Below, in pieces: positions 1-47,305 of a stretch of 47,305 nucleotides of DNA (position 1 is the first letter of the stretch; each line of letters opens with the position of its first letter). Source of the DNA: Paramacrobiotus metropolitanus (Eukaryota > Tardigrada > Eutardigrada > Parachela > Macrobiotidae). The notes beneath the pieces are model-generated. The model worked only from the letters and a program-made list of their open reading frames with translations. It made no database searches and was not told where the DNA came from. The DNA lies in the NCBI RefSeq assembly GCF_019649055.1, contig NW_026570550.1:1-47305 (forward strand), written 5' to 3'. Made by a program: the position numbers and the translations under genes.

Positions 1-316
1 ATTAAGTCCAGGCGAAAGGCGTGGCTAGTCTGGTCACGTGAAAAGCGACAGCAGCGCCACGGCGTTTCAGAGGGTAGCCTAAAATTCTCCTGCAGTGGCC
101 ACAGGCTAGCTAAAACCACGTTTTGAAGCTTGCTTCATACATGTGCAGTGCTGCTGCTAACGAAATTCAAAAACTGGTGTAATTTATGTTGTGCATAATT
201 TTGAGTTTCTGAGTTCCATCGTTCACTCTCAAGTTTAAATCGCAAGCAGTAACAAACATCGGCTTTCCTGTTAAACCAATAATCTGCTGCTAGCTTAACA
301 CACCAGTAGTCTAATA
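1..316. other. Gene-free left edge
   Basis: No ORF, RNA gene or clear repeat is visible. The stretch lies just upstream of the YqaJ-type gene and probably holds its promoter. It may include the left end of the transposon, but no inverted copy of the first 60 bases was found downstream of position 4342, so the element's end cannot be placed here. Confidence 0.4.
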
Positions 317-2125
317 ATGGCTATGATTTGGTTGCCTTGGACAACATCTGCTAGTGAATTACGTGACACGCTGTACGAAATTCCCGACAACGTTCTTGTT
401 GATTTATGGAATCGCTTGCGCCCAGAACTGACTTTATGGCTGGGAAATGACAAGAGAAACATCAACGAAAAGGGGTATCGACTAGCTGCAACAGGATACA
501 TCCAGCAACTACGCATGTCGCAGGTACATATCCGCATATTGAAGCTACGATCTTTACCAAATTACACAGTAATTCATAAACAGCATTTTTTATTTCATTT
601 ATTGAACATTTGTTTTGAAAAAGCAATCACCCCAAAAATTACGTAATAGCTGGCCATGCACATTATGTTCTAATGAATAGGACTTTAGTAAACGATGTAT
701 TTTACAGAATGTATAAAATACTGTACATTGTAGGCCCATGATACTCTGCGGTTTAATGCTAAAGGACATTCAGAAATGAAGCCTATTACGTATAATTTGG
801 GCTTGGAGCTACGCGTTGTCGGCAAGGAAGCGACTGAAGTTACTGCCTCTGAATGCTCCTGTCGTGCTAGCGGGGCTCTGGGAAAAAACGCGCTTTGTAA
901 ACATATATTTGCCATGCTATACGCCATCCGAATTGTCATCGACGGGGGCAGCGTTCCAGCCTGGCAATCAGCGCTGCCCGTTACGAGCATGGAACAGCAG
1001 TGGGGTGTGCCATCTCTTCGGTCGCTCACCAGAGAACTGCAGCCCGGGCGTGCAGATCTCTATGCTGCATTTATGAGACCGGATGCCCGCCACAAATGGA
1101 AACCTTCCATAGAAAGTCGAATTCATCCGAAATACCGTATAATTAGCACAGAAGAAATGAGTGAAATCCGATCCGTTCTGTCAAACACCACACTTTTCCC
1201 GAAACATGTTCTTCGTCTGATCGAACCAGCTTCAGTAAACTTGCGACTGCCAAGAGAACCAAGCCCGGATCTTTCTAACCCATATATCGGTGATTCATCT
1301 GCAAAGGTGTTGCCTTTAGCACTACCAGTTATTAGTCCGCTTGCTCGACCTTTCTCGCAGCAATATTTGATACAGTTGCCGAGACAATTAATGACGTTTT
1401 ATAAGGACAGCGTTGAAAAAACGCATGAAGACTGCATCAAAATAGAAGGAACAACACGCTTACAGGCTAAGAGTTCAGACTGGCTTTACCATCGTTCTTT
1501 GCGCGTGACTTCTACCTATGCAAAGCGGATATGCACAGCAGGACAACTTCCTACGACCCGCAAATGTGACCGTTTTGAAAAACTGGCAAAAGGAATGGTC
1601 GCACCCAGTTCCATATCACATATACCTGCAGTCCGCCGCGGTAATGAGATGGAGCAAGAAGCAGCTGATGCTTTCTACAGTTTAACGTCTTCAAGCGATA
1701 AAGAAATAACTACTTTCAGAGTCGGCTTTTGTGTACATCCTGATGAACCGTGGATGGGAGCCTCGCCAGATCGGCTGGTCAAAGAAGTTGATATTGCAAC
1801 AGGATCAACCAGTTGGGCCCTTTTGGAAATTAAAACCTTCGATGTCAAAAAAGCACCCTACGATTTGCCGTACGTTGCAGATGATGGAAACGGTAGATTT
1901 ATTTTGAAAAGATCGCATGAGCACTACTTTCAGGTTCAAGTGGCAATGGCATGTGCTGGGCTAACCGAATGTTATTTTTTTGCATACTCTGGCCCCGCGA
2001 AGGATTACTTTTGTGAGAAGATCGCCTTTAATTCCGACAGTGTTAACTTTATTTTCGAACGCTGCGCAGAATTTTACTTCACGCAGTACTTGCAAGAGTT
2101 ACAACGAATGAATGGTGTTAGCTAA
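317..2125 (+). CDS. SWIM zinc finger / YqaJ-type nuclease, transposon accessory protein (two exons)
   Basis: The model is exon 1 at 317-523 (ATG start, 69 codons), an intron at 524-733 (GTACAT...TAG) and exon 2 at 734-2125, joined in phase 0 to give about 532 aa. Near residue 100 there is a SWIM-like zinc signature (ECSC, then LCKH: CxC...CxH). The C-terminal half has the hallmarks of the YqaJ recombinase/exonuclease fold: SSDWLYHRSLRVTS, RRGNEMEQEA, GASPDRLV with the metal-binding Asp, LLEIKTF with the E-x-K pair, and the helix HEHYFQVQVAMA. Proteins with this architecture are known as the second ORF of ISL2EU-type PIF/Harbinger-related transposons and are thought to help process DNA during transposition. 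The convergent THAP-DDE gene next door fits this. All catalytic residues I can see are present, so the protein may be functional. The first exon is inferred from matching splice phase and continuous coding character. Confidence 0.8.
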
Positions 2126-2397
2126 GTGAGTACTAAACTTGCTACTGTTAGTGAGTAAAAAGAGTACTTCTACGGTAAATTGGCACTGAGAATATAACCC
2201 GCCGCCAGGGTTACATTCACTGTATAAAGTATGTAACATTTATAACAAATGGAAGTCAGAGCATCAGAAGTATTGAATATTAATCAGAAAACGTTGAAGA
2301 AAGTCATGAGCGCATTTCAACCGCAAATGTTACTTACATGGTGCACTGCTGTTATTTACAAACAGACATATATACTGAGTACACACAAAATTCGCAT

Positions 2398-4342
2398 TTA
2401 TGGGAGCGGATCGTAGTCATCTGGTATGCCATCCGGAAACTCCGACTTTATCAGGTCATTCAAACTAAGAATTCTGACTTCCTCAGCGCTTTCTTCGTGA
2501 ACTAGATCATTTATTTCGGAATCCATCATATCCGGATCGGATTCTTCCCATGCACGTAATGGTGGCAAGAACTTGCACAAATTAAAAACCACCCTTACTT
2601 CGGTATCGATGCGTTGCAGATCACTGATGTAGAGCGGTCCGCGAATTTGATTGAACGTCTTAGCTCGGCCGATGGCATTTTCAATAACAATACGAACTCT
2701 TGCAATTTCTGCAGTATCTTTAAGCTTTTCACGGGACATGTTCTCATCTTTTCGAACGCTGGGAGGCACAATCCATTTAATACCTAGTTTTTGGGCTAAT
2801 TCAGTCATCTGGAAACCGCGATCAGCCAAAACCACATCACCGAAACCCAATTTCAGGAATAGGTTAGATGCTTTAACAATCGCGGGATCCGAAATGGAGC
2901 CTTGGTAAGGATGGGACAAAAAACACATATTTCCATCAGCCTCCGAGCCGACCAAATATTTTATGGTATAACTCTTTTTATAGTTAGACCAACATTTGCG
3001 AGCAGCGTCAGGATTCTTTGGCTTTTGAATTTTGATTTCGAATCCGTCAATAATCATGGAAATTTTAGGAAAGAGAGCGGCTACTTTCGGGGGCAAAGGA
3101 AGCGGATCTATGCCATCATAAGGGTATTTTCTGAAGATGTTTACCATCCTTTCATCCATTACAAGAAGCCAGCAATTATAATAACGTCCAATAGTTCGTG
3201 CATCTACCCCGAAAATGGCGGCCAACACTTCGTAAGTCATACCCGTTCGTAACTTCATCAACGTCAAAAAATACTGATTAAAACCATCAAGCGCCATCGG
3301 CGCTCCGCCACGTGATCTGTCTGGATAGGGTACTTCTCCTGTTTGCTTGGTGTAAAGCAACGTATCTAGAAAACCCTCATTTTTTCCTGCAAAGACGGTT
3401 TCGTACAAAGTCAACAAAACGAGATAGGACGGCAGCCCAGTGAGATTCTGGATGGCTTTATCGCTGTCGGCAAACGTTTCGGCGCGAAATTCTTGCCGGG
3501 TCAATCGTTTGGTCAGCGCTTGCACACTTGCATTTGCCTCTTGAACTTCCAACAACAGCTCACCAATTCTCGTATTCTAAAAAAACGAAAAGACAGTTAC
3601 CTGGAACAATCTTGGAAACTTGTAGCAATCGTAATCAGTTTTAAACCGATACAGCATCAGTAAGCTAAATAGAAGTATATCTTACAATACATCTTGCATT
3701 AAAGAAAGACGTTTTTATTTGTACGTTAGACCAACTTGCGCATATGCATGCACAAACGCACAATTAATCATTTTTTTGCTACTAGTCAGTACTTACTTTT
3801 TTAGCTTCCAAATAGCGCAGATCATTTTTCAGTTCAGTAATCTGTAGATCCTTTTGTTGGGACTCTTCCTGGAGACGTTTGAATGCATCTCGCAGTTGTT
3901 CGAGTTCGTCACGAAGCGCTTGAACATCCGCTGAACACACTTCCGTTTGCACACATGCCGCTAGTTTTCTTTTTTTCCGTGGCGGACCAGTGGAGATTTT
4001 GCCTGAGCGGTCTTTTGGGGTTGAACGTGAATGCGAAGGTTGACAGTTTGCTGGCTGAGAATTTACTGGTAGGCAGTTAAACTGCGATGGGATAGCCGTT
4101 TTCAGTAACAGCGCGCGCGTTGCGGGCTTTCCCTTTTTGGTTTTTGTCTGAAAATCAGATGGGAGAAAGTGAGTGCTGCAGACGCGGGATCCTGGACCAG
4201 GCTGCCAGCTGCTTTCACGTCGGATTCGATGCAGCCACGTTGAATAGCGCCAGTCGGTAGCTGACGGTAGTGTGAAAAAGGAAAGCCCTTCTGATCCCGG
4301 GCGGTTCGCGTAGTGCACGCACCGTGGAACACAGCATGTCAC
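2398..4342 (-). CDS. THAP-domain DDE transposase (two exons)
   Basis: Exon 1 (4342-3797) encodes an N-terminal THAP zinc finger: CCVPRC, then the W and R positions, then VCSTHFLPSDF, a C2CH pattern. A basic PRKKRKL stretch and a coiled coil follow. The donor GTAAGT (3796-3791) and the acceptor TTTTTTTAG (ending 3577) join in phase 0 to exon 2 (3576-2398), which continues the coiled coil into a DDE_4/Harbinger-like catalytic domain. The triad is visible as MIIDGFEI (first D), VVLADRGF (second D) and RIVIENAIGR (E). Total length is about 574 aa. The enzyme would bind the element ends through THAP and cut and join DNA. The first codon in the THAP frame is GTG (4342-4340); the frame upstream has no ATG before a TAG. 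Either the ATG has mutated or an upstream exon supplies it. Apart from this the coding sequence is open. Confidence 0.85.
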
Positions 4343-4882
4343 TCGGCCTTTCCCTTTTGCCTAAAAGTTGCGTAATATAATAATTCTGCTACACTGTATC
4401 AATATTTCGCAAGGGAAAATACGTTTAAAACAAAACTGCATTGTGAAAAAGCAGGTAGATACAGTAACACTAAATTTTTGCATTTAAAAACGGGGTTAAA
4501 TTGCAGAAGGTGGGTTATACGAGTACGTGCATATATGAGCATGTGATGAACCATTATATGTGCGAAAACATAATACATGTTTCTGCAGTCCCATCTGCCA
4601 ACGCGCACTATTAAAACATTACTATATGTTACTCTGTCATTTAGTAACTACTACACCTTACCGTCGAATAATCAGACGTTCCGTCTGTGTCCGACATTGG
4701 CTGTTGTTTGGCACCTGGCTCGGGTTCCAAGAAATATAAGAATGTTGTAGTTCAAGCTTCCCGCTGTAGACTGGTGAGTGATATTGATCCAGCAATTGAT
4801 AACTGTGATATATAAGTAAAACAAGCACCGTTCTGCTACGATTTAAAACCTTAATCAGTGGCATTAAAATATCAAAAAGTGC
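4343..4882. other. Gene-free stretch upstream of the THAP gene
   Basis: AT-rich sequence with no supported ORF or repeat. It should contain the promoter and 5' untranslated region of the transposase read leftward, and the unseen right end of that transposon. Confidence 0.4.
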
Positions 4883-5880
4883 AAAAAATCAAAGCACAAT
4901 ATTTTTGCAAATTTCCAGTGCAGAAGAAACAAAGCCACCGTCTTGTAGTTATTGTAGAGTACTTACGATAGAACCTTATGCATTGATCCAATGCAATGCT
5001 TGCGCGTTCAAGAAATATCGGCTCGGAAGTAAATGCTGCTGTATAGTGGTATATATTTAAGCGTTTAAGTACAGTGCATTGACCAGAATGGTCGTGTTAT
5101 GCTTTTCAGATGCAGGGACAGTGTACAGAGTCCACCATATATGATCGTTGATCTGGTCGTTTTGCGCTGTATTAGTTAAAGCTAAAATTTTAATTTTATA
5201 TTAGTCTAGTAGAGAATTCAAAGTTAAACAACTTTTTTCTCTGCCTTTTCACTATTCAGTGGAAAGCAAAGCGTACATAGGCCAAAACGTGCTTGGACAT
5301 CGCACATTTCCCATAGACGTCCATGTTACAGAAACTGCTGCAACCCTCTGAAATCGCTCGAAAGAGGCAGACCATATCACACCTCATTAGGGTTCTGCCT
5401 TGACCTAATTGCTGGTCGTCGACCACTTTTAATGTGATATTGACGCTTTGATTAGCCATACTCGCAATAATACTCATATACTTCAACAATGGGTGCTGCA
5501 ACTGAGAGTAATGCGCCCGATAAGACATAAACACAAATGAACGCTTCACACACTCTGCAAATGAAGAAATTGGCATTTGCCATTTGACTAATATAAAATT
5601 AAAATTTTAGCTTTAACTAATACAGCGCAAAACGACCAGATCAACGATCATATATGGTGGAATCTGTACGTCCTGCATCTGAAAAGCATAACACGACCAT
5701 TCTGGTCAATGTTTACGTTAAACGCTTAAATATTACTTAACATTCTACGTTCTAGCCGATAATTTTTCACGCGCTGCATTGCTTGATAATGCATAACGTT
5801 CTATTAAATTCTACGTTCTAAAGCTCTGGCTTTGTTTCTTCTGATGGAAATTTCAAAAATATTGTGCTTCTGATTTTTTA
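4883..5880. mobile_element. Foldback element A (about 1.0 kb)
   Basis: The left arm 4883-5206 and the right arm 5586-5880 are inverted copies. The inner part (for example the stretch from TTGACCAGAATGGTCG through ATATATGATCG to TTAATTTTATATTAG) is nearly identical, and the outer 150 bp is diverged by small indels. The 380-bp loop has one minus-strand open frame of 106 codons (5576-5256) with no recognisable domain, so it is not called as a gene. The structure fits a non-autonomous foldback or MITE-like transposon. Confidence 0.75.
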
Positions 5881-6544
5881 CTGTACATGCGACATATCGG
5901 GTATTAATAAGTAACATAAGGCTGTACTTTATCTTTTATGGATGTTTATCAAAATACGTAGTTTACCATTCACACAATAATTATCACACAATAATTATTA
6001 CAATAATTATTAATCGACCGGAGCGTAGCGAAGGTTCTCTGTTTCAAGAGTAATACTTTCGTTAATTTCTGTCCGTTACGAAAGGTCGTTACGAAAGGTT
6101 GTTACGAAAGCCATTTCCAAAGAGTAGATGGAAGTGTTTTATGTTGCTAAGTCGTTTTGCAAAATAATATTAAATTTTATTATTCCACATAATATATACA
6201 TATAGTAAAGTACTCTGACAGATCAAATAATTAAGTTTGTAATAAATTATTAAAGTGTACAGTATTATACATGCTATACTCAAAGGAAATGCTGCGCTCC
6301 GGTCTGCCAAATGCACGCCAACGTGCATTTTTCCTAGGAATTATTATCTATTCACGCAGTAATTATTATCTATTCACACAATAATTCACACAATAATAAT
6401 ATCTAGTCTCCGTGGTTACAGTTATTACGTTAACTACTTTTTACTGCTGTGTACTGTGCAGTGAATACTTTTTCGAGCACTCTTAACGTTTCCCATACTT
6501 AAGACCTGCTGAAACCATCTTCTGACCACTGGTTAATTAAAAAA
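5881..6544. other. AT-rich gene-free stretch with short repeats
   Basis: Several AATAATTATT / CACACAATAATT clusters (5970-6015 and 6340-6405), a 13-bp tandem repeat and one copy of the CGACCGGAGCGTAGCGAAGG motif (6016-6034) that recurs near 18070. No gene is supported. Confidence 0.5.
6075..6110 (+). repeat. 13-bp tandem repeat
   Basis: Two full copies and one partial copy of GTTACGAAAGGTY occur in a row (6075-6087, 6088-6100, 6101-6110). Confidence 0.85.
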
Positions 6545-6682
6545 ACGAAAATCTATTGCCAAACCTATGGAAATTACAAAATTTTTTAAGACCAAGCTGG
6601 GCCAAAACTGACCACGCGTTGACGAGTCTATAAAAAACGGCGAATAAATACCTTTTGTCGGTAAGATTGTATGAATATCTGT
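6545..6682 (+). repeat. Dispersed repeat, copy 1 (mate at 7800-7935)
   Basis: This copy and 7800-7935 share, in the same order and orientation, ACCTATGGAAA, AAGACYAAGCTGG, AAACYGACCACGC and GGTAAGATTGTATGAATA, each ending beside a GC-rich palindromic tail (CGCGCTCCGCGCTCGG here, GGTCGCGCTAGCGCGCGACC there). It is probably a diverged transposon end family. Confidence 0.65.
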
Positions 6683-6804
6683 ACAAGGTAAGCCTCGCGC
6701 TCCGCGCTCGGCAAAAAATGTGAATTGGAAAGGTATGGCTTGAATTTATGGACTGTTACGAGATACAACAGTAGTGTTAACGACAGTAGTCGTCGTAGCG
6801 GACA

Positions 6805-7015
6805 GTGGTGGTAGCTCGGTCACTTACTCACCTACAGATTTCGCTCTCGAGACAATGGTGGTAGCTAGTTCACTCAATTACATACCTTCAGATTTTGCTC
6901 ATGAGTCATGACAGCTCGGTCACTCACCCTCGTACAGATTTTCCGGCTCAATCGTGGTACCTCGGTCACTTTCTCATCTACAGGTTTTGCTCACGAGACA
7001 GTCACTCACTCATTA
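6805..7015 (+). repeat. Degenerate tandem repeat of about 45-60 bp
   Basis: About four imperfect units share TCGGTCACT-(A/T)CTCA-CCTACAGATTTTGCTC-GAG, seen near 6810, 6865, 6915 and 6960. Short ORFs across it have no coding character. Confidence 0.65.
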
Positions 7016-7527
7016 TTATGTTATCGCAAAAATCAAATAGCGTACACTCGACGTACAGTACAAACTACATTAATGCATATTGTCCCAGATCCATGGTTTC
7101 AGTTGTCCTTACTTCAAATGTCATACAGTCATACTTACTTAAATTACGGAGTTCTACGCAATGTTGTTGTCAGGCTTCTCAAGTACTTACTGTAAGCACT
7201 TAAGTAAAACAACACTGTACTTTGTCTGGATCGTCCCGAAATCTCAGGAAGATGATTTAAGGGATTTGGCCCTGTACATAGCACTAAAATCGTGTACATT
7301 AACGGGAATATTCGCTTTCGCGCACTTTCAAACACTTTTTTGGGTTGCTTTATAGTATTTCGTAGCCAGAAAAATTGTATACTTACGTGAGAAAACCGTT
7401 TGCGCGCGCAACATCCGGTTGCGAAGTTAGGAGGGTATCAAAATTCCAGAACGTTTAAATGCATTCAGGTGTACCAAAAGTCTCACTATGGACCGATTCT
7501 TTCGAGCTTTGCACGTAAATGCACATA

Positions 7528-7670
7528 ACCATGAAGATCGTTTTGACACGGATCCACTGTTCTAGCATGTTTTTCAATTTTTAAAATGAATTTCAAAAAT
7601 TTTAAAATTCGTTTTAAAATTCTAAAAAAATCGTAAAAGTCTGAATCCGTGTCAAAACGATCTTCATGGT
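7528..7670. repeat. Perfect 26-bp inverted repeat, 143-bp hairpin element
   Basis: Positions 7528-7553 and 7645-7670 are exact reverse complements over 26 bases (beginning ACCATGAAGATCG). The 91-bp spacer is itself AT-rich and partly self-complementary (AAATTTTAAAA blocks). This looks like a miniature inverted-repeat element or a hairpin. Confidence 0.85.
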
Positions 7671-7799
7671 TTCTACCCCTCACTTCTTGCTATGCCCTTC
7701 CGAAATTTCTGGATGACCTCGTTTTCTAATCCATAGAGATTCAGGCTTTCTTATACTTAGACGGCTTAGAGAGTTTTCAAACCTGGCAGTTCTAGGGAC

Positions 7800-7935
7800 A
7801 ACTAAAATTCAGCGCAAATACCTATGGAAAATGAGATTTTTTTCAAGACTAAGCTGGACTTAAACCGACCACGCATTGATTTTTCCATAATAACCCACGG
7901 AATTCCGCGTTGCGACGGTAAGATTGTATGAATAC
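7800..7935 (+). repeat. Dispersed repeat, copy 2 (mate at 6545-6682)
   Basis: Diverged direct copy of 6545-6682, followed at about 7946-7965 by a GC palindrome (GGTCGCGCTAGCGCGCGACC). It lies just beyond the C-terminus of the LINE remnant read on the minus strand, so the repeat family may be the 3' tail of that LINE. Confidence 0.6.
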
Positions 7936-8141
7936 AAGTATCGGTCGCGCTAGCGCGCGACCAGTTGTGTTTGAGGTAATGGAGGTGTTGAATAATGAAG
8001 TCTTGAATTTCAGAAACAGTTTATTATTTGCACTGTTTTAATCGATTTTTAGTTTTTTATTTTTCCATTTATATTAATTTTTAGGTGTATAAACCTTTAA
8101 TAATAATAAACCTTTAATAAATATCGGAATCGAAAACAAAT

Positions 8142-8519
8142 TCAGTACCAAAAACAAAGTAGTTGTTGTAACAGAAACACTTCCTCGATGCTATCCTGAT
8201 CGGGGATCGTACCCATTACACAAATAGCGTTTCCCCGTTGTATTTCGATAGATAATCGCTGCTTTCGCTTAAAAAACTCTTTCGCCCGTTTCTGGCCAGT
8301 GGATGTCGCTATACCGTTTCCGACCTTCTCCAATAGCTTCTTAGTTCCGCCTCCCCAAGGTCCGTAAATTTCAATGGCTGCTGCAACGAGATCGTATCGT
8401 GGTTGAAGCCAGGCGTGTTTCCTTAGTTTCCTCCTTTCCGCGATCTCAGCTGCTGCACCGACGTTTACCGAAGTACGGTCGATATACGAGGCCGCTAGGG
8501 TGTCTAGGTGTTTCTCCAT
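8142..8519 (-). pseudogene. LINE-type polyprotein C-terminal remnant
   Basis: A 125-aa frame starting at ATG (8519). It carries the pattern seen at the C-terminus of some non-LTR retrotransposon proteins, after the reverse transcriptase: a run of the type YDLVAAAIEIYGPWGGG followed by RLSIEIQRGNAICVMGT. No reverse transcriptase or endonuclease part lies upstream on the minus strand, so this is a truncated copy. The family assignment rests on that one block and is moderate. Confidence 0.5.
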
Positions 8520-9621
8520 TTATTATTATACTCTATTTAATCTCAATTAATAAATGGTCCTCAGTTCAATATTCGTATGTAACTTATTAGTTATTTTTAT
8601 ACTTTCTATTATTTTAGTACTTTTTTGTTATTCTCCTATTCTAATTATTGCTGGTACAGTGGTACTGGCTGGACATAGCCCACCGGACACCCACCACTCG
8701 AGACTCGAGCGACAATAGCCTGCTAAGTGATTACGTCCCCGAACTAGAAAAAGCGTAGAAAGTGATAGTACAGAGGTTAATTCTTCCCTAGCTCTAAAGC
8801 TTTACTGCTGTTATTTGTGGTTCCTCCCCAAATTCGTGACGTTTAGCGCAAGACCGCTTCAGCCACGACGATAACTTGCGAAGTTACCGTAAGGCCTGCG
8901 CGCTTAGTAAAGCACTGCATATCCGGGTTGAGTGGAGGTGTACGTACGTGCTCTATCCATAAGCGCGATGCGACGGATGCACACTTAACTACCATCGCAT
9001 TTGCTTTTATTTTTGCGCAACTGTAATTTTAACAGCGTTCAGCGATCAGCCAAAAGAATAAATTAACCTGTCTAGTGTCCAGCGCAATCGCACTATGAGT
9101 TCAAAATTTATTATTTTATAGACGATGAAATTTCAGGTTCATTTTTGGGGGAAGGGATAGACGAAGCCGAGGGTGTTTATAGATTTTTACTTATTTATTT
9201 TGCTCAATTTACAATGTGCTTTTAGTTATAGACCATAGTTTCAGAATTTAATACTTCAATTCCGGTGACAGACAATTATAGACATTGAAATCCGAAAGTT
9301 TTTTTTTTGGGTGTGAGAATATAACCAAGTTATCTGCACAGCAAATGGTTATGCGGTTAAGCAATTCATTTGAATAATGAGAGAATTATAATATAATTTG
9401 CTTTAAGATTCTAGCTTTTGCAATCTAGCTTTTGCTTTAAAAATCTAGTTTCTTCTGGGTTTTTATCGATTTTATTTTTTACTATCCTTGATTTAATAGT
9501 CATGTGCTTTTAGTTTTAAACCAAAGTCTGCACTACAAACCCAGTTTCTATAATTAAATGTATGTGACGCATAGGTGAACTACGTACCAGCTTTGGTGAT
9601 CTGGTTGAGTTTCGCTGCTTC
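8520..9621. other. Gene-free stretch
   Basis: AT-rich sequence without a supported ORF or repeat, apart from homopolymer runs. It may include the decayed body of the LINE remnant at 8142-8519, but no reverse-transcriptase motif could be read. Confidence 0.4.
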
Positions 9622-11559
9622 GGGTATTGCTAAAGTCTGTGACTGTGACTGGGTGGGACTGGGTGGGACTGTGAGTCTATGTGACTGGGACCTTATGTGA
9701 CTGTGACCGTCTGTAACTGTGCCAAACTGGGCCTGGGAACAATTGGGACTGTGACCTTTTGGGAGTGGGGCTAGTGGTTGTTGTAATCCGCCAACCAACT
9801 GACAGTGCACTTCCGGTCAAATTTTTTAACTGGCTTTTTGTACTAAAAGGCAGTCTATGCAAGATTATTCGGTAAGGCAGTACTTCGTAATGTACACTTT
9901 TATCTTGCACACTTCCAAGAAAAATAAAAGCAAGTAGCAGTAATCATAGTTTTTTTATCTTCGGCATGACCCTCCTTCGCTTTTTTAAATGGTTTTGAAG
10001 TTCTTTTATCTTGCACACTTGGTCAACTAAAAATACAAGCTACACATATATCACTAGACAAAGTGTGTATCTCTACACAGTATTTTAGCCTGTTTGGGAA
10101 AACTTAGTCGTCGATCAAGATGGACGCTACAGAGAGTATGCGGTATCCCTCTGCTGTGTTCTTATCTGTCTGCCTACCACTTTAGGGCACAGGGCGGTAT
10201 TATTCGTAAGCGGCAAACATCAACAAACAAAAGCCTTTCAAATTCCTAGGCTGTCACACGTAGGTGTAATCTGGTCTTGACCCTCTCGTTTGCTCTGTGA
10301 GAGAAGGATTCGAAGTATGCAGGCGACTCAAAGACCGGCTGAAGGAAACACTGGAAGCCAGACAGCGCACCTGTTGTCGGCTTCTTTTCTTTGTCTTCGT
10401 ATTCGTGAAATGATTCTATCACACTAACGTTTTCGGAAAGTAAACCCAATACTCAACCAGCACGTGGCGCAATCTGCCGCCGATTTCAACGCTTCGCTTT
10501 TCCTGCACTATTCAATTTTTATAAATATCTGCGGTAATTCTAATGAACAGTAACTGAATCACTGTCCACTGATACTGTATTGCGCATCCAAATGCGGAGG
10601 TCACGATTTAAAACAGTGTAGTCATGCAACATGCGACCCGAAACTTATGAAACGGACGACGACAGCGTTCATGAAAGTCAACCGCCAACGTAAGTACCAT
10701 TTTCCACGTTGCGTCAGTGTTCTTATATAAGTTGTAATAATAATGGGTGCATTGTTGCAGCAACTAACAGCGTGAACACGCCCGCTTTGAAATCTGCAAC
10801 TTTTGTAATCTCGGCAGAAACGAAGGAAAAGTTGGATGAAAAGCACAAGCAAGCAATTTTCGCGATTTTTTAGTATTTTTCGTTAACGGTTAGCTTCGTA
10901 TTTCCGTGAGGTTCGATATTACGCCAGTATTCCTTTGTTATTGATCCAGTTGCAGGTATGGTTTTTTGCTTCTCTTAGATTTTCTTCGTTACGTTATCTT
11001 AAAAAACGTGTATTTTCAAAATTTGTTGATAAGAATTAATACATCAGTTCTAAATGATTACTGCACTATTTTTTTGGCAGTATTTCCCTGCGCAGTACCT
11101 GCGGTTTTTTTTTCTTCTTGTTCCAGGGGACCAGTGGTTCGGTTTGGTTAGATAGCGGTCATGGTTTGTGTAGCAGTTATGGTTTCTGTTATTTTAGTTT
11201 TGAATTTTATTATACTCTGTATGTTATAAGGAAATTAAATGTTCTCTTCGACGAATGCCATGCTATGCATTCTTGGAATTTCTAGAAAGCCTTACGAAGT
11301 ACTGCCTTACAGAATAAGCTTGAAAGTACTGCCTTTTAACACAAAAAGCCAGTTAAAAAATTTGACCTGAAGTGCCCTGTCAGTTGGTTGGCGGATTGCT
11401 ACAACCTCAAGCCCCACTCCCAAAAGGTCACAGTCCCAGTCATTCCCAGACCCAGTGTGGCACAGTCACAGACGGTCACAGTCACATAAGGTCCCAGTCA
11501 CATAGACTCACAGTCCCACCCAGTACCACCCAATCACAGTAACAGACTTTAGTAATACC
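9622..11559. mobile_element. Foldback element B (about 1.9 kb)
   Basis: The left arm 9622-9890 and the right arm 11291-11559 are inverted copies. Each contains a short tandem array of GTGACTGTGACTGGGAC-like units plus a unique part (CCGCCAACCAACTGACAG, then AAATTTTTTAACTGGCTTTTTGT). The loop of about 1.4 kb has no supported gene. Short ORFs inside the arms are products of the repeats. Confidence 0.75.
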
Positions 11560-11879
11560 CTTACAAGCACCCGGTTCAAAGATGTACAGAGTACGGTTAT
11601 GCGTATGTGAATGCAATGCTGTTTCATATTTTACACTAATAATTTTATTGTCTTAATTCCAACATTTTCTGTGATTGTGTATAACTATTTTCTCTGTATG
11701 TTCCTCGAGCGCCGACCAAGTTTATTTTAAGCCCCGCATAATAAAAGAGGAAACTGCTGAATATTTGCATGTTTTCTTTGCAAGTTCCCAGTTAGCTAGA
11801 ACTTACGGTAAGACGGAAAGTATGCCCCCATGCAAAGAAAACTTGTATGTACTGTAACGTACTTTAGAACTGATGAGCA

Positions 11880-12030
11880 CCGTAAAACCCGATATTAACG
11901 CCATGGGCTTTTATTTTTTCGAGAGCTTCGAAAGGGCGCTTAAAACCGCAGGGGCGGTTATTACGGGGTGGGGGGGGCGTCTAATATTTCCAGATGAATA
12001 ACGCCCCTGTTATTTAAGGTTTAACGAGAC
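11880..12030. repeat. MITE-like GC-rich repeat, copy 1 (mate near 43624)
   Basis: The left edge CCGTAAAACCCGATATTAACGCC and the right edge (reverse complement CGTTAAACCTTAAATAACA, then GGGGCG) are roughly inverted. The same left edge starts a related repeat at 43624. Both copies are followed further right by ACAATGTACGACAAAAAG (12039 here, about 43904 there), so the shared unit may be larger than the GC-rich core. Confidence 0.6.
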
Positions 12031-13089
12031 TAATATGTACAATGTACGACAAAAAGGAGTTTCTCCAGAATTTTCCTTTCAAATCAATCCTTCAGCTCTT
12101 TGGGTTTTAAACAGACAGGAGAAATCCATGCTTATCTTAAAAATAACTGACCTGTCGATAGGAGGAATCCACCGACTAGGATCTTTACCAGATCATTCAT
12201 CTTCGAACCGGAGAACGACGGGCGGAATGGATAAAAACAACAAACGTCAACTCTTTGAGATTCCAGGAGACTGCACGGATTTCGCAGAGTGACGCAGACA
12301 CACTTTTTCACAAACCAGAAGTATTAGAGATGTGATTTTAATTCTACGTACTAGGACCAACAAATCATGACCAACACAGTCTTAGCCAATAAACCAAACC
12401 GAAGTGATGGAAGTCGCTTAAAGTGGCTGACACTTTCAACTTTCAAGAACCCACAAAAGGATCGACTGATTACAATGCGGCGTCACGGCGGTCTCGATGT
12501 GCCAGTGTGAATTCAATGGACTTGGGCTAATAATAGCCTAATACCCAATGGTCACAGCTGCGCACCGAAACCCCGCCTACTGCGAGGTTACTGGGACAGC
12601 GGGGGCGCTGCAAGCATTGGTTAAATCACATCGATAATAGAAGTACTTACGAGTAGACATAATTCTGCATGATAATAAAATTAATATAAAGATGAATGCA
12701 TTAAATATGGATACGATTTTTAATTAATATTGTTGATAATAAATTCCTTCAATTCTTACCAAACCGTTATGGTTGTCACGCCGCTCCGCAATAAAAAGAA
12801 GGGACTGAAATACGAGTATCGCTAAAGAGTTTGGTATTGAAAAACTTAGGAGTCAGTTTTCATTTTTGCTCCTTACCGGCGACTTTTATTTTTTCCTCGG
12901 ACCTTGATGTTGTAAATTTGCTGGAAAGTCAGAAAGCAACAGGTTCCGGCATAAGTGACGCTCAAAGTAATAATCAAGTATTTTGAAGAAATTTTCATTC
13001 GTTAGTTTGAAAAACCCGGTTTCTGTTCGCAAAATTTTCGAATTGACTGCGTGAAACTACTGGTGCTGCGCTATAATTCCGTTGTCCAA
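12031..13089. other. Gene-free stretch
   Basis: One 85-codon open frame (12035-12292) has no recognisable domain and overlaps the repeated ACAATGTACGACAAAAAG motif, so it is not called. Nothing else can be supported. Confidence 0.4.
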
Positions 13090-13307
13090 GTACTGTATTT
13101 ACACGATATTAAGGGTCAGTGGAGCCTCCGAGTTTACACGATTTTAAGGTTCAGAGGAATCCCCTGGCCTGCCCGGACTATTCGTCGACTCTGTTGATGT
13201 TAATGGAACTGATAGCTAGTGTGGGAGGTCCAGGGAATTCCTCTGAACCTTAAAATCGTGTAAACTCGGGGGCTCCACTGACCCTTAATATCGTGTAAAT
13301 ACAGTAC
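13090..13307. mobile_element. Foldback MITE C (218 bp)
   Basis: Left arm 13090-13168 and right arm 13230-13307 are near-perfect inverted copies beginning GTACTGTATTTACACG. Each arm contains an internal duplication of a TTACACGATWTTAAGG unit. The loop is about 60 bp. There is no coding capacity. Confidence 0.8.
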
Positions 13308-13876
13308 ATGCACGAATTTATTTACTGCTTTTTGCGATAGTAGTTTATTGCCTCACTGCGAGTGCCTATATTAATTATATACATTATATGACTAACTATG
13401 CGTCTATGCCTGACGTACCGTAAGCTGCATCATGCATGAACAACTGATTTATATTATACGATTCTATACTTGTTTTACATACTCGTATAAATACAGTATA
13501 ATATACCAACGATCAGTCCGCTGATAAGGCTGTATTCTGGAAAGTGAAACTTTTTCAGCAGTTATATTGATATGCATAAGCGTTTTATATTTGCAGCCCC
13601 ACTACGTAGTACGAGTGCATACCACCTGGTTTGTTGCACGAAAACACGGTGCATATTCGTGAGTTTCCGGTAAGTTGCTGAATCATAAAGGTTAGAACCT
13701 TACCGCGTTCAGCAGTTTCACCCACTTCTCACTTCTGCTGCGATGGCAGAGAAAATTTCGGGAAAAACGTGAAATCCGTTGCTCACGAGAATTTCAATAA
13801 CGAATGGGTCATTTTCTTAGTTGACCGTTTCTGTTGCGCACGTTTCTCAATGCGCCCGAAGTAACTAATTGACAAT

Positions 13877-14256
13877 ATGGTGCGCAATACCGGAATGACC
13901 ATTATATTTGCTCTGACTTTACTGGTGTGGTGCCAGTGGCTTTACCGTCATGTAAGTACAGATCCCACTTGTTGTTATCAAGCCGCTGAAAGTCGTTACC
14001 GTAGCGGTACGCACAGCATCATTTTCCGTGTTTTATTCATTTTAAAATAAATTTTTTGATGTAGGTAGATGATTCAGATTGTCATTGCTTGTTGTGTTTA
14101 CAGATCAATGATTTATACAACAATGCGGGTATGCCTCCTGGATACTTCCAGAATATTTTACTAAAAATCGCAGGCCCGGATAATCCCATTTTGATCCAGT
14201 TCCCATTTATGCCAGCAATTTCGACGATGCCGTTAATGCATTGGAAAACGGCGTAA
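13877..14256 (+). CDS. Small secreted or membrane-anchored peptide gene (two exons, 75 aa)
   Basis: Exon 1 (13877-13951, 25 codons) starts at ATG and encodes a short polar start followed by a hydrophobic core (MTIIFALTLLVWCQWL). This would act as a signal peptide or a single membrane anchor. It ends at a consensus donor (CAT|GTAAGTAC). The intron 13952-14103 closes with TTTACAG, and exon 2 (14104-14256, 50 codons and TAA) continues in phase 0 with a compact Pro/Met/Asn-rich chain (NNAGMPPGYFQNILLKIAGP). A poly(A) signal follows 77 bp downstream. I do not recognise the family. Evidence is the coherent splice phase, the consensus splice sites and the signal-like N-terminus; there is no homology evidence. 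The psq-type transposon sits just downstream, in or beside the 3' untranslated region. Confidence 0.6.
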
Positions 14257-14332
14257 GACGTCCGTTGTATTTTACAAGTTTACGTAACCGTAACTACAAA
14301 TGTACAGAGATTCCGGAAGGCAGTTCGGGACA

Positions 14333-14338
14333 AATAAA
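14333..14338 (+). terminator. Poly(A) signal AATAAA
   Basis: AATAAA lies 77 bp after the stop of the small peptide gene and 22 bp before the transposon insertion site. It would serve as the gene's cleavage and polyadenylation signal. Confidence 0.45.
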
Positions 14339-14360
14339 CATAAATAAATTCGTTACAATA

Positions 14361-17127
14361 CGAGGAGAAAGCTAATATCTTCGGTAGCGCATTCAAATTC
14401 GTGAGAATCTTCGAACACTGTGACCGTGGGGTGCAAGCAGTGTAACCATCCACGGATGGCTAGCACGTGTAAATGATGGCTGTGTCGCTTTTCTGATGGT
14501 GTTAAATTTTTTAATTTTTTCGCTAATTGTAACATACTTGCACAAAGGTGGGATACTTCATACTTTTAAATCAATGTGGGATATTTTTTCATATGTGACT
14601 TTTAAAATTTTTTACAGACTTTATGTGTGCCTGTTTCTTTCGCGAACCTGTGTTAGTTTTTTATCGTAAAGTCAGTGTGTAGTCAAAAGCTGGATATTTT
14701 GCCCAGAAAGATCCTCCAGTCAGATGCTTTACCTGCTAAAATAATGAATTGATCGCTGTGAGTTTTCCTCTCCCTGGTGATTCTTCAGTGGATGCTGGTG
14801 TGGAACGTGGTGTAAGACTGGATTTTCGAGAATGTGGAGGGACGTTAATCTGTGCAGCAACAACGGACGACGCCAGCGCAATGGATAAAGCAGTGAGAGC
14901 CGTTGAAAGTAGAGAATTGTCACAGTACGCAGCAGCCCGAGTGTATAGAGTTCCTCGCACGTCACTGTGGGAGCGTCTGAAAGGTGTTCGACGAATGAAG
15001 CCAGGCGATCAGGCCCGAAACTTCAGTGCGGCCGAGGAAGACTACATCGAGCAGTTGCTTTTAAAATGCCCAGAACAAGGTGTTCCCTTGAATAAGGCCA
15101 TTCTTAGGCGAATCATCCCCACATTGGCGTCCACAAAAGGTATGTACACGAACGAGCAATGCATAACTACGAGTATTTTTTGCAGCGCTGGTTTTTCTAA
15201 AAACATTCCAGAACCTTCTGCTGTTTTTACTATCTTTGTTGAAACTGCACGTTTTTTTAATGGATTGCATGATTGATATAGATATGCCGGAAAGACGAAA
15301 AAAATTTACGGATTTTTGGCATCGCGAGTTTTTGAAGCGCCATCCAAAAATTTCCCAGCGGATTTCACACGGAGTGTCCAGAAAGAAAGCGAGACAGTGG
15401 ACGCCCACAACGCGTGAAGGATGGATACGGCTCTTGAGCGATCTCCATTGCAGTGGAGGGCTAACTGATCCGCGTGGCATATGGAACTTTGACGAATCAG
15501 CATTTCAAGTGGCGGAGAAAGTCATTACTGTTTATGCGCTGCGGGGAACAAAGAACGTTCTCTCTTATTTTGATGGAAACGATAGAGAACTAATTACAGT
15601 CCTCGCTGGTGGAAATGCTGCAGGGGAAATATTGCGGACTTTAATTCTGTTTGACGGGAAAGTTTTTTTGACGTCTCATTTCCACGAAACGAGCAACCGC
15701 TGCCACATTGGTTTTAATTCTTCGGGAGTTATGGACAATGCCACGTTTACTTCTTACATTCGAGAGGAAGTAATTCCACGCATGACGGCGGAAAAGGTAG
15801 ACAATAATTTTAAAATTTGCATTTATTCTATAGAAATTCAGATTGATTTTATAAAATCACCAGAAATAAAAAAGTATAACGTAATAATTAATATATATTG
15901 CTTTTCAGAACGTAATATTTTTTGACGACCATTTTTCTCATATGTTCAACTTGGAATTTTTTGTCGGAGTGTGTGAAATCTGATAAAGAAATTTCGGTCG
16001 TCATACTCCCATCGGGCCAGACTGGTAAACTGCAGCCAATGGATCTGCGGGTTTTTGGACCGTTAAAGAAATATTGGCGGGACTATCTGCGCAAATTAAC
16101 CCTTACACCGACGGAAGAGGTAAATGCTTTTAACGGTCAAAAATATTTTTAAAATACAATAATGATGTAATTCTTTTCAGCAGTTTCTTAATTTTTTACA
16201 GGTAACAAAGCAGAATTTTGCCGCTCATTTTGTGAAGAATTGGGACAATTTCAATATGTCGGCAAACATTGTGTCTGGTTTTGTGGCAAGCGGAATATAT
16301 CCGTTTAATCCCGAAGCGGTTTGCCAGGCGTACATGGAGCCTGTAGCCGCTCCAGTTTCTGAGGATGTGCCATTGTCAGTCGCTAATGTGTACGTTTCGG
16401 AGCTGGAGAAAGTGAGAGTTGCATTGCGCGAAATTCATTTATTAAACGAGGCCGCTGTCGAAAATTGTATTGAGTTTGTTGTGAGACAAGCTGAAGGATT
16501 TGTGCCTGCTGTTGTTCCCGAAAAACTTGCTGATGATTGGCATCTAAGCGTTATGGGCGCCCATAATCCCAAGAAACGCAAGCTGAAAGAATCTCGTCTC
16601 CATGCCGAAGCAGGCCTTATTGCAACAGATTCCAAAGTTATTGCTGCTTTAGAGCAGCGGGAAAAGGAGAAAGCAGAGAAGATGAAAAAGTCGAAGAAAA
16701 CGACTGCGCGCGCTCTAACCGACGTTACGAATACACCTCAAAAAAAGCGGTTTAAAATGGCGAAAAAATAAAACATCGGTATTTCTGGGTTGAAATTTTT
16801 GTTGTAATTGTCGTTGTGGATATTGTTGTTTTTAATTTTTTATTGAGAAATAGTTTGTAAAATAGGCGCGTTTACGTTAGGGTTACTTAAACGATATTTG
16901 AAGCGACCAAAAGTGAAAATTGAAAAATAAATTGAAGTTGATTGCGTATGATGTACAATAGCGCAGTAGCCGCTGTTGACAAGTGCAGCTATCCGCGGCT
17001 GACGGTTTAGTTAAGCGGGGACTGCTAACCTCCTACGGTTAACTGTTCTTTGATTCGGCCACGTGCCCAGTGTTCAAAGATTCTCAGGAACTTGAATGCG
17101 CTACCGAAGATATTAGCTTTCTCCTCG
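14361..17127 (+). mobile_element. pogo/psq-type (Tc1-mariner superfamily) transposon, complete ends
   Basis: The terminal inverted repeats are about 60 bp (14361-14420 and 17068-17127), begin CGAGGAGAAAGCTAATATC and differ at about three positions. They are flanked by TA on both sides (14359-14360 and 17128-17129), the standard Tc1/mariner target duplication. The element is 2767 bp long and contains one spliced transposase gene. Confidence 0.9.
14881..16771 (+). pseudogene. psq-HTH / DDE_1 transposase (four exons, one frameshift)
   Basis: The model is 14881-15139, 15282-15796, 15909-16119 and 16202-16771, with GT-AG introns whose phases match. Exon 1 starts at ATG with a pipsqueak-type helix-turn-helix (MDKAVRAVESRELSQ...YRVPRTSLWERLKG). 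Exon 2 holds a CENP-B-like DNA-binding second half (RRKKFTDFWHREFLKRHP) and the first catalytic Asp (IWNFDESAF). Exon 3 has the second Asp (VIFFDDHFSH) and the LP...LQPMDLRVFGPLK block with the third acidic residue. Exon 4 has GFVASGIYPFNP, a PKKRKL nuclear signal and a basic tail. Intended length is about 517 aa. Exon 3 is one base too long: a T run at 15957-15962 shifts the frame and leads to a stop. The copy is therefore probably dead although its ends are intact. An in-frame extension upstream to 14749 lacks an ATG. Confidence 0.85.
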
Positions 17128-17144
17128 TATACTGGTGCTTACGG

Positions 17145-17952
17145 CATGGACGGATCGAGCTACCGATTCCATTGGAGAAAAGGTTTTAGAGTAAATCTGA
17201 CTACAGATTCAGAATCAGCGAATTTTTTCTGATCTCGAAAATTATTGGAGAAACCCAAAAAAACCAGTGGTTCTCTTCCCCCTTTTGAAGGTACCTCGCT
17301 ACCCCTTCACGTGGCGGTTGCCGTGTCGCGGAGGGGGAGAATTGTTTTTGAAAGGGGAAAGCGTCGGTTTGGCTTCTCTGCAAAACTAATCTCAGATTCG
17401 GAATCAGCGCATTTTCTGTTATAGAAACATTCCGATCTTCGAGGAAAAATTTGTCGCCCCAAAGGGGCATGCATTACCGCCACCTCGGGCGGTCGCAATA
17501 TTCTCAACAAAGAAATATGCAGTTTCCCACTTTTAGAATTGTTTTTTGGCTAAATCGAGTGCGTGGATTCAGATTCTGTTCTTGAAAAAATTATGAATGT
17601 ACTCTGTCAACGAATTTGTGACCTTGGCGCCCCTCGGGGGTGACAGATTTTTTTTTCGAAAATTGGACTATGTTTCTATGACAGAAAAATGTGCTGATTC
17701 CGAATCTGAGATTAGTTTTGTAGAGAAACCAAAACGACGCCTTCCCTTTTCAAAAACAATTCACCCCCTCCGCGACACGGCAACCGCCACGTGAAGGGAT
17801 AGCGAGGTACCAAAAGGGGGAATAGAACCACTGGTTTTTTTGGGTTTCTTCAATAATTTTCTAGATCACAAAAATTCGCTGATTCTGAAACTGTTGTCAG
17901 ATTTACTCTAAAACCTTTTCTCCAATGGAATCGGTAGCTTGATCCGTCCATG
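17145..17952. mobile_element. Foldback element D (about 0.8 kb)
   Basis: The left arm 17145-17467 and the right arm 17627-17952 are inverted copies ending in CATGGACGGATC. They share the stretches TACCGATTCCATTGGAGAAAA and CACGTGGCGGTTGCCGTGTC. The outer edges are followed by TTACGG in direct orientation (17139-17144 and 17955-17960), a possible 6-bp target duplication. The loop is about 160 bp. ORFs across the arms are products of the inverted repeats. Confidence 0.75.
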
Positions 17953-17960
17953 GCTTACGG

Positions 17961-18469
17961 TAATTATTTGTAACACATTTGTTATTATTGTCTTGGACAA
18001 GCCTATTCGGGTTTGTTAAGCAGTTGTTATTGGACGGAAACGTTCTCCCAATAATATTTAAATAATCGACCGAAGCGTAGCGAAGGTCTTCAGCGATTAT
18101 GAAAAATGTGGTGTCCGTCCGTCGGTCTCCGCCAATAATTGCACATATGCGCGGTTGCCTTTGCTATCAAATGCACGCTTGCGCGGCACGTGGCCGTATA
18201 TACTCACACCTAATGTAACTGTTTGGTGTCCGTCCGTCGGTCACTGCCACACCCGCATCATAAGAGGGGAGGGGCACAGACGTCCGGCTTATGACGGCGG
18301 TTTCGAAAAATAGTTTCGAAGCAATCACCCAGGCCATGCATATAAAATGGCATAGCCATCCGTCGCCTTAGAAGAACGTCTTTCGTAGTTCGACCCAAAT
18401 ATGTTGCCTTCGAAGTTTTTTTTTTGCTTGGCGATGACCCGTAGGGTTGTTTCTAAAAAATTCTTTGCT
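17961..18469. repeat. Gene-free stretch with recurring CGACCG-AGCGTAGCGAAGG and GTCCGTCC motifs
   Basis: CGACCGAAGCGTAGCGAAGG at 18067-18086 matches a copy at 6016-6034, each preceded by an AATAAT run. GGTGTCCGTCCGTCGGTC occurs twice here (18110-18127 and 18225-18242), about 115 bp apart. These mark a dispersed repeat family. No ORF is supported. Confidence 0.6.
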
Positions 18470-19760
18470 TACCCTTCTTCGCCCAACATTCCTCTACGTC
18501 CTCTTCGGCAGCTACTGTAACGTCCGCCGGATCCACGACAGCTGCGCAATCGACTATCGGTTCAGGTACGTCTACCGCGTCGACCACTTCGGCAACAACA
18601 TTAACGGGCTCCTCCGGGACAGGTTCGACACAGAGTGGTGCACCAGCCACCTCGATTTTCGGTCCGGAAGATTCTCCCACTTCGGCTGCATCATCGACTG
18701 CATCCGATGCAACTGCCGCGGTAACACCAGCATGTACATCGGGAATTACAGCAACGTCCCCCAGTGTAGCGGGAAATACCCCTTGGTCGACCACGAGCGC
18801 TGAAGCGTCTTCGACGTCGACAGGTGGTATTGGCGCCTCGACGACTGTACCAGCTGGATCATCCGCAACGAGCGCGGCGTCGACCGGCACCTCGGCAAAA
18901 GGCAGCCCTTTAACCACTCACACAGGCACGACACCGACAACCGTAACCGCTGCCGCCTCATCTCTGACTTCCGGAGCCGGGGTATCTCCGCCCGGAAATG
19001 CATCCGGCGGCTCGACATCGACCACTCCCGGAATGTCGATCAATTCCAGAACGCCGTAGCCCTCATTTTCTGACCTCTTCCGGGAGCATGTCCGCCATAA
19101 CTGGTACGACACCAGCCAGCAGTACAACGGGCAGATCGGGATCCACAGGGATCAGTGCGCGGTAGCACTACGGCTGGCCCAGTATCCGGTAATCCCACTG
19201 GTTTCGTAACAAACCCAACATCGACAACAAGCAACGAAGAAACAATCACCTCCTCGGGTAAACAGCGGATTAACCGGTAATTCCGACAGCACGCCGGTGA
19301 CCGGCGAAAATTGCGTCACAGCGGGCAGTGGTCCACGGTGTCTTCTGGAACAGGGGCCACTTCATCCGGAAGTACGTCGAATACCAGCGTATCAAGCTCA
19401 GTGACCAATCCAGCGTCGACCGTCGTCAGTGGCGCAACTTCCGGAACAGGTTCCACCACCGAAAGCGTATTCGAGGGTGCTTCAACGTTGGTTCCAACCG
19501 GTTACACAGATGATAGCGAAAGCACATCGGGTGCAATCAGCACTACGGTGCCATCAACCGGAGGTACGTCTGACGATGGCGTTTCCTGCCACTTACCGGA
19601 GATTCCAATGCGTCCGGGGGTTCCACCACTTCCGGCTCCAGCCCAACGGGTGGTGATGAGGGCTGTAGACCACAAGTTGACAACACGTTTGTTCTTCGGC
19701 AACCTTCTGGGCTAAATACAATGTTTCTTCTGAGCTTAACTTCGGATTCAGTGCCGTAAC
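18470..19760 (+). pseudogene. Mucin-like Ser/Thr/Gly-rich protein, frameshifted
   Basis: From about 18470 the plus strand reads as a low-complexity Ser/Thr/Gly/Ala chain (for example TSAGSTTAAQSTIGSGTS). It stops at 19060, then resumes in other frames near 19071, 19156 and 19311, keeping the same composition, and ends in a Cys-containing tail (DEGCRPQVDNTFVL) at about 19760. At least four frame changes are needed. Such STG-rich chains are heavily O-glycosylated secreted or surface proteins. The N-terminal edge ends in a hydrophobic KILCLPFFAQ that could be the end of a signal peptide. Loss of frame argues for a pseudogene, or for sequencing errors in GC-rich repeats. The opposite-strand Val/Ala/Asp frame is considered a shadow. 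Confidence 0.55.
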
Positions 19761-20164
19761 TTAACTTTCTCAAGAATGCTGTGGCCGAGGCCAGAACATC
19801 CTTGTCTACGCTTTCCTCCTGAGTTAGCGCGTGCTGCCATACTGAAGTTAATTGGAGCACTTCCTGGTACCCATCTGTAATCTACTACTGCATAATTCAG
19901 TCGATGGTTAGGCTGCCCCTCCCGGAGCTCATAGGCGCCTTTGTGGTAATTCGGACAGTCCTCAGTTACGTAATATGTACATAATGCTGGCCCCACTGCT
20001 TTGTTTGACCCGTTGCTTTTCCAGTTTGCAACACCGTCTAACTTAAAGGTCGATAAATCGTCCATGGGCTTTTTCCGAATCAGAAATATACCAGTGCCTT
20101 TAAATCCGATAGGGGCCGCCGTATTTAGAAGCTCTTTGGTCTCTTCCGGATCATCTTGCAACAT
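19748..20164 (-). CDS. Unrecognised 138-aa frame, probable gene fragment
   Basis: An open frame with non-repetitive composition and an ATG at 20164. The middle (KLDGVANWKSNGSNK, then CTYYVTEDCPNYHKGAYEL) vaguely resembles the spacing of small DNA-binding domains with a W-K core followed by a reactive Cys/His stretch, but I cannot name a family. It sits between the mucin-like pseudogene and the LINE, antisense to both. It may be the remnant of a transposon-encoded DNA-binding protein. Confidence 0.3.
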   Translation of the reverse strand: MLQDDPEETKELLNTAAPIGFKGTGIFLIRKKPMDDLSTFKLDGVANWKSNGSNKAVGPALCTYYVTEDCPNYHKGAYELREGQPNHRLNYAVVDYRWVPGSAPINFSMAARANSGGKRRQGCSGLGHSILEKVKLRH

Positions 20165-20283
20165 TCATTCTGCGTTTGCTCAGCTCGCATGCGGATCTAA
20201 TTTTCTTATTTTTTTTTCTGACTACTTAAAGTTGTATCCGGGTTGCGTTCAAGCATAGAAACCAAGTGTAGGTCACGACGTGA

Positions 20284-21285
20284 CCTTTCGATTTCCACCT
20301 TATCTGGAGACTCTCCATCCAGTATGGGAACCAGATCAGCAACCAAGACCCAATCGCGTACGATTCCCCAGTTACTGGAGATTTTCAAGGAAGAAGTGAG
20401 CAAGACTGCCAGGCCGAATACATCACAGATAAAAGGGATCTCGACGAACTTGTACCTCTCCTCAGCCGTATTGTGGACCACAACATAGAGCAGCACAACC
20501 GTATTCTGGATCTTGAATGTGAAGTAGCCCAGCTGAAGAAACAGAAGGAGCCGGTCAGCACCACCGCAGGGCAGAATGCCACGCCGGCCACAGCCAGCCA
20601 TGCTCCGCAGCCACATGAACAGCAGATGCGCTCGGTTCCCCAACGCAAAAACCAAAATTCGGCTCCTATGCCGCCTGTGAAGACATATGCCCTAGTTCTG
20701 ACAGCAGACAAAGAGAAATCAGAAGGAATTTGTGAGATTGAGAAGAAGCTGCCTCAATGCATGCCTGATGCCAGCAGAAGGTTTAACATGGAACAAGTAC
20801 GGCGTACTAAAAACGACAACATCGTCATCCGCTTCTGGGAGGAAAGGGATCGGGACGCCGCAAAATCCGAATTGGAGAAACACAAGAATGCACTCGGATT
20901 CACGGTGAGTGAAACCAGAAAGCGAGTAATGCGAATGATTGTTAAGCGGGTGCCGAAAGATTTGTCAGTAGAGCATTTTCAAAAAATTGTGTCGGATAAG
21001 ATGTCGCCTGTGCCTGACGTAAAAGTAATAAAGAAGCTCGTCAATAAAGCAGAAGCAGTGAAAACATGCGCTATGATAATAGAAACATCGCAAGAAGGTT
21101 GCAGTTTATTAGAGAAAACAGGCAGCATTAAGTTTGATTTCTGCGTGTGTCCAGTCAAACGATACGTAACACGGTGTTTTAACTGTAATGAAAATGGTCA
21201 TGTAGCTAAATTTTGCAAAATGGCGGATCGGCGAGCAATGGTTAGAGATCCCGAAACAGCCGGTTCAAAAAACCCGGGAGTCTAA
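20284..21285 (+). CDS. LINE ORF1 (gag-like, CCHC zinc knuckle)
   Basis: The frame is open from 20284 to TAA at 21283-21285 (333 codons) but has no early ATG, so it is truncated or has lost its start. The N-terminal half has a short coiled coil (VDHNIEQHNRILDLECEVAQLKK at about 20473-20540). The middle has an RRM-like globular part, and the C-terminus carries one CCHC knuckle, CFNCNENGHVAKFC, at about 21175-21216. This is the usual nucleic-acid chaperone and RNA-binding protein of CR1/jockey-like LINEs. ORF2 begins directly downstream, and its frame is open across the ORF1 stop, so the two may overlap. Confidence 0.7.
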   Translation, partial: PFDFHLIWRLSIQYGNQISNQDPIAYDSPVTGDFQGRSEQDCQAEYITDKRDLDELVPLLSRIVDHNIEQHNRILDLECEVAQLKKQKEPVSTTAGQNATPATASHAPQPHEQQMRSVPQRKNQNSAPMPPVKTYALVLTADKEKSEGICEIEKKLPQCMPDASRRFNMEQVRRTKNDNIVIRFWEERDRDAAKSELEKHKNALGFTVSETRKRVMRMIVKRVPKDLSVEHFQKIVSDKMSPVPDVKVIKKLVNKAEAVKTCAMIIETSQEGCSLLEKTGSIKFDFCVCPVKRYVTRCFNCNENGHVAKFCKMADRRAMVRDPETAGSKNPGV

Positions 21286-21311
21286 ACATTGGCAAAATAC
21301 CCCTGCGTGTT

Positions 21312-22844
21312 TTGACTATTAATCAAAACAATTTCCGAAATATTAAGGTCCGATGTTGCAACATTAATAGCATTTTTTCAAAAAAAGAAGTGGTTAAACA
21401 GTTTTGTTCTGAATCGGATGTTACAGCTTTGACGGAAAAATTGGACAAAGATATTTACACAGACAGTTTTTTTGCTGACCTCCGTAAATTTAACGTATTT
21501 CGCCGGTGGCGAAAATCATCGGACAGCCACGGTGGCGTTGCTTTAATTTTGTCGAAAAAACTAAAAAGTTTTAGACGTACAGACCTTGATAGAGAAGATC
21601 TTGAAATTCTGTTCGTAGAATCGCCTGTGTTGGATTGCTTATTCGGTGTTGTTTACATACGACCGTCAAAAAAAGCTGTGCTAATTCCTTTACTTGTTGA
21701 ATATTTGCAGGATTTTTCTGTTGAGTTACGTAATAAACTTGTTTTAATGGGTGACTTTAATTTGCCGGATATATGTTGGACTAGCATGAAAGCCCCTACC
21801 ACTGCGTCTCAATTGTTACTTGATTCTTTAAAAGAATTTAACTTTCGCCAGTTGATCGATTTTCCTACTAGAGACAGCAACATCCTTGATCTTTGTTTTA
21901 TTTCTACCCACCATTTGGTCACGGACGTGAATTGTGTGTCACCACCATCCGCGTCAAATGACCATTATGCCTTTCAGTTCCGCCTTTTTGTTAAGCGTCG
22001 TAAATTCGAATTTGCTTTTGCTGGAAATCGCTGGAATATATCCTCTGATAAGATTGCAGCCTTTCAAGGTGCCTTAGCCACAACCGAGTGGCAACACGTC
22101 TTAACGGACAGTGACCCGTCCGTTTTAGCGCTACAGCTGGAAAACAAAATTTTAGGTACAGCAAACCGTTTTTTTGTTTATGGTAAACCCACAGTGAAAA
22201 GAACAAAAAAATACACTGCATCAGTTCGAAAAGTGTTAAATAGTAGAAACAGGCTTTCCGTAAAATGCAACGTGAAACCTCAGCTGAAAAGAGAGAGTTT
22301 GTGAAAACGTTATGGAAATTTGAATGCCAAAAAGTAAATGCGCTTCTAAAATCTCATCGCCGAAATGCCATTCTTGATGTTGCAACAGCGACTCGAAATA
22401 ATCCGAAAAAGTTTTGGCAGTTTGTCAAACAGAGTGTCGACAAAAAAAGCCTCCCGCCCATTAAAACCCCTGAAGGTGTCACGCTTTTCTCTGATTCCGA
22501 TAAAGCAAATGTATTTAACAAAACTTTTCTCAGTTCTCAGAACGATTGCTCTTCGCGCTGCTCCGTTAGGTCATCAAAACCGAAGGACAGAGAAACTGTT
22601 TTCAGAATCTGTGAAAACGATGTGATAGCTGCTCTAGAAGACATGAAATTTTCTTCTTCTTCAGGACAGTTTAAAATGTCTAATTCTTTGTTGAAAGCTT
22701 CCGGTACATCAATTGTCGCACCACTTGTCACCTTGTTTAATGTTTGTGTTAAGTGTAATAGGTTTCCATCTCATTGGAAAACGTCTTACGTCACTCCCCT
22801 TCCCAAAACATCTGCCGATCAAACGGTAGTTAATAATCACCGCC
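21312..22844 (+). pseudogene. LINE ORF2, 5' part: endonuclease and start of reverse transcriptase
   Basis: The endonuclease domain is recognisable by CCNINSIFSKK, VTALTEKL (the catalytic Glu in TE), VLMGDFNLPDICW and SNDHYAF (the terminal SDH-like site). A one-base frameshift near 22255 moves the reading to a second frame (22265 on), which continues through the linker into the reverse-transcriptase start (HWKTSYVTPLPKTSADQTVVNNHR). The frame is then cut at 22844 by the 15.2-kb palindromic insertion. The first called codon is TTG; the true start is not visible. The copy is dead. Confidence 0.85.
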
Positions 22845-23270
22845 TGTAGCCGGCAAACTTGTTGGCCTGTTGACTGTTGGCGAGCCCGGCGGGAAAGTGG
22901 TTTTTCTCCCATAGATCTGCCGAACTGCACCCACACTTCTGCCGACCCGACCCTATGCATTGTCTATGGGAACTCCAATAGATCAGCCGAAGCGGCTCAA
23001 CAGTGTAACTTGACACTTCAACTGATCGTAAGCAACCATCGGCTGGGCTGTAGCAACAGATGAAGCTGCCTAGGTACACTTTATCGACAACAGCTTAATT
23101 AATGTCAGCTTAATTGTTGCCAATTAGGTGGGTATGCTTTTTTTGAATGCAGCAGCGGACAACCGGCATCATTCATGATCATTGCGAAACGTAATCAGTT
23201 ACTTGAATGTCGATACAAGTTAATATTATTCTCAATTTTATTTTCTGCTTATCTCAAAGACTATGTACGT
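22845..23270 (+). repeat. Left terminal segment of the giant element
   Basis: Inverted and about 99 percent identical to 37640-38044. It contains recognisable sub-blocks GTTGGCGAGCCCGG, ATAGATCTGCCGAACTGCAC, GTCGGGTCGGCAG-like and GGGAACTCCAATAGATC, which recur in diverged form inside both arms. Confidence 0.85.
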
Positions 23271-23440
23271 TTTTGTCTTAATTCTTGCCAATTAGCTGAG
23301 TATCCTAAATGGTAATGCAGGCACCGGATAATCGACATCATTCATGACCACTGCAAGACGTAATCAAATATTTGAATGTAGTTACAAGTTATTAATATCC
23401 GCAATTTTTGTTTTCTGTTGAGTCTCATAGACTATGTATG
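23105..23440 (+). repeat. Diverged tandem duplication in the left arm
   Basis: About 160 bp around 23110-23270 (GCCAATTAGGTGGGTATGC...CATCATTCATGATCA...GAATGTCGATACAAGTTA) is repeated with many changes at 23285-23440 (GCCAATTAGCTGAGTATCC...). The right arm shows only one copy, so the duplication is arm-specific. Confidence 0.65.
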
Positions 23441-24065
23441 TTACTTGTGTAAGCTTTGCCTTTGAGAACTTCACTTAAAATTTTATATGATATTAAAGTT
23501 AACACCGGGCTTTGTCAGGCTAAAATTTAGCCCTCCAGACTTTAAACTACTTTAGAAAACAACTTTTCCAGTAATAGGTCTGGCAAACTGCGTCAATAGC
23601 CCTGCCGACCCGACAATACGGGAACTCCAATACATCTGCCGAACGAGAACTACAGTGAAACTTGATATCACCGTCGTGCGCTAGCCGATATACTTGTGAC
23701 TGCTGAACGAGCGTGTGCGTTCTTGTCGAACATGACAATAGCTTTACTAGCGCGTGTGCTGCGGCATCTATAACTGCATCTATCAATAGCATGTGCAGCA
23801 ATTGACAGTTAGGAAGATCGCTGCAAATACCTTGAATAAGCATAAATAAGTATATTAATAGTAGTAATGATGGTTGACAATGAACTTCGTTTGCGTTGCA
23901 ATAAATATTTACATACAGTATTAACCCGTTCCAATTGGAATAACACTCCGCAGAAACGCTCGCCTGCAAGGATGAGACACTCAGCGCAATGAAAAGCGCG
24001 CGCTTCTCTCTGTTTAGTACCAGTAGTAATATGAGTGTCTCGACCGGCATTTAGATGTGGGACGC

Positions 24066-24540
24066 TGATAAGACTTTTTACATATAATTTAATGCAAAAA
24101 ACTTTTTACACATAATTTAATGCAAAAAACTTTTTACGCTTATTTTAATGCGGAAAACTTTTTCCGCCTATTTTACACCGAAAAAACTTCTTACACATAA
24201 TTTATTGCAAAAAAAACTTTTACACATAGTTTAATGCAAAAAACTTTTTGCTTATTTTAATGTAAAACTTTTTCCGCCCTATTTACACCGAAAAACTTTT
24301 ACACATAATTTAATGCAAAAAACTTTGTACACATAGTTTAATGAAAAAAACATTTTACGCTTATTTTTATTGCGAAATACTTTTTCCACCCTATTTTACA
24401 CCGAAAATTTATTTACGCATAATCTAATGCAAAAAACTTTTACGCCTATTTTAATGCTTAAACTTTTTCCGCCCTATATTACACCGAAAAACTTTTTCAC
24501 TTAATTTTAAGTTTAAAAACTTTGAACACGTAATTTAAAT
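24066..24540 (+). repeat. Minisatellite array 1, left arm
   Basis: About 16-17 units of roughly 28 bp built on CTTTTTACACATAATTTAATGCAAAAAA. Three unit types alternate (ACACATAATTTAATGCAAAA, ACGCTTATTTTAATGCGAAAA, CCGCCCTATTTTACACCGAAAA), suggesting a higher-order repeat of about 85 bp. Confidence 0.85.
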
Positions 24541-24784
24541 GTGTACATTTTAGAGAAACAGACGTATAGCGGTTACATTCGTAGGCATTACAATCTGTAA
24601 CAGCGATCGAGTAACTATTACCATTGCATTGAGTTTTTTTTCTCATTGATATGTGTCATTGATATACGGGTGAAAGGTCAAAGTCAATATAAGTGTCTCG
24701 ACCGGCATTTAGATGTGGGACGCTGATAAGAGCGTCCCGGGATATATTTTTAAGGGTTAATGTTCCCGGGATAAATTCCCGTGA

Positions 24785-25560
24785 TGTATTTCCAGCCCCT
24801 AAAATGTTAGAGGCATATTTCGAACCCCTAAAATTTTAGAGGCAGATTGCGAGCCCCTAAATAGAGGCATATCTCAATCCCCTAAAATGTTAGAGGCATA
24901 TTTCGAGCCCTTGAAATTTTGGAGGCACATTTTGAGCCACTAAAATTTTGGAGGCATATCTCGAACCCCTTAAATTATAGAGGCATATCTCGAGCCTCTA
25001 AAATTTTGGAGGTATATTTAAAACCCCTGAAATTTTAGAGGCACATTTCGAGCCCCTAAATTCATATTTCGAACCTTTAAAATTTTAGAGTCAGATCTCG
25101 AGCAACTAAATTTATGGAGGCATATTTAAAACCCCTAAAATTTTAGAGACTTATTTCGAACCCCTAAAATTTTAGAGACTTATTTCGAACCCCTAAAAAT
25201 CTAGAGTTATATTTTGAGCCCCTGTAATTTAAGAGGCATATTTCGTGAGCCCGTAACTTGGAAGCAGATTTGGTATTACAAGCCCTTGTAATTTTGTAGG
25301 CAGATTTCCAAGCACTAAAATTTTAATGGCAAGTTTTCATCCCTGGTAATTTTTCAGGCAGATTTTAGGCCCCCTTAGTTTTGGAGCATAGTTCGTTCCC
25401 CTGTAATTTCCGGTTCCTTAAATTTTATAAGCAAAATCAAGCCCTTGAAATTTTAAAGGCATGTTTCCGGCCGTATAAATTGGTATAGGCAAATTTAAGC
25501 CTTTATAAATTCAAAAAAAATGCTTTCGGCCACCAAATTTTTACGGGGCCTTATGAGACC
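24785..25560 (+). repeat. Minisatellite array 2, left arm
   Basis: About 27 units of roughly 28 bp with consensus CCCCTAAAATTTTAGAGGCATATTTCGAG. Each unit contains a small palindrome (CTAAAATTTTAG). Units decay toward the 3' end of the array. Confidence 0.85.
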
Positions 25561-25680
25561 CGGTAATTTCGTAGGCATTGCAATCTGTAACAGCGATCGA
25601 GTAACTATTACCATTGCATTGAGTTCTTTTTTTTTCATTGATATGTGTCATTGATATACGGGTGAAAGGTCAAAGTCGCT

Positions 25681-26349
25681 TAATTGTGTTTTAGTTGTAC
25701 GTACATCTGTTTGGTTATTGGTTGCTTTAACTTAAGCGTGCCGAAACTTGCTTATAAAAAGTAAGGTTCAATAAAATTGTGTGGTATATAATTTCGTCGT
25801 GGCTGGCGTAAAGTTGGTGCCTACAATTAGTAAACTGGTTTTCAGTGAGGCGTTTTTGAACGATAAAATGGCTGAGGTGCGAGGCCCTGTAATCTCGTAG
25901 GCATAATTCTGGCCCTTAAAAATTTTTTCTGGGCTTCTTTATGCCATTGTAATTTTGTTGGCATGTTTCGGGCTACCCAAATTTTTTTCATTCATTTTTT
26001 ATCCTTGTAAATTCAGAAGCGCATATCGGGCCCTGGAATTTCTGAGGGCATAATTTAGCCTCTAAAAATTAATAAAAACTCTGAGCTATTGAGAACTGCG
26101 CTTAAAACACCAAAAACTCTCATTAAGTTCAGTTCAGTTCAAACTTTTATTTTTTTCCATTTGGTCGCTTATGCCTGCGTCGGTTGAATATTCTAAAAAA
26201 TAAAGGAAAGTTCAAGGAAGTACCCGTTAGTACAGCAGCTAAACTTTAAGCACAATCTTTTACTTTTAGGCTTTTCACGCATGGGCTATTATTCCGAATG
26301 CAGCTATTCGAATTATTATTGATGAATTATTCCAATTATTCATGAGTGC
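25681..26349. other. Left-arm stretch before the spliced gene
   Basis: Starts with a few more decayed array-2-like units (around 25880-26060), then unique AT-rich sequence. A pyrimidine tract and AG at about 26260-26270 precede a short open frame (26271-26351) in a different frame from the spliced gene. It could be an upstream exon, but no in-frame junction was found. Confidence 0.4.
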
Positions 26350-26839
26350 ATGAAATTACGGGGCGGCCTGGTCAAAGGGACAGTCCAAATAGAAGTATTG
26401 GCTGCTACTGGATTTGAAAAAGTTCCGTGGGTGAAAATTAATAGTACATGCCGTTGTGAGAGTGTATCAACTTTCTTATAGCGTAAATCTCAACCAAGGA
26501 TAGCACGATTTTGCAATTATTATTAGATGTATTCTACGTATTACGAGTATACTATAGACACAAGAAAAGAAGAAGAAATCAGTGTTGCTTTGATGCAAGG
26601 TACCGCTGCTTGCGTTCAGAAAACGTTTGGTATCGGTAAGAAACTGGGTGAAGTGTATTATGCGCTGAAATGATAAACTGCGTAATTTTGCGTTTAACCT
26701 ATGTTAATTCTGAATAACTTAATAAAACTACTTGCAGAGCTTTCACTATCCTTATCTTGGCAACAGCCAAACTCTTCGTTTCGAAAGCGAAAACATCGAT
26801 GGCTCTGATATCATTCTAGTCGAAGGTAAAGACCTCTAA
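26350..26839 (+). CDS. Palindrome-arm spliced gene, left copy (three exons, 100 aa)
   Basis: Exon 1 26350-26455 (ATG start; GGLVKGTVQIEVLAATGFEK) ends at donor GTGAGAG. Exon 2 26558-26652 (KEEEISVALMQGTAACVQKT) follows acceptor TATAG. Exon 3 26738-26839 (FHYPYLGNSQTLRFESEN, then DIILVEGKDL and TAA) follows TTGCAG. Phases 1 and 0 match, giving exactly 303 bp with stop. A stronger-looking donor at 26636 (GTAAGA) would not keep the frame with exon 3. The chain looks like a compact, mixed hydrophobic/charged domain with an acidic C-terminus. I do not recognise a family. The same gene occurs inverted at 34057-34546 with a single amino-acid change among the positions compared, which supports it being real and recently duplicated or homogenised. 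Confidence 0.5.
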
Positions 26840-29552
26840 CTGATTAATTTTTGAAGAAAATCGGCTTTTTTTGTCTCAACTCCACACTGAAAAGCCGATT
26901 TTGTAAGAGTTTCTCTTACAATACTGCGTTAAACTTTCCCCGCGTTGAATACATTCGTTGCATATGATGATCTAAAATGTCTGGTATTTTGTCATTTATC
27001 GGCTACCTGTGGACTTAAGAATTTCGTTTTTTTTTCTCGGCCAAGCTATGTTCCATTAGTAATTTCTACATTAAGCCAGAGCGCCAGCGACCAAAAGTAA
27101 ACCAGCAAGATCCATGAAAGATGCTGATTGATAAGAAATTCGTCTATGACTGAGTCAGGACTAGCAGAAATTTGGTGCAGTAGTGCGGACGAGATGCTCA
27201 GGGCGCACGGTAGCAGCATTTTCTAACGTGGATTGCTTGTGGTTGGTATACTAACCCTTTTACGGTCGAAGTTTACTGTTCATAGGTCATCGCGCTAGCG
27301 GTGTACATTAACTGTGACACATTTTGTGCGGCAGTCCTTGGACTGAGCAGACTAATAAGAATCGCGGCTTGCATATGCTTGTGGAGATGTCCAACATACT
27401 GCAGGTAAAAAAAAAGCAAATAGCAAATAAAGCAAAGCTCACGATGATCATATAAATATAATAGTAACAAGCTACTAACATTACTACTACTAACAACTAA
27501 CATTAACATTTTGACGAATGCTAATAAAGTTGTACTAGTCCTAGCCAGTACCACAGCACCTTATGGCTTATTGCCTTATTCAACTGCATGATTATAAACA
27601 TTATATAGCCCCAAAACTGTTGCAGAATAGTTGCATAACTATGACAATTGTGTAACTGAACGTCGTTTGTTAAGTTAGAAAGCCGACAGCTTTGTAGTCG
27701 GGCTTTTTTGTGCCATTAAATTTATGTAGTTATTACACTACGTGCATTATTATGAAACTACATTTTTATTAAACTACGTTTATTAACCTTAAACAAATGT
27801 TGTAAGTTGCGTTTAAACCCATGGCTTGACCGTAAGCCATTGCTAGAATGCGTCAATATATACACAGTTCTGTTCTTTCTTGTTTTATCCAAGATTTCCA
27901 TTTTGTTTAAGTTCTTATATTTTTGATAACTGGCTGTCCCGATCGCTGTTCAACTGCAATGGGCATATATGTGCGTTATCCGAAATGTCGCACAAGTTAA
28001 AGCTGCGCTCACATTCGAAATAAGAGCGCAGCACTGACGCCTAAACTTGTCAAATAAGTTAATTGCACAACCTGTAAGTAACAAAAATTATCATAGCATA
28101 GATGGCAGTCCAATGCCTACTCTACAACGTTAAACGATTTTCTGAGCAGTTTATATTTCAGGGTTATTGGCTCGGGCGAGGCACTATCTAAAAATCTACT
28201 GTAACGATTCTTAGGGTGTTTCTTTTATTTAGTAGAGCAAAATCAAAACTATCGAAATATGCGGAGAATTGCTCTGACACAGAAGGCCTGATTCAGTTTG
28301 CCGTGCTCTCAATCATTTATTGCAGTTAGGCGTGTTTATTACCTGAATTATGTGATTAATCTTATCCGCATTACTATATTTTTGTTGTCATAATATCATA
28401 TTGCCATATCACAATTTAAAACCTGCCTCAAGATTAGACCTAAACAATAATAAGCCTACATACGATGATTATCAGTTAATATTAAGATAAAATAATATTT
28501 AAAAATAGCTGTATCTTTTTACGTTAGAAGCAACATAATAACCTATAACGATCCAACGCAATAATAAAGGGACCGTGATTTTTTTATTCCGTTAAACCCG
28601 GGGTTTAAGTAATTAAACTTTGATTGTCTAAGCTCTTTTATAAAATTCCGAAATCTGTTCAATCGCGTTGGTGCAGATTGATGAAATAAATTATCGCACG
28701 CCCTGTCTAGTATGCCGAAGGAACCAACAGCGGTGGCGCAAACGAAAAGTAGATAGTTTTATCTGTTTTAGAATTTGCAGGTTGTACTGACGGGAGTGGA
28801 TTAACTTAACATGTCTTTAAGGTCTTTAAGAATTTTCATTCGCGGGCATGCAAGCGCGGCAAACCCGCATGGCACTGCATGATGTATAAAGTAGCTTTTG
28901 AATAGTCATTTGAACTAAAACGTGGGCTCTCTTGACAGTTAAAGAATAAACTTGCTGAACGTGGAGGAGTTGAATTAACGATGCACATCACAGTGTCATG
29001 TTGACAAAATTTAACTGTTACATGATTTTGTTTTATAACCAATTGGAACAATCATGTAAACATAAAAACGACTTTCGCGATGTTACAAGCATCACACACA
29101 TTGTAAATAAGTTGTTTTTTTTGGCTGACTTTCCATCTAAATCGCAATTTTTTTCAAAATCTACCTGCTGAAAAATTGCCGCGGCATTTAATGTGAAATA
29201 CTTCTCTTTTATGATTTTGTCTTTGAGAGACACAAAATGTTAGCCAATACACAAGTAACTAACGCCAACGCAGGTGAAAGGAATTGTTTGTGTTTTTTTA
29301 GCGTATGTCAGCAATTGTCAGCAAAACTTGCAAAAAAAATATGTATCGCAAATCTCATCAGATAAGCATGGTAAATTGTTTCACAAACAAAAATGAATCG
29401 CGTTTCAGCACATTTTCTAGTATTGGGAAATTAAAATAAATAAAAGCCGTTTACTCAATAGAACTCCGCCTCATTTTAAAAGTCTTATATATAGCATGGT
29501 GTTGAGGATAAAAATATTGTATCGTCGACTCAAGCTGGCACTATTTTATACA
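26840..29552. other. Left-arm stretch without a supported gene
   Basis: AT-rich, unique within the arm. It has two hairpins: AAAATCGGCTTTT / AAAAGCCGATTTT at 26857-26869 and 26890-26902, 18 bp after the stop of the spliced gene, and a short GC stem followed by six T at about 27680-27709. Minus-strand frames of 62-93 codons (27273-27554) and 66-71 codons (28836-29233) are conserved in the other arm but have weak coding character and mostly non-ATG starts. Confidence 0.4.
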
Positions 29553-29807
29553 CTACGCTAAATCCCTGCTGTACAGCATTATGCGCCGTGCAGGCGCGCA
29601 CTGAGCTGCTTGACAAATATCATACAACCGAACCGGACGGTTCCTAGCAATTGCTGCTAAAATACCGCCTACTATAACCCCACCCACCCCTCTCGAGATC
29701 CCTAAATTTTCAAAAATTAAATCCACACCGTTGGATTTGTCGTACAAATGAATAAAATAGTTAAGGCCGAATTTAGGAATTCGCTGTTCCCCAAGATCGA
29801 AGACCAT
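29553..29807 (-). CDS. 84-aa ORF with glycine-rich hydrophobic segment, left-arm copy
   Basis: An ATG-started frame identical in protein sequence to 31110-31364. It has a charged start (MVFDLGEQRIPKF), a stretch GVGGVIVGGILAAIARNRP at about residues 41-59 that could be a membrane segment, and a Cys/Arg-containing tail. No family is recognised. It lies at the inner end of the arm, reading away from the loop. A chance ORF is possible because identity between the arms is high everywhere here. Confidence 0.35.
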   Translation of the reverse strand: MVFDLGEQRIPKFGLNYFIHLYDKSNGVDLIFENLGISRGVGGVIVGGILAAIARNRPVRLYDICQAAQCAPARRIMLYSRDLA

Positions 29808-29975
29808 GAGCGGTCACCCAAACAACACTGGGAAATCGGTCTGGTCTGGGGAATTTCCAAAAATCTCGGTTGTCGTGTTTTGACAAAACTTATATTTTTT
29901 TGACGTCAGAAATTGCAATTTTTTGTCGTGTTTGACAATTCTGACGGTAGTCGGTTTCAACCACCCGGGTGGTTG

Positions 29976-30945
29976 ACCAGTTGAGATGCATCATAACGAC
30001 CGTGTGCGCATCCGCAGCGCGGAGCGCCGCAGATTTTGCGCACCTACACACGCAAGTGTGTAGGTGGACACATTGTTTGGCCTGAAGGCCTGGATATACT
30101 TTTGCAGTTGTGAACATTCATTTTTTCAAGGTACGCAGTGCTCTTCGTCAACTGGTCGTTATGATGCATAAAATAATAAAAAAATGAGGCATGTGATTAC
30201 CCATAAACCTGCAGTTTTTAAATAGTGATTTTTTTAATTTTTAAAGCGCTCGTGCGCATTTTGAATCAACGAAAACCGTCTAGTGCTGGTAATAAGAGTC
30301 CTTCTCAACATATGTTTTTTTACCACCCGTTTTTAAAAAGTTACTTATTTTTACTTACTTTTGACGGTTTACTGGAGCGTGTACTTATTATTTAATGTTT
30401 TAGAGCATTTTTACATACTAATTAGAGTGAATTTTTTGATTAAATTTAAGGCAGAATTAACAATTTTGAATAGCGTTGACTTTATAGTGCGCCTAAACAG
30501 TACAGACGAGATTTTCCTTCGTATGCTCTAAAAGTATTTGTTAATTTTATCGAAATAAATAGAATACTATTCGTATATACAGGAGTTTGCTTTAGGGTGG
30601 CAGGCTGGTACCTCAATATAACGCACACTAACTTGACCGGCTAGCCGCAGCAATTGACGCGCCAATTAGTTCGGCTGATATAAAGCTCGTACAGCTTCAG
30701 TTTAATTACGCTAAAAAAATGGCCTTAGTGAATCAATTAGTAAACGACTTTCACTTAATTTGCACATAATGTTAATATTCATTTACGTTTAATATACTTA
30801 AACTGGCAGCACGTTTACTTACTTTTACATACTGAATCGTCGACTCAAGTTAGCGCTATTGTTTCATACTGCGCCAAGCCCATGCTATACAGCCCCAAAC
30901 GCCATGCAGGTGTGCAGTGAACTGCTTGAACAGCATCATACAATC
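29976..30945. other. Central loop of the giant palindrome
   Basis: The roughly 970-bp spacer between the two arms. The left edge is the palindrome CAACCACCCGGGTGGTTG (29958-29975), the right edge its partial copy at 30944-30959. The left 200 bp holds nested hairpins. The middle is AT-rich without an ORF. The right end (30833-30945) is a diverged direct copy of 29516-29640 in the left arm. Confidence 0.75.
29986..30169. repeat. Nested hairpin cluster at the loop apex
   Basis: The outer 16-bp inverted repeat ATGCATCATAACGACC (29986-30001) pairs exactly with 30154-30169. Inside it GTGCGCA (30004-30010) pairs with TGCGCAC (30037-30043). Immediately next is an 11-bp perfect stem CACCTACACAC / GTGTGTAGGTG (30041-30051 and 30056-30066) closed by GCAA, a GNRA-type tetraloop. 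The two inner stems share bases 30041-30043, so they would compete there. It could act as folded RNA or as a DNA cruciform. Confidence 0.7.
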
Positions 30946-31109
30946 AACCCGGGTGGTTGAAACCGACTACCGTCAAAATTGTCAAACACGACAAAAAATT
31001 GCAATTTCTGACGTCAAAAAAATATAAGTTTTGTCAAAACACGACAACCGAGATTTTTGGAAATTCCCCAGACCAGACCGATTTCCCAGTGTTGTTTGGG
31101 TGACCGCTC

Positions 31110-31364
31110 ATGGTCTTCGATCTTGGGGAACAGCGAATTCCTAAATTCGGCCTTAACTATTTTATTCATTTGTACGACAAATCCAACGGTGTGGATTTAA
31201 TTTTTGAAAATTTAGGGATCTCGAGAGGGGTGGGTGGGGTTATAGTAGGCGGTATTTTAGCAGCAATTGCTAGGAACCGTCCGGTTCGGTTGTATGATAT
31301 TTGTCAAGCAGCTCAGTGCGCGCCTGCACGGCGCATAATGCTGTACAGCAGGGATTTAGCGTAG
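31110..31364 (+). CDS. 84-aa ORF with glycine-rich hydrophobic segment, right-arm copy
   Basis: Mirror copy of 29553-29807, with the same predicted protein, including the ATG. The same caveats apply: conservation may reflect arm homogenisation rather than selection on the protein. Confidence 0.35.
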   Translation: MVFDLGEQRIPKFGLNYFIHLYDKSNGVDLIFENLGISRGVGGVIVGGILAAIARNRPVRLYDICQAAQCAPARRIMLYSRDLA

Positions 31365-34056
31365 TGTATAAAATAGTGCCAGCTTGAGTCGACGATACAA
31401 TATTTTTATCCTCAACACCATGCTATATATAAGACTTTTAAAATGAGGCGGAGTTCTATTGAGTAAACGGCTTTTATTTATTTTAATTTCCCAATACTAG
31501 AAAATGTGCTGAAACGCGATTCATTTTTGTTTGTGAAACAATTAACCATGCTTATCTGATGAGATTTGCGATACATATTTTTTTTGCAAGTTTTGCTGAC
31601 ATACGCTAAAAAAACACAAACAATTCCTTTCACCTGCGTTGGCGTTAGTTACTTGTGTATTGGCTAACATTTTGTGTCTCTCAAAGACAAAATCATAAAA
31701 GAGAAGTATTTCACATTAAATGCCGCGGCAATTTTTCAGCAGGTAGATTTTGAAAAAAATTGCGATTTAGATGGAAAGTCAGCCAAAAAAAACAACTTAT
31801 TTACAATGTGTGTGATGCTTGTAACATCGCGAAAGTCGTTTTTATGTTTACATGATTGTTCCAATTGGTTATAAAACAAAATCATGTAACAGTTAAATTT
31901 TGTCAACATGACACTGTGATGTGCATCGTTAATTCAACTCCTCCACGTTCAGCAAGTTTATTCTTTAACTGTCAAGAGAGCCCACGTTTTAGTTCAAATG
32001 ACTATTCAAAAGCTACTTTATACATCATGCAGTGCCATGCGGGTTTGCCGCGCTTGCATGCCCGCGAATGAAAATTCTTAAAGACCTTAAAGACATGTTA
32101 AGTTAATCCACTCCCGTCAGTACAACCTGCAAATTCTAAAACAGATAAAACTATCTACTTTTCGTTTGCGCCACCGCTGTTGGTTCCTTCGGCATACTAG
32201 ACAGGGCGTGCGATATTTTATTTCATCAATCTACACCAACGCGATTGAACAGATTTCGGAATTTCAAAGAAGAGCTTAGACAATCAAAGTTTAATTACTT
32301 AAACCCCGGGTTTAACGGAATAAAAAAATCACGGTCCCTTTATTATGGCGTTGGATCGTGATAGGTTATTATGTTGCTTCTAACGTAAAAAGATACAGCT
32401 ATTTTTAAATATTATTTTATCTTAATATTAACTAATAATCATCGTATGTAGGCTTATTATTGTTTAGGTCTAATCTTGAGGCAGGTTTTAAATTGTGATA
32501 TGGCAATATGATATTATGACAACAAAAATATAGTAATGCGGATAAGATTAATCACATAATTCAGGTAATAAACACGCCTAACTGCAATAAATGATTGAGA
32601 GCACGGCAAACTGAATCAGGCCTTCTGTGTCAGAGCAATTCTCCATATTTCGATAGTTTTGATTTTTGCTCTACTAAATAAAAGAAACACCCTAAGAATC
32701 GTTACAGTAGATTTTTAGATAGTGCCTCGCCCGAGCCAATAACCCTGAAATATAAACTGCTCAGAAAATCGTTTAACGTTGTAGAGTAGGCATTGGACTG
32801 CCATCTATGCTATGATAATTTTTGTTACTTACAGGTTGTGCAATTAACTTATTTGACAAGTTTGTATGTCAGTGCTGCGCTCTTATTTCGAATCTGAGCG
32901 CAGCTTTAACTTGTGCGACATTTCGGATAACGCACATATAAGCCCATTGCAGTTGAACAGCGATCGGGACAGCCAGTTATCAAAAATATAAGAACTTAAA
33001 CAAAATGGAAATCTTGGATAAAACAAGAAAGAACAGAACTGTGTATATATTGACGCATTCTAGCAATGGCTTACGGTCAAGCCATGGGTTTAAACGCAAC
33101 TTACAACATTTGTTTAAGGTTAATAAACGTAGTTTAATAAAAATGTAGTTTCATAATAATGCACGTAGTGTAATAACTACATAAATTTAATGGCACAAAA
33201 AAGCCCGACTACAAAAAGCTGTCGGCTTTCTAACTTAACAAACGACGTTCAGTTACACAATTGTCATAGTTATGCAACTATTCTGCAACAGTTTTGGGGC
33301 TATATAATGTTTATAATCATGCAGTTGAATAAGGCAATAAGCCATAAGGTGCTGTGGTACTGGCTAGGACTAGTACAACTTTATTAGCATTCGTCAAAAT
33401 GTTAGTGTTAGTTGTTAGTAGTAGTAATGTTAGTAGCTTGTTACTATTATATTTATATGATCATCGTGAGCTTTGCTTTATTTGCTATTTGCTTTTTTTT
33501 TACCTGCAGTATGTTGGACATCTCCACAAGCATATGCAAGCCGCGATTCTTATTAGTCTGCTCAGTCCAAGGACTGCCGCACAAAATGTCATGATTAATG
33601 TACACGCTAGCGCGATGACCTATGAACAGTAAACTTCGACCGTAAAAGGGTTAGTATACCAACCACAAGCAATCCACGTTAGAAAATGCTGCTACCGTGC
33701 GCCTGAGCATCTCGTCACACTACTGCAAATTTCTGCTAGTCCTGACTCAGTCATAGACGAATTTCTTATCAATCAGCATCTTTCATGGATCTTGCTGGTT
33801 TACTTTTGGTCGCTGGCGCTCTGGCTTAATGTAGAAATTACTAATGGAACATAGCTTGGCCGAGAAAAAAACGAAATTCTTAAGTCCACAGGTAGCCGAT
33901 AAATGACAAAATACCAGACATTTTAGATCATCATATGCAACAGAATGTATTCAACGCGGGAAAGTTTAACGCAGTATTGTAAGAGAAACTCTTACAAAAT
34001 CGGCTTTTCAGTGTGGAGTTGAGACAAAAAAGCCGATTTTCTTCAAAATTAATCAG
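31365..34056. other. Right-arm stretch without a supported gene
   Basis: Inverted counterpart of 26840-29552, with scattered single-base differences and small indels (for example around 32880, 33590 and 33960). It contains the mirrored frames 31674-31874, 31856-32071 and 33354-33632, which are not called as genes. Confidence 0.4.
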
Positions 34057-34546
34057 TTAGAGGTCTTTACCTTCGACTAGAATGATATCAGAGCCATCGA
34101 TGTTTTCGCTTTCGAAACGAAGAGTTTGGCTGTTGCCAAGATAAGGATAGTGAAAGCTCTGCAAGTAGTTTTATTAAGTTATTCAGAATTAACATAGGTT
34201 AAACGCAAAATTACGCAGTTTATCATTTCAGCGCATAATACACTTCACCCAGTTTCTTACCGATACCAAACGTTTTCTGAACGCAAGCAGCGGTACCTTG
34301 CATCAAAGCAACAATGATTTCTTCTTCTTTTCCTGTGTCTATAGTATACTCGTAATACGTAGAATACATCTAATTATAATTGCAAAATCGTGCTATCCTT
34401 GGTTGAGATTTACGCTATAAGAAAGTTGATACACTCTCACAACGGCATGTACTATTAATTTTCACCCACGGAACTTTTTCAAATCCAGTAGCAGCCAATA
34501 CTTCTATTTGGACTGTCCCTTTGACCAGGCCGCCCCGTAATTTCAT
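34057..34546 (-). CDS. Palindrome-arm spliced gene, right copy (three exons, 100 aa)
   Basis: Exact mirror of 26350-26839: ATG at 34546-34544, the same splice sites and the stop at 34059-34057. The only change I found in the exons turns AGT into ATT (Ser to Ile) in the sequence after KEEEI. Both copies read toward the palindrome centre. If expressed, opposite-strand transcripts from the two copies could form long double-stranded RNA. Confidence 0.5.
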
Positions 34547-35219
34547 GCACTCATGAATAATTGGAATAATTCATCAATAATAATTCGAATAGCTGCATTC
34601 GGAATAATAGCCCATGCGTGAAAAGCCTAAAAGTAAAAGATTGTGCTTAAAGTTTAGCTGCTGTACTAACGGGTACTTTCTTGAGCTTTCCTTTATTTTT
34701 TAGAATATTCAACCGACGCAGGCATAAGCGTCCAAATGGAAAAAAATAAAAGTTTGAACTGAACTGAACTTAATGAGAGTTTTTGGTGTTTTAAGCGCAG
34801 TTCTCAATAGCTCAGAGTTTTTATTAATTTTTAGAGGCTAAATTATGCCCTCAGAAATTCCAGGGCCCGATATGCGCTTCTGAATTTACAAGGATAAAAA
34901 ATGAAAGAAAAAAATTTGGGTAGCCCGAAACATGCCAACAAAATTACAATGGCATAAAGAAGCCCAGAAAAAAATTTTTAAGGGCCAGAATTATGCCTAC
35001 GAGATTACAGGGCCTCGCACCTCAGCCATTTTATCGTTCAAAAACGCCTCACTGAAAACCAGTTTACTAATTGTAGGCACCAACTTTACGCCAGCCACGA
35101 CGAAATTATATACCACACAATTTTATTGAACCTTACTTTTTATAAGCAAGTTTGGGCACGCTTAAGTTAAAGCAACCAATAACCAAACAGATGTACGTAC
35201 AACTAAAACACAATTAAGC
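34547..35219. other. Right-arm stretch outside the spliced gene
   Basis: Mirror of 25681-26349. A 65-codon frame (34932-35129) runs through decayed satellite units and is not considered a gene. Confidence 0.4.
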
Positions 35220-35334
35220 GACTTTGACCTTTCACCCGTATATCAATGACACATATCAATGAAAAAAAAAGAACTCAATGCAATGGTAATAGTTACTCGA
35301 TCGCTGTTACAGATTGCAATGCCTACGAAATTAC

Positions 35335-36145
35335 CGGGTCTCATAAGGCCCCGTAAAAATTTGGTGGCCGAAAGCATTTTTTTGAATTTATAAAGGAAAC
35401 TTAAATTTGCCTATACCAATTTATACGGCCGGAAACATGCCTTTAAAATTTCAAGGGCTTGATTTTGCTTATAAAATTTAAGGAACCGGAAATTACAGGG
35501 GAACGAACTATGCTCCAAAACTAAGGGGGCATAAAATCTGCCTGAAAAATTACCAGGGATGAAAACTTGCCATTAAAATTTTAGTGCCTGGAAATCTGCC
35601 TACAAAATTACAAGGGCTTGTAATACCAAATCTGCTTCCAAATTACGGGCACACGAAATACGCCTCTTAAATTACAGGGGCTCAAAATATAACTCTAGAT
35701 TTTTAGGGGTTCGAAATAAGTCTCTAAAATTTTAGGGGTTCGAAATAAGTCTCTAAAATTTTAGGGGTTTTAAATATGCCTCCATAAATTTAGTTGCTCG
35801 AGATCTGACTCTAAAATTTTAAAGGTTCGAAATATGCCTCTAAAGTTTTAGGGGCTCGAAATATGAATTTAGGGGCTCGAAATCTGCCTCTAAAATTTCA
35901 GGGGTTTTAAATATACCTCCAAAGTTTTAGAGGCTCGAGATATGCCTATATAATTTAAGGGGTTCGAAATATGCCTCCAAACTTTTAGTGGCTCAAAATG
36001 TGCCTCCAAAATTTCAAGGGCTCGAAATATGCCTCTAACATTTTACGGGATTGAGATATGCCTCTATTTAGGGGCTCGCAATCTGCCTCTAAAATTTTAG
36101 GGGTTCGAAATATGCCTCCAACATTTTAGGGGCTGGAAATACATC
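35335..36145 (-). repeat. Minisatellite array 2, right arm
   Basis: Inverse of 24785-25560, with the same roughly 28-bp units (CTAAAATTTTAGGGGTTCGAAATATGCCT). Small differences in single units distinguish the two arms. Confidence 0.85.
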
Positions 36146-36384
36146 ACGGGAATTTATCCCGGGGACGTTAACCCTTAAAAATATATCCCGGGACGCTCTT
36201 ATCAGCGTCCCACATCTAAATGCCGGTCGAGACACTTATATTGACTTTGACCTTTCACCCGTATATCAATGACACATATCAATGAGAAAAAAAACTAAAT
36301 GCAATGGTAATAGTTACTCGATCGCTGTTACAGATTGTAATGCCTACGAATGTAACCGCTATACGTCTGTTTCTCTGAAATGTA

Positions 36385-36857
36385 CACATTTAAATTACGT
36401 GTTCAAAGTTTTTAAACTTAAAATTAAGTGAAAAAGTTTTTCGGTGTAATATAGGGCGGACAAAGTTTAAGCATTAAAATAGGCGTAAAAGTTTTTTGCA
36501 TTAGATTATGCATAAATAGATTTTCGGTGTAAAATAGGGTGGAAAAAGTTTTTCGCATTAAAAATAAGCGTAAAAAGTTTTTTTCATTAAACTATGTGTA
36601 CAAAGTTTTTTGCATTAAATTATGTGTAAAAAGTTTTTCGGTGTAAATAGGGCGGAAAAAGTTTTTACATTAAAATAAGCGTAAAAAGTTTTTTTGCATT
36701 AAATTATGTGTAAAAGTTTTTTTTGCAATAAATTATGTGTAAGAAGTTTTTTCGGTGTAAAATAGGCGGAAAAAGTTTTCCGCATTAAAATAAGCGTAAA
36801 AAGGTTTTTGCATTAAATTATGTGTAAAAAGTTTTTTGCATTAAATTATATGAAAAA
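36385..36857 (-). repeat. Minisatellite array 1, right arm
   Basis: Inverse of 24066-24540, with the same three alternating unit types. Confidence 0.85.
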
Positions 36858-36924
36858 AGTCTTATCAGCGGCCCACATCTAAATGCCGGTCGAGACACTC
36901 ATATTACTACTAGTACCAGTGTAA

Positions 36925-37150
36925 TATGGCTAGGTAGCTGCATCTCTGCTGCAGCCAGGCCGTGCTACTGCCGGCTTGCGCTCAACAGGATATCAAGTTT
37001 CACTGTTGTGCCTCTTCTGATCTATTGGAGTTCCCATAAGCAAAATGGTGTCGGGTCGGCAAAGTGTGGGTGCAGTTCGGCAGATCTATGGGAGATAACC
37101 GCTTTTCCGCCAAGCTCGCCAAACATGTTGGCGAGCCCGGTTTACTATAC
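36925..37150 (+). repeat. Internal diverged copy of the element terminus
   Basis: Direct, diverged copy of the right terminal segment 37810-38040: AGCTGCATCT, GATCTATTGGAGTTCCCATA, GTCGGGTCGGCA, GTGGGTGCAGTTCGGCAGATC and GGCGAGCCCGG occur in the same order. A more decayed third copy lies at about 37400-37540, and its inverse at about 23560-23690. The element's ends are thus modular and partly multiplied. Confidence 0.75.
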
Positions 37151-37639
37151 TTTCGTTGAACGTATCAGGATAAAAAGTTTATCATGAGTTACCGGTATAG
37201 TATAAATATACTTAATCAAGTCATTTGCGGCGACTTTTCTTAATGCCTATGTGCTGCATACGCCCTTGACTGATGCAGTTTATAGATATTAATTAATACG
37301 CAGTCTTGGACAAGTGCCCATGCTTAAATCCTACAATAAGTTTATTGCACTATCTGACAAAAGCGAATAGGCTCGTTCAGCAGTGATTGGTATACCGGCT
37401 AGCGCACGACTGTAATAATTATCAACTTTCGTTGGTGTTCTCCTTCGGCAGATCCACTGAAGTTCCCATAGACAATGTGTATTGTCGGATCTCAGGACTA
37501 CTGGCGCAGTTCGGCCGACCTATTGTTGGTAAAATTGTTTCCGAAAACACTTTAAAGTCTTGAGGGTTTAATTTCGGCCTTGCAAAAACCCAATAGTAAT
37601 TTTTATATCATACAAGAATTTAAAATAAATAATTTTTAA

Positions 37640-38044
37640 AAGATAGACAAAAATTGCGAATAATATTAACTTGTAACGACATTCAAGTAACTGATTACGT
37701 TTCGCAATGATCATAAATGATGCCAGTTGTCCGCTGCTGCATTCAAAAAAAGCATACCCACCTAACTGGCAACAATTAAGCTGACATTAATTAAGCTGTT
37801 GTCGATAAAGTGTACCTAGGCAGCTGCATCTGTTGCTACAGCCCAGCCGATGGTTGCTTACGATCAGTTGAAGTGTCAAGTTACACTGTTGAGCCGCTTC
37901 GGCTGATCTATTGGAGTTCCCATAGACAATGCATAGGGTCGGGTCGGCAGAAGTGTGGGTGCAGTTCGGCAGATCTATGGGAGAAAAACCACTTTCCTGC
38001 CGGGCTCGCCAACAGTCAACAGGCCAACAAGTTTGCCGGCTACA
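37640..38044 (-). repeat. Right terminal segment of the giant element
   Basis: Inverse of 22845-23270. A long plus-strand frame that begins at 37810 inside this segment runs across the insertion junction into the LINE reverse transcriptase; the part before 38045 is element DNA, not protein-coding in origin. Confidence 0.85.
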
Positions 38045-38050
38045 ACTGCC

Positions 38051-39436
38051 CTATCGCAATTTTGCATCCTATTTCCAAAGTTTTTGAAAGGTGTATTGCA
38101 AATTATTTCAGGTCTTTTCTGGAAAGTAATGGTTTGTTAAGTGATAGCCAGTTTGGATTCCGTGCTAAGCGAAACACGGAACTGCAGTGTCTAGTTTTCA
38201 CAAAATTTGTTGAAGATTTTATTGACAGTGGATTTGAGGTGGACGCGGTAATGCTGGATTGCTCAAAGGCATTTGCTCGTGTTGATCACAAATCCCTGCT
38301 TTCGACGTTAGAATTACTTGGTATTGATCCCGACGTTGTGGGTCTGTTAGATAACCATCAGACCGGTCGCCAACAGATTGTGGTGGTAAATGGTTCGTTT
38401 TCTAAAAGCGGTATAGTTACGAGCGGAGTGCCACAAGGTTCAGTGTTAGGTCGTATCCTGTTTATTTGCGAAATTAACGGATTAACGATTGTTTTATTTA
38501 ATGGTAGCAGAATTTTTATTTTTGCGGATGATGTGTTTTTGTGCAGACCTATAATATCAGGTGACGACTGCGTAAAACTACAGGAAGATATTGATGCCGT
38601 TTTTAAAGCCGCAGCTGCCAAACGGTTGACCTTTAACCCGAAGAAGTCTGTGCATATGCGTTTCTCAAAAAAACGAAATTTAACTGACATACATAAATAT
38701 TTGCTGAATAATACCGAAATTGAAAATCGTTTCGTAAACAAATATTTAGGATTGCTGGTAGACCGGAAACTGCGGTGGAGTGAGCATACCAGTAATTTAT
38801 ACACCAGGATTCGAAAGCGTATTGGTTACATGTTGTCGCTGTTCGATCATTATGATTCCGCAGCACTTATCTATTTATTTATAGCACTGATTTTTCCTCT
38901 TCTGGAGTACTGCAGTCCAGTGGTAAAACCTTTCCTTAAAACGCAAGAGAAGATCTTGAGATATGTGTTTTGAAATTTTTAAAAAGACTACGTCTGGGAA
39001 GCGCACGTAATAATTATTGTGGCCGACTTCATGAGGTAAACTGGGACTGCGTTGAATTACGTCGGATTAAAACCTCTTTGTTTGTTGCCTATAAGCTACT
39101 ATTCGGCATTATACCTTTCGGCAACTGTTTTTCACTAGTTATGAGTCAGTTACTGCCGCCAATACTGTTGCAGGTAACACCCGAAATGCAAACCGGATGT
39201 CGGGCCATCCATTCCCGATTCAAGCTGCGAATACCACTTTTTGCGAAACCGAAGTGCCAGCCAGTGAAGACTCGTTCTCATGGAGGATTACCAAAATCGG
39301 GAATGACCTCGATTTGGACGCATCATCCTATCGCTCCCTACATGTGTTTCAAGCTGCACTGGAAAGCGTTTCATGGAAGGAGATCGCCTCTGTTAAAGAC
39401 CACCTTGACACGCTTAATAAGCTTGACCTTTGTTGA
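38051..39436 (+). pseudogene. LINE ORF2, 3' part: reverse transcriptase and C-terminal tail
   Basis: Continues the frame interrupted at 22844 (HPISKVFERCI). Reverse-transcriptase motifs in order are GFRAKRNTE, VMLDCSKAFARVDHKSL (first catalytic Asp), TSGVPQGSVLG, FIFADDVFL (the (F/Y)ADD core), FNPKKSVHM and YLGLLVDRKLRW. A stop at 38971 ends this frame. Reading continues one frame over (FLKRLRL...VNWDCVELRRIKTSLFVAYKL), then shifts again near 39197 to a tail typical of CR1/jockey ORF2 (SFSWRITKIGNDLDLD...VFQAALE), ending at 39436. All catalytic residues remain, but the frameshifts make it inactive. Confidence 0.9.
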
Positions 39437-40232
39437 AATCGATGTGATTATCCTTATTTTGTCGGTTTTGTTGCACTGTTTTCTTGTCTTAATTATTTGA
39501 CTTGTCTATAGATCTCGATGAGGAGTCATTCCTTGTATCTGTAGACATTAAGCATTAAAAACCTAAAAGCTAAACAGCTGCATACAGAGGTTGAATCGAT
39601 CTCGTTGCCCAGTTTGTGCCTTTAGATACACGTGATCACCAAATCTGTAAAGGAAAAGATCTACGTATATCACAACCCAAGACAGAACAAATGAAAGAAT
39701 TATAAATAATTCGTTAAGGCCATTGGATTTTAGCATGTTTCGTTGGATAACTCTCAAAATTTTTGGGTTTTTTTCCAATCCAGAATAAATTTGGAGGAAC
39801 ACTAAGTATGTTATACTGCTGCTCGCGATATTGCGAACAATGCATTTTTTTTATTAATTTATATTTTTCCCACGTTCCCACTTCCTAATCTCCTTCACAT
39901 TCCAATCAAACCGCTTTCCGACACAGCCTAGTGTGAGTTCCCAATGCTTATTTGTTCTTGATTAGCCGCTATCGCAAGCACTTGTGCATAGATAAGATAT
40001 ATCCATGCCGTAAACGTAATGCAGATGTAAAGGCACGCACTCAAATTTCAAAATTCATGTGCAGTAGTTATGCCGCTGTTATCGATTCCCGCATTGAGAA
40101 TACTCTTCGCCTTGATACATTTATAGTTTTAAATATAACTAAGTAGTAGACAGCAGTTTCGGAGCGCCAAATTCGCTCTCTGTTGTACCTCTTTCAAAAG
40201 CCTCATGTCTGCAGTGAGCACAATCTAGAAGA
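39437..40232. other. LINE 3' tail and upstream region of the GTPase gene
   Basis: The first 100 bp or so is probably LINE 3' untranslated sequence. The remainder is AT-rich and should hold the GTPase promoter. No TATA box or repeat could be assigned with confidence. Confidence 0.4.
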
Positions 40233-41585
40233 ATGTACCGCCCTATGATAATGAAAGATCTTACCGGAAAACCGGACAGGAACCGCAATAAGCCCTGCTG
40301 CCTGTTGATGGGCCTAACCGGAGCCGGGAAAACGACACTGGGCAACATGTTATGCGGCACCCAGCATGCAACCGGTGCCTCGAAAGGCAGTTTGACCCAG
40401 CTGATTTTCAGGAATGAAGTGCATGTCGGAAAAAACACCTTCTGTGTTATCGACACACCGGGAACGGGTAGCCAAAACGACACGTATAAACATGCGGTGC
40501 AGCTGCGGGCGGCATTAACGGCCACGGAGCTGCATACCATTTTCCTCGTACAGAAATACGAGAACCGAATTGACCAAATGATCGACCATTTTCTTCAGGT
40601 GGTGCAACCTGTCCGCGCATTCACTAATAGAATCGTGATCCTCGTTTCGCATATGGATAATGCTGAAGATCCTAATAAAGATTTCTCAAGGATCTGCGAT
40701 GTATTAGCGAAAACCAGTTCAAATGTTGCCAACATCATTTTCTACTCGCAGCGCAGCGATCCAAGCATGATTGCCGACTTAATGTATGCTTGTATGTCGC
40801 GCATGGCACCGCAGCAGCTAAAGATATCTGACGAAGATTTCCGTTTTTTTTTCAAATTGGACGAAAGTAGAATGGGTACGAGTATGCGGCGATCGCTCGA
40901 TCAGTACAAGAAACAGGTGCAGGAAAAGTTGGACGCCTACTTGAGAGCACGCGACCGCATAAGAAACGAATCCGAGGGAGACAAGGACGAGCTCTTCCAC
41001 GTTATGATTTTCCAATTCAAGTACGACCTCGATGAGCTGTACCAGGTGTTTGTGGATGAGCATGGTAAAGATATGGTGGAGATGGACTACTATGCCTTGT
41101 GCCTCCAGATGCGAAAGGAAAACGTTAAGAACTGCGATCAGTTTGTCAGCTCAGTAACCCCGCTGATGACGCACAATTTGTTCGATAAAACGGATCCACG
41201 GAATTTAATTAAGGCTTGTCCGCATTGTGGACTGATTTGGTGGAACACGGAAGGCGGTGGCGGTGGCACGGAGTGCGGAAACCGCGTTAGTTCTCTTTTT
41301 GATTGGCGAAAGGATGCTTTAATCAGATACGTTCCGAGGCTAACTGCTGGTAAGTTAAGCCATACCGAAAGCTCGATGGGAGATACAACGCGCATAGGAG
41401 GATGCGGTCGACCAATTGTGTGGATTAAGCTGCCCCAACTCACCGACGAGGTTCTGTTCCAGATTTTCGAGGTCAAGACCATGGACGAGGTGAAAAGAGC
41501 TTTAAGGACTGAAGCATTTCAGAGAGCGGACGCCAGCTATCAGCGATTTGCAAAGTATCGACACATTTATTCACTGCTGGAATAG
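40233..41585 (+). CDS. AIG1/GIMAP-like GTPase with C-terminal Cys-rich domain (intronless, 450 aa)
   Basis: An intact frame from ATG to TAG. The P-loop GLTGAGKTTLGN is at residues 27-38. A switch-region Ser/Thr pair (KGSLTQ) follows, then G3 VIDTPGTG at about residue 72. A GIMAP-like G4 position reads LVSHMDN at about 134 in place of the NKxD of Ras-type enzymes. A helical, charged middle region (about 190-310) follows. The C-terminal third holds CPHCGLIWW, then TECGNR and GGCGRPIVW, a likely zinc-binding ribbon. In animals AIG1-type GTPases oligomerise on membranes and act in immune and survival functions; the exact role here is not known. Lack of introns and an uninterrupted frame beside a transposon-rich region suggest a retained host gene or a retrocopy that stayed functional. 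Confidence 0.8.
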   Translation: MYRPMIMKDLTGKPDRNRNKPCCLLMGLTGAGKTTLGNMLCGTQHATGASKGSLTQLIFRNEVHVGKNTFCVIDTPGTGSQNDTYKHAVQLRAALTATELHTIFLVQKYENRIDQMIDHFLQVVQPVRAFTNRIVILVSHMDNAEDPNKDFSRICDVLAKTSSNVANIIFYSQRSDPSMIADLMYACMSRMAPQQLKISDEDFRFFFKLDESRMGTSMRRSLDQYKKQVQEKLDAYLRARDRIRNESEGDKDELFHVMIFQFKYDLDELYQVFVDEHGKDMVEMDYYALCLQMRKENVKNCDQFVSSVTPLMTHNLFDKTDPRNLIKACPHCGLIWWNTEGGGGGTECGNRVSSLFDWRKDALIRYVPRLTAGKLSHTESSMGDTTRIGGCGRPIVWIKLPQLTDEVLFQIFEVKTMDEVKRALRTEAFQRADASYQRFAKYRHIYSLLE

Positions 41586-42534
41586 TTAGTCAAAGATCTT
41601 TAGGAAGATACCGGAAAACGGCGCCTCGCGAAATTTTCTGGATTTGTTTCATATTTTGGCCAACAATTTCTCGGCTAGATGCTAAAAAGCTTAATTTTGT
41701 CGTGATTTCAGGTCGCAGTGACAACCGGGCACTGGTGCATTGCGCTGGGGCCTTTTGCGTACGTTCTAGATGTACTGCTAATGCTTTTTTCTGCTTGTCG
41801 TTTTTTTTTCTGAAATATTTTTGAACAAGGAAATTTTCGGAAGCACAGGTAACTTGCTATGCGCCGAAAAATTCCTGTCGCGTGATCTGTTAGATGTGTA
41901 TTTAATAATCTACCACACAATGATCTTTTTACAACAGCGACAGCAACAGAACAAAATTAAACTTACGAAAGTTTTTCATAAATCATTGAATAATAACTAA
42001 ACATTACGTCCCTATACTGTAATACAGTCATATCTTCCAATCTGCTGCAATCGGGGTATACATAAACCTTCGACAAACACAGTCTCAGCGGTCACGGTTC
42101 TTAACCCTCCAGCGGGCAGTTCCCGAAGGTGTCCGAATTTTCTTTTGAAAATCGGGATTTCTCGATGAAAAAAATCAATTAAGATATGGAATTTTTTGAG
42201 AGCTTGTGCTGACCATAGGTCAGCGGTGGTGACTAGGGTGTTTGCCAACGCCAATGCCCATGAACGGTCTACTGCATATAAATGCTTATTTTTGTAACAA
42301 TTAGACTAGCAGGAATAAATGAAAAACACTTACTTCATGAAGTAGCACAAAAAAATTACTTTAAAACAGAAGTACAGAAGTGGTCAACAATTTGACCACT
42401 GGACAGCAAAAAATTAAAAACTGCCAGAACCTGTTTTCCTGCATTTTGACCAGTGCTACATATAAAAAACATAGAAAACAAGCGATACTGACACTATTAC
42501 TTTCCAAAACTTTCATCACGCTCTCCTATGGCAC
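41586..42534. other. Gene-free stretch downstream of the GTPase gene
   Basis: A minus-strand 80-codon frame (42254-42012) begins with a non-ATG codon and has no recognisable domain. It might belong to the piggyBac-like remnant upstream on that strand but cannot be supported. A small near-repeat TTTGACCA...TTGACCAGTG occurs around 42380-42460. Confidence 0.4.
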
Positions 42535-42714
42535 TTAACGAAGCAGTCTTTGTGAAATTTTAGCATTGTGCTTACTGCATTTCTGACACGCCGAGCTGCC
42601 TTTACACTGCGAGCATTGTTTGGGTTTGCGTTTCCTGGATGTGGCCGCAGTTGCCGGTATGGGGAAAGCGGAGGAATTGGTGATCTGCACAGGCAACTGG
42701 CACCGAACCAGATA
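42535..42714 (-). pseudogene. Possible piggyBac-like C-terminal Cys-rich tail
   Basis: A minus-strand open frame of 59 codons ends at TAA (42537-42535). It contains RKRKPKQCSQCKGSSACQKC, then SKHNAK: a basic lead followed by C-x2-C-x5-C-x2-C...H. This resembles the zinc-binding tail of piggyBac transposases. The DDD catalytic core was not found upstream on this strand, so this would be a fragment. The motif is short and the call is weak. Confidence 0.3.
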
Positions 42715-43623
42715 TTAGTGGTCACTCGCACTTTTTCGAATGAAGCGAATAACAGCCGGATGTAACCTACACAAGGCTGTCGCAAAGGTCAACATCACTA
42801 AAGTGGTCATTACAGTTCCCAGTCGCCCGACACTGGTTAAAACTTATACTCTGCTTGTTTTTTAAAGCTACGCGGCTTCACAGCTTTGCTTGCCCAAGCG
42901 GTGTATCCTTATCCGCTGTCGAAGGCAGAACGCGGCAGAAAGCAGTGTTGTGCTGCCATTTTTCTCAGTGCTACACTGGCGGTAGAATTAGAATCACGTC
43001 TACCATGCCGACCGACCCGGGGTGGTGTTCAGAATCCCCATTTTTGCCGACTTGAAACAACTAAACCCGCATGGTGCATGTTTGGCGTCCGAACCAATAG
43101 TACCGGTAAGTATATTATTCCGGTTACGTACTTGTACACCGGTACACGTAATGATAAGTATCTGTCGAAAGTGCACCCGCCCGTGAATTCATAACCTTTC
43201 ATGGGCAATGGTGTTGGCACGCAACACACGTTTTTGACGGACTGCGGTCATCTGTGGTTCAACTTATAGAAGCTGCGTTGAGCATTTTTGAATAAAGCGT
43301 TGTCATTTCTACCTTGTTGATTTATCTCCGGTTTTAATTATCCATCCACTAATTAGTTAATTAGCAAGATCGGCGAGAGGTCAGAAAGTCCGAAATTAGC
43401 CATTTTCGGATACCTGTAGTTTGTAATTAACTCAAGATACACGTTTGAGTTGTTTTTACTGGTGCTTGACGGTCCCTTGTTGCTAATCATGCAAAGCGAT
43501 ATGAATTAACCGTTCGCGATCACTTGGAAAAAAATTCTGAACAACATGTTGCGCCCTGACGCCAATGCCCGTCAACGGGTTAACTTCACTGGAGCCGGTA
43601 TCTGGCTTGCCTTTTCTTGATTA
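42715..43623. other. Gene-free stretch
   Basis: Plus-strand frames of 66 and 102 codons (42855-43194) start without a good ATG and show no domain. The sequence ACCG|GTAAGTA near 43107 is a good donor-like site, so an unrecognised exon is possible but cannot be shown. Confidence 0.35.
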
Positions 43624-43760
43624 CCGTGAAACCCGATATTAACGCCCCCCCCCCCCCGAAATTAACACACCCCGTGCGGTTTTAAACGCCCCCTACCGTA
43701 GATCACGAAATAATAAAAGCTCCCCCGAAATTATCGCCCCGGGGCGCCTAAAAAATTGCG
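43624..43760. repeat. MITE-like GC-rich repeat, copy 2, with a C13 run
   Basis: Begins ACCGTGAAACCCGATATTAACG as at 11880, followed by a 13-C homopolymer (43645-43657) and AT/GC alternating blocks (GAAATTAACAC, CCGAAATTATCGCCCCGGGGCG). It shares ACAATGTACGACAAAAAG about 140 bp downstream with copy 1. Confidence 0.6.
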
Positions 43761-44530
43761 AACCTGCGCTTTTTTAGTCTGTTGTCGGTACAGTCTGAAT
43801 GGTACTTCTTGCTAATTTAGTTAAATTCCACTTATGCACACCCGTTAAACTATGATTTTCTAACAGATTTCTTATTTACTGAATTATTTCTGTAATGTTC
43901 ATACAATGTACGACAAAAAGAGGTTGAACCGATCAGTCGGTTCGCGGTTCAAAATAACCTCGCAACGACACGCCACCACTAAAACTTGGGTGCTTACTCA
44001 CTACTTTCAGACGCTCGCGCTCCGTGAATATCAAAGTGCAGCTATACTCGTTGCATATCCAAAGGTGTAGAAAAAAATTTTAAACTTTTTGATACTAAAC
44101 CTGTGGCTGTTTATGGCGAACAGCACAAATTCTAGCCAATTTTGCTTTCCCATAGACTTAAGCATTGGTTGCAAGCCAAACGGTTAAGAGACGAGGGCTC
44201 ACTAGCGTTCACGCCTGTGGCGCTAGGCGCTACGCCATGGATTACGGTCTGTGTTGTGTCTCGCTTCTGATTGGCTTGCGCTTTATCAGTGGGCGCGGCG
44301 TAGCACGTGCTGCGCACAGTGCAGAATTGGCTCTACGTTTTACGATCGAGCTGCGCCGATCATTATGTTGATTTCTGTTGTTCAGACTTTCAATATTATT
44401 AAAAGTCAGCTATACGCGGTGCGACGTTTTGTGTTTCCGCATAGTTCGCTACACTTCTGCGTAGCTCACTCCACAGGATAGATCCCGTTTCTGTCTCTGT
44501 CTCTGGATCCATTCTGGATCTAGCATTAGA
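43761..44530. other. Gene-free stretch, possible LTR
   Basis: If the primer-binding-like site at 44531 is real, the 5' LTR would lie here and end near TAGCA (44521-44525). I could not define a TG start or see a second LTR, which would be outside the window. Short frames here have no domain. Confidence 0.3.
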
Positions 44531-44541
44531 TGGTAGCAGAG
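44531..44541 (+). other. Candidate tRNA-iMet primer-binding site
   Basis: TGGTAGCAGAG matches the first 11 bases expected for the complement of the 3' end of eukaryotic initiator tRNA-Met (ending CTCTGCTACCA), a common primer for LTR retrotransposons. The match stops at position 12. The tRNA sequence is from general knowledge. Confidence 0.4.
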
Positions 44542-44702
44542 CCGACAGCGGTTCTCTGATTTGAATTGTGTCAGGCAAAGTTGGCCTGTTATTTGACGTG
44601 TTATCCGTGACCAGTAAGGCACAGGTCTGTGCAACAGCAAAGCGCACACCACAAGCGGTGCAATCTCCCCATCGGACGCGGATTCCTGCTTTGGTCTCGG
44701 CT

Positions 44703-44846
44703 ACAGTGTCTTCAGCGAAGACCTGTGCTGTCTCCCTTGCAGTGCAAGAGTGCAAGAGTTTTCAGTCGTCAGTGTTCCTCGGTGTAGAGTCTTCAGCGAA
44801 GACCTACACTGGTGTCACTGATACTCGGCAAGGCTTCAGCGAAGCC
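44703..44846 (+). ncRNA. Three covarying stem-loops with a shared TTCAGCGAA apex
   Basis: GTCTTCAGCGAAGAC (44708-44722) is extended by ACAG/CTGT with one bulged T. The same 15-mer (44789-44803) is extended by GTGTAG/CTACAC with one bulged A. GGCTTCAGCGAAGCC is at 44832-44846. The stems differ by paired changes (GT.../...AC against GG.../...CC, and different lower stems) while the apex is constant, as in a conserved RNA fold. It could be a leader or packaging element of a retroelement. Confidence 0.55.
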
Positions 44847-45203
44847 TAAGCCGTGGGGCACAAGAGCCGAAGCGCCGAAAGGGGCGCACGGGAAAAGACG
44901 AGATCAGACTCCTCCAAACTGGTAGTAGAGCACTACTGCTGTTGCTACGGCACAGCCGGCACAGTAGCAGACTGATAGCGCGAGGCACGCTACGGAACAG
45001 CGGCGACGCGGGAACGGATTTGGAGAAGAACTGGATCATCTGGATCATTTTCCCCATGAAAAGGACGGTCAACAGGTAGAAAACTGTTATTAATTACGGG
45101 ATTGGCTAGTTGGTAAAATTGGCAAATTCTATTGGCCGGTACTGAGCTTTGAGTAGACGTAGGCGGAGTTTTGCACACGGCGCGCATGTCTGGCCGTTGA
45201 CCG

Positions 45204-45311
45204 TGACGTCAGGCTAATATAAAAACTAAATGGACTATCGTGATTGGTCAGTTATCTGAGCTGCGATTGGTCGAAATTTGAACTGAATAATTTGAGCTAG
45301 CGGACCAATCA
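45204..45311 (+). promoter_or_regulatory. Promoter-like cluster: CRE, TATA, CCAAT boxes
   Basis: TGACGTCA (45204-45211) is a perfect CRE/ATF palindrome. AATATAAAAAC (45216-45226) is a TATA-like box. GATTGGTC occurs at about 45241 and 45265, and GACCAATCAG at about 45303; these are CCAAT-type boxes in both orientations. A second TATA-like CTATAAAAAC is at 45745-45754. It could drive the downstream ORF. If so, the stem-loops at 44703-44846 would lie upstream of the transcript, which conflicts with a leader role for them. Confidence 0.45.
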
Positions 45312-45399
45312 GAACGAAGTAAACAACCCGAATGGGGATTTTCCGTTGAACTCGATTCGTAATGGGAAATTTGATTTGAGATGAGATAATTGAGCGGGA

Positions 45400-45915
45400 A
45401 AGTGACCTTTTAACTTGAATCGAGGGAGAAGTGACCTTTTAAGTTGATTGAATTGAGCTGGAAAGTGACCTTTTAACAGAAATTGAGTTGGAAATTGACC
45501 TTTTAACACAAATTGAGTTGAAAGTGATTTTGAACTTGAAATTGAGCTTGAAAGTGACCTTTAACTAAGCTGGAAAGTGACCTTTAACCTGAAGTTGAGC
45601 CGGAAAGTGACCTTTTGAGCTGAGTTGAGTTGGAAGTGACTTTTAAGATCTAAAAAGTGGCCAACAGTGACCTTTAACGAAATTGAACGATTAAGTGTGT
45701 AGCGATACCAGCAGCTGTATAATTTCATTCGTAAATGTGCTGAACTATAAAAACGGCTTCGAAGTTTTGTCTGGAAAGTGACCTTTAGGGCAAATCTCTC
45801 GAACTTTTTATCAAAAAAGTGACCTTTAAACGGAACTTAGCCGAAATTTTTCAGTCGAAAAGTGACCTTTAACAGGGACTTAGAAAAATTTCGAAGTATA
45901 AAGTGACCTTTAGGG
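45400..45915 (+). repeat. TGACCTTT motif array upstream of the coiled-coil ORF
   Basis: About 12 exact TGACCTTT copies plus variants (TGATTTT, TGACTTTT, GTGGCC), mostly within GAAAGTGACCTTTTAAC, lie 20-110 bp apart and are linked by AATTGAGYTGGAAAG-like spacers. The core AGGTCA, read on the other strand, is the nuclear-receptor half-site. More copies continue into the coding region. Confidence 0.8.
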
Positions 45916-45987
45916 CAATCCCTTAAACCATACAATACCGTGCTTTGTGAGAACAATTGACAGGAGCGTCCAAGTTATCCGATCAAC

Positions 45988-46656
45988 ATGGATAAAGACA
46001 AGGAGCAACCCACATCTACCAGCAGCCAGGGAAGCACAAGCTCCCGTAGCTCACAGCAAGGTGCACCAAACCCGTACAAAAAAGTTTTGCACACATACTC
46101 ACGTCCAGTTGGACATGAGCGGAACACTCGAGCGCCCAAGGCATTCGAGAAGAAGGATTCACGAGGCTCTGATAGTACTTATCAGAAGGCGCTCGAGGCG
46201 GTCGCCAACCAGGAAAGTTCCAGTGACAACCAGAAACACACTCCCGCGTCTGTGGCGGGAAGTGAACCGATGTACCAGACAAAGGTCACTGGGGAGAATG
46301 GAACCACAAAAAAGGAAGCGGAAGCACTTGGGACATCACAGTTGGATGTTACCACTGTCAGAATCGATGAGCAGGATAAAGTTGTGAACCTGGCTCAAAC
46401 TAACATTGGAAGCACAAAGGTCACCGAAGAAGAATTGGCTGAATTGGGACTGGATGACCTTTCACTGAACGATTTGACTGCAGGTGATGACCTTTGGGCA
46501 ACTCCAATGGTCTCAGACGAATCGAACGAATCGTACTTCACGGACGATGAAACAACGATAAATATGTCCTTCCAAACTGCAATGAAAGAGGCTGATCGCG
46601 CTGAAGGCAAGACGCCATTCAAAGATATACCGGAACGCCTTATCGAACGGACATAA
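45988..46656 (+). CDS. Disordered Ser/Thr/Glu-rich protein, N-terminal part (gag-like or host)
   Basis: An ATG-started frame of 222 codons. The first 110 residues are low-complexity and polar (MDKDKEQPTSTSSQGSTSSR), followed by an acidic segment (EEELAELGLDDLSLNDL) and SYFTDDETTINMSFQ. No domain is recognised. The frame ends at TAA (46654-46656), but the same frame stays open to the window edge with strong coiled-coil character, so the protein is probably much longer. The leader with a candidate primer site suggests a retroelement Gag; a host coiled-coil protein is equally possible. Copies of AAGGTCA or TGACCTT occur inside the coding sequence. Confidence 0.55.
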   Translation: MDKDKEQPTSTSSQGSTSSRSSQQGAPNPYKKVLHTYSRPVGHERNTRAPKAFEKKDSRGSDSTYQKALEAVANQESSSDNQKHTPASVAGSEPMYQTKVTGENGTTKKEAEALGTSQLDVTTVRIDEQDKVVNLAQTNIGSTKVTEEELAELGLDDLSLNDLTAGDDLWATPMVSDESNESYFTDDETTINMSFQTAMKEADRAEGKTPFKDIPERLIERT

Positions 46657-47305
46657 ACAGGAAAGGTCATCAATGTTCGGCCACCGTCACCGAACAGTCC
46701 CACGTCAACTTTGAAAAGACGTGTCAAGGAATTGGAAGAGGAACTTAAAGCCAAGGAAGGTCAGGCAACAAAAAAGAAGCAGGAATATCAAAACCGAATA
46801 GGATCCCTTGACGCTCGTATTTATGAACTGGAGCAGCAACAGGGCGACTTGGAAAACGCAGCGGACGAATGGAAAATCAAATATGAGCGCCAAAAAGAAC
46901 TCGCAGAGGAATACTTGAAAATGGTCGATGACAGAGAAATGGAAGGTCACCTCGCGGTTAGCGAATTGAACGAAAGCATGTCGGAAGAATCAGCGGAAAG
47001 GTTACGGCACTTAGCCGAATTAAAGGATGAATGCGACTCATTGAAGCTAAAGGTCACCGAAGCGGATGCCAAGAGAGACGAATATGCGAATAAACTTGCG
47101 GAAGCTTCGCAGCGACTGTTGACAAACACAAACGAGGTGTTTAAGCTCAGAAACGAACTAAAGCAGCGGGACGAGAACATCGGAATCCTTCAAAGAGAAT
47201 CGAAAGGTCATCAAAGAAGAGCTGATGAAGCCGTCCAAGCGGCTAAGGACCTGAGGGACCTTGCAGCCACCGAAGGTGCACGGCTGAAAACCGAGATAAG
47301 ACAGG
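46657..47305 (+). pseudogene. Coiled-coil continuation after an in-frame stop, runs off the window
   Basis: Directly after TAA the same frame has no further stop for 216 codons. It reads as a Pro-rich linker (RPPSPNSPTSTLKRR) and then an almost unbroken coiled coil with heptads rich in E/K/L (VKELEEELKAKEG, YELEQQQGDLENA, LRHLAELKDECDSLKLKV). A nonsense mutation, programmed read-through or a sequencing error would explain this. No ATG lies near the start of the segment, so an independent gene is less likely. Confidence 0.55.

Follow-up and report, generated by a model that had tools for sequence, protein, structure and literature searches.

The stretch from 22845 to 38044 of the window, by which we mean the whole 47,305 bp of Paramacrobiotus metropolitanus DNA analysed here, interrupts a LINE and reads as a near-palindrome. 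This raises the question of whether these 15.2 kb moved into the LINE as one element, as a sequence-only reading had proposed. We consider it highly probable that there were two successive insertions, a 2.3-kb transposon into the LINE and then a 12.9-kb near-palindrome into that transposon. The locus is a nest of three layers, with the near-palindrome in an ordinary transposon and the transposon in a retrotransposon.

The LINE host, the outer transposon and the nesting junction

The host LINE lies on the forward strand on both sides of the interruption. The 5' side (21312–22844) contains an endonuclease domain (Pfam Exo_endo_phos_2 on the ORF at 21312–22304) and the start of the reverse transcriptase. 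The 3' side, which starts with the second flanking hexamer at 38045 and extends to approximately 39500, contains reverse transcriptase, as seen from Pfam RVT_1 on the ORF at 37810–38973 and from matches to the joined flanks. Part of what had been read from the letters about this site was verified. The termini are TGTAGCCGG at 22845 and CCGGCTACA at 38044, the flanking hexamers ACCGCC (22839–22844) and ACTGCC (38045–38050) are identical at five of six bases and form the target-site duplication of the outer transposon, and the frame runs on across the joined flanks, which read ...NNHRPIAIL.... When the flanks joined at one hexamer were searched against the 169.8-Mb genome, 14 rows were returned. 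Two were the window's own halves and were excluded; the other 12 places all match through the junction, with identities of 67–93% (the highest being 93% on C105 and 90% on C4). The empty LINE site is thus real, and the earlier argument against a local inversion of the LINE stands. The other half of that argument, insertion as one unit, does not.

The arms are not two continuous copies of 7.1 kb, as had been thought. From the outside inward the arm homology falls into three parts: 395 bp at 98.2%, about 730–780 bp that differ, and 5.95 kb at about 99%. Where the homology breaks off, an outer element borders on an inner one. The outer transposon consists of a left piece of 1,176 bp (22845–24020, one GTAC included) and a right piece of 1,128 bp (36917–38044), both on the forward strand, and has terminal inverted repeats of 395 bp at 22845–23239 (+) and 37650–38044 (−) that are 98% complementary. 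Without the palindrome the outer copy is 2,304 bp, and the two pieces align jointly to the best sister copy, L009, with 89.6% identity over 2,092 aligned columns.

The inner insertion (24021–36912, 12,892 bp) lies within this 2,304-bp copy, in its right subterminal region. It comprises a left arm of 5,950 bp (24021–29970, +), a right arm (30947–36912, −) and between them a loop (29971–30946), which had been put at about 1 kb and measures 976 bp. Its edges are sharp, and the arm homology begins at GTAC on either side (24017–24020 and 36913–36916), the shared repeat reaching at most TAGTAC (24015–24020 and 36911–36916). With the outer pieces joined at one GTAC, the alignment across the junction is continuous in sister copies: identity is 92.5% over 107 bp with L009, 88.8% over 80 bp with L010, and 72–76% with L017, L018, L025 and L069. 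Because the outer copy without the palindrome aligns across the junction to its sisters, the palindrome is a separate insertion. The TG...CA ends and the 6-bp duplication belong to the 2.3-kb outer element, and the palindrome has its own edges and its own GTAC.

A single 15.2-kb foldback transposon, inserted whole by a retroviral-type integrase acting in trans, would fit the matching outer ends, the 6-bp duplication and the continuity of the LINE on either side. It is nevertheless very unlikely, since the outer arm homology ends at 395 bp and restarts about 780 bp further inward at a sharp edge, and the outer pieces joined at that edge make a normal 2.3-kb family member; the continuity of the junction in sister copies already contradicts it. 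We regard as more improbable still an assembly artefact in which one arm is a fold-back chimera. The entire contig is just 47,305 bp, and palindromes are a frequent cause of breaks in assemblies, but between the inner arms 56 of 5,924 aligned bases are substituted (0.95%) with 68 gap columns, and at both palindrome edges the same GTAC marks the junction with the outer transposon. In the order of events that we favour, a non-autonomous 2.3-kb DNA transposon entered the reverse transcriptase region of the LINE, duplicating a 6-bp CG-centred target, and the 12.9-kb near-palindrome, which now lies subterminally on the transposon's right side and is bounded by GTAC, represents the second insertion. 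Sequence enclosed by matching ends and a clean target duplication need not, as this case warns, have moved in its entirety as a single element. A search of the window against Rfam gave no family at gathering score.

Anatomy and origin of the inner palindrome

The inner palindrome ends in CAGTAGTAATATGAG. Tandem Repeats Finder located, near the left end (24073–25245, +), a 28-bp repeat at 24073–24468 and a 29-bp repeat at 24787–25245, with matching repeats near the right end (35654–36860, −; 29-bp at 35654–36141 and 28-bp at 36471–36860). Two dispersed repeats are also found in both arms. The first (26569–26730) is short, is identical at 161 of 162 bases between the arms and has many genomic copies at 80–88%; the second (29513–29829) is identical at 317 of 317 bases and has distant matches at 70–83% on C80 and C25 (for each repeat, among 40 of 200 candidates scored). 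No ORF of at least 100 aa lies wholly within the left arm and loop, and none of at least 120 aa lies in the right arm. Among 40 of 200 candidates scored, the genome gave no second long copy of 25500–30946, only short pieces.

The inner piece has long inverted repeats that contain tandem repeats, as foldback elements do, and it is most likely a candidate non-autonomous element of foldback type. As a comparison, the longest Galileo copy in Drosophila willistoni is described as 9.0 kb, near-palindromic, with arms of 4.2 and 4.7 kb and no transposase (PMC4168063), so that foldback elements are not always much smaller than the present one, as the earlier reading had them usually to be. By the published description, which is the only basis of the comparison, Galileo resembles the inner piece in being a near-palindrome without transposase, in having tandem repeats and fragments of foreign transposons in both arms, and in its target, GTANTAC, which is close to the TAGTAC seen here (PMC4168063). 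It differs in that its duplications are given as 7 bp (or 8 bp), compared with 4 bp in register (6 at most) at the inner piece, where the shared repeat is TAGTAC at most and the seventh base differs (T/C). The inner arms are also longer, at 5.95 kb, and the 976-bp loop is kept. Tetris, as described, is likewise a non-autonomous foldback structure with long inverted repeats but has duplications of 8–10 bp rather than a flanking GTAC (PMC4079207).

How the arms arose bears on what the inner piece is. Both dispersed repeats occupy the same place in both arms, which points to inverted duplication of pre-existing sequence, and an arm probably predates its doubling. These two short repeats suggest, from sequence comparison, a doubling of normal sequence; the long arms with their terminal tandem repeats would then derive from inverted duplication of sequence that already held them. 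It is quite possible, though we lean somewhat away from it, that this occurred in place and that the palindrome is not a transposon. Under such a scenario a single-armed sequence would have entered the outer copy first, leaving a direct repeat of 18–19 bp, and later a broken end would have folded back close to the loop, been extended outward as a copy of the arm and joined up again at GTAC, a palindromic tetramer. An imperfect direct repeat of this kind, TAGTACCAGT(A)GTAATATG, does flank the palindrome (19 nt at 24015–24033 and 18 nt at 36911–36928, both +, differing by one 1-base indel). Because it runs past GTAC, a plain 4-bp duplication is insufficient as an explanation. Its extension beyond GTAC scores 11, and the score is 6 or less at all but 4 of 1,394 GTAC sites in the sequence analysed, overlapping loci being counted separately; the four rows that also score 11 are probably this site and its relatives. 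The dispersed repeats common to both arms and the lack of a second long copy of the interior among the candidates scored also favour growth in place. However, two events and a fitting microhomology are needed, the palindrome has sharp, symmetrical ends, and tandem repeats like those in its arms typify foldback transposons. For a foldback-type element, a palindrome with 5.95-kb arms in a long assembly gives a rare view of arm growth, and its edges keep the junctions of arm formation visible.

The outer family and its gene remnants

The outer transposon is non-autonomous here and is one of a dispersed TGTAG...CTACA family. The signature of this family is TGTAGCC...GGCTACA ends with a 6-bp duplication. 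We found 67 family ends in the genome and none with a reversed control pattern. By eye there are about 23 facing pairs of ends, of which 15 were examined and eight were left out (two on C1, and those on C22, C47, C73, C79, C94:9059 and C365). The ends and duplication first read at the window recur in these sister copies, the two hexamers matching at 6/6 bases in 11 pairs, at 5/6 in three and at 3/6 in one. The copy on C298 has the hexamer CACGTG at both edges. When the hexamers were tallied for 14 sites (the 15 examined pairs minus C95), 12 had the form N-R-CG-Y-N. The wider target tends towards a palindrome, T-N-N-R-C-G-Y-N-N-A, its T/A flank preference having been tallied with the C298 site two bases off.

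The 18-kb pair on C95 was considered as an autonomous copy and rejected, as its interior has LTR-like 358-bp direct repeats that are 97.8% identical and its outer hexamers match at 3/6. That interior is retrotransposon-like, with a protease motif recognized by eye and no Pfam call.

Some copies contain remnants of genes. Ulp1-like and PHD-like exons occur, in this order, inside L018, a copy with a perfect duplication, and inside a copy on C43 for which the search gave a right end only. Three further copies (L011, L013 and L026) retain Ulp1 remnants. The Pfam C48 profile exceeds its cut-off in the relative L070 (22.4 versus 20.7) and falls below it in L018, C43 and C326; the PHD-like finger is identified from weak matches and by eye. 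Three Ulp1-like protease domains were read in the array, and by eye two keep their catalytic residues. With an exon from C78 as query, a large protein database yielded 404 candidates and no relative at E ≤ 0.001.

Among the candidates scored, profile searches with MULE, rva_4 and rve identified no outer-family transposase and no catalytic domain beside the Ulp1 loci. With 68 of 68 candidates scored, MULE matched at 39 places, all of them more than 15 kb away from any family end or Ulp1 locus. This silence is weak because the search also missed a putative Mutator-type gene in L015. The rva_4 profile, a marker of IS3EU-type integrases, matched nothing on the contigs that carry the Ulp1 loci (60 of 60 candidates scored). 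None of the 150 of 1154 rve candidates scored was tied to the outer family or the Ulp1 loci; those closest by lie 8.4 kb away from a lone family end on C284 and, on the opposite strand, 10.4 kb away from the C11 Ulp1 locus. The SWIM-like gene in L015, with a finger below Pfam's cut-off, was rejected as the family transposase; it is part of a separate nested element with other ends and a 9-bp duplication.

Kinship of the outer family

Ginger1 elements are described as ending in TGTNR, with inverted repeats that measure tens to hundreds of bases and a CG-centred target; their transposase has a C-terminal Ulp1 or OTU domain and, in one listed family, PHD as well (PMC2836005). The outer family has TGTAG... 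ends that fit this termini rule, a CG-centred target and an Ulp1- and PHD-like gene end. From these sequence features, its ends and Ulp1-like gene end resemble Ginger1. The 4-bp CCGG/CCGT duplication given for Ginger1 does not resemble the 6-bp NRCGYN duplication found here (PMC2836005). Ginger1 is described with a Gypsy-like integrase; among the 150 of 1154 rve candidates scored, none was tied to the outer family. By analogy with Ginger1 and Mutator, a cut-and-paste transposase with an Ulp1- and PHD-like gene end probably moved the outer family.

That the family is of Mutator type rather than Ginger type is somewhat doubtful. Ulp1 domains are reported in Mutator transposases too (PMC2836005), in one account the majority of foldback elements are considered Mutator (PMC4079207), and duplications in the IS256/MuDR group are given as 4–10 bp, which includes 6 (PMC10045372). 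Against this, the outer duplications are 6 bp and not the usual 9 (8–10), and a test for 9-bp duplications matched at only 1–5 of 9 bases (C298 row excluded). The absence of MULE near family ends and Ulp1 loci also speaks against a Mutator type, though by a search that missed the L015 gene, and the nested element in L015 has different ends. GingerRoot and IS3EU share the 6-bp duplication and, as described, GingerRoot occasionally has TG..CA ends, but ends in complete IS3EU families are always TA..TA (PMC10045372) and the Ulp1-locus contigs had no rva_4.

The CG-centred 6-bp duplications and the Ulp1-like gene make the outer family a starting point for tracing a transposon lineage about which little is known. 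We suggest, as a speculative joint reading that we think rather unlikely to hold in full, that the outer family is a new cut-and-paste lineage, with 6-bp duplications at T-N-N-R-C-G-Y-N-N-A and an Ulp1-like array followed by a PHD-like finger, and that the 12.9-kb palindrome may have the longest arms of any foldback described and was caught after inverted duplication via GTAC microhomology. Polintons also have a 6-bp target duplication, but their ends are AG...CT and those of the outer family TG...CA. Dada elements duplicate 6 bp at GCG-containing targets as well and were rejected as the outer family, as they are without terminal inverted repeats and sit in small RNA genes (PMC3706591).

Insertion into a LINE

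The window is contig C330 in its entirety, from a genome of 169.8 Mb. It carries a LINE that encodes endonuclease and reverse-transcriptase domains, spans approximately 21.3 to 39 kb and is broken at 22844/38045. The hexamers beside the break are ACCGCC and ACTGCC, as the sequence-only reading had claimed; they are identical at five of six positions and the mismatch is a C/T difference at a CpG. Joining the LINE flanks at a single hexamer gave a continuous frame reading NNHRPIAIL, which we take to be a reverse-transcriptase motif, and the claim that removal of the element and one hexamer restores the frame was thus borne out. We also compared the joined flanks (360 bases) with the genome. This yielded 14 matches, two of which are the window's own halves. 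Because all 12 of the remaining matches cross the junction (67–93% identity), the LINE holds a genuine insertion and a local inversion is excluded, in agreement with the earlier reading.

Two other features were seen in the window. A DDE_Tnp_4 transposase with an adjoining THAP-domain ORF lies at 2398–4342 on the minus strand, a pair that resembles an ISL2EU or Harbinger-type element. An ORF with a YqaJ-like recombinase domain occupies 776–2125 on the plus strand, and this domain is preceded by a CxC...CxH stretch that is SWIM-like by eye.

A transposon interrupted by a palindrome

The inserted sequence had been taken for a single 15.2-kb unit with two unbroken arms of about 7.1 kb. The structure is real but was misread, since the arm homology is discontinuous: 395 bp at 98.2% identity is followed by unlike sequence and then by 5.95 kb, with the inner homology beginning sharply at GTAC on both sides. 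The pieces outside the inner palindrome (22845–24020 and 36917–38044) join to give 2,304 bp, which is 89.6% identical over 2,092 columns to L009, a relative that is intact at the corresponding place (...TATAGTACCAGTGTAATATGG...). An alignment of the 120 bases around this join continues across it in L009 (92.5% over 107 bp) and L010 (88.8% over 80 bp), and with 72–76% identity in L017, L018, L025 and L069 among others; some matches are one-sided only and some loci overlap one another. The join falls within a block near the ends of many family members. Together, the broken arm homology and the continuity of the join in relatives indicate an ordinary 2.3-kb member of the outer family into which a piece of 12,892 bp was later inserted.

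The inner palindrome and its origin

The inner palindrome (24021–36912) has arms of 5,950 bp around a loop of 976 bp. Over 5,924 aligned bases the arms differ by 56 substitutions (0.95%), and their alignment also has 68 gap columns; differences are commoner in the outer 1.2 kb, a region of 28- and 29-bp tandem repeats. Dispersed repeats at 26569–26730 and 29513–29829, which match elsewhere in the genome, occupy the equivalent position in each arm and so would both predate the doubling of the arm, unless they were later copied from arm to arm. There is no ORF of at least 100 aa wholly within the left arm and loop and none of at least 120 aa in the right arm, and the Ulp1, PHD and MULE proteins tried gave no match to the palindrome at E ≤ 1e-4. 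No second long copy of the interior (25500–30946) was found among the 40 candidates scored out of 200, which gave short pieces only. A 310-bp stretch of the arm (25568–25877) also occurs at C53 (98%), C280 (92%) and partly C244 (94%), and recurs in part at 24578–24685.

If a 4-bp GTAC duplication is taken, the inner ends fall in register (CAGTAGTAATATGAG and TAGTAGTAATATGAG), and on this ground the palindrome fits a foldback transposon. The likeness of the flanks extends past GTAC, however (left TAGTACCAGTAGTAATATG, right TAGTACCAGTGTAATATG). When we scored this extended likeness at 1,394 GTAC sites in all retrieved sequence, counting overlapping loci separately, four sites equaled it and the others scored 6 or less; the four are probably the palindrome's own site and its relatives, and a chance likeness appears unlikely. 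Insertion of the palindrome into a site resembling its own end would account for the extended likeness. A longer initial duplication, followed by inverted duplication in place and rejoining at the palindromic GTAC, fits it likewise, and we consider insertion into an end-like site to be slightly more likely and the in-place duplication slightly less so.

Arabidopsis has large foldbacks (FARE). The closest precedent found was a Galileo copy of 9,021 bp with arms of 4,246 and 4,680 bp, both containing tandem repeats and foreign transposon fragments (PMC4168063); in D. mojavensis, Galileo arms reach approximately 1.26 kb (PMC3573991). No longer-armed foldback was found in the literature passages covered, which include few subscription journals, and this is no proof of a record. 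The nested pair, with its unusually large palindrome, is a variation on a known kind of structure.

The outer family and Ulp1-like exons

A genome search with the terminal 401 bases of the outer transposon gave at least 49 matches (40 candidates scored out of 105). A 28-base end pattern located 67 ends and its reversed control none, and the ends form about 23 facing pairs, counted by eye. In the outer family, the expectation of common ends and a 6-bp duplication in sister copies is borne out: among 15 pairs examined, window included, the hexamers are identical in 11, agree at 5/6 in three (window, L012, L021) and at 3/6 in C95. With C95 excluded, the target has a central CG in 13 of 14 and R-CG-Y in 12 of 14; T and A are preferred two bases outside it (19/28 symmetrised, one misplaced site included). 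The 13 other copies measured are 0.8 to 10 kb long with symmetrical arms of approximately 0.2 to 1.0 kb, and the window's copy, at 6.8 kb of symmetrical arm, is the outlier.

Copy L018, which has a perfect duplication (CGCGCC), contains a Ulp1-like exon and then a PHD-like exon. Both occur at 99–100% identity in a C43 copy of which the right end only was located, and Ulp1 remnants are present in L011, L013 and L026. Relatives with both exons lie at C78 and C326, and other Ulp1 exons elsewhere. The C78 relative alone exceeds the cut-off of the Pfam C48 model, while L018, C43 and C326 score below it, and the PHD assignment comes from a weak match and inspection by eye. Upstream exons in C43 resemble additional Ulp1 domains, and the C43 exons as a set (L073:147–962, L061:1–645, L061:1297–2277 and L061:2363–2647) comprise several Ulp1-like domains and then a PHD-like finger. 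Catalytic residues are missing by eye in some of these domains, and related exons are found on C78, C58, C19 and C11. By eye, the motifs expected to hold H, D, Q and C are intact in L073:147–962 and not in L061:1–645; neither exon has a Pfam C48 match. In single comparisons they are 21% identical (E 2e-8), and the L073 exon is 23% identical to the C78 Ulp1 exon (E 2e-6). Six Ulp1 loci have the L061 exon linked to them (one each on C43, C58, C78 and C11 and two on C19), with a double match in five of the six.

Searches with rve, MULE and rva_4 profiles found no catalytic domain accompanying the Ulp1-like exons. With 150 of 1154 rve candidates scored, the nearest matches lay at distances of 8.4 kb, from an unpaired family end on C284, and 10.4 kb, from the Ulp1 locus on C11; the latter match is on the opposite strand. 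No family end or Ulp1 locus had a MULE match within 15 kb, in a search that also missed the gene nested in L015, and no rva_4 match on contigs bearing Ulp1 loci. Ginger1 transposases have a C-terminal Ulp1 (or OTU) domain and sometimes a PHD finger, and the elements start with TGTNR and have a 4-bp CCGG/CCGT target (PMC2836005); GingerRoot duplications are given as 6 bp (PMC10045372). The likeness is suggestive of kinship between the outer family and Ginger.

Other elements were seen in family copies. L015 (C114) contains a separate element at 2188–5291 with ends GGCTATATATGAGTAGCC and a 9-bp duplication (CATGAATCA); its gene has a SWIM-like zinc finger below the Pfam cut-off, and the element is probably Mutator-type. 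Between both C95 family ends are 358-bp direct repeats (L071:819–1176 and C95:129227–129584), which are 97.8% identical and look like LTRs.
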